Below, piece by piece: positions 1 through 64,000 of a DNA stretch of 64,000 nucleotides. This DNA comes from Enterococcaceae bacterium (GTDB lineage Bacteria > Bacillota > Bacilli > Lactobacillales > Enterococcaceae), in NCBI GenBank assembly GCA_022649665.1, contig JALCOL010000004.1, positions 124,001 to 188,000 on the forward strand. The letters are read 5' to 3'. Position numbers and translations under genes: made by a program. Within the stretch, counting starts at the first letter, position 1. Every line of letters starts with the position of its first letter. The notes beneath the pieces are model-generated. The model did no database searches. It had not been told where the DNA came from and was given only the letters and a program-made list of their open reading frames with translations.

Positions 1-2
1 GC

Positions 3-323
3 AGCGATGCGGCGATCGAAGCAGCAGATGTCGTGATCATGACAGACGATCTCGAAAAGATCCCGCTTGCCAAACGGATCGCCCAAAAAACCTTGCGGAT
101 CGTTCATGAAAATATTATTTTCTCGCTGGGGGTCAAAGCGGTCGTGCTCGTCTTGGGCGTGCTCGGCCTTGCTACGATGACGGCGGCGGTATTTGCGGAT
201 GTCGGGGTGACGGTTTTGGCCGTCTTCAATGCGATGCGCTGCCTCAACACTGCACCGCTTCTTTCGAAAAAAGACCAGACAAAAGCACAAAAGACGACCG
301 TCGCCGAAGACATATTCGGCTAA
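3..323 (+). CDS. Metal-transporting P-type ATPase, C-terminal fragment
   Basis: The window opens inside this gene; 106 codons remain in frame from base 3 to the stop. The fragment begins with the conserved DAAIEAADVVIMTDDL stretch, the end of the phosphorylation/hinge region in heavy-metal (CadA/ZntA/CopA type) P1B ATPases. Next come the typical KRIAQKTLRIVHENI loop and two hydrophobic segments containing FADVGVTVLAVFNAMR, the final membrane hairpin of Cd/Zn-type pumps. The short tail is polar. By family it exports or imports a transition metal across the cell membrane, but the metal-binding CPx helix lies outside the window, so the metal is not known. A strong hairpin at 356-385 probably ends the transcript. 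Confidence 0.85.
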   Translation, partial: SDAAIEAADVVIMTDDLEKIPLAKRIAQKTLRIVHENIIFSLGVKAVVLVLGVLGLATMTAAVFADVGVTVLAVFNAMRCLNTAPLLSKKDQTKAQKTTVAEDIFG

Positions 324-355
324 AGAAGTTCACGTGGAATACTTTTTACGGGAAT

Positions 356-385
356 CGGGATCATGACCTTGTCATGGTCCCGTTC
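356..385 (+). terminator. Intrinsic terminator of the P-type ATPase gene
   Basis: A 12-base arm CGGGATCATGAC pairs with GTCATGGTCCCG across a three-base loop, with one G-U pair. The U tract is weak (TTCGTCTT). The stem core ATGAC/GTCAT recurs in terminators at 30649 and 55393. Confidence 0.7.
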
Positions 386-415
386 GTCTTGTGCCGCGGA
401 ATGCTTCAGGACGGC

Positions 416-450
416 GTGTATTGACAGATATGATAGAATATAATGGGTAA
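416..450 (+). promoter_or_regulatory. Possible promoter for the tsaB operon
   Basis: A perfect TATAAT lies at 439-444 and a perfect TTGACA at 421-426, but they are only 12 bases apart. They therefore cannot act together as a standard promoter. Either the TATAAT is used with a poor -35 (GTGTAT at 416) or one of the hexamers is coincidental. Start-site mapping would decide. Confidence 0.35.
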
Positions 451-486
451 AGTTGGGTAAAGTATCGAAAGAAAGAGGGTCCAGTT

Positions 487-1212
487 GTGAATATTCTGGC
501 CATAGATACATCGAACCGGACACTGGCTGTCGGCATTCAAGCGGACGGACGGGCACTCGGATCAGTGATGATCAATATCAAAAAAAATCACAGCGTTACG
601 CTGATGCCGGCGATCGAACGTTTATTTGAAGCTGTTCGATTTTCACCGGAACAAATCGACCGCATCGCGGTTTCCGCCGGTCCAGGTTCTTATACGGGAC
701 TGCGGATCGCGGTCACGACCGCGAAAACATTGACATGGACGCTTGGAGCAGAGCTCGTCGGCGTATCTTCGTTAGAAACGCTCGCTGCGAATGCCAAAGG
801 GACGCAGCAGCTGATCGTGCCGCTTTTCAATGCGCGCCGAAACAGCGTCTATACAGCGGCTTACCGCTGGGAAAAAGGTCAACTCAAAGTTGTCCTTGCA
901 GAGCGTTACAGCGGTCTTGCTGAATGGCTGAAAACGTTGAAAGAACAAAAGGAACCGGTGCTTTTTATCGGGGAAACAGCCGATTTTCGTGAACAGCTGG
1001 AAGCTGCATTCCCGCAAAGCATCAATGATTTTCCGGAATGGGATCTTCCCAATGCCCAAGTTCTTGCCGCGCTCGGCGCGAAGCGTGCGCCCCTGTCAGA
1101 TGCGGAAGTCCATCGTTTTCTGCCGCACTATTTGAAGCGTGTCGAAGCCGAACAAAAATGGCTGGAAACTCATCCAAACCAAGGTAATGATGACTATGTG
1201 GAAAAAGTTTGA
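487..1212 (+). CDS. tsaB: tRNA t6A biosynthesis protein TsaB
   Basis: TsaB is the scaffold partner of TsaD in making threonylcarbamoyl-adenosine at position 37 of ANN-decoding tRNAs, in the cytoplasm. The 241-residue protein shows the actin-like N-terminal signature LAIDTSNRTLAVGI and the family motif AVSAGPGSYTGLRIAV near residue 60. The length is normal for the family. The start is GTG, preceded by GAAAGAGGG. Its last codons overlap the start of the next gene, so tsaB, two rimI-like genes and tsaD form one operon ending at the palindromic terminator at 3296. The operon pairing with tsaD makes the assignment secure. Confidence 0.95.
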   Translation: MNILAIDTSNRTLAVGIQADGRALGSVMINIKKNHSVTLMPAIERLFEAVRFSPEQIDRIAVSAGPGSYTGLRIAVTTAKTLTWTLGAELVGVSSLETLAANAKGTQQLIVPLFNARRNSVYTAAYRWEKGQLKVVLAERYSGLAEWLKTLKEQKEPVLFIGETADFREQLEAAFPQSINDFPEWDLPNAQVLAALGAKRAPLSDAEVHRFLPHYLKRVEAEQKWLETHPNQGNDDYVEKV

Positions 1213-1753
1213 TTTCTTTTCAAAATTGACCGAATTGTTTTTCGGCAAAGATAAATACCCGCAAGCTTATAAAAAACGGACACTGGCGCGCGCCGGCGCG
1301 CAGTTCGTCGTTGAAACGATGGACACCCGCCACTTGGATGATGTGATGGAGCTGCAGCGCCGCGTCTATCAAGGCGAGACGCCTTGGCAGCCAGCGGCTT
1401 TTCTAGTCGAGATGCACAATCCGCTGCCGCATTTGTATTTAGTCGTGACGCATCACGGAAAAGTCGTCGCGTTTATCGGCTGCCGCGTCACGAATCAAGA
1501 TGGCCATATCACGAATTTGGCAGTGGATCCTGCTTATCAGCATCGGGGGCTTGCGCTTTTTCTCTTGCAGGAGATCGCTGCCTTTGCCAAAAGTTTGCGC
1601 TGTTCGTCGCTCTCGCTGGAAGTGCGCCTCGGTAATTTAGCGGCCCAGCGTCTTTACCGCAAGTTCGGCTTCATTACGAAAGCGGTCAAAGTCGAGTACT
1701 ATACTGAAACGCAAGAAGATGCATTAGATATGATTTATTTATTTGAAGAATAA
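1196..1753 (+). CDS. GNAT acetyltransferase, RimI-like (first copy)
   Basis: A 185-residue GNAT-fold N-acetyltransferase. Visible motifs are ITNLAVDPAYQHRGLALFLL (acetyl-CoA binding motif A, about residues 105-125) and LEVRLGNLAAQRLYRKFGF, the RimI-type C-terminal motif. A roughly 35-residue basic and aromatic N-terminal extension (MWKKFDFFSKLTELFFG) precedes the domain. The gene overlaps the end of tsaB; ATG codons at 1187, 1190 and 1196 are all possible behind AAGG, and 1196 gives the best spacing. By family it may acetylate the N terminus of ribosomal protein S18 or another protein. With a second RimI-like gene directly downstream, which of the two is the true RimI cannot be told from sequence. 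Confidence 0.85.
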   Translation: MWKKFDFFSKLTELFFGKDKYPQAYKKRTLARAGAQFVVETMDTRHLDDVMELQRRVYQGETPWQPAAFLVEMHNPLPHLYLVVTHHGKVVAFIGCRVTNQDGHITNLAVDPAYQHRGLALFLLQEIAAFAKSLRCSSLSLEVRLGNLAAQRLYRKFGFITKAVKVEYYTETQEDALDMIYLFEE

Positions 1754-1766
1754 GGAGTTATTGAAT

Positions 1767-2222
1767 TTGTTTTTTGGCACGGCATCACAATTGGATATGA
1801 AAGAAGAACGTCTCACCCGCCGGCTGCATCAGATCAGCGGAAAATGTTTTCCGCAGGACACGCCGCGAGAAGCAGATGAATTTGCCGGACTGCTGGCAGA
1901 AGATCGGCTTTTCGCCGCGGCTGCGGCGGAGAAAGTCACTGGTTTTTTGCTGTTTCAAGAAGTATTGGATGAAAGCGAGATCCACACAGTCGCGGTCCAT
2001 CCGGATTTTCAGCAGCGCGGTCAGGGCAGCCAGCTGCTCGAAGCGTATTTGAAGCATGCTGAAAAAAACGGAATCGCAAAAGTTTTTTTAGAAGTGCGCT
2101 GCAGCAATCAAGCAGCGATCGCGCTTTATAAAAAGAAGGGATTTCGGCAATTATCCAAACGAAAAAATTATTATCAAAATCCAGTTGAAGACGCCTTAGT
2201 CATGTATTGGGGAGAAGAATAA
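1767..2222 (+). CDS. rimI: Ribosomal-protein-alanine acetyltransferase RimI-like (second copy)
   Basis: This is the second of two adjacent GNAT acetyltransferases. It has about 151 residues, close to the usual RimI length. It carries [20 protein letters not shown] (acetyl-CoA motif) and [20 protein letters not shown] (RimI motif). No ATG fits the start; AAGGAG at 1752 sits nine bases before TTG at 1767, which I take as the start. It overlaps no neighbour and is followed by tsaD after five bases. Position directly before tsaD is the classical rimI position, so I give this copy the symbol. Target specificity is inferred from family only. Confidence 0.82.
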
Positions 2223-2226
2223 CGGA

Positions 2227-3264
2227 ATGGAAATATTTACGAAACCACGCAAGCTGCTGCTGGCGATCGAAAGCAGCTGCGATGAAACAAGTGCGGCAGT
2301 CGTTGAAGACGAAACGGATGTGCTGAGCAATGTGATCGCCACGCAGATCAAAAGCCACAAACGCTTTGGCGGCGTCGTGCCGGAAGTTGCCAGCCGCCAT
2401 CATGTCGAGCAGATCACGATCTGCATCGATGAGGCGCTGAAAGAAGCTGAAGTGTCGCCGCAAGATTTAAGCGGCGTCGCGGTTACATACGGTCCAGGGC
2501 TTGTCGGTTCGCTCTTGATCGGGATCACTGCGGCAAAATCATTTGCTTGGGCAAATCATCTGCCGCTGATCCCAGTCAACCATATGATCGGACACTTGTA
2601 TGCGGCAAAAGTGCTGCAGCCGCTTCGATATCCGCTGTTAGCGCTGCTGGTCAGCGGCGGGCACACTGAACTGGTCTTGATGACCGGCGACACAACGTTT
2701 CAAATGCTCGGGGAAACGCGTGATGATGCGGCCGGTGAAGCGTATGACAAAGTCGGGCGTGTCCTAGGACTCAGCTATCCGTCGGGCAAACCGCTTGATG
2801 AATTGGCGCATCAAGGAAAAGATACCTTTCATTTTCCGCGGGCGATGATCCATGAAGATAATTATGATTTCAGCTTCAGCGGCTTGAAATCAGCGTTCAT
2901 CAATACCGTCCATAATGCCGAACAGCGCGGTGAAACGCTGTCAAAACCGGACTTGGCTGCAAGTTTTCAAGCAGCTGTCGTCGAAGTCCTGGTGGAGAAA
3001 ACGCTCCGTGCGGCCGAGGCATTCCATGCCAAACAAGTTTTGATCGCCGGCGGAGTTGCAGCCAACCAAGGCTTGCGCGCACAATTAACACACGCAATGA
3101 AAGAAAAACTGCCGGCGGTTGAGCTGATCATCCCGCCGCTGCGCCTTTGCGGTGATAACGCCGCGATGATCGGCGCCGCGGGATTTGCACTGGCGAAAAG
3201 CGGAGTACTTGCTGATGGAACGCTGAACGCCGACCCAAGCTTGGAGTTCCCGGCAATGCCGTGA
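2227..3264 (+). CDS. tsaD: tRNA N6-adenosine threonylcarbamoyltransferase TsaD
   Basis: TsaD is the catalytic subunit that transfers the threonylcarbamoyl group from TC-AMP to A37 of tRNA. The 345-residue protein is full length. It begins with [16 protein letters not shown], has metal-binding histidines in NHMIGHLYA (His119 and His123), the phosphate-binding SGGHTELV loop and the C-terminal GDNAAMIG motif. The RBS is GGAGAAG, with ATG at 2227. It closes the tsaB operon and is followed by a 50-base palindromic terminator that it shares with the convergent gene at 3351. Confidence 0.97.
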
Positions 3265-3295
3265 TAAGAGGTTCCTTCAAGCGTATTTTGTAACT

Positions 3296-3345
3296 AAACA
3301 GAAACAGGGAGCACCGCCGATCGGCGGTGCTCCCTGTTTCTGTTT
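3296..3345. terminator. Perfect 50-base palindromic bidirectional terminator
   Basis: The 25-base left arm (3296-3320) is the exact reverse complement of the right arm (3321-3345), with centre CGATCG and no unpaired loop base. AAACA/TGTTT ends give A and T tracts on both sides. It lies between the convergent tsaD and DUF308 genes and can stop transcription from either strand. Confidence 0.9.
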
Positions 3346-3350
3346 GGCTT

Positions 3351-3881
3351 TTAAACGGTACGCCGGCGAAAGGCCGCGAAGATGAAAAGGATCCCGAAGC
3401 TGAAGCAAAAGACACTGATAAAGAAAGTCAAAGTGACGAGCGAGAGATTTGGATTGAACAAAAGATAGATCCCCAAAATGATCGCCAAAATGCTGATGAT
3501 GACGTTTAGCCAGTAGTGTGCTTTGCTGAACTGTTTAACGACATCCATCGAGATCAAACCGCCGATCCCGTCGAACAAGAACCAGAATGCAAACATATAC
3601 GCTAAGAACAAAAGCCCGGCGACCGGCCGAATAAAGATCATCAGCCCGATGAAAATATCCAAAATGCACGTGAAAATCAGCAAGCCGCTTCTGAAACCGG
3701 TCAGCTCTTTCATTTTATAGTGGAGATATAAACCATAACACCCGCGAATAATAGCAAGACAGGCGAAGAGCACCATAAAACCGAAAAGACTAGCTCCGGG
3801 GTTTGCCACTGCAAGGATCCCGAGGATCACGAAAAAAGCGCCGAGCAAGAGAGCTGCCCAATCAATAGTTCTTTCTGTCAT
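3351..3881 (-). CDS. HdeD/DUF308 family membrane protein
   Basis: A 176-residue, very hydrophobic protein with about six predicted membrane segments arranged as three repeated pairs. Internal similarity such as FFVILGILAVANPGASLFGF and ILAIILGIYLLFNPNLSLVT is the DUF308/HdeD repeat. Members are membrane proteins, some linked to acid or general stress, but the molecular function is not established. It is transcribed alone on the minus strand, with AGGAGG before ATG and a promoter at 3914-3942, and ends in the shared palindromic terminator. No partner gene is visible. Confidence 0.85.
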   Translation of the reverse strand: MTERTIDWAALLLGAFFVILGILAVANPGASLFGFMVLFACLAIIRGCYGLYLHYKMKELTGFRSGLLIFTCILDIFIGLMIFIRPVAGLLFLAYMFAFWFLFDGIGGLISMDVVKQFSKAHYWLNVIISILAIILGIYLLFNPNLSLVTLTFFISVFCFSFGILFIFAAFRRRTV

Positions 3882-3913
3882 ATCAATTCCTCCTTTTTTT
3901 GTATTACATATTT

Positions 3914-3942
3914 ATTGTGAGTAATTTTTTAAGATCCGTCAA
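3914..3942 (-). promoter_or_regulatory. Promoter of the DUF308 gene
   Basis: On the minus strand TTGACG and CACAAT are separated by 17 bases, about 35 bases before the AGGAGG of the DUF308 gene. Confidence 0.6.
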
Positions 3943-3985
3943 AGAATAAGACTTTTAATGATCTTTTTCCGAAAGAAACGCAATT

Positions 3986-4015
3986 TTGGGCGGAACGCGG
4001 GCAATAGTATATAAT
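3986..4015 (+). promoter_or_regulatory. Promoter of the hypothetical gene at 4062
   Basis: TTGGGC and a perfect TATAAT (4010-4015) are separated by 18 bases, about 45 bases upstream of the start codon. This promoter is divergent from the DUF308 promoter, 44 bases away. Confidence 0.65.
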
Positions 4016-4061
4016 AGATGAGACGAAGCGGTTTCTGCTGATCATAAAAGGAGTGGGAGTT

Positions 4062-4397
4062 ATGGAGAATTTGTTGAGCGAAAAACTTCACAATGTGAAA
4101 GAAAAAAGAAATCACGGCGACATTACGGAAAGTATGTTTGCGGAATATGTCCAAGGAGTCAATCTGGCCTTGAAATTTATCGGAGCGGCATATGATCCGG
4201 TAGCTGGGGAGATCATTGAGACAAAAGCCGATGAGCGGGTGATCGTCAGCGACTTCGGGCTTGAAAACCAGATCGCGATCGATTGCTTCAAATCAGGATT
4301 TTATATGGTGATCTCAACGGTCTTCGAAGAAAAAGAATTGACGGAAGCGATCAAGCGCCAAGAGGCGATCGTCAAAGATATCGACGAAAAGCTCTAG
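4062..4397 (+). CDS. Uncharacterised small soluble protein
   Basis: I do not recognise this 111-residue protein. It is soluble, acidic overall, with charged helices at both ends (MENLLSEKLHNVKEKR and EAIKRQEAIVKDIDEKL). A central segment, DFGLENQIAIDCFKSGFYMVI, contains the only cysteine. No signal peptide or membrane segment is seen. A good RBS (AAGGAG) precedes ATG at 4062 and it has its own TATAAT promoter, so it is very likely a real gene. It stands alone between DUF308 and rpsB, on the rpsB strand, and no terminator separates it from the rpsB promoter region. Confidence 0.7.
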   Translation: MENLLSEKLHNVKEKRNHGDITESMFAEYVQGVNLALKFIGAAYDPVAGEIIETKADERVIVSDFGLENQIAIDCFKSGFYMVISTVFEEKELTEAIKRQEAIVKDIDEKL

Positions 4398-4474
4398 CCG
4401 GCGGGAAGTTTTTGCGACTTGCAAAGTGAGTGAAAATCAGATACAATTTGAATGTTGGTCTGGACTTTTTTTAG

Positions 4475-4503
4475 TTGCATCTGTACCGGTTTTTTTGTAT
4501 ACT
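4475..4503 (+). promoter_or_regulatory. Strong promoter of rpsB
   Basis: TTGCAT (4475-4480) and TATACT (4498-4503) are 17 bases apart. Transcription would start near 4510, giving an untranslated leader of about 135 bases before rpsB. Confidence 0.8.
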
Positions 4504-4644
4504 GACAGAGGTCGCTAGAAGAAGAGACCAAAAAATCCACATCAAAAGATGATTTGTGTGCGGGGTGCTTTGCTTGCCAAAGTCCGCGGCAGAGTTCGCA
4601 GTCTTTTGAGAGGGAAATCAAAAACCAAAACGGAGGAAACAAAC

Positions 4645-5442
4645 ATGGCAGTCATTTCTATGAAACAATTGCTTGAAGCGGGTGTGCATTTCGGACACCA
4701 AACACGTCGCTGGAACCCGAAAATGAAGAAATACATCTTTACTGAAAGAAACGGGATCTACATCATCGACTTGCAAAAAACAGTTAAATTGATCGACAAG
4801 GCATACGACTATATGCGCAAAGTCGCTGAAGACGGCGGAGTTGCATTGTTCGTCGGCACCAAAAAACAAGCACAAGAATCGATCAAAGATGAAGCGATTC
4901 GTGCGGGTCAATACTACGTCAACCATCGCTGGTTGGGCGGAACATTGACAAACTGGGATACGATCCAAAAACGGATCGCCCAATTGAAACATATCAACAA
5001 AATGGAAGAAGACGGCACTTTCGAAGTCCTTCCGAAAAAAGAAGTTTCCGGTTTGAAAAAAGAACGCGAACGCCTTGAAAAATTCTTGGGCGGAATTGCG
5101 GATATGCCGCATATTCCAGATGTGATCTACATCGTTGACCCGCGCAAAGAACGTATCGCTGTTCAAGAAGCACATAAATTGAATATCCCGATCGTTGCAA
5201 TGGTCGATACCAACTGCGATCCGGACGAAATCGACGTAGTGATCCCGTCAAATGATGACGCGATCCGCGCGGTCAAACTCATCACCAGCAAAATGGCGGA
5301 TGCTTTCATCGAAGGCCGTCAAGGGGAAGATGAAGTTGCAGAAGAAACATTTACAAAACCAGGCGAAGAAAAAGTAGTTGGGACCCCATCGCTTGAAGAA
5401 ATCGTTGATGTTGTCGAAGGAGACAACCAAACAGAAGCTTAA
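4645..5442 (+). CDS. rpsB: 30S ribosomal protein S2
   Basis: S2 is a structural protein of the small ribosomal subunit. The 265-residue protein begins [20 protein letters not shown] and contains [21 protein letters not shown] and the conserved [12 protein letters not shown]. The acidic C-terminal tail is typical of Gram-positive S2. GGAGG precedes ATG at 4645; the frame is open further upstream, but no RBS supports that. It is transcribed from the TTGCAT/TATACT promoter through a leader of about 135 bases. A terminator-like hairpin lies between it and tsf, so S2 may be made in excess over the downstream genes. Confidence 0.98.
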
Positions 5443-5451
5443 TGAATGAGG

Positions 5452-5511
5452 CTGTCTCAAAGGCGCTATTGGCTGTATTTTAGCCGGACCCTCCTTTGAG
5501 GCAGTTTTTTT
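5452..5511 (+). terminator. Terminator or attenuator between rpsB and tsf
   Basis: CTGTCTCAAAGG (5452-5463) pairs with CCTTTGAGGCAG (5493-5504). An inner GGCT/AGCC stem lies inside the loop and seven T follow. Since tsf has no clear promoter of its own, the hairpin probably lowers read-through rather than ending the operon. Confidence 0.8.
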
Positions 5512-5536
5512 CAGAAAATTTGAGGAGGAAACATCA

Positions 5537-6421
5537 ATGGCAAAAGTTACTGCAAAAATGGTTAAAGAATTACGCGACTCGACAGGCGTCGGCATGATGG
5601 ACGCAAAACGCGCTTTGGTCGAAGTAGACGGCGATATGGATCAAGCAGTCGATCTATTGCGTGAAAAAGGAATGGCGAAAGCCGCGAAGAAGAGCGACCG
5701 CATCGCAGCGGAAGGTTTGGCTGCTGTGCATATCGAAGGCAATACCGCTTCTCTTGTCGAAGTCAATTCAGAAACCGACTTTGTAGCGAAAAATGAACTT
5801 TTCCAAAATCTTGTCAAAGAAATCGCCAAAGAAGTAGCCATCAATAAGCCAGCTGATGTAGAGGCTGCCAAAGAATTGAAAACCGCTGACGGCAAAACGA
5901 TCAGCGAAGCTTTGATCGAAGCGACCCAAGTTATCGGCGAAAAGATCAGCTTCCGCCGTTTTGAAATCGTGGAAAAAAATGATTCGCAGGCATTTGGCGC
6001 CTACTTGCATATGGGCGGGAAAATCGCAGTCGTTGTCGTTCTTGACGGCACGACGGATCAAGAATTGGCCAAAGACATCGCGATGCACGTGGCTGCGATC
6101 AATCCGCGCTATGTGAACGAAAGCCAAATCCCGGCCAGCGAATTGGAACATGAAAAAACCGTTTTGACGGAACAAGCATTGAACGAAGGCAAGCCTGAAA
6201 AGATCGTTGAAAAAATGGTTATCGGCCGTTTGAAGAAATTCAAGGCGGAAATCTGCTTGGTCGATCAACCGTTCGTCAAAGATCCTGACTTGACGGTTGA
6301 AAAATATTTGGCACAAAAAGGTGCAAAAGTCGAAGGTTTCGTACGTTACGAAGTCGGCGAAGGCATCGAAAAACGCGAAGACAATTTTGTCGATGAAGTC
6401 ATGAACCAAATGAAAAAATAA
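5537..6421 (+). CDS. tsf: Elongation factor Ts
   Basis: EF-Ts is the guanine nucleotide exchange factor for EF-Tu. At 294 residues it is full length. It opens with the UBA-like domain containing [17 protein letters not shown], followed by the signature [16 protein letters not shown]. The RBS GAGGAGG precedes ATG at 5537. It lies in the conserved rpsB-tsf-pyrH-frr order, with a hairpin on each side that could tune relative expression. Confidence 0.98.
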
Positions 6422-6429
6422 GCGATCGA

Positions 6430-7225
<796 letters not shown>

Positions 7226-7262
7226 AGCAAACTATCTCAATATCCGAGGAGGAATGAAAAGA

Positions 7263-7817
7263 ATGGCTGATGTGATCAGTATCGCAAAAGAAAAAATGAA
7301 GAAGGCTGAAGAAAGCCTGCAAAGAGATCTGGGGCATATCCGCGCCGGACGCGCCAATGCGTCGCTTTTGGACCGGATCCAAGTCGAATATTACGGAGCG
7401 CCGACACCGCTCAATCAGTTGGCTTCGATCACGATCCCCGAAGCACGCGTTCTCATGGTAACGCCGTTTGACAAGAGCATTTTGAAAGATATCGAAAAAG
7501 CGCTTTTGGCAAGCGATATCGGGATCTCACCGGCAAATGACGGCAATGTGATCCGGCTCGTGATTCCGCAATTGACCGAAGAACGCCGCAAAGAACTTTC
7601 AAAAGAAGTCGGCAAAGAAGCTGAAAATGCCAAGATCTCGATCCGCAACATCCGCCGCGAAGCGATGGATGATCTGCGCAAACAAGAAAAAAACGGCGAC
7701 ATTACCGAAGACGAGTTGCGCGGTCTTGAAAAAGATGTGCAGAACGTTACCGACAAGAGCGTCAAAAATATCGACAAACTCGCTGACGACAAGTCGGAAG
7801 AATTGTTAGAAGTATAG
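7263..7817 (+). CDS. frr: Ribosome recycling factor
   Basis: RRF splits post-termination ribosomes together with EF-G. The 184-residue protein has the family signature [20 protein letters not shown] near residue 22 and the C-terminal three-helix stretch [27 protein letters not shown] at 7245 places the start at ATG 7263; the ATG at 7254 is only two bases from the Shine-Dalgarno. A terminator follows at 7847. Confidence 0.97.
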
Positions 7818-7846
7818 ATTCTCAGAGCACCGTTGATTCGAAATAG

Positions 7847-7878
7847 AGGGCCGTGGCAATTCGTCACCGGTCCTTTTT
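7847..7878 (+). terminator. Terminator after frr
   Basis: AGGGCCGTGGC pairs with GTCACCGGTCC with one bulge and G-U pairs, followed by five T. Confidence 0.65.
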
Positions 7879-7949
7879 GATTTTCAGCAGCGCAGAAAGC
7901 CTAATTTTTTTTGAAATCTCCGGGGAAAATAGGAATTTGCGGGAAAAAT

Positions 7950-7958
7950 TGCTATAAT
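7950..7958 (+). promoter_or_regulatory. Extended -10 promoter for uppS operon
   Basis: TGC directly precedes a perfect TATAAT (7953-7958), giving an extended -10 element. No good -35 is visible. The start codon of uppS lies 38 bases downstream of the hexamer. Confidence 0.65.
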
Positions 7959-7995
7959 AACCAAAGACTTAGCTCGATGAAGGAGAGAATCAATC

Positions 7996-8772
7996 GTGAA
8001 ATTGTTTTCGAAAAATGCTTCGGAGGAACCTGCGGCGTTTGACGCTGCCGGCCAGATCCCGGCGCACGTCGCGATTATTATGGACGGCAACGGCCGCTGG
8101 GCGAAAAAACGGTTGATGCCGCGGATCGCTGGGCATCGCCAAGGGATGGAAACGCTGAAAAAGATCACACTCCATGCCGCGAAGCTCGGTGTGAAAGTAT
8201 TGACGGTCTATGCGTTTTCGACCGAAAATTGGAAGCGGCCGCAAAAAGAAGTCGATTTTTTGATGCAGATGCCGGTCGACTTATTTGGGACATTCGTTCC
8301 CGACTTGATCAAAAATAACGTTAAAGTCCGCATCATGGGTTTTACGGACCAATTGCCTGCCCATACCCAGAAAGCCTGCGAAGAAGCGATCAAAGATACC
8401 GCACATTGTACGGGGATGACGCTGAATTTTGCGATGAACTATGGTTCGCGCGCTGAAATCGCACGCGCTGTCAAAGAAATCGCCCAAGATGCCGCAGATG
8501 GCAAATTAGCGCCGGAAGAGATCAGTGAAGAAACGATCCAAACACATTTGATGACGGCGGACCTCGGCAAACTCGCTGATCCGGAATTTTTGATCCGGAC
8601 CTCCGGCGAAGAGCGCCTCAGTAATTTTCTGCTTTGGCAGCTTGCCTATAGCGAGATGTATTTTACCGATACGTATTGGCCGGATTTCGGTGAAAAAGAA
8701 CTTGAGAAAGCGCTCGGCATCTTCCAGCACCGCAACCGCCGCTTTGGCGGGATCGAAAAGGAGGATGCCTAA
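7996..8772 (+). CDS. uppS: Undecaprenyl diphosphate synthase
   Basis: UppS condenses isopentenyl diphosphate units onto farnesyl diphosphate to make the C55 lipid carrier for cell wall synthesis. The 258-residue cis-prenyltransferase carries IIMDGNGRWAKKR with the catalytic Asp, YAFSTENWKRP, and the C-terminal IRTSGEERLSNFLLWQLAY motif. The start is GTG at 7996 with GAAGGAG. Its stop overlaps the cdsA start by one base, so the two are translationally coupled. Confidence 0.97.
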   Translation: MKLFSKNASEEPAAFDAAGQIPAHVAIIMDGNGRWAKKRLMPRIAGHRQGMETLKKITLHAAKLGVKVLTVYAFSTENWKRPQKEVDFLMQMPVDLFGTFVPDLIKNNVKVRIMGFTDQLPAHTQKACEEAIKDTAHCTGMTLNFAMNYGSRAEIARAVKEIAQDAADGKLAPEEISEETIQTHLMTADLGKLADPEFLIRTSGEERLSNFLLWQLAYSEMYFTDTYWPDFGEKELEKALGIFQHRNRRFGGIEKEDA

Positions 8773-9566
8773 TGAAACAGCGTGTGATCACAGCGGTTGT
8801 TGCGCTGCTGCTGTTCATTCCGATCCTCTGGCTCGGCGGGCTGCCGCTGCAATTGACTGCGGCGGCTCTTGGGATCATCGGGCTCTATGAACTGTTCCAT
8901 ATGAAAGGGCTGGAGATCTTCAGCTTTGAAGGAGTCGTCGCGGTCCTCGCGATGTGCGCTCTGGTGCTGCCGGTCGAAGATTGGCTGCCGTTTATCAAGG
9001 GAGACGACTTGGATCTGTTTTATTTCTTCGTGATGATCCTGCTGGCCGCGCAAGTGATCTCGAAAAACGCTTATACGATCGACGAAGCCGCTTTCCCAGT
9101 GATCGCGACGCTTTACGTCGGGATGGGTTTTAAATATTTGATCGCCGCGCGCCATGCAGGGTTTATCATTCTTTTATATGCACTCCTTGTAGTTTGGGCG
9201 ACCGACATCGGGGCCTATTTGATCGGCCGCAAATTTGGCAAACACAAATTAGCACCAGACATTTCGCCAAATAAAACGATCGAAGGCTTCCTCGGCGGGA
9301 TCATTTCGGCGATCATTGTCAGCGCCGCTTACGTATTTGCTTTCGGCGGCGGAGATGATTTTGTCTTCAGTCTGCCGCTGATGCTCTTTTTGACCGCGAT
9401 CTTCTCGGTGTTTGGACAATTCGGCGACTTGGTCGAATCAGCGATCAAACGCCACTACGGCGTAAAAGATTCCGGCAAGATCTTGCCGGGTCACGGCGGG
9501 ATCTTGGATCGCTTCGATAGTCTCTTGTTTGTCTTTCCGCTGATGCATTTGATCGGCTTATTTTAG
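8772..9566 (+). CDS. cdsA: Phosphatidate cytidylyltransferase
   Basis: CdsA makes CDP-diacylglycerol from phosphatidate and CTP in the membrane, the branch point of phospholipid synthesis. The 264-residue protein has about eight hydrophobic segments and the CdsA signature near its end (VKDSGKILPGHGGILDRFDS). Mid-protein DIGAYLIGRKFGKHKLAPDI and SPNKTIEGFLGG are also family motifs. The gene starts on the last base of the uppS stop and is followed 27 bases later by rseP. Confidence 0.97.
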   Translation: MKQRVITAVVALLLFIPILWLGGLPLQLTAAALGIIGLYELFHMKGLEIFSFEGVVAVLAMCALVLPVEDWLPFIKGDDLDLFYFFVMILLAAQVISKNAYTIDEAAFPVIATLYVGMGFKYLIAARHAGFIILLYALLVVWATDIGAYLIGRKFGKHKLAPDISPNKTIEGFLGGIISAIIVSAAYVFAFGGGDDFVFSLPLMLFLTAIFSVFGQFGDLVESAIKRHYGVKDSGKILPGHGGILDRFDSLLFVFPLMHLIGLF

Positions 9567-9593
9567 CCGACCCATTTAGAAAGAAGGAAAAGC

Positions 9594-10874
9594 ATGGACG
9601 GATTAAGGACCATTATTACATTTATCATCGTTTTCGGGCTGATCGTGATCGTCCATGAGTTTGGACATTACTTTATGGCAAAGCGCTCCGGGATCTTGGT
9701 GCGCGAGTTTTCGATCGGGATGGGGCCGAAACTCTTCCAGCACCAAAGTAAAGACGGCACGACCTATACGATCCGCTGGCTGCCTTTGGGCGGTTACGTG
9801 CGGATGGCGGGCGAAGGCGAAGATGAAAGCGAGCTGCGCCCGGGAACCCCGGTCGCGATCGAAGTCGATCCGGCTGGTGTCGTCCAAACGATCAACCTCA
9901 GCAAAAAAGTGCAGCTGGCAAATGCTTTGCCGCTCGAAGTGACGGAAACGGATTTGGAAGACAAGCTGTTTATTGCCGGCTATATCATCGGCAATGAAGA
10001 TGAAGTCAAACAGTTCCCGGTCGATCATGACGCGGAGCTGATCGAAGAAGACGGTACGAAGATCCGGATCGCACCGCGAGATGTTCAGTTTCAAAGCGCG
10101 CGCCTTTCCCGCCGGATCTTGACGAATTTTGCCGGACCCTTCAACAACTTTCTCTTAGGAACGGTTCTTTTTATCATCGTGATCTTTATGCAGGGCGGCG
10201 TGCCTGATTATCAAACGAATCAGCTGGGTTCAGTCGTGAAAGACTCGCCAGCGGCGGCTGCCGGACTGAAAGCGGGCGACCGCGTCACCGCGATCGACGG
10301 GAAAAAGACTTCGTCGTGGCAGGATATCACAAGTTCGATCACGGCTGGCGGCGGCAAGGCGCTCACACTAACGGTCAAGCGCGGCACAAAAACGCAGCAA
10401 GCGACCGTGACGCCGAAGATCACTGAACAAAACGGTCAAAAAGTCGCGCAAGTCGGGATCGGCGTACAAATGAAGACCGGCTTCGGCGAGAAGCTCATCG
10501 GCGGGTTCACGACTGCTTGGCAGAATTCGCTGCAGATCTTTAAAGCACTCGGCAATTTGATCACCGGCTTCAGTTTGAACAAGCTGGGCGGACCGGTGAT
10601 GATCTTCAAACTATCTTCTGAAGCCGCGAAAAGCGGGCTTTTGACCGTGATCACCTTTACCGCGATGCTCAGCATGAACCTTGGGATCATGAATCTTCTG
10701 CCGATCCCGGCCCTTGATGGCGGCAAGCTCGTCTTGAACGCGATCGAAGGAGTACGCGGCAAACCGCTCAGTCCGGAAAAAGAAGGGATCTTGACCATGA
10801 TCAGCTTTGTCTTGCTTTTGATCTTGATGATCGCGGTCACGTGGAACGATTTCCAGCGTTTTTTCATTAAATAA
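9594..10874 (+). CDS. rseP: Site-2 protease RseP/Eep
   Basis: An intramembrane zinc metalloprotease that cleaves membrane-spanning substrates such as anti-sigma factors and, in enterococci, signal-peptide pheromone precursors (known for Eep). The 426-residue protein has HEFGH at residues 21-25 inside the first membrane segment and a PDZ domain around residues 205-275 (DSPAAAAGLKAGDRVTAIDG). The second catalytic motif, NLLPIPALDGG, lies near residue 365. This order, uppS-cdsA-rseP-proS-polC, is conserved in Lactobacillales. Confidence 0.96.
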   Translation: MDGLRTIITFIIVFGLIVIVHEFGHYFMAKRSGILVREFSIGMGPKLFQHQSKDGTTYTIRWLPLGGYVRMAGEGEDESELRPGTPVAIEVDPAGVVQTINLSKKVQLANALPLEVTETDLEDKLFIAGYIIGNEDEVKQFPVDHDAELIEEDGTKIRIAPRDVQFQSARLSRRILTNFAGPFNNFLLGTVLFIIVIFMQGGVPDYQTNQLGSVVKDSPAAAAGLKAGDRVTAIDGKKTSSWQDITSSITAGGGKALTLTVKRGTKTQQATVTPKITEQNGQKVAQVGIGVQMKTGFGEKLIGGFTTAWQNSLQIFKALGNLITGFSLNKLGGPVMIFKLSSEAAKSGLLTVITFTAMLSMNLGIMNLLPIPALDGGKLVLNAIEGVRGKPLSPEKEGILTMISFVLLLILMIAVTWNDFQRFFIK

Positions 10875-10909
10875 ATAGCAGTCTCAGCCAATGAACTGTT
10901 GAAGAATAG

Positions 10910-12631
<1,722 letters not shown>

Positions 12632-12658
12632 ATCAGCGATGTACAGGAGAAAAGACGG

Positions 12659-12694
12659 AAGGGCGTGATAATATTTTTGTCACTGCCCTTTTTG
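12659..12694 (+). terminator. Terminator after proS
   Basis: AAGGGCGTGA pairs with TCAC-T-GCCCTT around an AT-rich loop, followed by a T-rich run. polC begins 36 bases later. Confidence 0.7.
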
Positions 12695-12729
12695 TCTGAT
12701 ACCCTTTGTCTGAAAAGAAAGGAATCTCA

Positions 12730-15700
12730 ATGATGGACGAAAAAGAAATGTATCAGCGCCTCTTGGCCCAGATCGATCTGCAAGTCAAACCGGAAGATCT
12801 TCCGAAGATCCAAACGGGTCTTTTGGAAAAAGTGATCGTCCACAAAGAGAGCCGGCGCTATGAATTTCGGCTGCGTTTTCCGCAGATCTTGCCGGCCGAG
12901 CTCTATCAGCAGTTTTCCACGCAGCTTTATTTAGCGTTCCAAGAGATCGCGGCGGTCGAGATCAAGATCGCCGCCGATTCGCCCGCCTATGACCAAGCGC
13001 TGATCCAAGAGTACTGGACGATCATTTTGCAGCAGCCGAGCTGCAAAACGCCGATCCTTAAAGAGGCGATGCAGCAAGTAACGCCGGTGATCGATGAACA
13101 CGGTCAGATCATTTTAAAGGTGGCTCACGAGGGGATCCTGCCGTATTTGAAAGAGCACTATTTGGCGATCATGCAAGATGCTTACAGTACATTCGGCTTT
13201 CCGCCGCTGCGCTTTGAAGTACGGCTCGATCAGGAGCAAGCGAAAGAGACAAGAGAGAACTTTGCGCAGCAAAAAGCTGAACGCGATGCCAAAATGCAGG
13301 AAGTTTCCCAGCAGGCGATCGCGCTCAATCAGGAAAAGCAAAAAAAGCGTGCGGACAAAAAAGCCCAGCAAAAAGTCAAACATGTCCAGATCGGCCGCGT
13401 GATCGCTGATAAAGAGATCCCGACGCCGATGGAAGAGATCACTGAAGAAGAGCGGCGTGTCTTGATCGAAGGCGTGATCTTCAACAAAGAAGTTCGCGAC
13501 CTCAGAAGCGGGCGCAAGATCCTGATCCTAAAAATGACGGATTACACGTCGTCGTTTTCGGTCAAAAAGTTTTCGAATAACGAAGACGATGAAGCACAAT
13601 TTGCGGCACTTGAAGTCAATCAGTGGATCCGCGTGCGCGGCAGCGTCCAAGAAGATACGTTTATGCGCGACTTGGTCGTAAACGCCCAGGATATCGGGGC
13701 GATCCAGCATCCCGAGCGGATGGATCATGCGGAAGAAAAACGTTCTGAGCTGCATCTTCATACGAATATGTCGCAGATGGACGCGACGAACACGATCACC
13801 GATTACGTCAAAACGGCTTCCTGCTGGGGATTTCCAGCGGTCGCCGTCACGGATCACGCAGCGGCACAGTCGTTTCCGGAAGCGTATCAAGCGGGGGAAA
13901 AATACGGTGTCAAAATTTTGTACGGCGTCGAAGCGAACGTAGTCGATGACCATGTACCGATCGCTTATAACGAGCAGCATCTCTCGCTTTCTGACGCGAC
14001 ATATGTCGTGTTCGATGTCGAGACGACCGGACTTTCGGCTGTTTATGACGTGATCATCGAGCTGGCGGCGGTCAAAATGCATAAAGGGAACGTGATCGAC
14101 AGTTTTGAAGAATTCATCGATCCCGGCCGTCCGCTTTCACCCAAAATCACCGAGTTGACCAGCATCACTGATGAAATGCTGCGCGGGCAGAAAAAAGAAG
14201 ACGAGGTCTTGAAGCGCTTTGCCGAATGGAGCAAAGATACGATCCTCGTGGCCCACAATGCCACTTTTGATATCGGCTTCTTGAACATGGGCTACAAACG
14301 GATCGGTTTGCCGGAAACGGATAATCCAGTCATCGATACGCTCGAATTCTCGCGTTTTTTGAATCCGCAATACAAGACGCACACACTGAACGTTTTGGCA
14401 AAAAAATTCAAAGTTGTGCTCGAACAGCATCACCGGGCGGTTTATGATTCGGAGACGACCGGCCGCTTGGCGTGGATCTTTATCGAAGACGCTGCTAAGC
14501 GCTACGATATCCACTATCATAACGAATTGAATGAACACGTCGGCGAAGGGGATGCCTATAAGCGCGCGCGGCCGTTTCACGCGATCCTGATGGCGCAGAC
14601 CCAAGCTGGACTTAAAAATCTGTTCAAGCTGATCTCAGCCAGCAATATCGATTATTTTTACCGCGTGCCGCGCATTCCGCGGGCGCTTTTGAGCAAATAC
14701 CGCGAGGGGATCCTTGTCGGCAGTGCTTGTGCAGAAGGCGAAGTCTTCACCGCGATGCTCGAGCGCGGGATCGTGCGCGCTAAGCAGCTTGCGAAATTTT
14801 ACGATTATTTGGAAGTCCAGCCGAAAGCGATGTACCAGCCGCTCTTGAACAATGAACGCGTCAAAAGTGAAAAAGATCTGGAAGAGATCGTTGAAAACTT
14901 TATCAAGATCGGGCGTGAACTCGATAAACCGGTCGTCGTGACCGGCGACGCGCATTATTTGAATCCGGAAGATCATATCTACCGCGAAGTCCTGATCAAT
15001 TCGATGCCGAACAATCCGCTGAACCGCACTGGCTTTCCGGAAGCGCACTTCCGGACGACGGAAGAAATGCTTGCTGACTTTTCTTATTTGCCGGAAGACG
15101 TCGCCAAAGAGATCGTGATCGACAATCCCAACAAGATCGCGGCGATGTGCGAAAAGATCGTGCCGGTCAAAGACAAATTGTATACGCCGAAGATCCCGGG
15201 CTCTGATGACGAGATCACGAAGCTGAGTTATGATAAAGCGCATGAACTTTACGGCGATCCTCTGCCGGAGATCGTTGAAAAACGCTTGGCAAAAGAGCTG
15301 CATTCGATCATTGAGAACGGCTTTTCAGTCATTTATCTGATCGCTCAAAAACTGGTGCACAAATCACTCAGCGACGGCTATCTAGTCGGCTCCCGCGGCT
15401 CGGTCGGTTCAAGTTTTGTCGCGACGATGAGCGGGATCACTGAAGTCAATCCTTTGCCGCCGCATTACCGCTGTCCAAAATGCCACTATTCGAAATTTTA
15501 TGAAGACGGCAGTTTCGGCTCGGGCTTTGATATGCCGGAAAAAGACTGCCCGGAATGCGGAACGTCGATGGTCAAAGACGGCCACGATATCCCGTTTGAA
15601 ACGTTTCTCGGCTTCCACGGCGACAAAGTTCCCGATATCGATCTGAACTTTTCGGGTGCCTATCAGCCGCAAGCGCACAACTATACGAAAGTGCTGTTCG

Positions 15701-17052
15701 GTGAAGATTATGTCTACCGCGCCGGAACGATCGGGACAGTCGCCGATAAGACGGCGTTCGGGTTTGTCAAAGCATATGAGCGCGATCACGATCTTCATTA
15801 CCGCGGCGCGGAGATCGACCGCTTAGCGAAAGGCGCGACCGGCGTCAAGCGGACGACCGGCCAGCACCCGGGCGGGATCATCGTCATCCCTGACTACATG
15901 GATGTCTATGATTTTACGCCGATCCAATTTCCGGCCGATGACCGGAATGCCGAATGGCGCACGACCCACTTCGATTTCCATTCGATCCATGACAATATTT
16001 TAAAACTCGATATCCTCGGGCATGATGATCCGACGGTGATCCGGATGCTCCAAGACCTTTCGGGGATAGATCCGAAAACGATCCGCGCTGATGATCCGGA
16101 GATCATGAAGATTTTTGAAGGCACTGAAGTTTTAGGTGTCACGCCTGAACAGATCTACTCCAATACCGGCACGCTCGGGATCCCGGAATTCGGGACGCGC
16201 TTCGTGCGCGGGATGCTTGAAGAAACCCACCCCTCGACATTTGCCGAACTGCTGCAGATCTCGGGGCTTTCCCACGGGACCGATGTTTGGCTTGGAAATG
16301 CTGAAGAACTGATCCGTGCCGGCAAAACGACGCTGGCCGAAGTGATCGGCTGCCGGGATGACATCATGGTCTACTTGCTGCATGCCGGTTTGGAAGACTC
16401 GCTGGCGTTCCAGATCATGGAACATGTCCGCAAAGGCAAAGGGATCCCAGATGAGTGGCAAGCGGAGATGCGCAAGAAAAATGTGCCGGAGTGGTATATC
16501 GCGTCGTGTTTGAAGATCAAATACATGTTCCCGAAAGCCCATGCGGCGGCATATGTCTTGATGGCGCTTCGAGTAGCGTATTTCAAAGTCTACTTCCCGA
16601 TCCTTTACTACTGCGCATATTTGTCGGTGCGCGGCCATGATTTTGAACCGGAAGTCATGAGCCAAGGCAATGCCGCGGTCAAGCGCCGGATGAAAGAGAT
16701 CAAAGACAAAGGACTTGACGCTTCTAAAAAAGAAAAAGACTTGATGACGGTCCTTGAGATCGTGAATGAAATGCAGGAGCGCGGGATCGAATTCAAGATG
16801 ATCGACATTTACCGCTCTGATGCGGCGAATTTTGTGATCGACGGCGATTCTTTGATCGCACCGTTTCGGGCGATCCCGGGACTCGGGGCCAACGTCGCTC
16901 AGCAGATCGTTCAAGCACGTCAAGATTCAAAATTCTTGTCCAAAGAAGATTTGATGAACCGCGGCAAAGTTTCTAAGACCCTGATCGAATACATGACGGA
17001 AAATCATGTATTGGACGGGCTGCCGGACGAAAATCAGCTCTCGCTCTTTTGA
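12730..17052 (+). CDS. polC: DNA polymerase III alpha subunit, PolC type
   Basis: PolC is the main replicative polymerase of Firmicutes, with built-in proofreading. The 1440-residue protein shows, in order, an N-terminal and OB-fold region and a PHP domain starting at [13 protein letters not shown] (about residue 340). The inserted DEDD exonuclease follows, with [10 protein letters not shown] (about 425) and HNATFDIGF. Then come four zinc-binding cysteines, in CPKCH and CPECG (about 913-940), the polymerase catalytic motif PDIDLNFSG (about 967) and a C-terminal helix-hairpin-helix region. AAAGG before ATG 12730 sets the start. It ends with LSLF, a plausible beta-clamp-binding tail. Confidence 0.98.
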
Positions 17053-17060
17053 GCGCTGGT

Positions 17061-17089
17061 TTGCGTTTCCCCGCAGAGCGTGTTATAAT
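17061..17089 (+). promoter_or_regulatory. Promoter of the rimP-nusA-infB operon
   Basis: TTGCGT (17061-17066) and a perfect TATAAT (17084-17089) are 17 bases apart. The predicted start near 17096 lies upstream of the hairpin at 17112, so every transcript from it must pass that hairpin. Confidence 0.75.
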
Positions 17090-17111
17090 TGAAAACGATG
17101 ATGATAGTTGC

Positions 17112-17143
17112 AAAAAAGTGAGCGATTTTCGCTCACTTTTTTA
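17112..17143 (+). terminator. polC terminator or nusA-operon attenuator
   Basis: AAAAGTGAGCGA pairs perfectly with TCGCTCACTTTT around a three-base loop, followed by more T. It would end polC transcripts, but it also lies within the leader made from the 17061 promoter. Confidence 0.85.
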
Positions 17144-17168
17144 ATGGTCCGATGAAGGAGGGAAAAAC

Positions 17169-17639
17169 ATGAGTGTGGTCGATACGGTCACCACGATCGT
17201 GACGCCGATCCTTGAAGAAAAGGATTTTGATTTAGTTGATGTAGAATTTGTTAAAGAAGGTAAAAATTGGTTTTTGCGCGTGTTTATCGATAAAGACGGC
17301 GGGATCGATCTTGACGACTGTGTAGCTGTCAGCGAGATCTTGAGCGAACGGCTGGACACAATGGATCCCGATCCGATCCCACAAGCATATTTTCTTGAAG
17401 TTTCTTCGCCGGGCGCCGAGCGTCCTTTAAAAAAAGATAAAGATTTTGAACAGGCGCTGAATGAATATATCCACGTTTCGCTTTATCAAAGTTTAGACGG
17501 CGAGAAGCAGTTCGACGGTTTTCTGACAGCGATCGATAAAGAGACGCTGACGCTTAAAGTCCGCATCAAAACGCGAGAGAAAGAAATCATGATCCCGCGC
17601 AAGGAGATCGCCAAAGCGCGGCTTGCGATCCAATTTTGA
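17169..17639 (+). CDS. rimP: Ribosome maturation factor RimP
   Basis: RimP helps assemble the 30S subunit. The 156-residue protein has [20 protein letters not shown] and [18 protein letters not shown] in the N-terminal domain and a conserved SSPGAERPL near residue 80. The C-terminal SH3-like domain is intact. GAAGGAGGG precedes ATG. It is first in the rimP-nusA-ylxR-ylxQ-infB-rbfA transcription unit. Confidence 0.96.
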
Positions 17640-17673
17640 GCGAACAGTTTAATTAAAAATGGAGGAAACAGAA

Positions 17674-18864
17674 TTGAGTAAAGAAATGTTGAACGCTTTA
17701 GATGCTTTGGAAGCTGAAAAAGGCGTTTCGAAAGAAATCGTGATCGAGGCTTTGGAAGCTGCCTTGGTTTCTGCATATAAACGTCATTACGGTCAAGCGC
17801 AAAACGTGAAAGTCGTTTTTGATGAGAAAAAAGGAAACGTGCATGTCTATGCAGTCAAAGAAGTAACTGAAGAAGTGATGGATTCGCAACTTGAAGTCAG
17901 CTTGAAAGACGCCCAAGAGATCAACAAGCATTATGAGATCGGCGACCATATCCAATTTGAAGTAACGCCGAAAAACTTTGGCCGGATCGCGGCGCAGACT
18001 GCCAAACAAGTGATCTTCCAGCGTGTCCGCGAAGCTGAACGGGAAAACATCTACAATGAATTTTCACAATATGAAAATGATATATTGACGGGTGTCGTTG
18101 AACGGCAAGACCGCCGCTATATTTATGTCAATCTCGGCAAGATCGAAGCAGTCCTTTCCAAAAAAGATCAAATGCCCAATGAACACTACCAGCCGCATGA
18201 CCGCATCAAAGTCTACGTGTCGGAAGTGCAAAATACTTCAAAAGGCCCGCAAGTTTTCGTGAGCCGCTCGCATCCTGATCTTTTGCGCCGCCTTTTCGAG
18301 CAGGAAGTTCCCGAGATTTATGACGGGATCGTCGAGATCGTGAGTATCGCGCGCGAAGCCGGCGACCGTTCGAAGATCGCTGTCAGAAGCTTGGATCCAA
18401 ATGTCGATCCAGTCGGCACTTGTGTCGGGCCAAAGGGCAGTCGTGTCCAAGCCGTCGTCAATGAATTGAAAGGCGAAAACATGGACATCGTCGAGTGGGA
18501 CAGCGATCCGGCACAATTCATCGCCAACGCGCTGAATCCAGCACAAGTTTCTGACGTCATTTTCAATGAAGAAAATCCGAAAGCCTGCATCGTCGTCGTT
18601 CCAGACGCACAATTGTCGCTCGCGATCGGCAAACGCGGTCAAAATGCCCGTTTGGCGGCAAAACTGACGAACCATAAGATCGATATCAAATCGGAATCCG
18701 ATATGCAGGAATATTATGAAAAGCTCGCTGAAGAAACGAATCAGCCGGAAGAAGCAGTTTCAGAAGAGACGGAAGCGGCAGATCCGGATCCAGCAAATGT
18801 TGAAGAAACACCGGCAGAAGCAGCAAACGAAGCTGCCGAAGACGAATCCACAAACGCAGAATAA
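17674..18864 (+). CDS. nusA: Transcription termination/antitermination factor NusA
   Basis: NusA binds RNA polymerase and controls pausing and termination. The 396-residue protein has an N-terminal polymerase-binding domain, an S1 domain (around residues 135-200, DILTGVVERQDRRYIYVNL) and two KH domains, the second holding LSLAIGKRGQNARLAAKL. A Glu/Ala-rich acidic tail of about 35 residues follows. The likely start is TTG at 17674 behind GGAGG; the ATG at 17659 overlaps the Shine-Dalgarno. It lacks the C-terminal acidic repeats of proteobacterial NusA, as is usual in Firmicutes. Confidence 0.96.
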   Translation: MSKEMLNALDALEAEKGVSKEIVIEALEAALVSAYKRHYGQAQNVKVVFDEKKGNVHVYAVKEVTEEVMDSQLEVSLKDAQEINKHYEIGDHIQFEVTPKNFGRIAAQTAKQVIFQRVREAERENIYNEFSQYENDILTGVVERQDRRYIYVNLGKIEAVLSKKDQMPNEHYQPHDRIKVYVSEVQNTSKGPQVFVSRSHPDLLRRLFEQEVPEIYDGIVEIVSIAREAGDRSKIAVRSLDPNVDPVGTCVGPKGSRVQAVVNELKGENMDIVEWDSDPAQFIANALNPAQVSDVIFNEENPKACIVVVPDAQLSLAIGKRGQNARLAAKLTNHKIDIKSESDMQEYYEKLAEETNQPEEAVSEETEAADPDPANVEETPAEAANEAAEDESTNAE

Positions 18865-18876
18865 GGGGGCAGCAGC

Positions 18877-19179
18877 ATGAAACCACGAAAGATCCCAATG
18901 CGCAAAGATGTGGTCAGCGGCGAAATGAAACCGAAAAAAGAATTAGTGCGGATCGTCCGCAATAAAGAAGGCGCTGTTGCGATCGACCCGACCGGCAAGA
19001 TGAACGGGCGCGGCGCTTATGTTTCATTAGAACCGGCGGATGTGAAAAAAGCTTGGAAAGGACATCTTTTGGACCGTGTCTTAGCAGTCAAGGTCACCGA
19101 AGAGTTTTACCAGGAACTATATGATTATGTCGAACATCAAAAAGCACGCAAGGAGCTCTTCGCCGATGGACAGCCGTAA
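18877..19179 (+). CDS. ylxR: YlxR family RNA-binding protein (RnpM)
   Basis: A 100-residue basic protein with the DUF448 signature: KIPMRKDVVSGEMKPKKELV, then the NGRGAYVSL motif. In Bacillus subtilis the family member binds RNase P RNA and modulates its activity (named RnpM). It sits in its conserved place between nusA and ylxQ. Its last codons overlap the ylxQ start by 14 bases, which suggests translational coupling. RBS: AAGGGGG. Confidence 0.93.
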   Translation: MKPRKIPMRKDVVSGEMKPKKELVRIVRNKEGAVAIDPTGKMNGRGAYVSLEPADVKKAWKGHLLDRVLAVKVTEEFYQELYDYVEHQKARKELFADGQP

Positions 19180-19468
19180 AGCACTTCAGCTTTTGGGGCT
19201 GGCACAGCGGGCCGGCGAGATCGTGAGCGGCGAAGAGCTGACGATCAAAGCAGTCCAAAAAAGACAAGTGTCACTCGTCTTGATCGCCAAAGAGACCGGA
19301 CGCGCTACGCGTAAAAAATGTATCGATAAATGCCAGTATTACAAAATACCGTTTTACGAGGAGCTGACAGAAGCAGAGCTCGCTCAAGCAATCGGCAAAC
19401 CGCGCAAGCTGATCGGCGTGAAAAGTACTGGATTTGCAAATAATATTTATAAAAATCTGCTTGAATAA
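19166..19468 (+). CDS. ylxQ: L7Ae-family RNA-binding protein YlxQ
   Basis: A 100-residue protein of the L7Ae/L30e/S12e/Gadd45 fold that binds kink-turn RNA. Visible features are LLGLAQRAGEIVSGEEL at the start and the K-turn-recognising strand VSLVLIAKETGRATRKK. The start at ATG 19166 is supported by AAGGAG inside the ylxR end; an upstream in-frame start has no RBS. Members are sometimes called RplGA. Its physiological target is not known from sequence. Confidence 0.92.
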   Translation: MDSRKALQLLGLAQRAGEIVSGEELTIKAVQKRQVSLVLIAKETGRATRKKCIDKCQYYKIPFYEELTEAELAQAIGKPRKLIGVKSTGFANNIYKNLLE

Positions 19469-19489
19469 AATCGTTAGGAAGGTGATTGC

Positions 19490-21985
19490 ATGGGAAAAAA
19501 ACGGGTATATGAATTAGCGAAAGAAATCAATCAATCAAGCAAAGCGGTGGTCGAAAAGGCCAATACGCTGGGAATCGATGTCAAAAACCACATGGGATCG
19601 TTATCGGAAGGCGACGAAAAAAAACTTCGTCAAGCGTTCCAAGGAAAAAAGGCCGTGAACGGCGCGAAAAAGCCGGCACCGGCACAAAATGCGCGTCCGC
19701 AGAATACGCAGCATAAAGCTGCTTCGCAAGGCGTAAAACGCCCAGCTGCTGAAGCCGGGAAAGCGGCGCAAAAACCTGCGCACAAACCCGCTCAATCGTC
19801 AAATCGTCCGCAGCAAGCACAAAATAACCGCCCGCAAAATGCCCGCGGCAATGCGAACAAAAATCAAAATGCGAATCGTCCGCAAAACAACGGCAATCGC
19901 ACGCAAAACAGCAGCAACCGCCCGCAGAATAATAACCGCCCGCAAAATAACCGTTCCCAATCCCAAAACAATCGGCCGCAAACAAACAAACCGGCTGCGC
20001 AGCCAAAACAAACTGCACAAAAATCGAACAATCAAACGCAAAAACAAGCAACTACCGCAGGAAATCGTTCCAACAACAGCGGCAGCAACAATCAGCGCGG
20101 CCGCAACAATAATTTTAAAAACCGCAACAATAATTATCAGCGCAACCGCATGAATAAACGCGGGAAAAAGGGCAGACGCCAAGAAAGCAATAAGCCGGCG
20201 GTACCACCGCGCAAATTCAGAGAGCTGCCGAAAGTATTGGAATATACGGAGGGCATGAATGTCGCTGAGATCGCTAAAAAGATCCACCGCGAACCAGCAG
20301 AGATCATCAAGAAGCTCTTTATGATGGGGACGATGGTCAACCAAAACCAAGCGCTCGACAATGAAACGATCGAACTGCTGGCGGATGACTACGGGATCCA
20401 GGCCCAAGAAAAAATCCAAGAAGATATCGCTGATATCGATAAATATTTTGAAGACGATCAAGTGGATCCTGACAAATTAGTCAACCGTCCGCCAGTCGTA
20501 ACGATCATGGGGCACGTCGATCACGGAAAAACGACCTTGCTCGATAATCTGCGTCATACGCACGTGACCCAAGGGGAAGCCGGCGGGATCACGCAGCATA
20601 TCGGTGCTTATCAGATCAAGATCGACGGCAAGCCGATCACGTTCCTCGATACTCCGGGACACGCGGCCTTCACTGAAATGCGGGCTCGCGGAGCATCGAT
20701 CACCGACATCACTGTCTTGGTCGTTGCTGCCGATGACGGCGTTATGCCGCAGACCGTCGAAGCGATCAACCACGCCAAAGCAGCCCATGTACCGATCATC
20801 GTTGCCGTCAACAAAATCGATAAACCCGGGGCGAATCCGGAACACGTGATGCAGGAACTTTCTGAATATGAACTGATCCCTGAAGCATGGGGCGGCGATA
20901 CGATCTTTGTCAATATCTCGGCAAAATTCGGTCAAAATATCGACGAACTGCTTGAAATGATCCTCCTCGTGGCGGAAGTCGAAGATTTGAAAGCCGACCC
21001 GACCGCGCGCCCGATTGGGACTGTGATCGAAGCTCGGTTGGACAAAGGAAAAGGACCTGTTGCGACGCTTCTTGTACAAGAAGGAACTCTGAAAGTCGGC
21101 GACCCGATCGTCGTCGGCGATACGTTCGGGCGTGTCCGCGTGATGACGAATGCCAGCGGCCGTCGCGAGAAAAAAGCCGGTCCGACAACACCCGTTGAGA
21201 TCACCGGCTTAAACGATGTGCCGCAAGCCGGGGACCATTTCGCAGTCTTCGATGACGAAAAAACCGCGCGCGCTGCCGGTGAAGAACGGGCGAAACGGGC
21301 GTTGATGGAACACCGGGCAACGACGAACCGCGTGACACTCGATAACTTGTTCGAATCGCTCAAAGAGGGCGAACTGAAAGAAGTCGATGTGATCATCAAA
21401 GCCGATGTTCAAGGTTCTGCTGAAGCTCTGTCGGCTTCGCTGCAAAAAATCGATGTGGAAGGCGTTCGAGTTCAGATCGTCCATTCCGCAGTGGGGGCGA
21501 TCAACGAATCAGACGTGACGCTCGCTGCTGCCAGCAATGCGATCATTATCGGGTTCAACGTACGACCAACACCGCAGGCGAAAGTCCAAGCGGCGGCTGA
21601 ACATGTCGATATTCGTTTGCATCGCATCATCTACAAGGTGATCGAAGAGATCGAAACGGCAATGAAGGGTATGCTCGATCCGGAATACCAAGAAAAGATC
21701 ACCGGTCAAATGGTGATCCGCGAATTATACAAAGTGTCGAAAGTCGGCACGATCGCGGGCTGTTATGTGACGGACGGTGTGATCCACCGCGACAGCGGGG
21801 TGCGCGTGATCCGTGACGGGATCGTCATTTATGAAGGCAAGCTTGCCAGCTTGAAACGCTTCAAAGATGATGTCAAAGAAGTCCGGCAAGGATTCGAATG
21901 CGGGGCAATGATCGAAAACTTCAACGATTTGAAAGATGAAGACGTGATCGAAGCCTTTGTAATGGAAGAAGTCAAGCCAGCATAA
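19490..21985 (+). CDS. infB: Translation initiation factor IF-2
   Basis: IF-2 is the GTPase that brings fMet-tRNA to the 30S subunit. The 831-residue protein carries an N-terminal IF2N domain ([19 protein letters not shown]). A long low-complexity linker rich in Asn, Gln, Arg and Pro spans about residues 54-235. A second IF2N-like domain follows. The GTPase domain has [11 protein letters not shown] (G1, about residue 341), DTPGHAAF (G3) and NKID (G4). The beta-barrel and C-terminal fMet-binding domains are complete. The linker is unusual in composition and full of RPQN repeats. Confidence 0.97.
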
Positions 21986-22023
21986 TTTCTTGCTGATTTT
22001 GAAAATAGAAAGGGGAGTTTCGG

Positions 22024-22371
22024 ATGGCACAATATCGTGATCGCCGACTCGCTCAAGAAATATTGCGGGAGATCAATGATATTCTCCGCAAGACAGTGAA
22101 AGATCCGCGTGTTGAAGGGGTCAATATCACCGATGTCCGGGTGACCGGCGACCTTCAGCAAGCGACGATCTATTACAGCACTTTGACCGACAAGCCGGAA
22201 GATATCGAGCGGGTCGCCAAAGGGTTGGAAAAAGCCAAGGGGATCATGCGGAAAGAATTAGGCCGGCGTTTGCGGATCTATAAAACGCCCGAGATCTTTT
22301 TTGAACGCGATGAATCTTTGGAATACGGCAGTCATATCGATGAACTGCTGCGGAATTTGCACAAAGACTAG
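22024..22371 (+). CDS. rbfA: Ribosome-binding factor A
   Basis: RbfA is a cold-associated 30S maturation factor. The 115-residue protein has RLAQEILREINDILRKTVKD, VNITDVRVTGDLQQATIYYS and the ending PEIFFERDESLEYGSHIDEL, all family signatures around the KH-like fold. AAAGGGG precedes ATG at 22024. It is the last gene of the nusA-infB operon; a promoter and riboswitch for the next gene start right after its stop. Confidence 0.96.
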   Translation: MAQYRDRRLAQEILREINDILRKTVKDPRVEGVNITDVRVTGDLQQATIYYSTLTDKPEDIERVAKGLEKAKGIMRKELGRRLRIYKTPEIFFERDESLEYGSHIDELLRNLHKD

Positions 22372-22379
22372 CAAGATCT

Positions 22380-22408
22380 TTGGCAAAGCTTGCCGTGTAT
22401 GCTAGAAT
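22380..22408 (+). promoter_or_regulatory. Promoter of the fluoride exporter unit
   Basis: TTGGCA (22380-22385) and TAGAAT (22403-22408) are 17 bases apart, with TGC before the -10 (extended -10). It lies just upstream of the fluoride riboswitch. Confidence 0.75.
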
Positions 22409-22420
22409 CGAACCAGCTGA

Positions 22421-22527
22421 ATCGGCGATGGTGTTCGCCATAAATGAAGCCGCACCAAAGATTTGCCGCGGATTCTGATGACGCCTGCTCAGATGCATTG
22501 CAAGATGCGTCTAAGCAGGCGTTTTTT
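22421..22527 (+). ncRNA. Fluoride (crcB-type) riboswitch with terminator
   Basis: The leader carries the conserved aptamer core GGCGATGGTGTTCGCC at 22424, a downstream CCGC segment and the 3' consensus CTGATGACGCCTGCT at about 22475-22489. The 3' part doubles as the left arm of a terminator: CGCCTGCTCAGATGCA (22482-22497) pairs with TGCGTCTAAGCAGGCG (22506-22521), followed by six T. This gives an 'on' switch: fluoride binding holds the CTGATGACGCC segment in the aptamer and blocks the terminator. The gene that follows is a fluoride-type CLC, which agrees. The match is made by recognising the consensus, not by a covariance search. Confidence 0.9.
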
Positions 22528-22552
22528 GATTTTTTTGAGGAGGAAAGATGGT

Positions 22553-23779
22553 TTGAAAAAGAAAGCTGTACAAGATCGGTTACCCCGATATTTATTCAAA
22601 TGGTTTGGCTTTGCTCTTTTATTGGGGATCACAGTGGGGACGCTTTCCGCTTGGTTTTTGATCGCACTGGAGCAGGTCACGCGTTTTCGTTTAGCACACG
22701 GCTGGCTGCTTTTATGCCTGCCGCTGGTCGGATTGGTATTCGGATATTTATATAGTCATTTCGGCAAAAACAGCGCACGCGGCAATAATTTGGTGATCGA
22801 CCGCAGCAACGGCGGCAAAGAAAGTGTGCCGCTGCGGCTGATCCCGCTGACATTTTTCGGGACAGTGTTCACCCATTTGACCGGCGGCTCGGTCGGTCGC
22901 GAAGGAACGGCAGTTCAGATGGGCGGGGCGTGTGCGGATAATCTAGGAAAGCTTTTCCGAGTCAGCAGCAGCGACCGCGAAGTCTTGGTGATCTGCGGGA
23001 TCGCGGCCGGTTTCGGTTCGATATTCGGAACACCGATCGCCGGAACGATTTTTGCTTTAGAAGTCCTTTCGATCGGTGTTTTGCGGACAGATGCGCTTTT
23101 CCCGGCCTTTTTTGCCAGCTTTTTCGCGAATACGGTCACACTGTTGTGGGGCGTTCACCATACGCATTATGCAATGGAGAATATCCCGGCTTTTTCCGTG
23201 CCGCTCTTTTTCAAATTGATCGCGCTGGGGGCCGCTTTTGGATTGATCGGCCGGTTGTTCAGCCGGGCGATCTACTGGATCAAGCGTTTTTATGCCGGAC
23301 GTATTTTTCAGGCGGCTTGGCGCAATGCGATCGGCGGATTAGTCGTCGTGCTGCTCGTGCTCTTATTCAGCGGTCAGCGCTATTTGGGACTCAGTTTGCC
23401 GCTTTTAGACGATGCATTTGCCGGGCGTGCGGAAATATTTGATTTTTTGAAGAAATTATTTTATACCGTGATCACTTTGGGAGCAGGCTTTCAAGGCGGC
23501 GAAGTGACGCCGCTGTTTGAGATCGGAGCGACCCTCGGCAGTACGCTGGCGCCGCTGCTTCATCTGGCAATTCCATTTGCGGCAGCACTGGGTTTTGTCG
23601 GCGTATTCAGCGGCGCGACCAATACGCCGATCGCCTGCTTTGTGATGGGTCTTGAGCTTTTCGACGGCCAAGCGATGCCGTATTTCTTTTTGATATGCGT
23701 CGTCAGCTTTCTCTTGTCCGGCAATAGCGGGATCTACGGGGCGCAGCAAGTCCGCGTTGCCAAACCGAGATTTTTCTAA
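22553..23779 (+). CDS. clcF: Fluoride-selective CLC-type F-/H+ antiporter
   Basis: A 408-residue membrane protein of the CLC family with about ten hydrophobic segments. It shows the hallmarks of the fluoride-exporting branch: GNNLVIDRSNGG replaces the chloride-binding GSGIP motif, and GREGTAVQMG lies at residue 114 onward. By family it exports fluoride in exchange for protons. The start is TTG at 22553, placed by GAGGAGG ten bases upstream; the ATG at 22548 is out of frame. Expression should be induced by fluoride through the riboswitch at 22421. Confidence 0.93.
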   Translation: MKKKAVQDRLPRYLFKWFGFALLLGITVGTLSAWFLIALEQVTRFRLAHGWLLLCLPLVGLVFGYLYSHFGKNSARGNNLVIDRSNGGKESVPLRLIPLTFFGTVFTHLTGGSVGREGTAVQMGGACADNLGKLFRVSSSDREVLVICGIAAGFGSIFGTPIAGTIFALEVLSIGVLRTDALFPAFFASFFANTVTLLWGVHHTHYAMENIPAFSVPLFFKLIALGAAFGLIGRLFSRAIYWIKRFYAGRIFQAAWRNAIGGLVVVLLVLLFSGQRYLGLSLPLLDDAFAGRAEIFDFLKKLFYTVITLGAGFQGGEVTPLFEIGATLGSTLAPLLHLAIPFAAALGFVGVFSGATNTPIACFVMGLELFDGQAMPYFFLICVVSFLLSGNSGIYGAQQVRVAKPRFF

Positions 23780-23783
23780 AAAA

Positions 23784-23831
23784 AGGCCGTTCCGAAAGCT
23801 GCTTCTCTTCGAAGCGCTTTTGGAACGACCT
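23784..23831. terminator. Bidirectional terminator between clcF and yajQ
   Basis: AGGCCGTTCCGAAAGC...GCTTC pairs with GAAGC...GCTTTTGGAACGACCT in a stem of about 20 pairs with G-U pairs. The run of A on its left makes a strong U tract for the minus strand (yajQ). On the plus strand the T tract is poor. Confidence 0.8.
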
Positions 23832-23838
23832 CTTGCAG

Positions 23839-24333
23839 TTAACGATAATTGACGAATTGCAGATCGACAGGGAAATCTTGTTCTTTTAATTTTTGGATCA
23901 CTTTTTGCAGATCATCGCGGTTTTTGCCGCTGACGCGGACGCGATCATCTTGGATCTGTGTTTTGACTTTCAGCCCCAGATCTTTGATCGATGCGGTGAT
24001 TTTTTTGGCAGTTTCTTTATCAAGACCGTTGACCAAGTCGCCGTTTTGCCGCGCATTGCCGCCTAATGCATGTTCGCTGGCGCTCCAGTGGATATTTTTG
24101 ATCGGTACTTGCCGTTTGATCAGCCGGCTGAGGAGCACATCTTTGATTTGTTCGATCTTGTAATCGTCGTCAGAAACGATCACGATCCGAGTATCTTCCA
24201 ACTTGATCTCAACAATGGAATCTTTGAAATCAAAGCGATTTTTCAGCTCTTTCAATGCGATCTGGATACCGTTTTTGACTTCTTCCAGATTTACATCAGA
24301 TGCGATATCAAAACTTGATTCTTTAGCCGCCAT
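23839..24333 (-). CDS. yajQ: YajQ family nucleotide-binding protein
   Basis: A 164-residue protein of the YajQ/UPF0234 family. It opens with ESSFDIASDVNLEEVKNGIQ and contains LKNRFDFKDS, ends with DFPVDLQFVNYR, and has two ferredoxin-like RNP folds. Some members bind cyclic di-GMP or ATP/GTP; the role in Firmicutes is not established. On the minus strand AAGGAG lies nine bases before ATG at 24333, and the GTG at 24342 is discarded. It is transcribed alone from a divergent promoter at 24362. Confidence 0.93.
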   Translation of the reverse strand: MAAKESSFDIASDVNLEEVKNGIQIALKELKNRFDFKDSIVEIKLEDTRIVIVSDDDYKIEQIKDVLLSRLIKRQVPIKNIHWSASEHALGGNARQNGDLVNGLDKETAKKITASIKDLGLKVKTQIQDDRVRVSGKNRDDLQKVIQKLKEQDFPVDLQFVNYR

Positions 24334-24361
24334 TCCTGTCACTCCTTTTCTAATTACTTCG

Positions 24362-24389
24362 ATTGTATCATGAATCCATGCTTTAGCAA
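24362..24389 (-). promoter_or_regulatory. Promoter of yajQ
   Basis: On the minus strand TTGCTA and TACAAT are 16 bases apart, with TGA just before the -10. Confidence 0.6.
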
Positions 24390-24418
24390 AAACTTAACTG
24401 AATATAAAAAAACTCTAC

Positions 24419-24447
24419 TTTAAAAAGCGGGGGGAAACTGGTAGACT
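24419..24447 (+). promoter_or_regulatory. Possible promoter of yitT-sipS
   Basis: TTTAAA and TAGACT (24442-24447) are 17 bases apart. Both hexamers are imperfect. Confidence 0.4.
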
Positions 24448-24478
24448 AAAAAAGGTATTGCCGAGAGGAAGTGTCAGT

Positions 24479-25441
24479 ATGAATACAACAAGCGATCTGA
24501 GAATCGCTTTGATGAAAAAAATAGGGATCGTTCTCTTGACTGGAGCAACAGCTGCTGTCGCGCTGAATTGTTTCCTGCAGCCGGCGCATACGCTGGCGGC
24601 TGGCGTGAATGGGCTGGCCCAGCTGGTGTCTGATCTATTAGTGCACGGTTCGCTTCATTTGTCGCTGGGTGTCGGTGCGTGGATCTTTCTTTTGAACATC
24701 CCGATCGCTTTTCTGGGATTTTTCAAATTGGGCTTCCGCCTGATGTTATGGACATTTCTCAATATTTTATCCGTTTCGATTTTTACGATGTTTGTGCCGC
24801 TTACCCAAGTGACGGACAATGCTTTGATGGGAGCGATCATCGGCGGCGTGCTTTTGGGCGTCGGCGCCGGTTTTTCACTTAAATACGGCTTTACGACCGG
24901 CGGCTTGGATGTCGTATCACTGGTCCTCTCGCAAACGACGGGACGCACGGTCGGCAACTTTATGATGCTGACTAACGGCGTCATCGCGCTGTTAGCCGGC
25001 TTCGTTTACAGTTGGGAATCTGCGCTCTATACGATCATCTCGATCTACTGCATGTCGTATGTTGTCGATATCATCCACACGAATCAGCAGAAAGTCACCG
25101 CCTTTATTGTAACTTCAAAAGCGGATGAAGTCGCTCATGCGATCACTGAACGGGTAACGCGCGGGATGACGATCCTGCCTTCTTACGGCGGTTTCACGAA
25201 AAAAGAGAGCCAGACGATCATGATGGTGATCACCCGCTACGAGCTGTATGATTTGGATCAGGCCGTCATGCAGGCAGATCCCGATGCTTTCTTGAATATC
25301 GTCCCGACCCAGTCGATCATGGGAAACTTTGCTGATGAAAAAGAGCAGCGCAAGCTGAAAGTCGCTGCGACCTTCCCAAATTTCCACGGGGAAAACCATG
25401 ATGACACTGGGACCCCTCTTCCGAAAGGAGACTTGAAATGA
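24479..25441 (+). CDS. YitT/DUF161-DUF2179 family membrane protein
   Basis: A 320-residue protein with five or six N-terminal membrane segments (ALNCFLQPAHTLAAGVNGLA, then glycine-rich segments including GFSLKYGFTTGGLDVVSLVL). A cytoplasmic DUF2179 domain covers about residues 225-285 (ITERVTRGMTILPSYGGFTK). This is the YitT architecture. Some members are proposed transporters, but no substrate is established. The likely start is ATG 24479 behind GAGGAAG. It overlaps the signal peptidase gene by four bases (ATGA), so the two are co-translated. Confidence 0.9.
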   Translation: MNTTSDLRIALMKKIGIVLLTGATAAVALNCFLQPAHTLAAGVNGLAQLVSDLLVHGSLHLSLGVGAWIFLLNIPIAFLGFFKLGFRLMLWTFLNILSVSIFTMFVPLTQVTDNALMGAIIGGVLLGVGAGFSLKYGFTTGGLDVVSLVLSQTTGRTVGNFMMLTNGVIALLAGFVYSWESALYTIISIYCMSYVVDIIHTNQQKVTAFIVTSKADEVAHAITERVTRGMTILPSYGGFTKKESQTIMMVITRYELYDLDQAVMQADPDAFLNIVPTQSIMGNFADEKEQRKLKVAATFPNFHGENHDDTGTPLPKGDLK

Positions 25442-25962
25442 AATACTTGAAAACTTTTCTTTATCTTCTGAGCATCGTGATCATCGTCCTTTTGCTCAGA
25501 AAATTTGTCGTCGCGCCCGTGATCGTCAGCGGACATTCGATGGATCCGACGCTTTCTGACGGCGAGAAGATCATTACTTTGAAATATACAAAAAATGCGA
25601 AGCGCCAGCAGATCGTGATCTTGGACGCACCGGATGTGCCGGAAAAAGATTATATCAAACGAGTGATCGGCATGCCTGGCGAAACAGTCGAAATGAAGAA
25701 CGATCAGCTCTATATCGATGGCAAAAAAGTCAGTGAACCGTATTTGGACAAGTATAAAAAGCAGTTTCACGAAGCCCATCCGAACGATCCGTTTACCGAG
25801 GACTTTACAGCGGAAGTGCCGGACGGCTGCTACTTCGTGATGGGCGACAATCGCCGCAATTCGCACGACAGCCGCTATATCGGCGCGATCGCCAAAAGCA
25901 GTCTGGAAGGAATCGCTAAAGTGATCTTCTGGCCGCTCGATAAAGTCAAAGTGCTGCCATAA
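25438..25962 (+). CDS. lepB: Signal peptidase I
   Basis: Type I signal peptidase that removes signal peptides from exported proteins on the outer face of the membrane. The 174-residue protein has one N-terminal membrane anchor (residues 7-20), catalytic Ser34 in SGHSMDPTL, catalytic Lys74 in DYIKRVIGMPGE, and box E GDNRRNSHDSR. This is the small Gram-positive SipS/SipT form. The ATGA overlap with the yitT-like gene and the terminator at 25966 define a two-gene operon. Confidence 0.96.
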   Translation: MKYLKTFLYLLSIVIIVLLLRKFVVAPVIVSGHSMDPTLSDGEKIITLKYTKNAKRQQIVILDAPDVPEKDYIKRVIGMPGETVEMKNDQLYIDGKKVSEPYLDKYKKQFHEAHPNDPFTEDFTAEVPDGCYFVMGDNRRNSHDSRYIGAIAKSSLEGIAKVIFWPLDKVKVLP

Positions 25963-25965
25963 GGG

Positions 25966-26002
25966 AAAAAGCAGGGAGGAGCAGATCCGCCTTGCTTTTT
26001 TG
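25966..26002 (+). terminator. Terminator after the signal peptidase gene
   Basis: AAAAAGCAGGGAGG (25966-25979) pairs with CCGCCTTGCTTTTT (25987-26000) with mismatches, and the right arm runs into a T tract. Confidence 0.75.
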
Positions 26003-26060
26003 CTGGAAACAAGCGAAAATGGAACAGAAACAAAACAGAAAAAATAAATGGGGTGGCGCT

Positions 26061-27380
26061 ATGCCGTTATTATTCGGAACGTCAAAAATCGATTCGGCGG
26101 GCATCTTGGAGATCGGCGGGATCAAAGCGACTGAACTGGTCGAGGAATTCCAAACACCGCTCATCGTGTATGATGTGCAGTATATTCGCGAGCAGACTCA
26201 AAGATTCAAACAAGTCTTCGAACAAGAAGATTTCAAATATCGCATCAATTATGCTTCGAAAGCTTTCAGCGCGATCGGGATCTATCAGCTTTTGAGTGAA
26301 CTTGAGATCAGCTGTGATGTCGTGTCCGGCGGGGAGCTTTACACTGCGCTCCAAGCAGGGTTCCCAGCCGAACGCATCGAGTTCCACGGCAATAATAAAA
26401 CAGCGCAGGAGTTGCGCGAAGCTGTCGCAGCCAAAGTCGATACGATCGTGTTGGATAACTTCGATGAGATCACGCTGCTCAGCAACTTGCTGAAAAAACG
26501 AAAGGTGCGGCAAAAGGTTCAGCTGCGTTTGGCACCAGGGATCGAAGCCCATACACATGAAGCGATCATGACCGGTCAAATCGATTCCAAATTCGGTTTT
26601 GATATCGCGAGCGGTCAAGCTGAGGCTGCGCTGCGGCAAGTCTTGACAGACGAATCATTCGAACTCGCCGGTGTCCATTGCCATATCGGTTCGCAGATCT
26701 TTGAAACGGCTTCGTTCGGCAAAGCAGTCTGGAAGATGATGGAGATCCTGCACGATTGGCAGGAGAAATATCAGTTTGCAGCTGCGATCTTGAACATCGG
26801 CGGCGGCTTTGGAGTGCGGTATACCGGCGCCGATAATCCGCCGGCGCCTGAAAGTTTTGTCAAAGAAATTTTGCTGGAAGTCAAAGCAGCTTGTCAAAAA
26901 TATGCGTATCCCGTACCGGAAGTCTGGATCGAACCGGGTCGTTCGCTGGTCGCCGAGGCGGGCACAACGCTTTATACAGTTGGTGCGCAAAAAGAACTCC
27001 CGGGGATCCGCCGCTATGTTTCAGTGGACGGCGGGATGGGCGACAATATTCGGCCGGCGCTTTACCAAGCGGAATATTTAGGTTTTCTCGCCAACCGCGA
27101 CAGCGGCGGGGATACGCTGGCGGAAAAAGTCCGTTTGACCGGCAAATATTGCGAATCGGGCGATATTTTGATCGATGAGCTCTTTTTGCCGAAAGTCGCC
27201 GCGGGGGACGTGATCGCGATCACCTCGACCGGGGCATATACGTACTCGATGGCAATGAACTATAACCGCAATCCCAAACCGGCCGTCGTTTTCGTCGAAA
27301 ACGGCGCAGCGCAGATCGTCTGCCGACGCGAAACGTATGCGGACATGATGCGGCTCGATATCCCGTTGATGAGAAAATAA
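26061..27380 (+). CDS. lysA: Diaminopimelate decarboxylase
   Basis: LysA converts meso-diaminopimelate to L-lysine. The 439-residue PLP enzyme has YASKAF with the PLP lysine at residue 67. It also has HCHIGSQIFETASF, the phosphate-binding ILNIGGGFGVRY, EPGRSLVAEAG and the second-subunit cysteine motif CESGDIL. All catalytic motifs are present. The start at ATG 26061 follows GGGGTGG; an upstream open frame has no good RBS. It stands apart from other lysine genes and no lysine riboswitch is visible in the short leader. Confidence 0.95.
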   Translation: MPLLFGTSKIDSAGILEIGGIKATELVEEFQTPLIVYDVQYIREQTQRFKQVFEQEDFKYRINYASKAFSAIGIYQLLSELEISCDVVSGGELYTALQAGFPAERIEFHGNNKTAQELREAVAAKVDTIVLDNFDEITLLSNLLKKRKVRQKVQLRLAPGIEAHTHEAIMTGQIDSKFGFDIASGQAEAALRQVLTDESFELAGVHCHIGSQIFETASFGKAVWKMMEILHDWQEKYQFAAAILNIGGGFGVRYTGADNPPAPESFVKEILLEVKAACQKYAYPVPEVWIEPGRSLVAEAGTTLYTVGAQKELPGIRRYVSVDGGMGDNIRPALYQAEYLGFLANRDSGGDTLAEKVRLTGKYCESGDILIDELFLPKVAAGDVIAITSTGAYTYSMAMNYNRNPKPAVVFVENGAAQIVCRRETYADMMRLDIPLMRK

Positions 27381-27431
27381 TTATCGTAGGTTAAAAAATC
27401 AATAAAACGCTTATTTTGAGAAACATTATCA

Positions 27432-27460
27432 TTTACAAGACACCGGATAAGGTATATGAT
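27432..27460 (+). promoter_or_regulatory. Promoter of the SufT-like gene
   Basis: TTTACA (27432-27437) and TATGAT (27455-27460) are 17 bases apart, 34 bases before the start codon. Confidence 0.65.
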
Positions 27461-27494
27461 GATTGTAGAATTAGAAAAGAAGAGGTGTTCACCT

Positions 27495-27860
27495 ATGGCT
27501 GAAAAGGCTGAAAATGTTGAAAAGACAGAAAAAAAACAGTGGACAGAAGAAGAGATCGGGCGCATCAAAGATCATATCATGACTGCCCTGGAAACTGTGA
27601 TCGACCCGGAATTGGGTTTGGATATCGTTAATTTGGGATTGATCTACGGGATCGATCTGGACCAAGAAGGAAACTGCGAGATCAAAATGACTTTGACGAC
27701 GATGGGCTGCCCATTGGCCGATGCATTGACTGAACAGATCCACTCCGCGCTGGCGGAAGTTGCGGAAGTCAAAACAGTTGAAGTGAAGCTCGTTTGGTAC
27801 CCGCAATGGACGACGGATAAAATGAGCCGCTATGCCCGGATCGCTTTGGGGATCCGTTAA
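27495..27860 (+). CDS. MIP18/PaaD-like metal-sulfur cluster assembly factor
   Basis: A 121-residue DUF59 (MIP18/SufT/PaaD) domain protein. A charged N-terminal stretch precedes TALETVIDPELGLDIVNLGL, the family signature, and TLTTMGCPLADAL, with the single conserved cysteine. Family members help mature Fe-S proteins. The start ATG 27495 follows AGAGGTG. It is a single-gene unit with its own promoter and a terminator at 27877. The sulfite reductase and AprB-like proteins in the window are Fe-S proteins, but no direct link is shown. Confidence 0.88.
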   Translation: MAEKAENVEKTEKKQWTEEEIGRIKDHIMTALETVIDPELGLDIVNLGLIYGIDLDQEGNCEIKMTLTTMGCPLADALTEQIHSALAEVAEVKTVEVKLVWYPQWTTDKMSRYARIALGIR

Positions 27861-27876
27861 ACTACAAAAATTTGCT

Positions 27877-27913
27877 AAAACTCCTTTCATCGCTGATGAA
27901 AAGGAGTTTTTTT
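27877..27913 (+). terminator. Terminator after the SufT-like gene
   Basis: AAACTCCTTTCATC pairs with GATGAAAAGGAGTTT with one bulge, followed by a T run. Confidence 0.85.
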
Positions 27914-27942
27914 GTTTTCGCGAATAGTGAAAGTCGGAATAT

Positions 27943-27971
27943 TTGCCCGAAAAATCAGCGAAACGTATACT
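27943..27971 (+). promoter_or_regulatory. Promoter of the flavin-fold oxidase gene
   Basis: TTGCCC (27943-27948) and TATACT (27966-27971) are 17 bases apart. Confidence 0.7.
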
Positions 27972-28003
27972 TTGAGGTAGGAACGTTTAAAGGGGGAAAT
28001 GGA

Positions 28004-28459
28004 ATGTTCACCGAACAAATGAACGCAACGGATTATCTGCACTATTTAAAAAATAAAATGCACTCGACCGTGTTTGCAACGATCGACGAAGAGGGCCGGC
28101 CGGCGACCCGCGTGGTAGATATCATGCTGCTGAAAAATGATAAGCTGTATTTCTTGACTGCTGACAACAAGCAGATGTATCGCCAGATGCTGCGGACACC
28201 GTTTATTGCCTTGACTGGTTTAGAAGGAAGCGACACGATGTCTTCGCGGGCGATCTCGCTCCAAGGCGCGGTGCGCGAGATCGGCCAGAAGTATTTGCCG
28301 GAGATTCTCGAACAGAATCCTTACATGAATCAAATCTATGAAACCCCGGCGCGACAGCAGCTTTTGCGCGTTTTTGAGATCTATGAAGGCAAGCTCTCCG
28401 CATATGATCTGAGTCAAAAACCGATCTTTCAAAAAGAATTATTTTTTGGCGGAGAGTAA
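28004..28459 (+). CDS. Pyridoxamine 5'-phosphate oxidase-like FMN-binding protein
   Basis: A 151-residue split-barrel flavin-binding protein. The signature STVFATIDEEGRPATRVVDI occurs early, followed by KLYFLTADNKQMYRQM and FIALTGLEG. The length and motifs fit small PNPOx-like proteins, many of which bind FMN or F420, but the substrate cannot be told. RBS AAAGGGGG precedes ATG 28004; the longer upstream open frame overlaps the previous terminator and is rejected. It has its own promoter and stands alone. Confidence 0.85.
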   Translation: MFTEQMNATDYLHYLKNKMHSTVFATIDEEGRPATRVVDIMLLKNDKLYFLTADNKQMYRQMLRTPFIALTGLEGSDTMSSRAISLQGAVREIGQKYLPEILEQNPYMNQIYETPARQQLLRVFEIYEGKLSAYDLSQKPIFQKELFFGGE

Positions 28460-28487
28460 ACCGCTAGTTTAGAATAGTTCTTATTAT

Positions 28488-28516
28488 TTGTTCTTTCTGG
28501 AATTGCGCCTTACAAT
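28488..28516 (+). promoter_or_regulatory. Promoter upstream of the small membrane protein
   Basis: TTGTTC (28488-28493) and TACAAT (28511-28516) are 17 bases apart. Confidence 0.65.
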
Positions 28517-28545
28517 AAAGGTGCTTAAGAAAGAAGGTCATTTTT

Positions 28546-28815
28546 ATGAGTGAAAATAATTCGCATGAACAGCATTCGAATCCCAATGATGACGGGAATC
28601 CGCTGTGGGGCGTGTTAGGCCTGTTTTTCCCACTTGTCGGGTTGATCATTTATCTTGTTTGGATGAAAGAACGGCCTAAATCCGCTCGTTCAGCGCTGAT
28701 CGGAACGATCATCGGTTTTGTCTTGCATATCGGGATCATCGCCTGCTTTGGATTTTTCGGCTCGCGCGGGATGTTTTTCCCTGGCGGAATGATGCGGCAT
28801 ATGATGTATTGGTAA
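28546..28815 (+). CDS. Uncharacterised small membrane protein
   Basis: An 89-residue protein with a polar, Asn/His-rich N terminus (SENNSHEQHSNPNDDGNP). Two membrane segments follow (about residues 22-39 and 50-69) and a Met/Gly-rich C-terminal tail ending MMRHMMYW. I do not recognise the family. The membrane topology and KERPKSARSAL loop resemble small zinc-ribbon-less DUF4190-type proteins, but this is weak. AAGAAAGAAGG precedes ATG. It is probably co-transcribed with the DXS-like gene 19 bases downstream. Confidence 0.7.
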   Translation: MSENNSHEQHSNPNDDGNPLWGVLGLFFPLVGLIIYLVWMKERPKSARSALIGTIIGFVLHIGIIACFGFFGSRGMFFPGGMMRHMMYW

Positions 28816-28834
28816 TTCGGAAAGGATGGTCAAT

Positions 28835-30595
28835 GTGGTAAAGATCGATCAGACATGGGTCCTTGACAAAGTCAATGGTCCTGAAGATGTGAAAAAATTA
28901 ACAGTGCCCGAGATGAAAAAAATGGCTGGCGAAATGCGCAAATTGATCTTGAACCGCGACAGCAAAGTCGGCGGACATGTCGGCCCCAATTTGGGAGTCG
29001 TCGAGTTGACGATCGCTTTCCATTATGTTTTTGATTCGCCGAAAGACAAGATCATCTGGGATGTTTCCCATCAGTCCTATGGCCATAAAATTTTGACCGG
29101 CCGCAAACAAGGGTTTGAAGATGGGCACTTTTCAGAGATCTCCGGGTTTACCAGCCCGGCGGAAAGTCCGCACGATTTCTTTACGATCGGCCATACATCG
29201 ACTTCGATCGGCTTAGCGACCGGTCTGGCGACGGCTCGCGATCTGCAAGGAGAAAAAGGGAACGTCGTTGCTTTGATCGGCGACGGCTCACTCAGCGGCG
29301 GCTTGGCGTTTGAAGGCTTGAATAATGCGGGCTTATTAAAGTCGAATCTGATCATTATCGTCAATGATAATCAGATGTCGATCGATGAAGATCACGGCAG
29401 CCTTTACCCGCATCTGGCAGAACTGCGCCGGACCAATGGGAAATCGGCAAATAATATTTTTAAAGCGTTGGGATTCGATTACCGCTATCTTGGCGAAGGC
29501 AATGAGCTGGAAAAGGTCATCGCTTTATTCCAAGATATCAAAGATATCGATCATCCGATCGTTTTGCATATTTGCACAGAAAAAGGGCTTGGCTATCCGC
29601 TGGCGATGGAGCATAAAATGGAGTTTCACTGGAAGCCGCCTTTTGATTTGAAGACCGGGAAGAACCTTCGAAAGCTCCCGGCCGAAACGTATAACAAGAT
29701 CATGATGGATTATCTGGAAAAGCGGATCCGTGAAGATGATCCAAAAGTCGTCGCGATCGATGCCGCTATTCCGGGGACTTTCGGCTTGACGCGCATTAAA
29801 GAAGATTATCCGGAACGCTATTTCGATGCGGGGATCGCTGAGCAATTCACGATCACTTTTGCAACGGCACTCGCGTCTGCCGGCGTGCGGCCGGTCGTCT
29901 TTCATGCCAGTACTTTCCTGCAGCGGGCTTATGATCAGCTGGTCCATGACCTGGCGATCAATAAAAGCCCAGCAGTTTTGATCGTGGGAAGCGGGGACAT
30001 TTCAGACAGTGACGAGACCCATCAGGGCACATTTGATATTCCGATGATCACGAGTATTCCGAATATCAAATATTTAGCGCCGACGACCAAAGAAGAACTG
30101 CTGTCGATGCTTGATTGGGCACTCGCGCAAAAAGAGATGCCGGTGGCGATCCGTTTGCCGGAACACCGCGTGCAGCATGGGGAAGTTTTGACGAACGATT
30201 ACTCCCAGCCGCTTTATCAATTTTTGCAACGCGGCACAAAAGTCGCGGTTTTAGGGCTTGGCGGATTCTTGCCGCTAGCTGAAGAAGTGATCAGCGATCT
30301 GAAAGAAAAGGGGATCCAAGGCACGTTGATCAATCCGGGAACGATCTCAGAGTTGGATGAGGGAGCGCTTGAAGAGCTCAAAAAAGACCATCAAGTCGTC
30401 ATCACGCTGGAAGACGGTTCGCTGGACGGCGGTTTCGGTGAACAGGTCGACCATTTTTACAGCGATGCGCAAATGAACGTACTGAACTACGGCGCGCTGA
30501 AAGAATTTAATGAAGATGTTACGCGCGAAATTTTGTATGACCGCTATCATTTGAAAGCTGCTGAGATCGCAGACGAGGCTATGCAAAGATTATAA
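28835..30595 (+). CDS. DXS-like thiamine-diphosphate enzyme
   Basis: A 586-residue protein with the whole transketolase/1-deoxyxylulose-5-phosphate synthase layout. An N-terminal TPP domain contains VSHQSYGHKILTGR and the GDGSLSGGLAFEGLNN cofactor motif. A pyrimidine-binding domain has the catalytic-glutamate region FDAGIAEQFTITFA, and a C-terminal transketolase domain follows. It is a DXS relative. Lactobacillales mostly make isoprenoids by the mevalonate route and no other MEP gene is here, so true DXS activity is uncertain. GTG 28835 fits AAAGGA better than ATG 28826, which touches the Shine-Dalgarno. Confidence 0.8.
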   Translation: MVKIDQTWVLDKVNGPEDVKKLTVPEMKKMAGEMRKLILNRDSKVGGHVGPNLGVVELTIAFHYVFDSPKDKIIWDVSHQSYGHKILTGRKQGFEDGHFSEISGFTSPAESPHDFFTIGHTSTSIGLATGLATARDLQGEKGNVVALIGDGSLSGGLAFEGLNNAGLLKSNLIIIVNDNQMSIDEDHGSLYPHLAELRRTNGKSANNIFKALGFDYRYLGEGNELEKVIALFQDIKDIDHPIVLHICTEKGLGYPLAMEHKMEFHWKPPFDLKTGKNLRKLPAETYNKIMMDYLEKRIREDDPKVVAIDAAIPGTFGLTRIKEDYPERYFDAGIAEQFTITFATALASAGVRPVVFHASTFLQRAYDQLVHDLAINKSPAVLIVGSGDISDSDETHQGTFDIPMITSIPNIKYLAPTTKEELLSMLDWALAQKEMPVAIRLPEHRVQHGEVLTNDYSQPLYQFLQRGTKVAVLGLGGFLPLAEEVISDLKEKGIQGTLINPGTISELDEGALEELKKDHQVVITLEDGSLDGGFGEQVDHFYSDAQMNVLNYGALKEFNEDVTREILYDRYHLKAAEIADEAMQRL

Positions 30596-30648
30596 AGTCA
30601 GATTACTTCGGGAGATTGTGACAAAAGGGCGCAACTTCTTTAGATATC

Positions 30649-30685
30649 GGGATCATGACGAGCTTTAGGTCATGATCCCATTTTT
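30649..30685 (+). terminator. Strong terminator after the DXS-like gene
   Basis: GGGATCATGAC pairs perfectly with GTCATGATCCC across a nine-base loop, followed by A and five T. Same stem family as 356 and 55393. Confidence 0.9.
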
Positions 30686-31200
30686 GTGTGCGGGAAAAGC
30701 GAAAGCTGTGCCGCTTCATCATAAAAAGACTGATAATACTCGTTTTTGACAATCTGAATCGCGGGAACTTCTTCCGGCCGCAAAGCAAGCGGTGCGAGCG
30801 GCGCCGGCTCGAGCACAAACCATTTTTGTTCGGCTTTGCAGGCAATATGGCGGACTTCCTCCCAAAAAAACTGCCGGTCATCGATGACAAAATAATCTTC
30901 ATACGCTTCGCCGGTGAAAAATCCGGTGAAACTGTCCAGCAGCCGGCCATAGCGGTCTTTCAAATTCAGCTGGATCACGACTTCGCGATGATACAAAAAA
31001 GATTCTGCCAAAACTCGATCGACTGCCGAACGGCTCATTTGCGGCAAAGGCGGATTGTCTTTCAGCGCTTCTTGTTCATTAGCACGGATCCCCTTGACGA
31101 GCTCATCCATTGCATACGCTGTGCCCCATTTCAGACCGAACGGCCGGTCGTGGTAGAGATTATAGTCTTTGAATTCCTTTCGGCTTCTTTTTTTGCTCAT
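30670..31200 (-). CDS. YolD-like protein, partner of the Y-family polymerase
   Basis: A 176-residue protein of the YolD-like family. Visible marks are YNLYHDRPFGLKWGTAYAMDEL near the N terminus, NPPLPQMSRS, and a UmuD-independent small-domain pattern with ITLKDRYGRLLDSFTG-like strands. YolD-like genes commonly follow UvrX/UmuC-type polymerases in Firmicutes and plasmids; their role is proposed to be in SOS mutagenesis. AAGGAG nine bases before ATG 31200 sets the start. It overlaps the polymerase gene by 41 bases, so both belong to the LexA-controlled unit. Its 3' end overlaps the terminator of the opposite gene. Confidence 0.82.
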   Translation of the reverse strand: MSKKRSRKEFKDYNLYHDRPFGLKWGTAYAMDELVKGIRANEQEALKDNPPLPQMSRSAVDRVLAESFLYHREVVIQLNLKDRYGRLLDSFTGFFTGEAYEDYFVIDDRQFFWEEVRHIACKAEQKWFVLEPAPLAPLALRPEEVPAIQIVKNEYYQSFYDEAAQLSLFPHTKMGS

Positions 31201-32560
31201 CTTCACCGACTCCTTCCAAACCGGCCATTCCGCCCGCGTGCCCGCCGATCAGCGAGGAACGTGCGATCGCGCGCCCGCCTTTTAAGAGCGAATTCGCGTG
31301 GACGATCGAACGGAAGCCGAATTTTTTGCGGATCGCATCGATCACGAAATCGACTTTGGCAGCTTTGATCTGTTCTTCTGGATCATCAAAAAGATTCAGC
31401 TGCAAAGCACTCGTAAAAATCAATTTGGCACAGTTGACGCCGATGTGGCGTACGACTTGGCGGGTATAATGCTGCTGGAAAATATAAAGGAGGTGGCGCG
31501 CCAGGTCTTTTGTCGCGTTGGTCGGCGGGATGCGCAGCTGCTGATGGAAGCCGCCTTGCCCGAATTCATCGACATAGCTCAGCGAATAGCCGACCCACAA
31601 ACTGACGACTTGCGCTTTGGCGCCCATCCGCCGCAAGCGGGTCGCGACTTGATCGGCCATTTCTTTGATCACGACTTCGATCTCGGCTTTTTGGGTATAA
31701 TCGCGGTTCAAAACTTGCGAATTGCCGACGCTTTTGCTCTTTGGCTGGTACGTTTGTCCGAGAAACGAGCGGTCGATCCCCCAAGCGTGTGCATAAAGCT
31801 GTGTGCCGATGACCCCTAAACTGTCCTTTAAAACAAAATAGTTGGCATGTGCCAAGTCATCCACCGAATGGATCCCAAGACGGCGGAGTCTTTTGGCGGT
31901 CCGGCGCCCGATCCCCCACATATTTTCCAAAGGCATGATTTTTTTCCAGACTGTTTCAGGGACATCTTGGTAGCGCCATTCTGCTTTCATCGTCGGGGTG
32001 TGTTTGCTTTCATTGTCCAAAGCTAATTTTGCAAGCAGCGGGTTGTCGCCGATCCCGCAAGTCGTATAGATCCCTGTTTGCCGGTAGACATCGCGCTGGA
32101 TCATTTGCGCCATTTTCCAAGCGGAATCGAGGCCGAACATTTGCATGCCGTCGGTCACATCGATAAAGGATTCGTCGACACTATAGACGTGGTGATTTTT
32201 TTCGTCAGCATATTTTTTGTAGATCGCGTTGATCTCCATATTTTTTTGCATATAAAGCGCCATCCGCGGCGGAACGATCGCGAGACTCTTCGGATAAGGA
32301 AAGGGCAGGTCGCGTGCGCGTGAGATATTATTGATGCCGTACACTTTTTTTGCCATCGGACTGGAAGCCAAGATCAAGCCGCTGCCGCGTTCACGCGGAT
32401 CCAGACTGGGATAGCTCATGACGACCAGTTCTTTTGTGAGCGGATTCCAGTTCCGCTCGACACACTCGACGCTGGCATAAAAGGATTTGCAGTCGATGCA
32501 GAGAATATCGCGCGAAGGCTCTTTGTCATAGTCGAAGACAGGATTTTGATTGAATTCCAC
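31160..32560 (-). CDS. Y-family DNA polymerase (UvrX/UmuC-like)
   Basis: A 466-residue translesion polymerase. The catalytic palm carries ILCIDCKSFYASVECVERNW and HVYSVDESFIDVTDG with the metal-binding acidic residues, the fingers hold PRMALYMQKN, and IGRRTAKRLRRLGI is the helix-hairpin-helix. The C-terminal little-finger domain is present. Length and sequence fit the UvrX/UmuC subgroup rather than short DinB. The start is GTG at 32560 behind GAGGTGG. A LexA box overlaps the promoter, so it should be induced by DNA damage. It is followed by an overlapping YolD-like gene. Confidence 0.92.
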   Translation of the reverse strand: MEFNQNPVFDYDKEPSRDILCIDCKSFYASVECVERNWNPLTKELVVMSYPSLDPRERGSGLILASSPMAKKVYGINNISRARDLPFPYPKSLAIVPPRMALYMQKNMEINAIYKKYADEKNHHVYSVDESFIDVTDGMQMFGLDSAWKMAQMIQRDVYRQTGIYTTCGIGDNPLLAKLALDNESKHTPTMKAEWRYQDVPETVWKKIMPLENMWGIGRRTAKRLRRLGIHSVDDLAHANYFVLKDSLGVIGTQLYAHAWGIDRSFLGQTYQPKSKSVGNSQVLNRDYTQKAEIEVVIKEMADQVATRLRRMGAKAQVVSLWVGYSLSYVDEFGQGGFHQQLRIPPTNATKDLARHLLYIFQQHYTRQVVRHIGVNCAKLIFTSALQLNLFDDPEEQIKAAKVDFVIDAIRKKFGFRSIVHANSLLKGGRAIARSSLIGGHAGGMAGLEGVGEDEQKKKPKGIQRL

Positions 32561-32579
32561 AACAGTCCACCTCGATATA

Positions 32580-32593
32580 CAAACGTATGTTCG
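32580..32593 (-). promoter_or_regulatory. LexA (SOS) operator
   Basis: On the minus strand CGAACATACGTTTG matches the Gram-positive LexA consensus CGAAC-N4-GTTCG at all but one base. It overlaps the expected transcription start of the polymerase gene. Confidence 0.88.
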
Positions 32594-32598
32594 CATAA

Positions 32599-32628
32599 AT
32601 TGTAAGCGGCAGAATGGAAATTTGTCAA
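32599..32628 (-). promoter_or_regulatory. Promoter of the translesion polymerase operon
   Basis: On the minus strand a perfect TTGACA and TACAAT are 18 bases apart, with the LexA box immediately downstream. Confidence 0.8.
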
Positions 32629-32674
32629 GCAGAAGATCGTTGGAGAGCTCACAATGGTCGAAAATATGATTGAC

Positions 32675-32683
32675 TGCTATGAT
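32675..32683 (+). promoter_or_regulatory. Possible extended -10 promoter for the DUF454-ABC operon
   Basis: TGC followed by TATGAT (32678-32683), about 46 bases before the GTG start; no clear -35. Confidence 0.4.
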
Positions 32684-32728
32684 AAAAGAAAGCAGCGGAC
32701 ACGATGGCGGCAAAAGGGAGGGACCACG

Positions 32729-33124
32729 GTGAAAAAAACTTTATTGATCGGTCTGGGTTTTTTGATGTTCGGTTTAGGGACACTCGGGATTTTTCTGCCC
32801 TTTCTGCCGACGACGATTTTTTATTTATTGACCGCTTTTTTCTGGCTGCGCAGCTCAGCCAAACTGCATCAGCGCTTTATATCTTCAGAAAAATATCAGC
32901 AATTCGTCGCGGAGCCGCTGCTCCAAAAGAAAATCACGAATAAAGGAATGGTCAAAATGTTCGTGATGATGGGGATCATTTTCTTGATCCCGGGACTGTT
33001 GATCAATAATTTTCTGATGCGATTTGCCTTAGCACTGATTTATTTCGCACATGTCGGCGGATTGACTTTCTATTTGCGCGGGAAAAAGGTCAAAAGAAAA
33101 GAAATGGGTGAAATCGAATCATGA
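32729..33124 (+). CDS. DUF454 (YbaN family) inner-membrane protein
   Basis: A 131-residue membrane protein. It begins KKTLLIGLGFLMFGLGTLGIFLPFLPTTIFYLL, which holds the DUF454 glycine/proline signature, and has a C-terminal pair of membrane segments. Function is unknown in the family. The GTG start at 32729 follows GGAGGG; the upstream in-frame ATG at 32654 lacks an RBS. Its end overlaps the ABC transporter gene by four bases (ATGA), giving a three-gene operon. DUF454 near haem or CydDC-type genes is common, but no role is assigned. Confidence 0.82.
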   Translation: MKKTLLIGLGFLMFGLGTLGIFLPFLPTTIFYLLTAFFWLRSSAKLHQRFISSEKYQQFVAEPLLQKKITNKGMVKMFVMMGIIFLIPGLLINNFLMRFALALIYFAHVGGLTFYLRGKKVKRKEMGEIES

Positions 33125-34839
33125 TCGATAAACGACTGTTTAAATTAGTGGATTTCAAGCCGATCACACTGATCGTGTTCTTCCGGCTGCTGCAGCTTGC
33201 CTGTTCGATCGGGATCTGGCTGATCGTAAGCACAGCGCTTGCTCAGCTGATCCAGCACCGAACACTGCTTCATCCGTGGCTGGATCTGGTTGGGATCGGG
33301 CTGTTTTATTTGGCGAAAAGTCTGCTGAATCGTTTGACTGAGGTGCAGACCTATGATGCTTCGGCTGTTTTGCGGCTCGATTTGCGCGAGCAGGTACTGC
33401 AAAAGGCGATTCGGCTGGGGCGCAACAAAGAACAACTGCCGGCAACGACGCTGACACAGTTATCGGTCGACGGGATCGATCAGCTGGAGATCTATTACGG
33501 CCGCTTTCTGCCGCAACTATTCTACTGCATTTTTGCATCGCTGCTGCTCTTTTTTGTCCTGCTCTTTTTTGCTTGGCAGCCGGCACTGATCTTGTTTCTC
33601 GGGATCCCGCTGATCCCGCTGACGATCATGATGGTCATGAAGATCGCCAAAAAAGTATTGGCCCGTTATTGGGGTCGTTATACGAATCTCGGACAGAAAT
33701 TTTATGAAAATTTAGAAGGATTCAGTGTGATCGCAGCCTTCGATTTGGAAGATGAAAAAGAAAAGGAAATGGTCGACGCAGCTGAAAAATTTCGCGAGAT
33801 CACGATGAAGCTTTTGTCGATGCAGCTGAACTCGATCACGATCATGGATCTGATCTCTTACGGCGGGGCAGGGCTCGGGATCGGAGTTGCCTTGAAAACA
33901 TATGCAGGCGGGAATTTGAGTTTGGCCGGGATGATCGTTTTCATCTTGCTGAGCGCTGAAGTCTTTATTCCGATGCGCCAGCTGGGTTCATTGTTTCATG
34001 TCGCGATGAACGGGATCAGCGCGACCGGCCGTTTGCTGGATTATTTAGCGCAGCCGGAAGCGCTCCACGGAAAAGAAACATTGACCGCACCGCTTGCGGA
34101 AGTTGCCTGTCGTGCGCTTTCTTTCGGCTATGAGAAAGACCGCGTATTGGAAGATATTTCATTGACGCTTGTAAAAGGAAAATTCCAAGCGTTCGTCGGC
34201 GAGTCCGGCAGCGGGAAAAGTACATTAGCGCAAGTCCTTTTGGGAAACTTGCACGGTTATGAGGGAACATTGACATGGAATGAAAAAAAGATCGATACGC
34301 TCACCGATGAAGCGATCCGCCAGAAAGCGATCCTAGTCGATGAACAGGCTTACCTTTATGCGACGACGATCAAAGATAATCTCCTTTTAGCCAAACCGAA
34401 TGCGACAACGGAAGAACTTTGGGAAGTGTTGGAGAAGACGGGCCTTAAAGCCGAGGTTTTGCAGATGCCGGGACAGCTGGAGATGAAGCTGCAGGAAAAC
34501 GGCACAAATCTTTCCGGCGGTCAGCGCCAGCGGGTATTGATCGCTCAAGCGCTGCTGCGCGATGCCGATTTTTATGTATTTGATGAAGTCACTTCAGGAG
34601 TCGATCTTACAAGTGAAAAGCTGATTTTGCAGACGATCCAGTGTTTGGCAAAAGAAAAATTAGTCTTGTTCGTTTCCCACCGTTTATACAATGTTGAAAA
34701 TGCAGATCAGATCTATGTGATTGCAGCCGGCAAGATCGTACAAGCCGGCAACGCTGAAAAGCTGCGGCAGGAAAAAGGTTTTTATCAGCAATACTTCATG
34801 ATGGAAGAAAAAGTGCTGGGAGGCGGTGCACATGTATAA
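33121..34839 (+). CDS. cydD: ABC exporter, CydD-like half-transporter
   Basis: A 572-residue fused membrane-ATPase half-transporter. About six membrane segments occupy the first 300 residues. The ATPase domain has Walker A GESGSGKST (about residue 360), signature LSGGQRQRVL (about 465) and Walker B DADFYVFDE. It and the next gene form a CydDC-like heterodimer, a family that exports cysteine and glutathione and is needed for cytochrome bd assembly. No cydA or cydB is in this window, so the name rests on sequence resemblance. A different exported thiol or peptide remains possible. Confidence 0.75.
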   Translation: MIDKRLFKLVDFKPITLIVFFRLLQLACSIGIWLIVSTALAQLIQHRTLLHPWLDLVGIGLFYLAKSLLNRLTEVQTYDASAVLRLDLREQVLQKAIRLGRNKEQLPATTLTQLSVDGIDQLEIYYGRFLPQLFYCIFASLLLFFVLLFFAWQPALILFLGIPLIPLTIMMVMKIAKKVLARYWGRYTNLGQKFYENLEGFSVIAAFDLEDEKEKEMVDAAEKFREITMKLLSMQLNSITIMDLISYGGAGLGIGVALKTYAGGNLSLAGMIVFILLSAEVFIPMRQLGSLFHVAMNGISATGRLLDYLAQPEALHGKETLTAPLAEVACRALSFGYEKDRVLEDISLTLVKGKFQAFVGESGSGKSTLAQVLLGNLHGYEGTLTWNEKKIDTLTDEAIRQKAILVDEQAYLYATTIKDNLLLAKPNATTEELWEVLEKTGLKAEVLQMPGQLEMKLQENGTNLSGGQRQRVLIAQALLRDADFYVFDEVTSGVDLTSEKLILQTIQCLAKEKLVLFVSHRLYNVENADQIYVIAAGKIVQAGNAEKLRQEKGFYQQYFMMEEKVLGGGAHV

Positions 34840-36487
34840 AAAAGGATTGATCCCTTGGCTTTTGAAAATGGCCGAGCCGCTGCGGGGCACGATGGCGCTG
34901 GCAGTCCTTTTAGGAACGATCAGCAATCTGGCAATCGTTGCGATCCCGGTCGTAGGGATCGACGCGGCACTCGCGCTTTTTGCCGGTCGGGAGGTGCCGA
35001 CCACTAAGATCCTGCTGCTGCTTTTAGGGCTTGGAATCTTGCGCAGCGTCGCGCGCTACGCAGAACAGTACTGCAATCATGATATTGCGTTTCGTCTTTT
35101 GGCACTGATTCGCCAAAAAATGTTTGAACAGCTGCGCAAATTAGGACCAGCGCGCTTGACAGGTGTCAAAAGCGGCGAATTTATCACTGGGATCACAACA
35201 GACGTTGAGGCGCTTGAAGTTTTCTTTGCACATACGATCTCGCCGGTTTTGATCTACAGTTTGACGACGGTGATTTTCACGATCTTTCTAGGGATCCATT
35301 CATGGCTTTACGCAGTGATCCTCCTCGCGGCACTTTTGCTTGTCGGGGTATGGATCCCGCTTTCCAGCTACCGCCGCTATGAAACGGTCGCCGCTTCGCA
35401 GCATCAAGCAGTCGTCGGGTTGAGCCAAAGCGTGATGGAAGACATCCAAAGTTTGACGACGATCCGCCAGTTCGGAATGGAAAAGGAGCGGATCCAGCAG
35501 CTGCGGAAAGAAGGCGAAGCGAATAATCATTACATGCGCGAGAAGCTCCACCAAGAAACGCAGCTGCGCAATCTTGGCGAAGCAGTGATGCTCCTGGCGG
35601 TACTTTTGATGACAGCTTGCGGGATCCTCTTTCATTTCACAGGAACGTTGATCGCTTTCGGCGTGATCCTAACGCTCAGTGCGTTCGGGCCGGCCTTTGC
35701 GCTTGCCAATTTGGCGAATGCACTGCTTACGACGTTCTCAAGCGGCGGCCGTTTATATCAAATTTTTCAAGAAGCTCCGCCGCTGACTTTTCCGCCTGCT
35801 GATGCTGATCAGGAAACCGCGGCAACTGTTGAGGACGTGACGCTCCAGCATGCAGCTTTCAGTTATCCGCAGCAGCCGCTCGTTTTCGCGAATATCGATC
35901 TGGAGATCAAGCAGGGCGAAACGGTCGGGATCGGCGGCCCGTCCGGTTCGGGAAAGAGTACCCTGATCAAGCTGCTGATGCGCTATTGGGATCCAACATC
36001 CGGCGTGATCAAGCTGAACGGGACGCCGCTCGATGAGTTCAGCAAACATGGTTTGCGCCATTTGGAAGGCTTCTTCCAGCAGCGGACTTTCTTGTTTGAT
36101 GATACGATCGAAAACAATATCAAGATCGGCAAGCGCACCGCAACACATGAAGAAGTGGAAGCAGCTGCTAAAAAAGCGGCCCTTCATGAGTGGATCATGA
36201 CGCTGCCGGCTGGCTATCAGACAAAAATGAGCCCGATCACCCGCCAAGTGTCTGATGGACAGAAGCAGCGGATCGGTTTGGCGCGTTTATTTCTGAAAGA
36301 TGCTTCGCTGCTGCTTTTGGACGAGCCGACGAGCAGTTTGGATTATTTGAATGAAATGGCGATCTTGAAAAATATCCAAGAACTGCAAAAAGAAAAGACG
36401 GTCGTGATCGTTTCGCATCGGCCGACGACGCTCAGCATCGCCAAGCGAAGATATGTTTTAAAAGATCAGCGATTGCTTAAAGAATAG
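34832..36487 (+). CDS. cydC: ABC exporter, CydC-like half-transporter
   Basis: A 551-residue half-transporter pairing with the previous gene. Membrane domain residues 1-310, Walker A GGPSGSGKST (about 368), and Walker B DASLLLLDEPTSS. The signature motif reads VSDGQKQRIGLARLF, with Asp in place of the usual second-position Gly of LSGGQ. That suggests one degenerate ATP site, as seen in many heterodimeric exporters. The start at ATG 34832 (GGGAGG upstream) overlaps the preceding gene by eight bases. A terminator follows at 36494. Confidence 0.75.
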   Translation: MYKKGLIPWLLKMAEPLRGTMALAVLLGTISNLAIVAIPVVGIDAALALFAGREVPTTKILLLLLGLGILRSVARYAEQYCNHDIAFRLLALIRQKMFEQLRKLGPARLTGVKSGEFITGITTDVEALEVFFAHTISPVLIYSLTTVIFTIFLGIHSWLYAVILLAALLLVGVWIPLSSYRRYETVAASQHQAVVGLSQSVMEDIQSLTTIRQFGMEKERIQQLRKEGEANNHYMREKLHQETQLRNLGEAVMLLAVLLMTACGILFHFTGTLIAFGVILTLSAFGPAFALANLANALLTTFSSGGRLYQIFQEAPPLTFPPADADQETAATVEDVTLQHAAFSYPQQPLVFANIDLEIKQGETVGIGGPSGSGKSTLIKLLMRYWDPTSGVIKLNGTPLDEFSKHGLRHLEGFFQQRTFLFDDTIENNIKIGKRTATHEEVEAAAKKAALHEWIMTLPAGYQTKMSPITRQVSDGQKQRIGLARLFLKDASLLLLDEPTSSLDYLNEMAILKNIQELQKEKTVVIVSHRPTTLSIAKRRYVLKDQRLLKE

Positions 36488-36493
36488 ACTGCA

Positions 36494-36527
36494 GAGCTGC
36501 CCGATTTAAATGAAGGCGGCTCTTTTT
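36494..36527 (+). terminator. Terminator after the CydDC-like pair
   Basis: GAGCTGCC pairs with GGCGGCTC, with a T-G pair, across an AT-rich loop; five T follow. Confidence 0.7.
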
Positions 36528-36531
36528 AGAT

Positions 36532-36546
36532 ATAGAAAAATGGTAT
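36532..36546 (+). promoter_or_regulatory. Candidate LysR-type operator upstream of the permease-siroheme operon
   Basis: ATAG-AAAAATG-GTAT has the T-N11-A form typical of LysR-type regulators and lies 10 bases before the -35. An element of the same form (ATAG-N7-CTAT) lies 11 bases before the -35 of the sulfate operon at 41050. Confidence 0.5.
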
Positions 36547-36556
36547 CGCCGGCTGC

Positions 36557-36585
36557 TTGCATTTTAACGAGCGGCTTTATATTAT
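36557..36585 (+). promoter_or_regulatory. Promoter of the permease-siroheme operon
   Basis: TTGCAT (36557-36562) and TATTAT (36580-36585) are 17 bases apart, about 28 bases before the start codon. Confidence 0.7.
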
Positions 36586-36613
36586 GTAGAGAAACAGCTT
36601 TGGAGGCACGCTT

Positions 36614-38113
36614 ATGACGAAAGAAAACCTTTCTGTTCCCACATTGATCATTATTATCGCGACGACGGTCTACTCTTTTTCCAGCATGTCGACCGCGTTT
36701 TATATGATGGGGATCAAATCACTGCTTTGGTTCGTGATCAGCTGTCTTTTTTATTTTGTTCCTTATACGTTGATCGTTGCGCAATATACCCGCAAATACG
36801 GTGACCGCTACGGCACGATCTATGACTGGCTGCGCGAGTCGCTCTCGCCCAAAGCGGCATTTGTGACGATCTGTCTATGGTATTGCGGGTATTTTACTTG
36901 GATCATCAGCTTGTTCATGAAGCTTGCGATCCCGCTGTCGATCCTGCTTTTCGGGGAAGACATCACGACGCATGCGACGCTTTTCGGCTTGCCGACACAA
37001 TATTCGATGGCGCTTTTTGCGATCATGGCACTTTTTTTGATCACTTGGCTGACGAGTCGCGGCTTTCAGCACATCATTTCGTTTCTCAAAGTCAGCAGTT
37101 TTGCGATGATCTTCCTGCTGTTTCTTTCGATCGCGAGCAATGGCCTTTTGATCAGCCGCCATCCACATGAGTTTCTGCCAAATCTCGTGCAGAGCTTCCA
37201 GATGCCGAGCTTTTTCAAAGGAACCAATAATCATCTTTTGTCTCAACTGCCCTTTTTTATTTTTTCGATCACGGCATTTGGCGGTGTGGATACTGTTGCA
37301 TCGCTTGCAGACCGGACAACCGGGAGCCGCAGCAGATTTCCGAAAGCGCTGCTTTACAGCTTAGGGATCGTGATCGCGCTTTATCTCGGCGGGATCGTTC
37401 TCTGGAGCGGCGCACATGATCTAAGTGTTTTGCGGGCGCAAAATCACGTACATCTCGGCAATTTGATGTATACCCTGATGGGCGAGCTGGCGCAGCGTTT
37501 GACCGAAACATTCAGCTTGTCTGCGCCGCACGCGGCGCTTTTATTCCAGCTGTTCATCCGCTATACCGCGTTCACGCTTTTCACCAGCTATCTCGGGCTG
37601 CTCTCCTCGATCACATATGGACCGCTGAAAAGCTTGGTCACTGGTACGCCGAAAGCGCTCTGGCCGGGGAGGACAGCTGAATTGAATGCACATAAAATGC
37701 CGGCAAGGGCGCTGTGGTGTCAAGCCGCTGTCGTGGCGTTTTGCATTTTGCTCTTGTCGTTCAACAGCCGTTTGCTCGGCAACTTGTTCAACCAGCTGAC
37801 ATATATGACGGATGTCGCGCGCGCCTTGCCTTATTTTGTCGTAGCAATGAGCTATCCGTTTTTCTTGAAAAAAGCGATCATTCCGCTGGAAAAGATGATC
37901 ATCCCGAATCAAAAAGCCAATGTTTTTTTGGCGCACAGTGTTTGTCTATGCATTTTGATCGCGGTTGCGTTTCAAATCTGGCAGCCGCTGATGACGAAAA
38001 GCTACCAAGACGCTTTTTCCTTGATTTTAGGACCGGCAGCATTTATATTTTTGGCGGAACGGCTTTTCCAAAAGTTTGAAAAACGCGCTGCACTTCGGTT
38101 GGAAAAGATGTGA
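36614..38113 (+). CDS. APC-superfamily amino acid permease, YjeM-like
   Basis: A 499-residue membrane protein with about twelve hydrophobic segments. The layout of the glutamate/GABA-antiporter branch of the APC superfamily is seen in its opening (LSVPTLIIIIATTVYSFSSM), GTIYDWLRESLSPKAAF, and ITAFGGVDTVASLADRT. E. coli YjeM is the nearest form I recognise. Substrate is unknown. GGAGG precedes ATG. The next gene, cbiX, starts four bases after its stop, so the permease is the first gene of a siroheme-synthesis operon. That is unusual, and a sulfur-amino-acid or tetrapyrrole-precursor substrate is worth considering (inference). Confidence 0.82.
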   Translation: MTKENLSVPTLIIIIATTVYSFSSMSTAFYMMGIKSLLWFVISCLFYFVPYTLIVAQYTRKYGDRYGTIYDWLRESLSPKAAFVTICLWYCGYFTWIISLFMKLAIPLSILLFGEDITTHATLFGLPTQYSMALFAIMALFLITWLTSRGFQHIISFLKVSSFAMIFLLFLSIASNGLLISRHPHEFLPNLVQSFQMPSFFKGTNNHLLSQLPFFIFSITAFGGVDTVASLADRTTGSRSRFPKALLYSLGIVIALYLGGIVLWSGAHDLSVLRAQNHVHLGNLMYTLMGELAQRLTETFSLSAPHAALLFQLFIRYTAFTLFTSYLGLLSSITYGPLKSLVTGTPKALWPGRTAELNAHKMPARALWCQAAVVAFCILLLSFNSRLLGNLFNQLTYMTDVARALPYFVVAMSYPFFLKKAIIPLEKMIIPNQKANVFLAHSVCLCILIAVAFQIWQPLMTKSYQDAFSLILGPAAFIFLAERLFQKFEKRAALRLEKM

Positions 38114-38117
38114 GCAA

Positions 38118-38810
38118 ATGAAGACAATGATCGTTTATGTGATCCACGGCAGAAAAAGCGGAAGCACGCTGGAACTTGTGAGCGCGATCCGCAAAGCCGG
38201 CGCCTGCGTGGATTTCCCGCAGTGCATCGTTTATTTGAAAGGAACCGAAGATCCGCTTGAAACAGCGCTCCAGAGGGCTGGCGCGCGCCATTTGGTGATC
38301 GTGCCGCTCCTGCTTTATCCGGCGGGGCACTTTTGCGCGGAACTGCCGCGGCGGATCAAAGCCGCTTTGCCGCAAGGGGCCACGTTCGAGATCTTGCCGC
38401 CGCTTGGAAAAAGCCGCGCCCTCGCCAACTATCTGCAGCAAAAGTTTGCGGCTGCGCAGCGGAAATTTCCCAGTCGGACCTTTTTATTGGTCAATCATGG
38501 TTCGTCGCAATTTGCAGGACCGCAAAATGAACTGCAGCAGCTGGCAGACCAGCTTTCTGGTGCCCTTGCTGTTCCAGTCGCAGCAGTCGGCCTTCATCCG
38601 GCGCCGCTTTTGCCGCAATGCTTGGCGGGACACACAGCACCGCTGCTGATCCAGCCGATTTTTTTGACGAATGGCCGCTTAGTACAGACACTCAGCCAAA
38701 CCGTCAAAGCGATCCGGCCGAATGATCGCCTCTTATCGCCGCTTGCGGACTCCGGAGTACTTGCGGCAATGATTTCAGAACGTTTGGAGGGATGCGCATG
38801 TATCCGGTAA
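38118..38810 (+). CDS. Sirohydrochlorin chelatase (CbiX/SirB)
   Basis: A 230-residue class II chelatase that inserts Fe2+ (or Co2+) into sirohydrochlorin, the last step of siroheme synthesis. Two related halves are visible. The first has VYVIHGRKSG with active-site His10 and IVPLLLYPAGHFCAELPRRI. The second has LLVNHGSSQ and IQPIFLTNGRLVQ. This is the two-domain form. The siroheme context (met8, hemC, hemD and a downstream sulfite reductase) favours Fe2+ insertion. The RBS is weak, and translation probably couples to the permease four bases upstream. It overlaps met8 by 13 bases. Confidence 0.88.
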   Translation: MKTMIVYVIHGRKSGSTLELVSAIRKAGACVDFPQCIVYLKGTEDPLETALQRAGARHLVIVPLLLYPAGHFCAELPRRIKAALPQGATFEILPPLGKSRALANYLQQKFAAAQRKFPSRTFLLVNHGSSQFAGPQNELQQLADQLSGALAVPVAAVGLHPAPLLPQCLAGHTAPLLIQPIFLTNGRLVQTLSQTVKAIRPNDRLLSPLADSGVLAAMISERLEGCACIR

Positions 38811-39247
38811 TGCTCGATATCCGCCGTTTCAAAGTTTTGATCATCGGCGGCGGGAAAATCGGCACGCGAAAAACAAACGGGATCTTGGAAGCCGGCGGAA
38901 GCGCGACCGTGATCGCGCCGCATGTTTCTGATACGATCCAGCAGCTGGCGGCGGATGACAAGATCATCCTTAAAAGGCGGGCATTTGCCGCCGGCGACAC
39001 GCGGGGTTTCGATTTGATTTTTCTGTGCACGGATGATCCGCTGGTGCACCGCGCAGCTGAAAAAGAAGTCGGCCCGCATCAATTGATCAATGATACAATG
39101 AAGAAGGCAAGCAGCAACTTTTATAATATGGGTGTCCTCACGGAAAATGAAGTTGTGCTGGCCGTGTCGACATTAGGAAAATCGCCGGCACATACGAAGA
39201 AAGTGCTCGAGAAACTGAAAAAATCTGCAGCAGATCTGCTGCAGTGA
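38798..39247 (+). CDS. Precorrin-2 dehydrogenase (Met8/YlnF-like)
   Basis: A 149-residue NAD-dependent dehydrogenase that oxidises precorrin-2 to sirohydrochlorin. The nucleotide-binding loop LIIGGGKIGTRK starts at residue 14, and FLCTDDPLVHRAAEKEV and ASNFYNMGVL-like segments match the CysG N-terminal domain and Bacillus YlnF. It is shorter than Met8 from yeast and lacks a separate chelatase domain, which fits CbiX being encoded next door. TTGGAGG sets ATG 38798 as the start; ATG 38792 touches the Shine-Dalgarno. Confidence 0.9.
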   Translation: MYPVMLDIRRFKVLIIGGGKIGTRKTNGILEAGGSATVIAPHVSDTIQQLAADDKIILKRRAFAAGDTRGFDLIFLCTDDPLVHRAAEKEVGPHQLINDTMKKASSNFYNMGVLTENEVVLAVSTLGKSPAHTKKVLEKLKKSAADLLQ

Positions 39248-39259
39248 GGAGGAATCGCG

Positions 39260-40135
39260 GTGAAAACGCTCAAATTGGGGACCCGGACAAGTCCGCTCGC
39301 ATTGAAACAAGCGCAGATCGCGATCGATGCGCTCCAAGCGATCGCTCCGGCTGTCAAGATCGAGATCGTCGGGGTTTCGACGAAAGGGGATCGGCTGAAG
39401 TCCGCTTCACTGACGAAAATCGGCGGAAAAGGCGTATTCGTCAAAGAAATCGAACACCAGCTGTTAGCAGGAACGATCGATTTTGCAGTACACAGTTTGA
39501 AAGATGTGCCAGCCAAGATCCCGGCGGAACTGACGATCGCTGCGATGCCGCCGCGCGCCGATCCGTTCGATTGCCTGGTATTGGCACCGGGAGCGGACTT
39601 GCGAGCGCCGCTTGTGATCGGAACGAGCAGCATTCGCCGCCAGAAGCAATTAGCGGCAGCTTATCCAAAATTTTCATTTGTGCCGATCCGCGGGAATATC
39701 GAAACGCGTCTCCGAAAAATCAGCAGTGAGAATCTAGGCGGAACGATCCTCGCCGCTGCGGGGATCGAGCGGATGGGGTATCTCGCAAATCTCGAAAATG
39801 CACATCTTTTGCCGCCGGAGATCTGCGTGCCGGCAGTCGGCCAAGGCATCTTGGCGGTCGAATGCCGCAATGAGGACGCGGCACTGTGCCGATTGCTTGC
39901 CCAGATCAACGATCCGCTGACCGCTGAAGCCGGAAGAGCAGAACGCTTCTTTTTAGCGGCGATGAATGGAAATTGCGAATTGCCGATCGGTGCGTTTGCG
40001 CGCAAAGAGCGCGCAGACCAGTGGGCATTTTCAGCCTTTTTGGCAAAAGATCGCGTAAGCCGCGGGAAAACGCTGCATCTATGCGGAGCTGATCCGCTGA
40101 AACTGGCAGAAGAAGCAAAGGAGCAGCTGTTATGA
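39260..40135 (+). CDS. hemC: Porphobilinogen deaminase (hydroxymethylbilane synthase)
   Basis: HemC joins four porphobilinogen molecules into hydroxymethylbilane. The 291-residue protein has LKLGTRTSPLALKQAQIAID at its start, VHSLKDVPAKIP, IGTSSIRRQKQLAAAYP, and NGNCELPIGAF with the dipyrromethane-binding Cys239. All substrate-binding arginines of the SSIRR motif are visible. GTG start behind GAGGAGG. The stop overlaps hemD by four bases. HemA, HemL and HemB, needed to make porphobilinogen, are not in the window. Confidence 0.95.
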   Translation: MKTLKLGTRTSPLALKQAQIAIDALQAIAPAVKIEIVGVSTKGDRLKSASLTKIGGKGVFVKEIEHQLLAGTIDFAVHSLKDVPAKIPAELTIAAMPPRADPFDCLVLAPGADLRAPLVIGTSSIRRQKQLAAAYPKFSFVPIRGNIETRLRKISSENLGGTILAAAGIERMGYLANLENAHLLPPEICVPAVGQGILAVECRNEDAALCRLLAQINDPLTAEAGRAERFFLAAMNGNCELPIGAFARKERADQWAFSAFLAKDRVSRGKTLHLCGADPLKLAEEAKEQLL

Positions 40136-40791
40136 AAAAAAGAATACTGCTGACCCGAACAGAACAAAAAAATCAAGCAGATTCCCGACGCTTTGCAGCA
40201 TTGGGATATAAAAGCTGCATGGTATCGCTGAGTGAATTCGTGTTCGCTCCGGCGACGCCGCGGCTCAAACAAACAATCAATCGCGCCGATTGGTTGTTTT
40301 TTACTAGCCAAACACCAGTCCGTTACGTCTTAGCGCTCACCGAGACGGCGAAAAAGATCGCAGTCATCGGGGAGCAAACCGCTGAAGCAGTTAAAAAAGC
40401 CGGGGCGGCGGTCGATTTTATCAGTCCTGAAGCAACGAAAGCCGCTTTGATCCGTACGTGGCAAACCCGCTTTTCAGCCGGACAGCATATTTTTTATCCG
40501 AAAAGCCAGCTGGCTGATGATTTTTTAGAACAAGAACTAGGCAGGCGGCACGCGGTCGCCAGTGCCGTCGTGTATCAAAACCGTTTCCCCGCGTCAAGCC
40601 GCAAGAAACTGCGCGCCCTTTTGGCGGCACGAAGGATCGATGCCGTGTATTTGGCAAGCCCTTCAGCTTGGCGGCGCTTTTTCAGCGTATACCAGCCGTT
40701 TTCTCAAACCGTTCCGCTGGAGATCTTTGTGATCGGAACAGCGACACAAGCGGCTGTTCACAAAGCTGGTTTTACTGCCAAGATTCTTTGA
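40132..40791 (+). CDS. hemD: Uroporphyrinogen-III synthase
   Basis: HemD cyclises hydroxymethylbilane with inversion of ring D to give uroporphyrinogen III. The 219-residue protein is weakly conserved, as usual for the family. Supporting motifs are KRILLTRTEQKN at the start, WLFFTSQTPVRYVL, IAVIGEQTAEAVKKAG (the central GxxTA-type motif) and VYLASPSAWRRFF. The ATGA overlap with hemC and operon context make it secure. It is the last gene of the permease-siroheme operon. Confidence 0.9.
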   Translation: MKKRILLTRTEQKNQADSRRFAALGYKSCMVSLSEFVFAPATPRLKQTINRADWLFFTSQTPVRYVLALTETAKKIAVIGEQTAEAVKKAGAAVDFISPEATKAALIRTWQTRFSAGQHIFYPKSQLADDFLEQELGRRHAVASAVVYQNRFPASSRKKLRALLAARRIDAVYLASPSAWRRFFSVYQPFSQTVPLEIFVIGTATQAAVHKAGFTAKIL

Positions 40792-40825
40792 ACATGAAAA
40801 AATTTCAGCAAATTTCCAACTGTGT

Positions 40826-40842
40826 GATAGGTTATTCTTATC
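40826..40842. promoter_or_regulatory. Second candidate LysR-type site after hemD
   Basis: GATAG-GTTATTC-TTATC is an imperfect inverted repeat of the same ATAG-N7-TAT form as the site at 41049. It is not next to an obvious promoter, so its role is unclear. Confidence 0.3.
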
Positions 40843-40952
40843 GCATTTTAATGCACGCAGATCAGCGGGAAAACAAGGAGTGGACAGTTAGTATAAATAA
40901 CGTTTTTTTTATATAAAAACGTTTATATACTGGATGATATCAATATATGATA
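40843..40952. other. AT-rich intergenic stretch without a gene
   Basis: No open frame with an RBS is convincing here. An AAGGAG at about 40875 is followed by no usable start. A near-palindrome of A/T runs around ACG (ACGTTTTT and AAAAACGT, 40897-40924) could form a weak hairpin. Confidence 0.4.
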
Positions 40953-40979
40953 ACGAGCGTTTCCGCGCTCGTTTTTTTT
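40953..40979 (+). terminator. Terminator after the hemD operon
   Basis: ACGAGCG (40953-40959) pairs with CGCTCGT (40966-40972) across TTTCCG, followed by eight T. Confidence 0.85.
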
Positions 40980-41035
40980 GTATCCGCACGGAGCTGCAGT
41001 CGGATTTTCGTATAAAAAGCGAGAAAAATACAAAA

Positions 41036-41065
41036 ATCGCAGAAATGCGATAGAAGAATCCTATC
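41036..41065. promoter_or_regulatory. Candidate LysR-type operator of the sulfate operon
   Basis: A perfect inverted repeat GATAG-AAGAATC-CTATC (41049-41065) holds a T-N11-A core and ends 10 bases before the -35. A second inverted repeat, ATCGC-N6-GCGAT (41036-41051), overlaps it. LysR-type activators usually bind just upstream of the -35, and the operon encodes two such regulators. Confidence 0.6.
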
Positions 41066-41075
41066 TGTATTATCA

Positions 41076-41104
41076 TTGACTTCACATCAAAATCACGTTA
41101 TTCT
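41076..41104 (+). promoter_or_regulatory. Promoter of the sulfate assimilation operon
   Basis: TTGACT (41076-41081) and TATTCT (41099-41104) are 17 bases apart. Transcription would start near 41111, just before the T-box leader. Confidence 0.75.
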
Positions 41105-41110
41105 TTCGAA

Positions 41111-41362
41111 AATAAAACAATCCAATACATTGACGAGAAGAGTAGCTGAGGACATAAATCCAGAGACCCCGGATGGTGAAAAAGGGGAAGAGTGAAATCA
41201 GCGAAGATGAGCTCCGAGTAATCAAACGGTTTCCGCTGTTTGAACGGTTCGCGACCGATACCAGCGGCAAAGATATTAATGGCTGCAAATTAATATGAAT
41301 TTGGGTGGTACCGCGCGAAGTCGTCCCTTTATCTGACTATTACAGATAAAGGGACTTTTTTT
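41111..41362 (+). ncRNA. T-box leader, probably tRNA-Met responsive
   Basis: The leader has the standard T-box parts. Stem I carries the AGTA bulge (41141-41144), a GCTGA/TCAGC helix above it, and GAA-G-ATG-A (41203-41210) on the opposite side. The distal AGAGACCCCGGATGGTGAA loop lies between them. The T-box sequence GGGTGGTACCGCG is at 41303-41315. The terminator GTCCCTTTATCTG / CAGATAAAGGGAC (41323-41355) is followed by seven T. The antiterminator bulge TGGT would pair with an A discriminator base. That fits tRNA-Met and the ATG specifier, whereas tRNA-Cys (U73) would need TGGA and tRNA-Asp (G73) TGGC. T-box identity is firm; the amino acid is inferred. Confidence 0.9.
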
Positions 41363-41381
41363 ATTTTGGAGGTGGATCAAG

Positions 41382-42242
41382 ATGAACATCAAGCAAATCA
41401 AATATGTTTTAGCGGTCGCCGACTGCGGCAGCTTCCGTGAAGCTGCGAAACAAATGAAAGTGACCCAGCCTTCGCTTTCGCACGGCATCAAAGAGCTGGA
41501 AAAAGAATTGGAACTGCCGCTCTTGATCCGAACGAATCGCGGTGCTTTTTTAACGAAAAGCGGCCAAGAATTTTATCGCGATGCTGAAAGGATCGTTTAT
41601 CAGCTGGAACGGCTGCAAGGAAACTTCAGCGAGGTGCCGCAAACCGCTGGACTGCGGATCGCTCATCAGCATTTTTATTTCGTTGCGCAAGCGGTCGACC
41701 GGCTTCTTAAAGGCGATTCGCACTGCCGACAGATCGAACTCGCAGAATATCAGCGCGCCGCGGTCATCAAAGATGTCGCAGATTCCCGCAGCGAAATTGG
41801 GATCATCCGTTATTCGGCAGCTGAAAAAAATGAAGTAGCGCAGCAGTTGGAACGTCGCGGACTGACTTGCCGACTTTTGGAAAAGCAGCCGACAGTGGTT
41901 TATGTCAGCGAAGATCATCCGCTGGTGCAGCAAAAAAATCTCGCGCCGCAAGCATTGGCAGCTTATCCGGAGGCCCAGCTGGTCGAGCCTAATGGTCCAA
42001 CAAGAAACAGCCACTTGCATAAACAGGTGATTGAAGCGACTGACCGCGGCACGCTTTTCGGGATCTTGCAGCACACAAATGCCTACACGATCGGCTGCCG
42101 CCTTTTCGCTGAACGACCGCTTCGCTCGCTGGTCTGCGAACCGGAAAAAAACGAGATTGGGCTGCTTACTAGAAAAAATCTGCCGCTTTCACTCAGCGGG
42201 GCACAATTTATCCGCGAATTGTATGAAATGTTGAAGGCATGA
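41382..42242 (+). CDS. LysR-family regulator 1 of sulfate assimilation
   Basis: A 286-residue LysR-type transcription regulator. The winged helix-turn-helix is at residues 1-60 (IKQIKYVLAVADCGSFREAA, TQPSLSHGIKELEKELELPL), followed by a periplasmic-binding-like effector domain. It is the first gene behind the T-box, so its own synthesis is linked to tRNA charging. It is closely similar in layout to the second LysR gene at 52139. It probably senses a sulfur or APS-type signal, like CysL or Cbl, but the ligand is not evident. RBS GGAGG, ATG 41382. Confidence 0.9.
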   Translation: MNIKQIKYVLAVADCGSFREAAKQMKVTQPSLSHGIKELEKELELPLLIRTNRGAFLTKSGQEFYRDAERIVYQLERLQGNFSEVPQTAGLRIAHQHFYFVAQAVDRLLKGDSHCRQIELAEYQRAAVIKDVADSRSEIGIIRYSAAEKNEVAQQLERRGLTCRLLEKQPTVVYVSEDHPLVQQKNLAPQALAAYPEAQLVEPNGPTRNSHLHKQVIEATDRGTLFGILQHTNAYTIGCRLFAERPLRSLVCEPEKNEIGLLTRKNLPLSLSGAQFIRELYEMLKA

Positions 42243-42273
42243 AGCAGCACCAAAAACTTTGGGAGGGATGAAA

Positions 42274-43086
42274 ATGAAAAAAGAATTGATTCCCGGCCGC
42301 GGGATAAGCACGGTGATCACCTTGATCAGTTTGACGATCGTCATTTTGATCCCTTTTACGTCGCTGATCATCGACGGTGCCGCGATCGGCTGGCATGAGT
42401 TTTGGCAAGTCACGCTTGATGCACGCGTTTTAGCCAGCTACTGGGTCAGTTTGCGCGGGGCATTTTTGGCCGCTTTGATCAATACGATCGTCGGCACGGT
42501 CATTGCTTGGGTATTGACCTTTTACCAGTTCCCGGGCCGCAAGTTGATCGATAACCTGCTGGAGCTGCCATTTGTTCTGCCGACAGCGGTCGCCGGGATC
42601 GCGCTGGCATATTTGTTTTCGGACAAGGGCTGGTTCGGGCAGCTGCTGGCACCGCTGAACATCAAAGTTTCTTATACTTTTGCGGGAATCGTGATCGCAA
42701 TGATCTTTGTCACGATCCCTTTCGTCGTCCGCGAGCTGCAGCCGATCATGGAGCAGCTCGATCCCGCTGATCAGGAAGCCGCACTTCTTTTGGGCGCAGG
42801 GACGTTCACGATCCTCAGAAAACTGATCTTTCCGGAGATCTTTCCGGCGATGCTCGCAGGCTTCGGTTTGGCGTTTGCCAGAAGTCTCGGAGAGTACGGC
42901 AGCATCGTCTTTATCGCCGGCAATCAGCCGTACAAAACGGAGATCACGCCGCTTTTGATCATGTTCAAATTGCAGGAGCACGCTTACGCGAGTGCGACTT
43001 GCATCGCGATCGTGATGCTGCTGTTTTCTTTTTTTATTACGTACTTGATCCATCATATCCAGCAGAAAATCAAACGAGAGGCGTGA
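42274..43086 (+). CDS. cysT: Sulfate ABC transporter permease CysT
   Basis: One of two membrane subunits of the sulfate/thiosulfate importer. The 270-residue protein has about six membrane segments and a binding-protein-dependent transport EAA loop (DQEAALLLGAGTFTILRKLI). LPTAVAGIALAYLF and LARSLGEYGSIVFIAGN-like stretches are typical of CysT/CysU. ATG 42274 follows GGGAGGG at good spacing. Partners are CysW, CysA and the binding protein at the operon's 3' end. Confidence 0.93.
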   Translation: MKKELIPGRGISTVITLISLTIVILIPFTSLIIDGAAIGWHEFWQVTLDARVLASYWVSLRGAFLAALINTIVGTVIAWVLTFYQFPGRKLIDNLLELPFVLPTAVAGIALAYLFSDKGWFGQLLAPLNIKVSYTFAGIVIAMIFVTIPFVVRELQPIMEQLDPADQEAALLLGAGTFTILRKLIFPEIFPAMLAGFGLAFARSLGEYGSIVFIAGNQPYKTEITPLLIMFKLQEHAYASATCIAIVMLLFSFFITYLIHHIQQKIKREA

Positions 43087-43090
43087 GAGG

Positions 43091-43924
43091 ATGCTCATTT
43101 TGCAATCGAAAAAAGTCAAAAGGATCTTGATCGGCTTTGTCTGGCTCTTCGTGCTGCTTTTGATGCTTACGCCGCTGCTCTTTATTTTTATCAGCGCATT
43201 CAAAAGCGGCCCCAGCCATTATCTGCACGTGCTGCGCGATACGTTTACACTGGCCGCGGTGAAACTGACTCTTGCCGCAACGATTCTTTCCGTCGTGTTC
43301 AATACGATTTTTGGGTTGAGCGCAGCTTGGCTGGTCACTTTTTATGATTTTAAAGGGAAAGTGCTGCTGAATACGTTGATCGATCTGCCGTTTTCGGTGT
43401 CACCGGTGATCGCCGGTTTGATCTTTGTATTGACGTTCGGCCGCACCGGCTGGGCGTACCCGCTGTTAGCACATTTCGATATCCAGATCATTTTTGCCAA
43501 ACCAGCGATTTTTCTGGCAACGATCTTCGTGACTTTTCCTTTCGTCGCCCGCGAGCTGATCCCGTTTTTAGCGGTCCGCGGCCGCGAAGAAGAACAGACG
43601 GCGGCATTTTTAGGCGGGAATTTAGTGACGATCTTCCGCGAGATCACTTATCCGGCGATCAAGCGTCCGCTCATGTACGGCGTCGTGCTGGCCACGGCGC
43701 GCGCAATGGGCGAATTCGGGGCGGTCGCAGTTGTTTCCGGGAATATCCGCGGCGAAACGCAGACGCTGCCGCTTTTAGTCGAAGCACTTTATAACGAGTT
43801 CAAGATCAGCGATGCGTTTGCTGTGGCAACGATCCTCGTATTTTTCTCTTGCGTCATCATGATCTTAAAGGGCCGGATCGATCAGAAAAAAAGAAAGGCG
43901 GACGAGCAATGTATATCGAATTAG
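43091..43924 (+). CDS. cysW: Sulfate ABC transporter permease CysW
   Basis: The second membrane subunit, 277 residues, about six membrane segments. The EAA-type loop is REEEQTAAFLGGNLVTIFRE; ATARAMGEFGAVAVVSGN and LPFSVSPVIAGLIFVL match CysW. It starts four bases after cysT and its last codons overlap cysA by 16 bases. Its final segment is followed by a basic tail (GRIDQKKRKADEQ). Confidence 0.93.
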   Translation: MLILQSKKVKRILIGFVWLFVLLLMLTPLLFIFISAFKSGPSHYLHVLRDTFTLAAVKLTLAATILSVVFNTIFGLSAAWLVTFYDFKGKVLLNTLIDLPFSVSPVIAGLIFVLTFGRTGWAYPLLAHFDIQIIFAKPAIFLATIFVTFPFVARELIPFLAVRGREEEQTAAFLGGNLVTIFREITYPAIKRPLMYGVVLATARAMGEFGAVAVVSGNIRGETQTLPLLVEALYNEFKISDAFAVATILVFFSCVIMILKGRIDQKKRKADEQCISN

Positions 43925-44970
43925 AAAAGATCTCGAAAAAATATCAAAACAATCAAATTTTGACGGATGTCGACTTAGGGATCGAAGAAGGAAGCTTGAC
44001 CGCTCTGCTTGGTCCAAGCGGCAGCGGGAAAACGACGATCTTGCGGATCATCGCCGGCCTGGAAGCGGTCGAAGCCGGAAATATTTATATCGACGGGCAG
44101 CGCGTCAATGCGGTCGCACCCAACAAGCGCGGGATCGGCTTCGTTTTTCAAAACTATGCGCTCTTCAAACATGTCGACATCTACGACAATATCGCGTTCG
44201 GGCTGCGTACCCAAAAAATCGATGAAGAGGTGATCGAAGCGCGCGTCAATGAACTGTTAGAGCTGACCGGACTTGCCGGTCTGGGCGATCGTTTTCCCGA
44301 TCAGCTTTCCGGCGGCCAAAAGCAGCGTGTCGCCTTTGCCCGCGCTTTAGCGCCGAACCCGAAAGTCCTGCTTTTGGATGAACCGTTTGCAGCCGTCGAC
44401 TCGAAGATCCGCAAAGAATTGCGGACGTGGCTCAAAAATCTGATCCATCAAGTGGCGATCACGAGTGTCTTTGTGACACACGACCATGAGGAAGCGATCG
44501 AAGTGGCTGATCAGATCATCGTGACGAACAACGGTCAGATCGAACAGCGCGGCACACCGTTTGAAATCTACAGTTCGCCGCAAAGTTTGTTCGTGGCGCA
44601 ATTTATCGGCAATGGTTCGACGCTTCAAAATGTACCGGTAAACGGCTTTGATGCCCCGGATAAAAAATTTGCCTACACGATCCGCCCGGAAAACATCGCG
44701 ATCTATAAAAAAGAAGAGAAGCCGTTAGGGATCGTTGAAGAAGCGATCGTCAAAGAAATTACTTTTTCAGGGGCGCGGATCAATGTGCTGCTTGAATATA
44801 AAGGGCATCTGCTCCGCGGCGAACGCTCGATCCAGCAATCGCAGCTGGCAGTCGGCGAAACGGTCGGGATCTTGATCCACCAGCTCAATATTTTTTCCGA
44901 AAAGGCCAGTCAGCCATGCGGGGCGACCAAAAACAAAAACATCTATACGGAGATCCCGTATACCATCTAG
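43909..44970 (+). CDS. cysA: Sulfate ABC transporter ATP-binding protein CysA
   Basis: ATPase subunit of the sulfate importer, 353 residues. Walker A GPSGSGKTT (about residue 36), Q-loop VFQNYALFKH, signature LSGGQKQRVAFARAL and Walker B VLLLDEPFAAVD are all intact. A TOBE-like regulatory domain follows from about residue 240. AAAGGCGG precedes ATG 43909, inside the end of cysW. It ends 23 bases before the AprA-like gene. Confidence 0.94.
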   Translation: MYIELEKISKKYQNNQILTDVDLGIEEGSLTALLGPSGSGKTTILRIIAGLEAVEAGNIYIDGQRVNAVAPNKRGIGFVFQNYALFKHVDIYDNIAFGLRTQKIDEEVIEARVNELLELTGLAGLGDRFPDQLSGGQKQRVAFARALAPNPKVLLLDEPFAAVDSKIRKELRTWLKNLIHQVAITSVFVTHDHEEAIEVADQIIVTNNGQIEQRGTPFEIYSSPQSLFVAQFIGNGSTLQNVPVNGFDAPDKKFAYTIRPENIAIYKKEEKPLGIVEEAIVKEITFSGARINVLLEYKGHLLRGERSIQQSQLAVGETVGILIHQLNIFSEKASQPCGATKNKNIYTEIPYTI

Positions 44971-44993
44971 CGCAGGAAATGGAGGGACAGCAG

Positions 44994-46688
44994 ATGCAAA
45001 AAAAACTTATCAAAAGCGATCTCTTAGTGATCGGCGGCGGCACGGCCGGCTGCTTTGCGGCGCTGCGTGCAGCAAAGCTTGATCCGGCGCTTAAGATCGT
45101 GATCGCCGAAAAAGCAAATATCACGCGCAGCGGCTGTTTGGCAGCAGGAGTCAATGCCTTGAATGCCTATATCACCAAAGGCAAAACGCCGGATTTTTAT
45201 GTCGATTACGCAAAAAAAGATGCCGCTGGGATCGTACGCGAAGACTTGCTTTTGACACTCAGTCAGCGGCTGAACCGCGTGACGGCTGAGATGGAAGCGC
45301 TCGGACTGGTCATTTTGAAAGATCAAAACGGCGAATACGCGGTGCGCGGGGACCGCAATATCAAGATCAATGGCGAAAATTTCAAACCGCTGCTCGCTAA
45401 AGCGGTCCGCAAGACGCCGCAGATCGAAGTCGTCAATCATGTCAATATCGTCGAATATCTTGTTGCCGGCCGCCAGATCTACGGCGCAGTCGGCTTCAGC
45501 GTCAATGAAGAAATCAGCTATATTTTTCAAGCGGACGCAGTGATCTGCACGACTGGCGGCGCAGCTGGACTGTACCGCCCGAACAATCCAGGATTTTCCC
45601 GCCACAAAATGTGGTATCCGCCCTTCAATACCGGTGCTGGATATGCGATGGGGATCCAAGCAGGTGCGGAAATGACGACATTTGAAATGCGCTTTATCGC
45701 CCTTCGCTGCAAAGACACGATCGCCCCGACCGGCACGATCGCACAAGGCGTCGGTGCCCGCCAAGTCAATGCGCGCGGGGAAGATTATGAGCAAAAATAC
45801 GGCACTACGACGTCTGAACGGGTATATGGAACCGTGAAAGAAAATCAAGAAGGCCGCGGTCCCTGCTATTTGGACACAACAAAGATCACGGAAGAACAGG
45901 AACAAGATCTTTACCGGGCATATTTGAATATGGCGCCGAGCCAAACATTGAAATGGATCGAAAAAAACAGCGGACCGCGAAACCATCCGGTCGAGATCGA
46001 AGGAACTGAGCCGTATATCGTCGGCGGCCATACGGCGAGCGGGTATTGGGTCGCGACTGACCGCGAAACGACGATCAAAAATTTGTACGCAGCGGGCGAT
46101 GTCGCGGGCGGCGCGCCGCAGAAATATGTGACCGGTGCGCTGGCAGAAGGCGAGATCGCCGCCGAAGCCGCGGTCCAAAAAATCAGCCGCCAAAAGACGG
46201 ACCGTCAAAAAGAGAGGCAGGCGCTCCGGAGAGCCGACCAAGTGATCCGGGAAGCCGAACAGGATCTGGCGCGCCAAGAGGCACTGTTTTCTATCGAAGC
46301 GATCGAAGAAGCGATGCAAAAAATCATGGATACTTACGCTGGCGGGATCTCGGCGAGTTACGCCTATAACGAGCAGCAGCTCGCGATCGCCGCGGAGCGC
46401 ATCCAGCAGCTGTCCGCTTTGGCGCAAACCGCCAAAGCAGCCGATATGCATGAGCTGAAAAATCTCTATGAACTCAAAGAACGTCTCATCGTCTGTCAAA
46501 GTGTGATCGCACATTTGCATGCGCGGAAAGAAACGCGCTGGCACAGTTTTGCCGAAAATCTGGACCATCCGGCAAAAGACGACCGCTATTTAAAATATGT
46601 CAATTCAGTTCTGGAAGACGGCAAGATCAAGATCCGCTTCCGCGAACTGGTGAAAAGAGGCGAAGTATATGAGCATCCGAATCAATGA
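44994..46688 (+). CDS. aprA: Adenylylsulfate reductase alpha-like flavoprotein (AprA)
   Basis: A 564-residue FAD protein of the succinate dehydrogenase/fumarate reductase family. The FAD loop DLLVIGGGTAGCFAALRA is at residues 9-26. HKMWYPPFNTGAGYAMGIQA, GAEMTTFEMRFIALRCKD and the C-terminal TEPYIVGGHTASGYWVATD / NLYAAGDVAGG segments align with AprA, which reduces APS to sulfite and AMP. It is somewhat shorter than dissimilatory AprA. Next to CysD/CysN and a sulfite reductase, and with no CysH here, it most likely supplies sulfite for biosynthesis. ATG 44994 follows GGAGGG. It overlaps the ferredoxin subunit by 20 bases. Confidence 0.82.
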   Translation: MQKKLIKSDLLVIGGGTAGCFAALRAAKLDPALKIVIAEKANITRSGCLAAGVNALNAYITKGKTPDFYVDYAKKDAAGIVREDLLLTLSQRLNRVTAEMEALGLVILKDQNGEYAVRGDRNIKINGENFKPLLAKAVRKTPQIEVVNHVNIVEYLVAGRQIYGAVGFSVNEEISYIFQADAVICTTGGAAGLYRPNNPGFSRHKMWYPPFNTGAGYAMGIQAGAEMTTFEMRFIALRCKDTIAPTGTIAQGVGARQVNARGEDYEQKYGTTTSERVYGTVKENQEGRGPCYLDTTKITEEQEQDLYRAYLNMAPSQTLKWIEKNSGPRNHPVEIEGTEPYIVGGHTASGYWVATDRETTIKNLYAAGDVAGGAPQKYVTGALAEGEIAAEAAVQKISRQKTDRQKERQALRRADQVIREAEQDLARQEALFSIEAIEEAMQKIMDTYAGGISASYAYNEQQLAIAAERIQQLSALAQTAKAADMHELKNLYELKERLIVCQSVIAHLHARKETRWHSFAENLDHPAKDDRYLKYVNSVLEDGKIKIRFRELVKRGEVYEHPNQ

Positions 46689-46989
46689 GGCGCGCTGCAC
46701 CGGCTGCCGGCGCTGCATCGAAGCTTGCCCGGGCAACTTGATCAAACAGGAGCACGCAGGAAAGCGCAAAGCGGTGATGGCTTATCCGAAAGACTGCTGG
46801 GGCTGTACTTCGTGCGTCAAAGCTTGTCCGGAAGAGGCGATCTGTTTTTATCTGGGAGCGGACATCGGCGGGCTGGGCAGCACGGTCACTGCCAGCGAAA
46901 ATCGGGAAAAGATCCGCTGGAAGATAAAGATGCGCGGCGGGCAGGAAGAAGAGATCGTGATCGAGCGCAACAATGCAAACAAATACTAA
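46669..46989 (+). CDS. aprB: Adenylylsulfate reductase beta-like ferredoxin (AprB)
   Basis: A 106-residue protein with two [4Fe-4S] motifs: Cys10, 13, 16, 20 (CTGCRRCIEACP) and Cys43, 46, 49, 53 (CWGCTSCVKACP). The Trp between the clusters and the C-terminal strand tail (KIRWKIKMRGGQEEEIVIE) resemble AprB, the electron-transfer subunit of APS reductase. It is shorter than dissimilatory AprB, whose long tail wraps the alpha subunit. The overlap with aprA supports a stable complex. The electron donor is unknown. Confidence 0.85.
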   Translation: MSIRINEARCTGCRRCIEACPGNLIKQEHAGKRKAVMAYPKDCWGCTSCVKACPEEAICFYLGADIGGLGSTVTASENREKIRWKIKMRGGQEEEIVIERNNANKY

Positions 46990-47007
46990 AAGAAAGAAGC
47001 GGATCAA

Positions 47008-47808
47008 ATGGATCATTTGGATGAACTTGAAGCAGAAAGTATTTATATTTTACGAGAAGCGTATAAGAATTTAGGAAAACTCGGGATGCTGTGGTCGATC
47101 GGCAAAGATTCGACGGTCCTTTTGTGGCTGGCGAAAAAAGCCTTCTTCGGCTATACACCATTTCCCTTTATCCACGTCGATACGACGTACAAGATCCCCG
47201 CAATGATCCAATACCGCGACAAAGTGGCAAAAGACTTGGATCTGGATCTGATCGTCTACACCAATGAAGAGGCCGTGAAAGACGGCATGGGTCCAGAACG
47301 CGGGCGGCTAGTCTGCTGCGGGGCGCTCAAAACAGCGGCGCTCAATCAAATGACGAAGAAATACAAATTTGACGGCCTGATCGTCGGCGTGCGGCGCGAC
47401 GAAGAAGGTTCACGCTCAAAAGAACGCGTCTTTTCTGAACGGGACTCCAAAGATCAATGGGATTATACGAACCAGCCGCCTGAATTATGGGATGCTTTCA
47501 AAACTGATTTTCCAAAGGGCAACCATATCCGTGTCCATCCGCTCCTTCACTGGACTGAGATCGATGTCTGGGAATATATCCAAAGAGAAAACATTCCGGT
47601 GATCGACCTGTACTTTTCTAAAAACGGCCGCCGCTACCGCAGTCTTGGGTGCGCGCCTTGTACCGGAACGATCGAATCCGACGCCAAAAATGTCGCTGAG
47701 ATCGTTGAAGAGCTGAAACATACGAGCGTCAGCGAGCGTGCCGGCCGTGCGCAGGATAAAGCCGACGCCTACGCGATGCAAAAACTGCGCAAAGACGGAT
47801 ATATGTAA
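47008..47808 (+). CDS. cysD: Sulfate adenylyltransferase subunit 2 (CysD)
   Basis: Catalytic subunit of ATP sulfurylase, forming APS from ATP and sulfate. The 266-residue protein is of the PP-loop family with SIGKDS at residues 30-35. It also has [39 protein letters not shown] and the C-terminal [13 protein letters not shown]. CysH-type APS/PAPS reductase motifs (ECGLH) are absent, so it is not a CysH. It pairs with the GTPase CysN 40 bases downstream. Confidence 0.94.
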
Positions 47809-47848
47809 GCTGCTGCAGCAAAAGAGAAATCAGAAAGAGGGAATCGCG

Positions 47849-49534
47849 ATGTCTTCAGAATCATTACGAATCGTTGTTGTTGGACACGTCGACCACGGGA
47901 AATCGACCGTGATCGGGCGTTTATTATATGATACACATGCTTTGCCGGAAGGAACGGTCGACAAAGTCAAACGGATCGCCAAAGAAACCGGCAAGCCGTT
48001 TGAATATGCCTATTTGCTGGATGCTTTTGAAGAAGAGCAGAAGCAGGGGATCACGATCGATACGACGCAGCTCCAATTCCAAAGCGGCAAACGCGAATAT
48101 GTGATCATCGATGCTCCTGGACACAAAGAATTTTTGAAAAATATGATCTCGGGCGCGTCAAATGCCGAAGCAGCTTTTTTGATCGTGGACGCGAAACGCG
48201 GCGTCGAAGAACAGACGAAGCGTCATGCGTATATTTTAAAATTGCTGGGGATCGAACAGATCTATGTGCTCGTAAACAAAATGGATCTGGTCGACTATCA
48301 AGAAGCGCGCTTCAACGAAGTCCGGCAGGAACTGGATACTTTCCTAGCTTCGCTCGGACTTCAAGCAGCGGGATATTTGCCGATCTCGGCGTATTACGGC
48401 GAGAATCTGCTGGGCAAGTCCGCGAAACTGGCGTGGTACAAAGGAAAGAGCTTTATCGATACACTCGATCACATCGAAGCGAAAGAAGGCATGGAAAAAC
48501 GCGGATTGCGATTTGCGATCCAAGACGTTTTCAAATTTGATCAGCGGCGGATCATTGCCGGGCGGATCGAATCCGGCACGTTGAAAGCGGGCGATGAAGT
48601 CGTCATTTACCCTAGCGGCCGCAAGACGGTCGTCGAAAACTTCGCTTATTGGGCAGATCGCGACCAGACCGCAAGTGCCCAAGCCGGGCAGTCTGTCGGC
48701 GTGACGTTTCAAGATGAATTCTTCAATCACCGCGGCGACGTGATCACCCTTGCCAAAGATACGCAGCAGCCGTTCGTCAAAAATATCGTCCAAACCAATT
48801 TATTTTGGATGGGCAAGACACCCTTAGAAAAAGGGAAATCATACAAACTCAAGATCGCGACGCAAGAAGTGATCGCAAAAGTGGCTGAGATCGTGAAAGT
48901 GATCGACTCCAGCACATTGTCCGAAGTGACGGATGCGGAACGGGTCCATTTGAATGATGTGGCCGAAGTCGTCTTTCAAACGGAACAGCCGGTCGTTTTT
49001 GATTTTTTCGGCGAACACCATGAAACAGGAAGATTTGTACTCATCGACGGCTATGACGTGGCCGGCGGCGGGACGATCACGGAAAATTATCAGGGCGATG
49101 CGGAGCTTTCCGGTACGATCTTTTCGGCTGGCGAAGAAAACTATCAGTTGAATCTTTTCGACCGCTACGCCTTTACTGGCGGCGGAAAAATCGAAGCCGC
49201 GGAGCATGATGGAAATTATCAGTTGGGCAGCGCGCTGCCGTTGACAGGTGCCGGCTACCATTATCCGACCGATTTTGCGGTCCTTTTGGAAGGACAGAAC
49301 ACGCTTTTGAAAGTGGCTGACGGGAGGTTTTCCGAAGTTGCCAACTTGAGCGAAGACCTCACCGCAAAAACACTGGTCAATACGCGCGGCTTCAAGCTGA
49401 ATATCACCAGTCCAACAGAGCTTGCGGATTATTTGAACGAACAAGAAGTGATCAACGATAAAAACAAAGCAGCCTTTTATCAAAAATGGCTCGATTTCTC
49501 CGCGTTCCACCAAATCGCGATCGATGATCTGTAA
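47849..49534 (+). CDS. cysN: Sulfate adenylyltransferase GTPase subunit (CysN) with extra C-terminal domain
   Basis: The 561-residue regulatory GTPase of ATP sulfurylase. G1 GHVDHGKSTV lies near residue 12, G3 DAPGHKEFLKNMISGASNAE, and G4 NKMDLVD, followed by two EF-Tu-like beta-barrels. Ordinary CysN ends soon after the FVLIDGYDVAGGGTI strand (about residue 400). Here about 150 more residues follow, with no P-loop, so the tail is not the APS kinase found in CysNC fusions. I do not recognise this domain. The start ATG 47849 follows AAAGAGGG. Confidence 0.9.
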   Translation: MSSESLRIVVVGHVDHGKSTVIGRLLYDTHALPEGTVDKVKRIAKETGKPFEYAYLLDAFEEEQKQGITIDTTQLQFQSGKREYVIIDAPGHKEFLKNMISGASNAEAAFLIVDAKRGVEEQTKRHAYILKLLGIEQIYVLVNKMDLVDYQEARFNEVRQELDTFLASLGLQAAGYLPISAYYGENLLGKSAKLAWYKGKSFIDTLDHIEAKEGMEKRGLRFAIQDVFKFDQRRIIAGRIESGTLKAGDEVVIYPSGRKTVVENFAYWADRDQTASAQAGQSVGVTFQDEFFNHRGDVITLAKDTQQPFVKNIVQTNLFWMGKTPLEKGKSYKLKIATQEVIAKVAEIVKVIDSSTLSEVTDAERVHLNDVAEVVFQTEQPVVFDFFGEHHETGRFVLIDGYDVAGGGTITENYQGDAELSGTIFSAGEENYQLNLFDRYAFTGGGKIEAAEHDGNYQLGSALPLTGAGYHYPTDFAVLLEGQNTLLKVADGRFSEVANLSEDLTAKTLVNTRGFKLNITSPTELADYLNEQEVINDKNKAAFYQKWLDFSAFHQIAIDDL

Positions 49535-49560
49535 AAACAGCAGAAAGGCAGGCGGAACGA

Positions 49561-51159
49561 ATGTACGAAGCAACGTGGAAAGAACAGAAGCTCAACAAAA
49601 ATGAACTCAGCAAATTAAAAGAAGACGGACTGGATGTGTTCAAAGACCTGCCGGAACTAGTCAAAAAACCTTTTTCGGCAATCGATCCTGCATATTATAT
49701 GTATTTTAAATATGCGGGATTGACCGTCCAAAAGCCGAAAAAAGACGGTAATTTCATGATGCGGGTCAAAATTCCCGGCGGGATCTTGACGACGAAGCAG
49801 GGACAGCATTTGGCCGATATCGCGGAAATATACGGTAAAGGATTGCTCGACATCACGACGCGGCAATCAGTCCAATATCACTGGATCCCTTTCCGCAAAC
49901 TGCCTGAGATCTTTGAAGGCCTAAAAACATACGGACTAACGACTACCGGCGCAGAAGGCGACATTACCCGCAACGTGATCGACAATCCCTTGGCGGGAAT
50001 CGACCCGTTCGAATTGTTCGACACCCGGCCAGCGGTGCGCCGCGTTCATCAGCGTTTCCAAAACAACCGCGACTATTCCAATCTGCCGCGCAAAATGAAG
50101 ATCTCGATCAGCAGCAACGTCTATAATGCGGGCAATGCCGAGATCAATGATCTGGCGTTTGTCCCAGCGTCCAAACGCATCAACGGCCGCAAGATACTCG
50201 GCTTCAACGTGAAAGTCGGCGGCGGACTGGGAGCCTTGCCGCAACTCGGCAAACCGCTTGATGTTTTCGTCACCCGCTCACAAGTCGCCGAGCTGGCAGA
50301 AGCAGTCGTCACGCTTTACCGCGATCATGGACCGCGGCGCAACCGCGCACATGCCCGGCTGAAATTTTTGATCCAAGACTGGGGGCTCGAAAAATTTGAA
50401 GCAGAGCTGCGCCAAAAGCTGCCCAAACTGCCAACCGCCGGTAAAGACGAACTCTTGGGCTGGAACGGCGGAACGGTTTTAGGACTCCACGAACAAAAGC
50501 AGGCAGGTTTTTATTATTTGGGAATCGGCGTGGCCGCGGGACGCCTGCCAGCCGCTGATTTCCGCCGATTTCTGCAGATCGCAGACAATTACGGGGCTGG
50601 TGAGGTCCGTTTCGATCATTCGCAAAATCTGATCATTCCGGGGATCCCCAAGCAAAAACTTGCTGCTTTGAAAAATGAAACGATTTTGCTGCAATATTCC
50701 GATCAAGAAGAGTACATGGCGAACTACGGTTTGGCTTGCACCGGCAGCCAATATTGCAATCTGGCGCATACCCGCTCAAAAGAGATCTTGAACGAACTTT
50801 TGCCGAAGCTCGATCAGCGCTTTACTTTCAAACGTCCGCCGCGGATCGTTGTGACGGGCTGTGCGAATGGCTGTGCACACCGCAGTATCGCAGACATCGG
50901 GATCGAAGGGGTCGCTGCCCGAAACAAGAACAAAGAAGTGATCGAAGCGTTCAAGATCTCGCTCGGCGGCACGCTGAAGACCGGCGGGCATTTCGCTCAA
51001 ACGCTTCGCGGCGTTGTGCCTGTCGGACAGCTAGAAGCAGTCGTCACGGCGCTTTTGACACTTTATCAAACCCATCATCAAGGGGAAACATTTGCGGAAT
51101 ATGTCGAGCGCAGCGGGCTGGCAGTATTTCAAAAAGTATTGGACACAATTATCGAATAA
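49561..51159 (+). CDS. Siroheme sulfite reductase (NirA/Sir family, ferredoxin type)
   Basis: A 532-residue nitrite/sulfite reductase hemoprotein with two ferredoxin-like half domains and the siroheme-[4Fe-4S] region. The ligands are Cys393, Cys399 (ACTGSQYC) and Cys434, Cys438 (GCANGC). RQSVQYHWIP and the basic substrate-binding stretch before GDITRNVIDNPLAGID are visible. Position after CysD/CysN and AprAB argues for sulfite rather than nitrite. No flavoprotein CysJ is nearby, so ferredoxin is the likely donor. ATG 49561 follows AAAGGCAGG. Confidence 0.88.
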   Translation: MYEATWKEQKLNKNELSKLKEDGLDVFKDLPELVKKPFSAIDPAYYMYFKYAGLTVQKPKKDGNFMMRVKIPGGILTTKQGQHLADIAEIYGKGLLDITTRQSVQYHWIPFRKLPEIFEGLKTYGLTTTGAEGDITRNVIDNPLAGIDPFELFDTRPAVRRVHQRFQNNRDYSNLPRKMKISISSNVYNAGNAEINDLAFVPASKRINGRKILGFNVKVGGGLGALPQLGKPLDVFVTRSQVAELAEAVVTLYRDHGPRRNRAHARLKFLIQDWGLEKFEAELRQKLPKLPTAGKDELLGWNGGTVLGLHEQKQAGFYYLGIGVAAGRLPAADFRRFLQIADNYGAGEVRFDHSQNLIIPGIPKQKLAALKNETILLQYSDQEEYMANYGLACTGSQYCNLAHTRSKEILNELLPKLDQRFTFKRPPRIVVTGCANGCAHRSIADIGIEGVAARNKNKEVIEAFKISLGGTLKTGGHFAQTLRGVVPVGQLEAVVTALLTLYQTHHQGETFAEYVERSGLAVFQKVLDTIIE

Positions 51160-51182
51160 CAAATCAGAAAGAGGGGGAAGCG

Positions 51183-52139
51183 ATGATTTCTTTTGTTGGA
51201 GCAGGACCGGGAGATTTTGAACTGATCACCGCCAAGGGGATCCGCCGTCTGCAGAATGCCGATGTCGTGATCTATGACCGGCTCGCGAGCCCCTTGCTGC
51301 TGTTTTACTGCAAGCCGAGCTGCCGCTTCGTTTATGTCGGGAAAACACCATATCAAAAAACGATCACGCAGCAAAAAATCAATCAATTGCTTCTCCATGC
51401 GCAAGCGGCCAGTACAAACGTCGTTCGCCTGAAAGGCGGTGATCCGGTGATTTTCGGCCGGCTGTCTGAAGAGCTCAAAGCCGTTCAGCGGGCAGGGCTT
51501 CAGTTCGAGGTCGTCCCAGGAGTCACGGCCGCGAGCGGGATCGCCGCCTACGCTGGTGTTTCGCTTACCGAACGCATGATTTCTTCCGAAGTCCTATTCG
51601 CCAGCGGAAAAAAGAAAAACAACAAGACTGCTGATTATTCGAACTTCAGACCGGAACAGATGATCTGTTTGTACATGGGGATCGATGCGCTGCCGGAACT
51701 CGTGGAAGCGCTGAAAAAGCAGGGTTTTCTGCCGAACACCCCGGTCAGGATCACGAGCTGGGGTACGACTGGTTTTCAAGAGAGCGTTACCGGCAGTCTC
51801 GCTTCGATCTTGCCGCTGGTTCGCGTGCAGGAGATCAAAAATCCGGCGATGATCATGGTCGGCTGGGCGGTCGCAGAAGAAAAGGGGCGCGACTGGTTCA
51901 GCACCCAGCCTGATTTTGGCGAGCGCCTGCTGATCGTTGCCTGCCGGCGGCCGACGATCGCGGAGCTGATCGAATACACTGAGAATGGCGCGGCTGTTTG
52001 GTGGCGGCAAGTCGGGCCTATGCGCGATCAGCGTTTTGATGAAGTCGGCACGATCTATGAAGCGGAACATCACTTTTCAAATGTACTTTTTGCCGATGAA
52101 GCGGCGCAACGCTACTATGCGGAACAGGGGGTCAGCTGA
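51183..52139 (+). CDS. cobA: Uroporphyrinogen-III C-methyltransferase (SUMT) with C-terminal tail
   Basis: SUMT methylates uroporphyrinogen III twice to give precorrin-2 for siroheme. The 318-residue protein shows SFVGAGPGDFELITAKG, VRLKGGDPVIFGRLSEE, VVPGVTAASGIAAYAGVSLT and LYMG, all family motifs within about 245 residues. Some 70 extra residues follow, beginning GERLLIVACRRPTIAEL and ending NVLFADEAAQRYYAEQG. They loosely resemble a shrunken HemD half, but the complete hemD at 40132 makes that uncertain. AGAGGGGG precedes ATG 51183. Its stop overlaps lysR2 by one base. Confidence 0.92.
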   Translation: MISFVGAGPGDFELITAKGIRRLQNADVVIYDRLASPLLLFYCKPSCRFVYVGKTPYQKTITQQKINQLLLHAQAASTNVVRLKGGDPVIFGRLSEELKAVQRAGLQFEVVPGVTAASGIAAYAGVSLTERMISSEVLFASGKKKNNKTADYSNFRPEQMICLYMGIDALPELVEALKKQGFLPNTPVRITSWGTTGFQESVTGSLASILPLVRVQEIKNPAMIMVGWAVAEEKGRDWFSTQPDFGERLLIVACRRPTIAELIEYTENGAAVWWRQVGPMRDQRFDEVGTIYEAEHHFSNVLFADEAAQRYYAEQGVS

Positions 52140-53029
52140 TGAATATCCAGCAATTGCAATTTGTGATCGCTGTTGCCGAAAGCGGCAGTTTTCGCGCAGC
52201 TGCCAAGCGCCTTTATATCGCTCAGCCGAGTTTGTCGCGCGGGATCAAAGAACTGGAAAAAGAGCTGGCAACAGAATTATTCCAACGGACCGCCAAAGGG
52301 GCGAAGTTGACGAATTCCGGTTATTTATTTTATGAAGAAGCGCGCAAGATCACCAAGCAGTTCAGTGCACTGAATGAGCGTTTCGCTCCAAAAAATGCAG
52401 CGGCACATTTGGTTATTTCGGGCCAGCATTATGACTTTTTAGCGGTGATCGTCAGCCGGATACTGGCACTTGACGCAGCGCAGACGATCCGCATCGCCGA
52501 AGGGACGACCCTTGAAGTGATCGAAGACGTTGAAACATACAAAAGCGAGCTGGGTGTCATTTGTCTGGATCCGCAAAACCAAAGCGGACTGCTGCAGATT
52601 TTAGCGCATCAAGGTTTGGAGTATCAAACGGTCACAAGTTTTCGGCCGCACATTTATTTGAGCCGCAACCATCCGCTCGCCGCTCGCCAAGAGATTCGCC
52701 AAAGTGATTTAGCGCCATATCCGCAAGTTCGTTTTTTGCAGGAATCTTCCTATCGCCAGCTGGCAGAAGATCCGCTCGCTCAGCCGAAAAAAGGGGTGAC
52801 GATCCTGGCAAGCGACCGCGGGACCCTTAACGAAGTCTTGCAGGCAGGAAATGCTTATGCATCCGGCTCGGGACTTGTTTCTGATCCGGAAGAACAAGAG
52901 CTGGTACTTGTTCTGCTCGCGGACGGGGCGGAAAGCGAGATCGGGATCGTTACCCGCAAGAATCAAAAATTGTCTGAACACGCCGCACTTTTTACAAAAG
53001 AACTGCAAAACTACTTGCAGACTAGTTGA
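52139..53029 (+). CDS. LysR-family regulator 2 of sulfate assimilation
   Basis: A 296-residue LysR-type regulator paralogous to the one at 41382. The helix-turn-helix holds VIAVAESGSFRAAAKRLYIA and QPSLSRGIKELEKELATEL, followed by a ligand-binding domain. It is translationally coupled to SUMT (TGATG). Having regulators at both ends of the same operon suggests two signals or two targets, for example the sulfate operon and the siroheme operon (inference). Confidence 0.9.
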   Translation: MNIQQLQFVIAVAESGSFRAAAKRLYIAQPSLSRGIKELEKELATELFQRTAKGAKLTNSGYLFYEEARKITKQFSALNERFAPKNAAAHLVISGQHYDFLAVIVSRILALDAAQTIRIAEGTTLEVIEDVETYKSELGVICLDPQNQSGLLQILAHQGLEYQTVTSFRPHIYLSRNHPLAARQEIRQSDLAPYPQVRFLQESSYRQLAEDPLAQPKKGVTILASDRGTLNEVLQAGNAYASGSGLVSDPEEQELVLVLLADGAESEIGIVTRKNQKLSEHAALFTKELQNYLQTS

Positions 53030-53055
53030 TTTTTTACATAAATGGGGGGACTTTG

Positions 53056-54123
53056 ATGGGAAAACGCGTCAAGAAAGATCGAACGAAAGAGAATATTTTG
53101 CGTGCGGCAACAGCAATCTTGGTGGTTGTGAGCCTTGGGGCGTTTAAATGGCTGCTTTCTCCCGAAACAGATCACTCAGCGGAAAAAGACAAGACCGTCA
53201 CGATCACGAATGTCTCCTATGATCCGACCCGTGAGTTGTATCAAAGCTATAACCAGCTTTTTCAAAAATATTGGAAAGCGAAGACTGGCGAATCAGTCAA
53301 AATCAATCAATCGCACGGCGGCAGCGGTTCACAAGCCAATTCGGTCATTTCCGGCAATAAAGCTGATGTCGTCACGCTGGCATTGAGTCCGGACATTACC
53401 AGTATCGAAGAAGCCGGCTTGATCGACAAAGGATGGGAAAAGAAACTTCCTGATGACGCGGCACCATACGCTTCGACGATCGTCTTTTTGGTGCGCAAGG
53501 GAAACCCAAAAAACATCACCGACTGGTCTGATTTGATCAAAAAAGAGGTCGCCGTGATCACACCAAACCCGAAAACGTCCGGCGGGGCTCGCTGGAATTA
53601 TTTGGCCGCTTGGGCATATGCGGACCAAACGAATGGACACCAAACCGAACAAACTGAACAATTTGTCAAAAAGCTCTATCAAAATGTCAAAGTGCTGGAT
53701 GCGAGTGCGCGTGCGGCAACGACGACCTTTACCGAAAACGGCCAAGGAGATGTTTTAGTCGCTTGGGAGAATGAAGCGTATCTCGCGCTGAAAGATCATC
53801 CGGACAAATATGAAATCATCACGCCGAGCATCAGTATCAAAGCGGAGCCGACAGTTGCAGTCGTCGATAGCGTGGCCGAAGAAAGACATACGACAAAAAT
53901 TGCCCAAGCCTATTTGAAATATCTGTACTCGGAAAAAGCCCAAAAAATCGCCGCAGAAAATTATTATCGGCCTTCCAGCGAAAAAGTCGCCGCAGAATAT
54001 GCTGACCGCTTTGCCAAAGTGAAAATGATCTCGATCAATGATCAAGAGTTCGGCGGCTGGGCAAAAGTCCAGAAGAAGCATTTTGCGGAAAACGGGATCT
54101 TTGATCAGATATATAAAAAGTAA
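53056..54123 (+). CDS. Sulfate-binding protein of the ABC importer
   Basis: A 355-residue extracellular solute-binding protein of the Sbp/CysP family. Motifs are SHGGSGSQANSVISGNKADV, NPKTSGGARWNYLAAWAYA and GDVLVAWENEAYL, which form the sulfate site. The N terminus has a basic stretch and a membrane segment (about residues 18-34) but no cysteine lipobox, so it may be an uncleaved membrane-anchored protein. That is unusual for a Gram-positive binding protein. ATG 53056 follows GGGGGG. It is the last gene of the operon. Confidence 0.92.
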   Translation: MGKRVKKDRTKENILRAATAILVVVSLGAFKWLLSPETDHSAEKDKTVTITNVSYDPTRELYQSYNQLFQKYWKAKTGESVKINQSHGGSGSQANSVISGNKADVVTLALSPDITSIEEAGLIDKGWEKKLPDDAAPYASTIVFLVRKGNPKNITDWSDLIKKEVAVITPNPKTSGGARWNYLAAWAYADQTNGHQTEQTEQFVKKLYQNVKVLDASARAATTTFTENGQGDVLVAWENEAYLALKDHPDKYEIITPSISIKAEPTVAVVDSVAEERHTTKIAQAYLKYLYSEKAQKIAAENYYRPSSEKVAAEYADRFAKVKMISINDQEFGGWAKVQKKHFAENGIFDQIYKK

Positions 54124-54140
54124 TAAAAATGATCGTGAGC

Positions 54141-54167
54141 AGCCGATGTTTTCACTCGGCTTTTTTT
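54141..54167 (+). terminator. Terminator of the sulfate operon
   Basis: AGCCGA (54141-54146) pairs with TCGGCT (54156-54161), followed by seven T. Confidence 0.8.
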
Positions 54168-54197
54168 GTGTGAAAAAAGCAAATAAAAAATAAGCGC

Positions 54198-54226
54198 TTC
54201 CACAAAAAGACAACGCGTGTTACAAT
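54198..54226 (+). promoter_or_regulatory. Promoter of the alcohol dehydrogenase gene
   Basis: TTCCAC and TACAAT (54221-54226) are 17 bases apart, with TGT before the -10 (extended -10). Confidence 0.55.
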
Positions 54227-54280
54227 AATAAAAGTAACAGGTAATACATTTAAAATCCAAAAAGGAAAAGGAGTTTTTTT

Positions 54281-55348
54281 ATGAAAGGGTACGGAGCAAT
54301 CAAAATCAATCAACCAGGTTGGATCGAGAAGGAACGGCCGACAGCCGGTCCGTTGGATGCGATCATTCGCCCGACGGCACTTGCACCATGCAGTTCGGAT
54401 ATCCATGTGATCCATGGAGGCTTTGGCGAAATCACTGACCGCATCGTTGGGCACGAAGCAGTCGGCGAAGTTGTCGAAGTGGGGAACCTTGTCAAAAATT
54501 TCCAACCGGGAGACAAAGTAGTCATTCCGTGTACTACACCGGATTGGGAAGCTGTTTCGCTTCAAGACCGCAATATCAATAATGCGCACGACTTTGGGTT
54601 GATGAAAAGTTTTAAATTTCTCTCGCAAAAAGACGGCGTGTTTGCCGAATTTTTCCATGTGAATAATGCCGACGCAAACTTGGTCCATATGCCGGAAAAT
54701 GTCAGCGTGGAAGATGCTTTGATGACTGTGGACATGATGTCGACTGGTTTTTACGGCGTTGAAAATGCTGAAGTAAGCTTTGGCGATACAGTCGTGATCT
54801 TCGGGATCGGGCCAGTCGGGTTGATGGCTGTTGCCGGAACCGCGCTGCGCGGCGCAGGCAAAATCATTGCGATCGGCACGCGGCCGAATTGTGTCGAACT
54901 TGCTAAAGAATTCGGCGCAACGGATATCGTCAGCTATAAAGACGGCGACGTGGTCGAACAGATCTTGGCCATGGGCGGCAAAGTCGATAAAGTTATTTTA
55001 GCGGGCGGAAATTGCTCAACGATGAATCAAGCGCTCGCACTCGTTAAACCAAACGGCATTATTTCCAATATGAACTTTTTGGATGTCAAAGATAAATTCG
55101 ATATTCCTGCTGCGCTTTGGGCACTCGGGATGGGCGACATCACGATCCGCTCGGGATTCTGTCCAGGCGGAGCACGCCGGATCGAACGGCTGCTTGAAAT
55201 CATTAAAGCCGGCCGCTGCCATCCCGGCAAACTTTTGAATAAAAAATATACCGGCTTTAGCGAAATCGAAAATGCGTACAAGATCATGGAAGAAAAACCG
55301 CGCGATTTGATCAAACCATATGTCGTGATCGACTGGGATAAAGAGTAA
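54281..55348 (+). CDS. Zinc-dependent secondary-alcohol dehydrogenase-like protein
   Basis: A 355-residue medium-chain dehydrogenase. It resembles clostridial NADP-dependent isopropanol dehydrogenase across its length: MKGYGAIKINQPGWIEKERP at the start, Cys37 in ALAPCSSDIH, His58-Glu59 in GHEAVGEVVEVG, IPCTTPDWEA, and the nucleotide-binding GIGPVGLMAVAG. The structural-zinc cysteine lobe is absent, as in that subgroup. It should reduce ketones or aldehydes or oxidise secondary alcohols; the physiological substrate is unknown. It has its own promoter and terminator and no partner. Confidence 0.88.
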   Translation: MKGYGAIKINQPGWIEKERPTAGPLDAIIRPTALAPCSSDIHVIHGGFGEITDRIVGHEAVGEVVEVGNLVKNFQPGDKVVIPCTTPDWEAVSLQDRNINNAHDFGLMKSFKFLSQKDGVFAEFFHVNNADANLVHMPENVSVEDALMTVDMMSTGFYGVENAEVSFGDTVVIFGIGPVGLMAVAGTALRGAGKIIAIGTRPNCVELAKEFGATDIVSYKDGDVVEQILAMGGKVDKVILAGGNCSTMNQALALVKPNGIISNMNFLDVKDKFDIPAALWALGMGDITIRSGFCPGGARRIERLLEIIKAGRCHPGKLLNKKYTGFSEIENAYKIMEEKPRDLIKPYVVIDWDKE

Positions 55349-55392
55349 CGATCCGCGGCGGTTATTTTTAGAACACTATTTATCCAGAATTA

Positions 55393-55430
55393 GGAGCTAT
55401 GACAAGTTTTTTGGTCATAGCTCCTTTTTT
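55393..55430 (+). terminator. Strong terminator after the alcohol dehydrogenase gene
   Basis: GGAGCTATGAC pairs perfectly with GTCATAGCTCC, followed by six T. Same stem family as 356 and 30649. Confidence 0.9.
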
Positions 55431-55715
55431 GTGCAGTGATGCAAGATAAAAGAAAGCAATCATGCAAAATACATAAGTAATTTCAAATAATAAAAAGTGG
55501 AATATGTCAGGATAGAACAGTAATAAATCATGACATACGTGTTATATTTATCAAATTTTCAAATGCGCGGTCAAAAACGTGATGATTTTCATGCTGGAAT
55601 CCACCTTATAGTATGAGTGTAGCAAGGGGCATGAGAAACTGCGAACTTGAAAAAGAGTCAGTAAACAAGAAATGAAACATCTGCAGTACGTTTCAATGAA
55701 AGGAAGTGAGAATGA
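55431..55715 (+). promoter_or_regulatory. AT-rich upstream region of the WxL locus
   Basis: No gene is seen here. An inverted repeat TATGTCA (55503-55509) / TGACATA (55531-55537) is spaced by 21 bases. A possible -10 TATAGT is at 55607-55612 without a good -35, which would fit an activator-dependent promoter such as an Mga-family target. AAAGGAAG then precedes the first WxL gene. Confidence 0.4.
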
Positions 55716-58700
55716 ATGAAGAAAACGATCGTGGGTTTGACGGTTGGCTGTTTATTGATCCCGGGAATGCTGAATTCGGGGATCGCCTTTGCGGAAGCAA
55801 ATGAAAATCAAAATTCTACAGAAGAATCTGCCGCCGCAAAAATCTTGACGTCTCAAACAGCGGCATCAGCTGCACAAGAAACAGCGAGCTCTTCAGCCAA
55901 GGAGCCGGCTGCATCTTCTTCTGAAAATAAGGAAGCGAGCGCGCCAGCTGAAGCGTCAGCTGTACCAGAAACACCGGCTTTTACGGAAGAACAAGCAAAA
56001 CAATTGCAAGAAAAGCTTCCAGCAGATACAACGATCCAATTCACTGAGGGGAAGCTGATCATTGAACTTCCAGCTGACATTGATCCGAGCATCGCCCAAA
56101 AAGCTTATGACGATCTGAAACTTAATGTGCCAGTTGAAATTCGCGTGAAAGCAGCGAATCTTGATCAAAAAAGTGATTCGTATAAGCTGGGCATTCAAGT
56201 ATTTCAAGAAGCCATGATTGCAAATGCAGATAACTTAGGGGCTGCTGCAGAAATATTAAATGGGACGATTCCATCCGCAATAAAAAATAGTAAGGATTAT
56301 CAAAAAGCAATGATGGGTAACAGATTTTATTGGGGTGGAATATTTGGAAATTCAAATAGGTATGAAGAATATGGAACAGATTCATTTAAGGTGGATGCTA
56401 ACCAGTTTCAGGCTGGGATTGAGGCGGCTCGTCAGGCATATGCTCTAGAGTTAGAGGGTTATTTAGAGAAAATCAATTCTCAAGCAATGATTTATCGTGA
56501 CAAATTAGCAGACTCGACTGCGTATGTTCCAAATGCTGAATCAAGCATGGGAGGATTTTGGGGATTTATCAGTGGTGCTGGGACAGCTGTAGGAGAATTA
56601 ATCAAGAGATTTTTTGGTGGTGGATTAGATAAGAAAATTCCAGAAGTATGGACATATGACAGTAATTCACCATTAACCAGTGCTGGATCTTTTCAAGGAA
56701 GAAAAACAAAGAAAACTTCTGAAGTAGTGAAAGAAACACAAAAAAACTTGATTAATTATATTGGGATTGTTTTACCGACAGTTCAAAATATTTTGGTCAA
56801 AAGAACGCTCAAAGATCCGCGGGCGATCGGTGGTCCAGAAGGTGTGTTTTTACCTGAAACACTAAATGAAGCACTGACATTGAACAAAGGCCTGAATACG
56901 GTCACAAAAACTTTTGGCTTTGGTGATGCAATTAAATCAAACATCGCTGATCAGATTTATATCAGTATGCGGAACGCAGTGAAAACCGCGTTAGTTGAAT
57001 CAGGGCAAAAAGGATTGAATAAACAAATCGCAGTCCAATTGGCTGATGAAGCACCACTCGCTAGCTTCAAAACGATTAACGATTATTATACTGAAGGCGA
57101 AAGCTTGTCACTCGCTTATGATGCCACGTACACTTTGTCGCAAAGCTATATCACTCCGCTGAAGGCGATCGCAATGTCGAATGCTTTCATCAATGAAAAA
57201 GACAAGAGTCAAGGAGATTTAACGGAAGGGCAGCTGTTCGAGCTGCTGGCACGTGATCATGCCGATATCTTTACCGCGGAAACGATGCAGAAATTCAATT
57301 CAGACGGCGGGAAAGCCGCACGGGAGATGCTGTACAAGATTTACCGTGCTGAATTTGACGGGGTACAAAAAGCGATCAATGATTTCCAAGCGAATCCGTT
57401 TGAAATCGGGACGACCGCTACATTCACCAATCCAAACAACAATGAACAAGTCAATGTGCAGGATTACATCGTGATCTGGAATTGGCTCAACCTTGCTTCG
57501 CAAACTTTGATGAAAAACGGGATGCATGATGCGGATTTGAAGTCGCATGAACAAAAAGATGGGAAAGTCGCTGAAATCAGTGAAACACCAACTGAGCAAA
57601 TGACACTTGCGTCAAATGAAATCGCAGCGGCAAACCAAGCGTATCCGAATGATACGGACATCATTACTGAACATCACGATGAAATGATGGCGATCGCAAA
57701 AGACAGCTACCGATACTCTTACAATGCCGAAGCGAAACGAGCGAACACTGCTTTTGAAAAAGGCGGCGAAGAGTTCATCAATCAGGCGACCGTCAAGAAC
57801 AAAGAGCCATACTCGTTATATGGTTTGAAAGGAATCAAAGATACGCCAGATGAACCGCTCGATGCAAACTATACCGGCACGAATGACCAGACCTCTTCCT
57901 TATTCAAAGCAGGGGATCCGAATTATCTAGCCGGACTTGCTTTTAAAGACGGCTTCGCGAAAAAATTCGAAACGGACGGTTTGCAAATCGTCCTCGAAGT
58001 CCAAAAAGACAAAGACAGTCTTGGCGAAGTGTCCGAGCTGAAAGAATTATTTAAAGCTGACTCCTTGATGCGTTACGGTGTCATCAGTCAAAAGAAAACA
58101 ACGATCAATATCCCGAATGCAGCTGGGTGGGAACTGGAAGACCCGCAGCAGAAGGGACATTCGCTCAGCGGCAATACGATCGAACTTGAAAATCAGCCGT
58201 TTGAAACAGGCAACTATCCATATGAAAACGGACAGAAGCTCACCCATCAAAAGAAAATCGTTTTGAACTATAACAAGTTGCTGACGCCGAGTATTGAGAG
58301 CTTTACTGCAAACGGCTTTTCAGTTGAAGGAACGCTCAAAAGATATGAAGGCAAAAAGCAAACTGTTCAAATCAAAGATCAAAGCGGCACAGTGATCGTG
58401 ACCGCGAAAGTCGATCAAAAGGGCCGATTCGAAGCGGATCTTCCGCAAGACAAAGTCAAAGTCGGCGATACGCTTAGTGCAACCGCTGTTCTCGTCAATA
58501 CTTTCGGAACGGAAACAACGAGCGCGGCACGGCAAACAAAAATCACTGAAGGAACACTTGTCTTTAACGTAACGACCGCGAGCGGCAAAGACAATAACGA
58601 GCTGCTTTGGACCAAACGCTTGCTGCAATTGGGCAGCATCACATTAGACCGTGACGCAGGCAATGAGATCGAGATCGCTGTAAAAGACCATCGTCTCGTA

Positions 58701-58961
58701 CCAAAAGACTGGTCATTGACCGTTGGAGCTGCTGGTACGCAAAATTCGCATTTTGAACTGATGTGGAATGATCAGCTGCTGATTCCGGGAACATCGATCC
58801 ACGTCTTAGAAGGATCCGGAACGAAAGAACAAGACTTTTCTGAAAAAGAAGGTCTCAAGCTTCACAGTGATAAAACGATCCCAATCGGCAAATATACCAG
58901 TGAAAAAGGAACAGCACCTACTGTCGAATGGACACTTAACAATGTCGAAACTGCCGATTGA
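55716..58961 (+). CDS. Large secreted WxL-domain protein, unassigned N-terminal region
   Basis: A 1081-residue exported protein. Signal peptide residues 1-26 (cleavage after AFA), then a Ser/Ala/Glu-rich linker to about residue 85. A large unassigned alpha-rich body of about 770 residues follows, containing a Gly-rich hydrophobic patch GGFWGFISGAGTAVGELI. A bacterial Ig-like domain lies at about 859-945 (SIESFTANGFSVEGTLKRYE), and a C-terminal WxL domain has WSLTV (about 999) and WTLNN (about 1071). The WxL domain should bind the cell wall. Bases from about 56230 to 56800 are richer in A+T than the rest. It heads the WxL operon and may be a surface effector or adhesin (inference). Confidence 0.85.
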   Translation: MKKTIVGLTVGCLLIPGMLNSGIAFAEANENQNSTEESAAAKILTSQTAASAAQETASSSAKEPAASSSENKEASAPAEASAVPETPAFTEEQAKQLQEKLPADTTIQFTEGKLIIELPADIDPSIAQKAYDDLKLNVPVEIRVKAANLDQKSDSYKLGIQVFQEAMIANADNLGAAAEILNGTIPSAIKNSKDYQKAMMGNRFYWGGIFGNSNRYEEYGTDSFKVDANQFQAGIEAARQAYALELEGYLEKINSQAMIYRDKLADSTAYVPNAESSMGGFWGFISGAGTAVGELIKRFFGGGLDKKIPEVWTYDSNSPLTSAGSFQGRKTKKTSEVVKETQKNLINYIGIVLPTVQNILVKRTLKDPRAIGGPEGVFLPETLNEALTLNKGLNTVTKTFGFGDAIKSNIADQIYISMRNAVKTALVESGQKGLNKQIAVQLADEAPLASFKTINDYYTEGESLSLAYDATYTLSQSYITPLKAIAMSNAFINEKDKSQGDLTEGQLFELLARDHADIFTAETMQKFNSDGGKAAREMLYKIYRAEFDGVQKAINDFQANPFEIGTTATFTNPNNNEQVNVQDYIVIWNWLNLASQTLMKNGMHDADLKSHEQKDGKVAEISETPTEQMTLASNEIAAANQAYPNDTDIITEHHDEMMAIAKDSYRYSYNAEAKRANTAFEKGGEEFINQATVKNKEPYSLYGLKGIKDTPDEPLDANYTGTNDQTSSLFKAGDPNYLAGLAFKDGFAKKFETDGLQIVLEVQKDKDSLGEVSELKELFKADSLMRYGVISQKKTTINIPNAAGWELEDPQQKGHSLSGNTIELENQPFETGNYPYENGQKLTHQKKIVLNYNKLLTPSIESFTANGFSVEGTLKRYEGKKQTVQIKDQSGTVIVTAKVDQKGRFEADLPQDKVKVGDTLSATAVLVNTFGTETTSAARQTKITEGTLVFNVTTASGKDNNELLWTKRLLQLGSITLDRDAGNEIEIAVKDHRLVPKDWSLTVGAAGTQNSHFELMWNDQLLIPGTSIHVLEGSGTKEQDFSEKEGLKLHSDKTIPIGKYTSEKGTAPTVEWTLNNVETAD

Positions 58962-58993
58962 TCGATAGATGAGGACCACAAAGGAGGGAGAAA

Positions 58994-59422
58994 ATGAAAC
59001 GAAGGATTTCGATTTTAGTCGGGCTCGGGCTTTTCCTGATGTTGGGACTGACCAGTCTGGCTCATCCCGCCAGAGCCAGCGGAGAAAATGATTTTTCCGC
59101 ACACGGAACGGCCACTTTCGAAGTCGTCGAATCGACGGCAAACAGCGGGCAACAAGACAAAAAAACAGATTCGGCCGCAACGCCGAGTGAAAAGAATCCT
59201 ACGAACCAAGGCAAGAATGTTCAAACCGGCCGTCGCAACAATTCTCCAGCGACTGCTGCAAAGGACACGGATGATCAAAAATCACTGAATACTGCTTCAC
59301 ACAAAATGCTTCCGCAAACCAATATGCTGACAAGTTTTGGTTTATCATTTCTCGGCGGACTCTTGCTGATGTTCGGCTGGATCCTCCTTTGGTTAAGGAG
59401 GCGCAAAAATGAAGAGAACTAA
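58994..59422 (+). CDS. Small LPxTG-anchored surface protein
   Basis: A 142-residue secreted protein. Signal peptide residues 1-28 (ends ARA), then a polar Ser/Thr/Asn-rich segment without a recognisable domain. The sortase signal LPQTN is at residues 106-110, followed by a membrane segment and a RRRKNEEN tail. Small LPxTG proteins of this type commonly accompany WxL genes. The final codons overlap the next WxL gene by 14 bases. No sortase gene is present in the window. Confidence 0.87.
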   Translation: MKRRISILVGLGLFLMLGLTSLAHPARASGENDFSAHGTATFEVVESTANSGQQDKKTDSAATPSEKNPTNQGKNVQTGRRNNSPATAAKDTDDQKSLNTASHKMLPQTNMLTSFGLSFLGGLLLMFGWILLWLRRRKNEEN

Positions 59423-59978
59423 ATTTGTTTTCGCGGCGCTTTTGACCATACTGGCAAGCGGCGTCATCACAACAACCGTTGATGCAGAAGAAGCATCTCA
59501 TAATAGCGGAGAGGCGGAGACGGCCGTCGGGATCAAAATCACTGAGCCAAGCTTTTGGCTGACGGATGTCTGCGACCTTGCTTTCGGAAAAGTGGAAACT
59601 TCCGGAAAAGTCCGCCAGATTTCCGCCAAAAATGATCTGCGGGTCAAAATCAAAGAGCGGCGAGCGGCAGGAAGCCCGTGGAAATTACTGCTTACTTTTG
59701 AAACTTTTGAAAATGAAAGCCGCACACCGGTATCAGATGTAAAAATCACTTTGGGAGAAGGTGAAGCAAAAAGTACCGCGAGCGGAAGTATCGATGGAAA
59801 TAAGGCAACACTTACTTGCGAACAGCAAACAAAACTTGGAGCACAAATCGGCAAGATCGAACCCGCTGAAGTGACCTATACGATTCCGAAAGAAAAAGTG
59901 GTCATGACTTTGCCGGCGGATACGCCGCCAGGAAAATATCAAACAACTCTCGTATATGTACTGAGCGACGCTCCTTAA
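59409..59978 (+). CDS. WxL-domain surface protein (degenerate distal motif)
   Basis: A 189-residue protein with a signal peptide (residues 1-26, ends VDA) and a WxL domain over most of its length. The proximal motif is SPWKLLLTF (Trp91). The distal motif usually reads WTLSDAP, but here it is YVLSDAP, so Trp is replaced by Tyr. GGAGG precedes ATG 59409 inside the LPxTG gene. By family, WxL domains attach non-covalently to peptidoglycan and interact with DUF916 proteins, one of which is encoded at 61414. Confidence 0.87.
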   Translation: MKRTKFVFAALLTILASGVITTTVDAEEASHNSGEAETAVGIKITEPSFWLTDVCDLAFGKVETSGKVRQISAKNDLRVKIKERRAAGSPWKLLLTFETFENESRTPVSDVKITLGEGEAKSTASGSIDGNKATLTCEQQTKLGAQIGKIEPAEVTYTIPKEKVVMTLPADTPPGKYQTTLVYVLSDAP

Positions 59979-60035
59979 AAATGGGAATTATGGATCCAAA
60001 AAATAAAAAGCATACAAAAAATGGAGGAAATTATA

Positions 60036-60635
60036 ATGAATACAACGATCAAAGGATTAGGCGCACTACTTGCAACAGTTACGATGCTGACGGCAGCCAG
60101 CCCCGCATTTGCGGCAGAAGTCGGGACAAAACAAGACACAAATACGCAGGTGGAAGTCACGGACAATATAGATGATAAAGACAAAGACAAACCTGGAACA
60201 AACACTGATCTGCAATTAGTCCAAGTGCCATCGCAATTTAATTTCAAAACGAAATTGCAATCGAGCAATGAGTATTCGATCGATGGTAAAAATGAAGGGA
60301 CAAATAAAGATTATGTTGTATTCACGAACTCTACGAAACAAAAATGGTCGGTCAAATCAGTCGTGAATCCAGAAATGACAGATCCTACTAAAAACAAAAA
60401 AGTTGATGTTACTGGACTGAGTTTCAAAGTTGGCGCGAAAGCAATCGATGCGAAAACTGGTGCGATCGTGATGGACAGTTTGACAAATCCGATTGGACAG
60501 GACGGAAAAGCAACAGCAAGTCTGGATTCGTTGCAGATCAAAGTGACACCGAAAGCTGGCAGCAAGATCGAGCTCGGTGATAAATATACCGGCACGATGA
60601 GCAGCACCCTTTATGATACGGAAGACGCACAATAA
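60036..60635 (+). CDS. WxL-domain surface protein
   Basis: A 199-residue secreted protein. Signal peptide residues 1-27 (ends AFAA), an acidic Asp/Lys linker (DNIDDKDKDKPGTNTD), then a WxL-type domain with QKWSVKSVV (Trp104). The C-terminal YTGTMSSTLYDTEDAQ has lost the distal Trp. The likely start is ATG 60036 behind GGAGG. Similar in layout to the next gene, so the two look like a duplicated pair. Confidence 0.82.
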   Translation: MNTTIKGLGALLATVTMLTAASPAFAAEVGTKQDTNTQVEVTDNIDDKDKDKPGTNTDLQLVQVPSQFNFKTKLQSSNEYSIDGKNEGTNKDYVVFTNSTKQKWSVKSVVNPEMTDPTKNKKVDVTGLSFKVGAKAIDAKTGAIVMDSLTNPIGQDGKATASLDSLQIKVTPKAGSKIELGDKYTGTMSSTLYDTEDAQ

Positions 60636-60668
60636 AAAAACTTATAAAAAATATTGGAGGAAGAAAAA

Positions 60669-61373
60669 ATGAAATCAACAAAAATCTTAAGTTTCGTACT
60701 GATGGCCACTTCTTTACTCGCGACTGCTACCCCAGCATTTGCCGCTGAAACGGAACATGAAGTAGGCAGTAAAGACACGGATGCGACCGTCAAGATCATC
60801 CAAAAAGAGGTCGATCCAGTGAATCCAGTTGATCCGGATGACAAAGATAAAAATAAGCCAAATCCTGACCAAATCGCGAATTTGAAATTTATGGAAGCAC
60901 CAAAGACGTTCTATTTTGAAACGAAAATGACTGGCGATACTTATTCGTTGAAAGCTGACAAAACCACGACTTTTGACGGTAAAAAAGCCATTGAAGATGG
61001 GGCAAAATACCAAGTCTTCTCCGATGCAAAAGGCGCCCATTACAATGTCAAATCAGTAATCGATAAACAACTAGTAGAAAAGACAAAACCAGAGAAAAAA
61101 GTCGATGTCTCCAGCTTCAAGATCAATGATAAAGAAATCATTAATGACGGTATCGTGATGAGCCATACTATGACTGATGGAAATGGCGCCAACTATAATT
61201 TTGATACCACTGGGTTTGCAACGATGCCAGTTGAAAATATCTCCATTGATTTTACCAAAGCAGCTGCTTCAGAGCAGATCGCCTCTGGAGACGAATACAC
61301 CGGGACGATCCACAACACTTTGTACAATGTTTACAACGAAACGATAAAAACACCTACAACACCTGTAAAATAA
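60669..61373 (+). CDS. WxL-like surface protein lacking both tryptophans
   Basis: A 234-residue secreted protein related to the previous one. Signal peptide residues 1-28 (ends AFAA), a linker with VDPVNPVDPDDKDKNKPNPD, then a domain with the same order of motifs. The proximal site reads AHYNVKSVI (Tyr for Trp) and the distal one YTGTIHNTLYN. It is thus a WxL fold by alignment with its neighbour, but without the name-giving residues. Start ATG 60669 behind GGAGG. Function inferred only from context. Confidence 0.75.
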   Translation: MKSTKILSFVLMATSLLATATPAFAAETEHEVGSKDTDATVKIIQKEVDPVNPVDPDDKDKNKPNPDQIANLKFMEAPKTFYFETKMTGDTYSLKADKTTTFDGKKAIEDGAKYQVFSDAKGAHYNVKSVIDKQLVEKTKPEKKVDVSSFKINDKEIINDGIVMSHTMTDGNGANYNFDTTGFATMPVENISIDFTKAAASEQIASGDEYTGTIHNTLYNVYNETIKTPTTPVK

Positions 61374-61413
61374 GCTCCGGCACTAAAGACTAAAAAGAAT
61401 TGGGGAATGCAAG

Positions 61414-62451
61414 ATGTTAAAGAAACTGACCATATTGGTGTTTGGATTATTGCTCACGATCGGCATACTGCCACTGAATGTTTTGGCCGCAGATGATGGA
61501 AGCGAAGTTGGGTTTACGATCACGCCGCATTTACAAGCAAATCAGCGGAACACCGGCAACAGTTTCTTTGACCTTGCTGTCAAACCCGATGAAGAATTGG
61601 ACCTTTCCTTTGACATCATCAACTCTTCTGGAAAGGAACAAACTTTCGATATCGCTGTCAACCCGGCTTATACGAATGATGCCGGGCAAATCGATTATGT
61701 CGATTCTGACCACAAACGCGACGCAACACTAAAAGTAGATCTGGCAAAGATCGCGGACTATGAAAAAGCCGCAACGGTCGCTGCCGGTGAAACGAAGACG
61801 GTCCCGCTCAAAATCAAAGTTCCGGCAGAAGCCTTTCAAGGTGAAGTCTTAGGCGGGATCCATGTGACCCGCCGGACAGCAGAAGGTGAGCAGGAAGGCG
61901 CACAATTAGTCAACAAGTTCGCTTATGTAATCGGTTTGAAAATGACTGAAAACGAAACAGCGATCAAGCGCGACTTGAAGCTGCTGGATGTCAATGCCGG
62001 CTTGTCATACCACCATACGAGTGTCAAAGCACAGATGCAAAATCCTGAACCAACAGCGATGGGGCATCTCGAATTTGATGCAAAAGTCACCAAAAAAGGT
62101 TCTGACAAAGTCATCAAAGAACAAAAAAGCAAAGATCTATCGATGGCGCCAAACTCAAGCTTCGATTATGTGATCGATTGGAAAAATCAGGAACTGGAAG
62201 CGGGCGACTATCACCTGGCACTAGTCGTGAAAGATGCGCAGGATAACGAATGGAAGTTCGATAAAGACTTTACGATCACTGCTAAAGAAGCGAAGAAATA
62301 CAATGCTTCAGCAGTCGAATTAGTCAAGAAAGATCATACACCGTGGATCTACGCTCTCGTTGGGCTCCTTCTAGCGATCATCGTTGGTTTCATTATCTTC
62401 CTCATCATCAAACGCCGAAAGAATGAAGAGACTGAAGCGGAAGCCAAATAA
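61414..62451 (+). CDS. DUF916/DUF3324 WxL-interacting membrane protein
   Basis: A 345-residue exported protein: signal peptide (residues 1-25, ends VLA), DUF916 domain (VGFTITPHLQANQRNTGNSF to about residue 150) and DUF3324 domain (about 160-290). A C-terminal membrane segment (ALVGLLLAIIVGFIIFLIIK) and a basic tail with KRRKNEE follow. Such proteins bind both peptidoglycan and WxL domains and hold the complex at the surface. It is the last gene of the WxL operon; a hairpin follows at 62473. Confidence 0.93.
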   Translation: MLKKLTILVFGLLLTIGILPLNVLAADDGSEVGFTITPHLQANQRNTGNSFFDLAVKPDEELDLSFDIINSSGKEQTFDIAVNPAYTNDAGQIDYVDSDHKRDATLKVDLAKIADYEKAATVAAGETKTVPLKIKVPAEAFQGEVLGGIHVTRRTAEGEQEGAQLVNKFAYVIGLKMTENETAIKRDLKLLDVNAGLSYHHTSVKAQMQNPEPTAMGHLEFDAKVTKKGSDKVIKEQKSKDLSMAPNSSFDYVIDWKNQELEAGDYHLALVVKDAQDNEWKFDKDFTITAKEAKKYNASAVELVKKDHTPWIYALVGLLLAIIVGFIIFLIIKRRKNEETEAEAK

Positions 62452-62472
62452 GGGCTCTCCGCAAAAAATAAA

Positions 62473-62516
62473 ACGCGATGGAATGGTATCAACAACCTCC
62501 CAGCGCGTCTTTTTTT
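62473..62516 (+). terminator. Terminator after the WxL operon
   Basis: ACGCGATGG pairs with CCAGCGCGT, with one mismatch, around a long loop, followed by seven T. Confidence 0.6.
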
Positions 62517-62613
62517 CGATATTTGTAAGATCTTCTTAATATGTAAGCGGAACCTCGCAAAATAAATCATGATAAAATTAAAGAAAGGAGAAAATTCGGG
62601 AGGAGGGGTATTT

Positions 62614-64000
62614 TTGGAACTTTTCGAACTGCTGGACCCAACCGAGCAGCGAGGCGTCCGCATTCTTCAATCGGTCTTGCGAGAGGGCGGGAAAAGAAAA
62701 GTCAGTCAGCTGGCAGAGGAGCTGGAAGTCAACCGGGCAACGATCAAAGAAGATATTGAACTATTAAAAACGATGGTGGGTCAATTCGATAAAAAGATTT
62801 TATTTGTTTACGACGGCGAATCGCTGCAAATCGAGACGAACGGAAAACTAACCAGCTTGGAACTCTATTACGCTTATCTGCAGCAGTCGATCAATTACCA
62901 AATCCTGCTCGCGATTTATGAACACGGCCGCTTTTCCCTGAAATCGCTGGCATATCAATTGATGATCAGTACGGCGACTTTATCCCGCCGAATCAAGACG
63001 GTCAATCTTTTACTCGAAGAATTCACACTCGTGATCAAAAATGGCCAGCTGCAAGGAACGGAACTGCAGATCCGCTACTTTTATTTTATGCTGTTTTGGT
63101 TTGGGCGGCCGTATCATATCAACCAAAAAAAGTTTAAAGACCCGGCGACTAGTGAATTCGTCAGGCTTATGGCGCGGCGCTTGCAGATCTCTTTGTCGTA
63201 TGATGCTGAAATGAAACTTTTGATCTGGCTGAGCATCTCCAAACGGCGGATGTCGCAGTTTGACAGCGCAGAAATGCAGTATTTTGACTTGCTTGATGCA
63301 GGTGGTTTCCGCGATGATTTGTTTGTTGAGGTGCACCGGCTGCTTGCGCATTTTTATAGCCGCTATGCGTTTGAATGGAATACTGCTGAAGCTCAGCTGC
63401 TGTTTGTTTTCCTGTTGGCTCATATCGATTTGTCTGCCGAGAGTCCATACGTGCAGCAGTTGCTGGCGGCAGGGCTCGCGCATGACTATCCGGCGGCCAA
63501 ACTCAACCGATATGTGCGGGAGAAGATCCTTGCGAATTTTATTACGGATCGTTTAAGTGAAGGATATCTCAAGCAATTCACGCTTGAACTCTATCAAGCG
63601 CATTGCCTTTTCTACTATTTTAATGGTGCGATCTACTTTTTGGAGCACACGGGTCTGATCCACGTCTTGGATAAACTGCCAATCACGATCGTCGAAGAGT
63701 ATTGCCGTCAGCTGGTCGATGAGGTGGAAGAATACATCCAGATTCCCAGAATTAAAAAAGATATTTCCTACTGGCTCCTTTTTCAGCAGTATATCAATCT
63801 GCTCTATGTCGGCTATATCGATCTGCAGTTTTATTTGAAGATCGGCTGTGATTTTCCCTTTTCAAAAAGTTTAGCAGGGACGTTTCGCGACCATATTTTT
63901 TATAATCTCGACCCTCGGATCAAAGTCAAACTCGAGAAATATATCGACGGCGAAAAATATGATCTGATCATCAGCAATATTCAAAGAGAATATCGCGGAC
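62614..64000 (+). CDS. Mga-family transcription regulator, truncated by the window end
   Basis: An open frame runs from TTG 62614 (behind GAGGAGGGG) to the end of the window, at least 462 codons. The protein starts MELFELLDPTEQRGVRILQS. It has two helix-turn-helix segments (VSQLAEELEVNRATIKEDIE, and LKSLAYQLMISTATLSRRIK near residue 115), then helical PRD-like regions. The end (YDLIISNIQ) looks like the start of an EIIB-like domain. This is the Mga/AtxA-type layout. It stands directly downstream of the WxL operon and probably regulates it, as such genes often do in enterococci. The stop lies outside. Confidence 0.85.
   Translation, partial: MELFELLDPTEQRGVRILQSVLREGGKRKVSQLAEELEVNRATIKEDIELLKTMVGQFDKKILFVYDGESLQIETNGKLTSLELYYAYLQQSINYQILLAIYEHGRFSLKSLAYQLMISTATLSRRIKTVNLLLEEFTLVIKNGQLQGTELQIRYFYFMLFWFGRPYHINQKKFKDPATSEFVRLMARRLQISLSYDAEMKLLIWLSISKRRMSQFDSAEMQYFDLLDAGGFRDDLFVEVHRLLAHFYSRYAFEWNTAEAQLLFVFLLAHIDLSAESPYVQQLLAAGLAHDYPAAKLNRYVREKILANFITDRLSEGYLKQFTLELYQAHCLFYYFNGAIYFLEHTGLIHVLDKLPITIVEEYCRQLVDEVEEYIQIPRIKKDISYWLLFQQYINLLYVGYIDLQFYLKIGCDFPFSKSLAGTFRDHIFYNLDPRIKVKLEKYIDGEKYDLIISNIQREYRG

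Follow-up and report, generated by a model that had tools for sequence, protein, structure and literature searches.

The findings in this study suggested that an operon in the window, the 64,000-nucleotide stretch of Enterococcaceae DNA analysed here, probably encodes a ferredoxin-fed assimilatory reductase of adenylyl sulfate (APS) that replaces both CysC and CysH. The gene content, the absence of CysH and CysC from the assembly, the protein family and the fold are observations; the substrate and the electron donor are predictions. In the proposed pathway, CysTWA and its binding protein would import sulfate, CysDN would activate it to APS, and the FAD/[4Fe-4S] AprAB-type reductase would turn APS directly into sulfite and AMP, with ferredoxin as the presumed donor of electrons, which would reach FAD by way of the two AprB clusters. 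The siroheme sulfite reductase would then take sulfite to sulfide. Because APS would be reduced directly, AprAB could stand in for CysC as well as for CysH.

Operon organization

The AprA-like and AprB-like genes, the sulfate importer, CysD/CysN and the siroheme sulfite reductase were all on the forward (+) strand. The two reductase ORFs were placed between CysT/CysW/CysA (42259-44970) and CysD/CysN; CysN was followed by a siroheme sulfite/nitrite-reductase-type protein and a uroporphyrinogen-III methyltransferase. An earlier note on this DNA had listed an importer, AprA/AprB-like genes, CysD/CysN and one siroheme sulfite reductase, and the profile scores and ORF coordinates bore this out:

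41382-42242, +, LysR-family regulator, candidate regulator of the operon (PF00126, PF03466)
42259-43086, +, CysT sulfate permease (TIGR02139, 334.8 bits, cut-off 246.1)
43091-43924, +, CysW-type sulfate permease (TIGR00969, 267 bits, cut-off 240; TIGR02140, 306.6, below its cut-off of 329)
43909-44970, +, CysA-type ABC transporter ATPase (PF00005, 119.8 bits; named CysA from its adjacency to CysT/CysW)
44994-46688, +, AprA-like FAD subunit, 564 aa (NF005331, 913.8 bits, cut-off 557; 8a8o_A, E 6e-188)
46669-46989, +, AprB-like ferredoxin subunit, 106 aa (best PDB match 8a8o_C, E 3e-23)
47008-47808, +, CysD, ATP sulfurylase small subunit (NF003587, 375.7 bits, cut-off 195)
47849-49534, +, CysN, ATP sulfurylase GTPase subunit with a C-terminal tail of about 155 aa (TIGR02034, 342.3 bits, cut-off 336.1)
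49561-51159, +, siroheme sulfite reductase, NirA-like, probably ferredoxin-dependent (PF01077, PF03460; best NCBIfam PRK09566, 406.9 bits, below its cut-off of 594)
51183-52139, +, uroporphyrinogen-III C-methyltransferase, siroheme synthesis (TIGR01469, 237.1 bits, cut-off 185)
52139-53029, +, second LysR-family regulator (LysR-family NCBIfam matches, the best 25 all below their cut-offs)
53053-54123, +, sulfate-binding protein of the importer (NF008022, 472.8 bits, cut-off 288)

The AprA frame was already open from an ATG at 44916, so that the start given here (44994) lies inside it.

Family assignment and active site

The AprA-like protein belonged to NCBIfam NF005331 (adenylyl-sulfate reductase subunit alpha, PRK06854) and fell short of the dissimilatory AprA model TIGR02061 (327.2 bits, cut-off 641.75), as did the AprB-like protein of the dissimilatory AprB model TIGR02060 (67.3 bits, cut-off 135.65). 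The closest solved relative of AprA was the Methanothermococcus PAPS reductase (52% identity), and the structure model (pLDDT 85.6) had 8a8o_A as its best fold match. Both chains were shorter than the solved dissimilatory ones (564 against 643-662 aa and 106 against 150-166 aa), and the tree (133 rows kept, with Asn122 rows lacking a genomic kinase reduced at 80% identity and the remainder at 97%) placed the window AprA outside the dissimilatory AprA clade. Short subunits and a distinct clade had been suggested in the earlier note, and both were supported.

The catalytic residues were retained. N57, W207, R238, R276 and H346 aligned with N74, W234, R265, R317 and H398 of Archaeoglobus fulgidus AprA, whose roles have been described (PMC2211403), and they include the set shared by FAD-type APS/PAPS reductases (Af Asn74, Trp234, Arg265, His398). 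The AprB-like subunit carried eight cysteines in two CxxCxxCxxxC motifs and a bridging Trp44 (Mt Trp42), as expected for two [4Fe-4S] clusters. The predicted substrate pocket, where D120-R121-N122 and Q376 sit, matched neither known type. In place of the dissimilatory APS-pocket set (Af Glu141, Trp144, Gln145, Leu278, His446), the window protein had R118, R121, N122, Q251 and Q376; of the Mt-type set Lys120-Arg121-Ser122, it shared only Arg121. Position 376 aligned with A. fulgidus His-A446, which is thought to contact the APS ribose/phosphate (PMC2211403).

The fold and the catalytic residues, common to dissimilatory AprA, would also suit a respiratory (dissimilatory) or sulfite-oxidising AprAB. 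We rejected that identity as highly improbable on the family cut-offs, the tree and the neighbourhood: sulfate import and siroheme synthesis are encoded in the operon, its NirA-like sulfite reductase scored far under the DsrA and DsrB cut-offs, and a scan of the neighbouring genes showed no Qmo/Hdr or DsrAB gene.

CysH and APS kinase in the genome

A genome search for cysH and cysC had been named beforehand as a check, and neither was detected in the assembly (26 contigs, 95.2% complete). The one PF01507 match genome-wide was CysD itself, nothing exceeded the cut-off of the PAPS reductase model NF002537 (CysD matched at 79 against 154), and none of the 51 candidates scored genome-wide matched the APS kinase family PF01583. 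The genome lacked a detectable APS kinase of the kind that accompanies the Mt-type PAPS reductase. Across 80 chosen AprA-family genomes, CysH was over the cut-off in two. The presence of AprAB in an assimilatory operon, with neither CysH nor CysC detectable in the genome, was supported. The genome also carries a [4Fe-4S] ferredoxin gene, and RnfA/RnfB genes are present as a possible source of reduced ferredoxin.

Residue 376 and the APS kinase

The earlier note had taken APS as the substrate. This was not obvious, given that the nearest relative with a solved structure and an assay has a preference for PAPS, and it was the correlation between pocket residues and APS kinase that favoured APS. 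The window enzyme's clade branches from within the PAPS-type relatives, the majority of which retain an APS kinase close to aprA; loci of the clade itself showed no kinase, and Asn and Gln took the place of Ser122 and Lys376 in the pocket. AprA rows with Lys376 (n = 39) had an APS kinase in the genome in 38 cases and in the locus DNA examined in 29, against 16 and 0 of the 131 rows without Lys376; these 170 rows leave out eight fumarate-reductase-like rows and three loci that repeated counted genomes (L180, L253, L254). Among loci whose DNA extended 1 kb or more upstream of aprA, the comparison was 28/37 against 0/126. The rows include all 69 phylum-sample matches over the cut-off and a part of those below it, and the best 80 of at least 553 relatives were used as loci, so that these 80 lean toward the window's own clade. 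In loci of the Gln376 group with 2.5 kb of downstream DNA, AprB followed downstream in 89/89, CysD in 88/89 and CysN in 87/89.

When the alignment columns of 163 family rows were scanned, mutual information with APS kinase peaked at position 376, for locus and genome alike, and position 122 ranked fourth (locus) and second (genome); the scan omitted Gln122 rows and fumarate-reductase-like rows, and row choice thus depended partly on residue 122 and not on 376. Columns 519 and 266 split the kinase groups nearly as well as 376. Asn122 alone was rejected as a marker, and 376 separated the groups better than 122, because L188 and L193 combine Asn122 with a kinase adjoining aprA yet keep Lys376. 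On the tree, Lys376 changed only twice, and an independent-pairs test, which had at most one informative pair and hence no power, added no support; residue and kinase loss could therefore be linked by descent alone.

These data bear on two other readings of the substrate. The enzyme could be a PAPS reductase like that of Methanothermococcus, with its APS kinase in unassembled DNA or undetectable by PF01583, as the preference of that relative, the shared Arg121 and Arg118 and the 95.2% completeness of the assembly would allow. We considered this unlikely, since no APS kinase was found in the genome or in those behind 99/113 Asn122 rows, none lay in the locus DNA examined for the non-Lys376 rows, and Ser122 and Lys376 were both replaced. 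Somewhat less likely still is an enzyme that accepts APS and PAPS alike, in which the residue changes would reflect relaxed selection after kinase loss and no switch in specificity. Position 120 is indeed highly variable within the clade (N, D, P, K, W, T and others) and the independent changes are few, but no residue other than Asn occurred at 122 in the window protein or in the 80 rows nearest to it (the best 80 of at least 553), and Gln or His376 was kept in 101/103 Arg121-Asn122 rows, which looks like constraint. Direct reduction of APS was the reading we preferred; against it stand the 16 non-Lys376 rows with a kinase elsewhere in the genome, an assembly at 95% from which a kinase could be missing, and a window CysN tail without trace of a lost kinase.

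The CysN tail was considered as a decayed APS kinase and rejected: the tail of about 155 aa had no Pfam match and its type no likeness to CysC (HHalign 0.08%; this and the following HHalign percentages are single comparisons, uncalibrated against a database). CysN tails of the Lys376 type resembled CysC (HHalign 99.8%, alignment of 9 tails), and singly 8/9 matched the CysC profile at 11.5 to 136 bits, with no match in L265. The window's tail type accounted for 77/91 CysN tails of the Gln/His376 type. The other 14/91 had a different, CysC-like tail (HHalign 93.6%, against 0.04-0.20% for four control families), and the two types compared with each other gave 70% over only 10 columns.

Distribution and significance

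At least 553 relatives of the NF005331 family were confirmed. The family was present in 15/391 genomes of a class sample and over the cut-off in 65/398 genomes of a phylum sample. In a sample of the host's own order, the gene was over the cut-off in 1/148 genomes, and the surprise expressed in the earlier note about its host was fair because of this rarity. The host is probably a lactic-acid type bacterium, and the nearest AprA relatives among the matches listed were from Lactobacillaceae. The host assembly gave no 16S match; genomes of its family were 88-90% identical to Loigolactobacillus and Lentilactobacillus in BLAST segments that also covered DNA beside the 16S, so these values do not name the host family. 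The idea of an unusual borrowing of dissimilatory AprAB was not supported, as the family is widespread and the nearest member with a known structure is a PAPS reductase that serves assimilation (PMC10322725). The assimilatory AprAB route is already published: AprAB is listed among assimilatory routes (PMC11328384), with an APS kinase added and a gene set of that kind is described for Clostridium acetobutylicum in an excerpt of PMC4845359. Two further excerpts did not decide the matter: PMC9751042 has an AprB-like gene in Fusibacter, and for Clostridium thermocellum PMC4676874 lists a thioredoxin-dependent APS reductase instead. What is new is the correlation between residue and kinase.

Through a small change in the active site, with Asn replacing Ser122 and Gln replacing Lys376, an AprAB-like assimilatory family could have returned from PAPS to APS, so that many gut and fermentative Firmicutes could dispense with APS kinase and no longer form PAP as a by-product. 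In that case, APS or PAPS use by uncharacterised homologues could be read from positions 122 and 376. We judged this proposal to have slightly less than an even chance. If the code holds, sequence alone would tell which AprAB relatives need an APS kinase. Gut and fermentative Firmicutes with the NF005331 family, many of them without CysH here, could be scored as sulfate non-users, or miscounted as sulfate reducers from an aprA match. The family also lends itself to testing how an enzyme shifts from one nucleotide substrate to another, through the exchange of two residues among close homologues of known neighbourhood.

Comparison with known systems

The PAPS reductase of Methanothermococcus thermolithotrophicus (MtPAPSR; PDB 8a8o; PMC10322725) has in common with the window enzyme a 52% identical alpha subunit, a short beta subunit, the fold, the catalytic residues and an assimilatory role. 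It differs in having K120-R121-S122 and K376 where the window has D120-R121-N122 and Q376, and its partners are an APS kinase and a PAP phosphatase, whereas no APS kinase was found in the window's genome. MtPAPSR strongly favours PAPS (0.114 umol per min per mg, against 0.007 with APS), with Lys120-Arg121-Ser122 proposed as the determinants (PMC10322725).

Dissimilatory AprAB (A. fulgidus, 2fja/1jnr; Desulfovibrio gigas, 3gyx) shares the fold, FAD, two [4Fe-4S] clusters, the catalytic Asn/Trp/Arg/His and the predicted APS substrate. The window AprA was 37% identical to that of A. fulgidus, its chains are shorter and its operon is different. A. fulgidus E141, Q143-W144-Q145, L278 and H446 correspond to R, D-R-N, Q and Q in the window; Arg118 and Arg121, at the positions of Glu141 and Trp144, are common to the window and the PAPS-type enzyme. 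CysH, the thioredoxin/glutathione-dependent APS/PAPS reductase, would carry out the same pathway step as the window AprAB, but it is unrelated to the Mt enzyme by sequence and structure (PMC10322725) and was not found in the window's genome. In C. acetobutylicum, the excerpt of PMC4845359 places an AprA-type reductase, a ferredoxin, a sulfate transporter, CysD and CysN likewise together, under consecutive locus numbers (CA_C0102-CA_C0110) in the CymR regulon. Compared by gene content, that set, as given in the excerpt, includes the adenylylsulfate kinase CA_C0103, unlike the operon in the window.

Sulfate operon and genome content

Sulfate-assimilation genes run across window positions 42259-54123, all on the + strand, with a second LysR gene upstream of the run.

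Features of the sulfate operon
Upstream end of 42259-54123, +: sulfate importer
44994-46688, +: AprA-like
46669-46989, +: AprB-like
Within 42259-54123, +: CysD and CysN
Within 42259-54123, +: siroheme sulfite reductase
Within 42259-54123, +: uroporphyrinogen-III methyltransferase
Within 42259-54123, +: LysR regulator and sulfate-binding protein

This gene content bore out the earlier note, which had placed AprA- and AprB-like genes in a sulfate operon with the importer, CysD/CysN and a siroheme sulfite reductase. The note had also described the system as lacking CysH and CysC, and this observation stands, because the host genome of 2.37 Mb (95.2% complete, in 26 contigs) gave CysD as its only PF01507 match, no protein reached the NF002537 cut-off for a PAPS reductase, and none of the 51 candidates scored with PF01583 was an APS kinase. 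Downstream of the operon, an alcohol-dehydrogenase-like ORF (54281-55348) was followed by a 1081-aa protein (55716-58961) whose start looks signal-like and which has a region rich in Ser, Ala and Glu, all described by eye.

Among 80 chosen AprA-family genomes, CysH exceeded the NF002537 cut-off in two, both of the Trp121-Asn122 type (residues are numbered on the 564-aa window AprA), although distant forms could be missed since 8 of 14 control genomes gave an NF002537 match above the cut-off. In the group carrying Gln376, AprB followed aprA in all 89 loci with enough DNA, with CysD in 88 and CysN in 87; CysT lay upstream in 55 of 88 loci, and a window-like sulfite reductase was seen in 12 of 96.

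Association of residue 376 with APS kinase

We gathered 178 non-duplicate AprA-related rows, with flanks of about 8-10 kb where contigs allowed; 80 were loci from genome_contigs (the best 80 of at least 553), and the rest came from a class sample (AprA family in 15 of 391 genomes) and a phylum sample (81 of 398 genomes matched at E <= 1e-60, of which 65 exceeded the cut-off). APS kinase was sought in the genomes of all rows and counted at E <= 1e-15; part of this search was run at E <= 0.001, and its short matches of about 21-26 bits were left uncounted.

APS kinase by residue 122 in the 178-row set (in genome; in locus)
Ser122: 33/34; 25/34
Asn122: 14/113; 2/113
Asp122: 3/13; 0/13
Gln122: 1/7; 0/7
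Ala122: 2/2; 2/2
Gly122: 1/1; 0/1
Remaining 8 rows: no kinase

The kinase gene lay less than 200 bases from aprA in 22 of the 29 rows with a locus kinase, within 1 kb in six more and further away in one. An unplanned result of scanning every well-filled column in 163 family rows was that position 376 best separated the kinase groups. After removal of eight fumarate-reductase-like rows, leaving 170, Lys376 rows had a kinase in the locus in 29 of 39 cases and in the genome in 38 of 39, against 0 and 16 of 131 for other residues (Fisher p ~1e-24 and ~6e-24, values uncorrected for relatedness). The split does not stem from short contigs, since rows with at least 1 kb of upstream DNA gave 28/37 against 0/126 for the locus kinase. 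The Archaeoglobus fulgidus AprA has a histidine at this position, His446 by residue numbering of its alignment with the window protein, and Meyer and Kuever (PMC2211403) list His-A446 as a possible contact for the phosphate and the ribose of APS. Residue 376 is absent from the main text of PMC10322725.

A 133-row AprA tree was built by a "quick" method with midpoint rooting only, the residue columns under test having been removed beforehand. The window protein and four lactobacillus-named rows formed one cluster (SH-aLRT 99), nested within a 57-row Asn122, Gln/His376 group with no locus kinase (support 95), itself nested in a 67-row group (support 96) that also contained Lys376 rows with a kinase; more Lys376 rows, including the PAPS reductase of Methanothermococcus thermolithotrophicus, fell outside. 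The topology is most simply read as a single transition from the state with Lys376 and a kinase to that with Gln376 and no kinase, on a tree in which 42 of 130 inner branches had support below 80 and three loci (L219, L223, L224) sat on a very long branch. K376 changed twice in all and the locus kinase seven times, and an independent-pairs test of the two had no power.

The window CysN carries an extra conserved C-terminal stretch of ~155 aa (49064-49534) with no Pfam match, a tail type present in 77 of 91 Gln/His376-type CysN tails. APS-kinase-like tails of variable likeness occurred in loci L176-L179, L183, L203, L267 and L268, which hold a separate CysC, and in 14 others (e.g. L109, L094) with none in the locus. 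Some lack a recognisable P-loop, and such tails are possibly decaying CysNC fusions; fungal ATP sulfurylase carries a regulatory domain resembling a degenerate APS kinase. In locus L265 (5116-6867, - strand), the CysN frame continues by eye into a Rrf2/CymR-type regulator look-alike; this could reflect a genuine fusion or an artefact of the frame. A separate group of short Trp121-Asp122 AprA-like proteins (13 rows) has Asn376 and no locus kinase; in the one locus examined (L222, 6424-7940), the gene adjoins AprB and an HdrA-like protein.

Substrate and electron donor

The M. thermolithotrophicus enzyme oxidised methyl viologen at 0.114 umol per min per mg with PAPS and 0.007 with APS, and Lys120, Arg121 and Ser122 were proposed as its substrate determinants (Jespersen and Wagner, PMC10322725). 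At these positions the window protein carries Asp120, Arg121 and Asn122, and Arg121 and Asn122 occurred in all 80 nearest homologues (genome_contigs, best 80 of at least 553). Direct use of APS by the window AprAB is predicted as likely.

The window AprB retains eight cysteines and W44, the counterpart of W42, a proposed electron carrier in the M. thermolithotrophicus subunit (PMC10322725). Ferredoxin is the likely electron donor, since the operon showed no gene for a flavoprotein partner and its sulfite reductase most resembles ferredoxin-type enzymes. The genome holds one PF13370 ferredoxin above the cut-off, and its sequence looks like that of a small, intact [4Fe-4S] protein. On another contig (locus L296, 1186-2691, - strand), RnfB (TIGR01944, 109.9 bits; cut-off 68.7) adjoins RnfA (TIGR01943, 227.3 bits, just under the cut-off of 229.3), unexpected genes for a lactic-acid-type bacterium; an Rnf complex could act as an NADH-fed ferredoxin reducer.

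Distribution and relation to known systems

The AprA family exceeded its cut-off in 1 of 148 genomes sampled from the host's order, the host genus being a single genome. It also occurred in Loigolactobacillus, Lentilactobacillus raoultii and Agrilactobacillus, and most other loci among the matches listed were named as Clostridia. Transfer from Clostridia to these lactic-acid bacteria is plausible. Among the open-access papers listed by literature searches, none pointed to a kinase-free assimilatory AprAB clade or to the 376 signature. AprAB as an assimilatory route is already in print (PMC11328384), as is a C. acetobutylicum gene set of this kind with a kinase (PMC4845359).

The window AprA scored 913.8 bits against NF005331 (cut-off 557) and fell short of the dissimilatory model TIGR02061 (327 bits; cut-off 642), as did AprB of TIGR02060 (67 bits; cut-off 136). 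An assimilatory role is very likely. An AlphaFold2 model of AprA (mean pLDDT 85.6) was used for fold matching and not for geometry, as pLDDT was below 50 at 201-210 (holding W207) and 234-244 (holding R238); it matched 8a8o_A first and 2fja_A third. The 8a8o chains, of the M. thermolithotrophicus PAPS reductase, were the top solved relatives of both window subunits, AprA being 52% identical to its alpha subunit and 37% identical to A. fulgidus AprA. The window AprAB is a variant of an established family rather than a new type of system.
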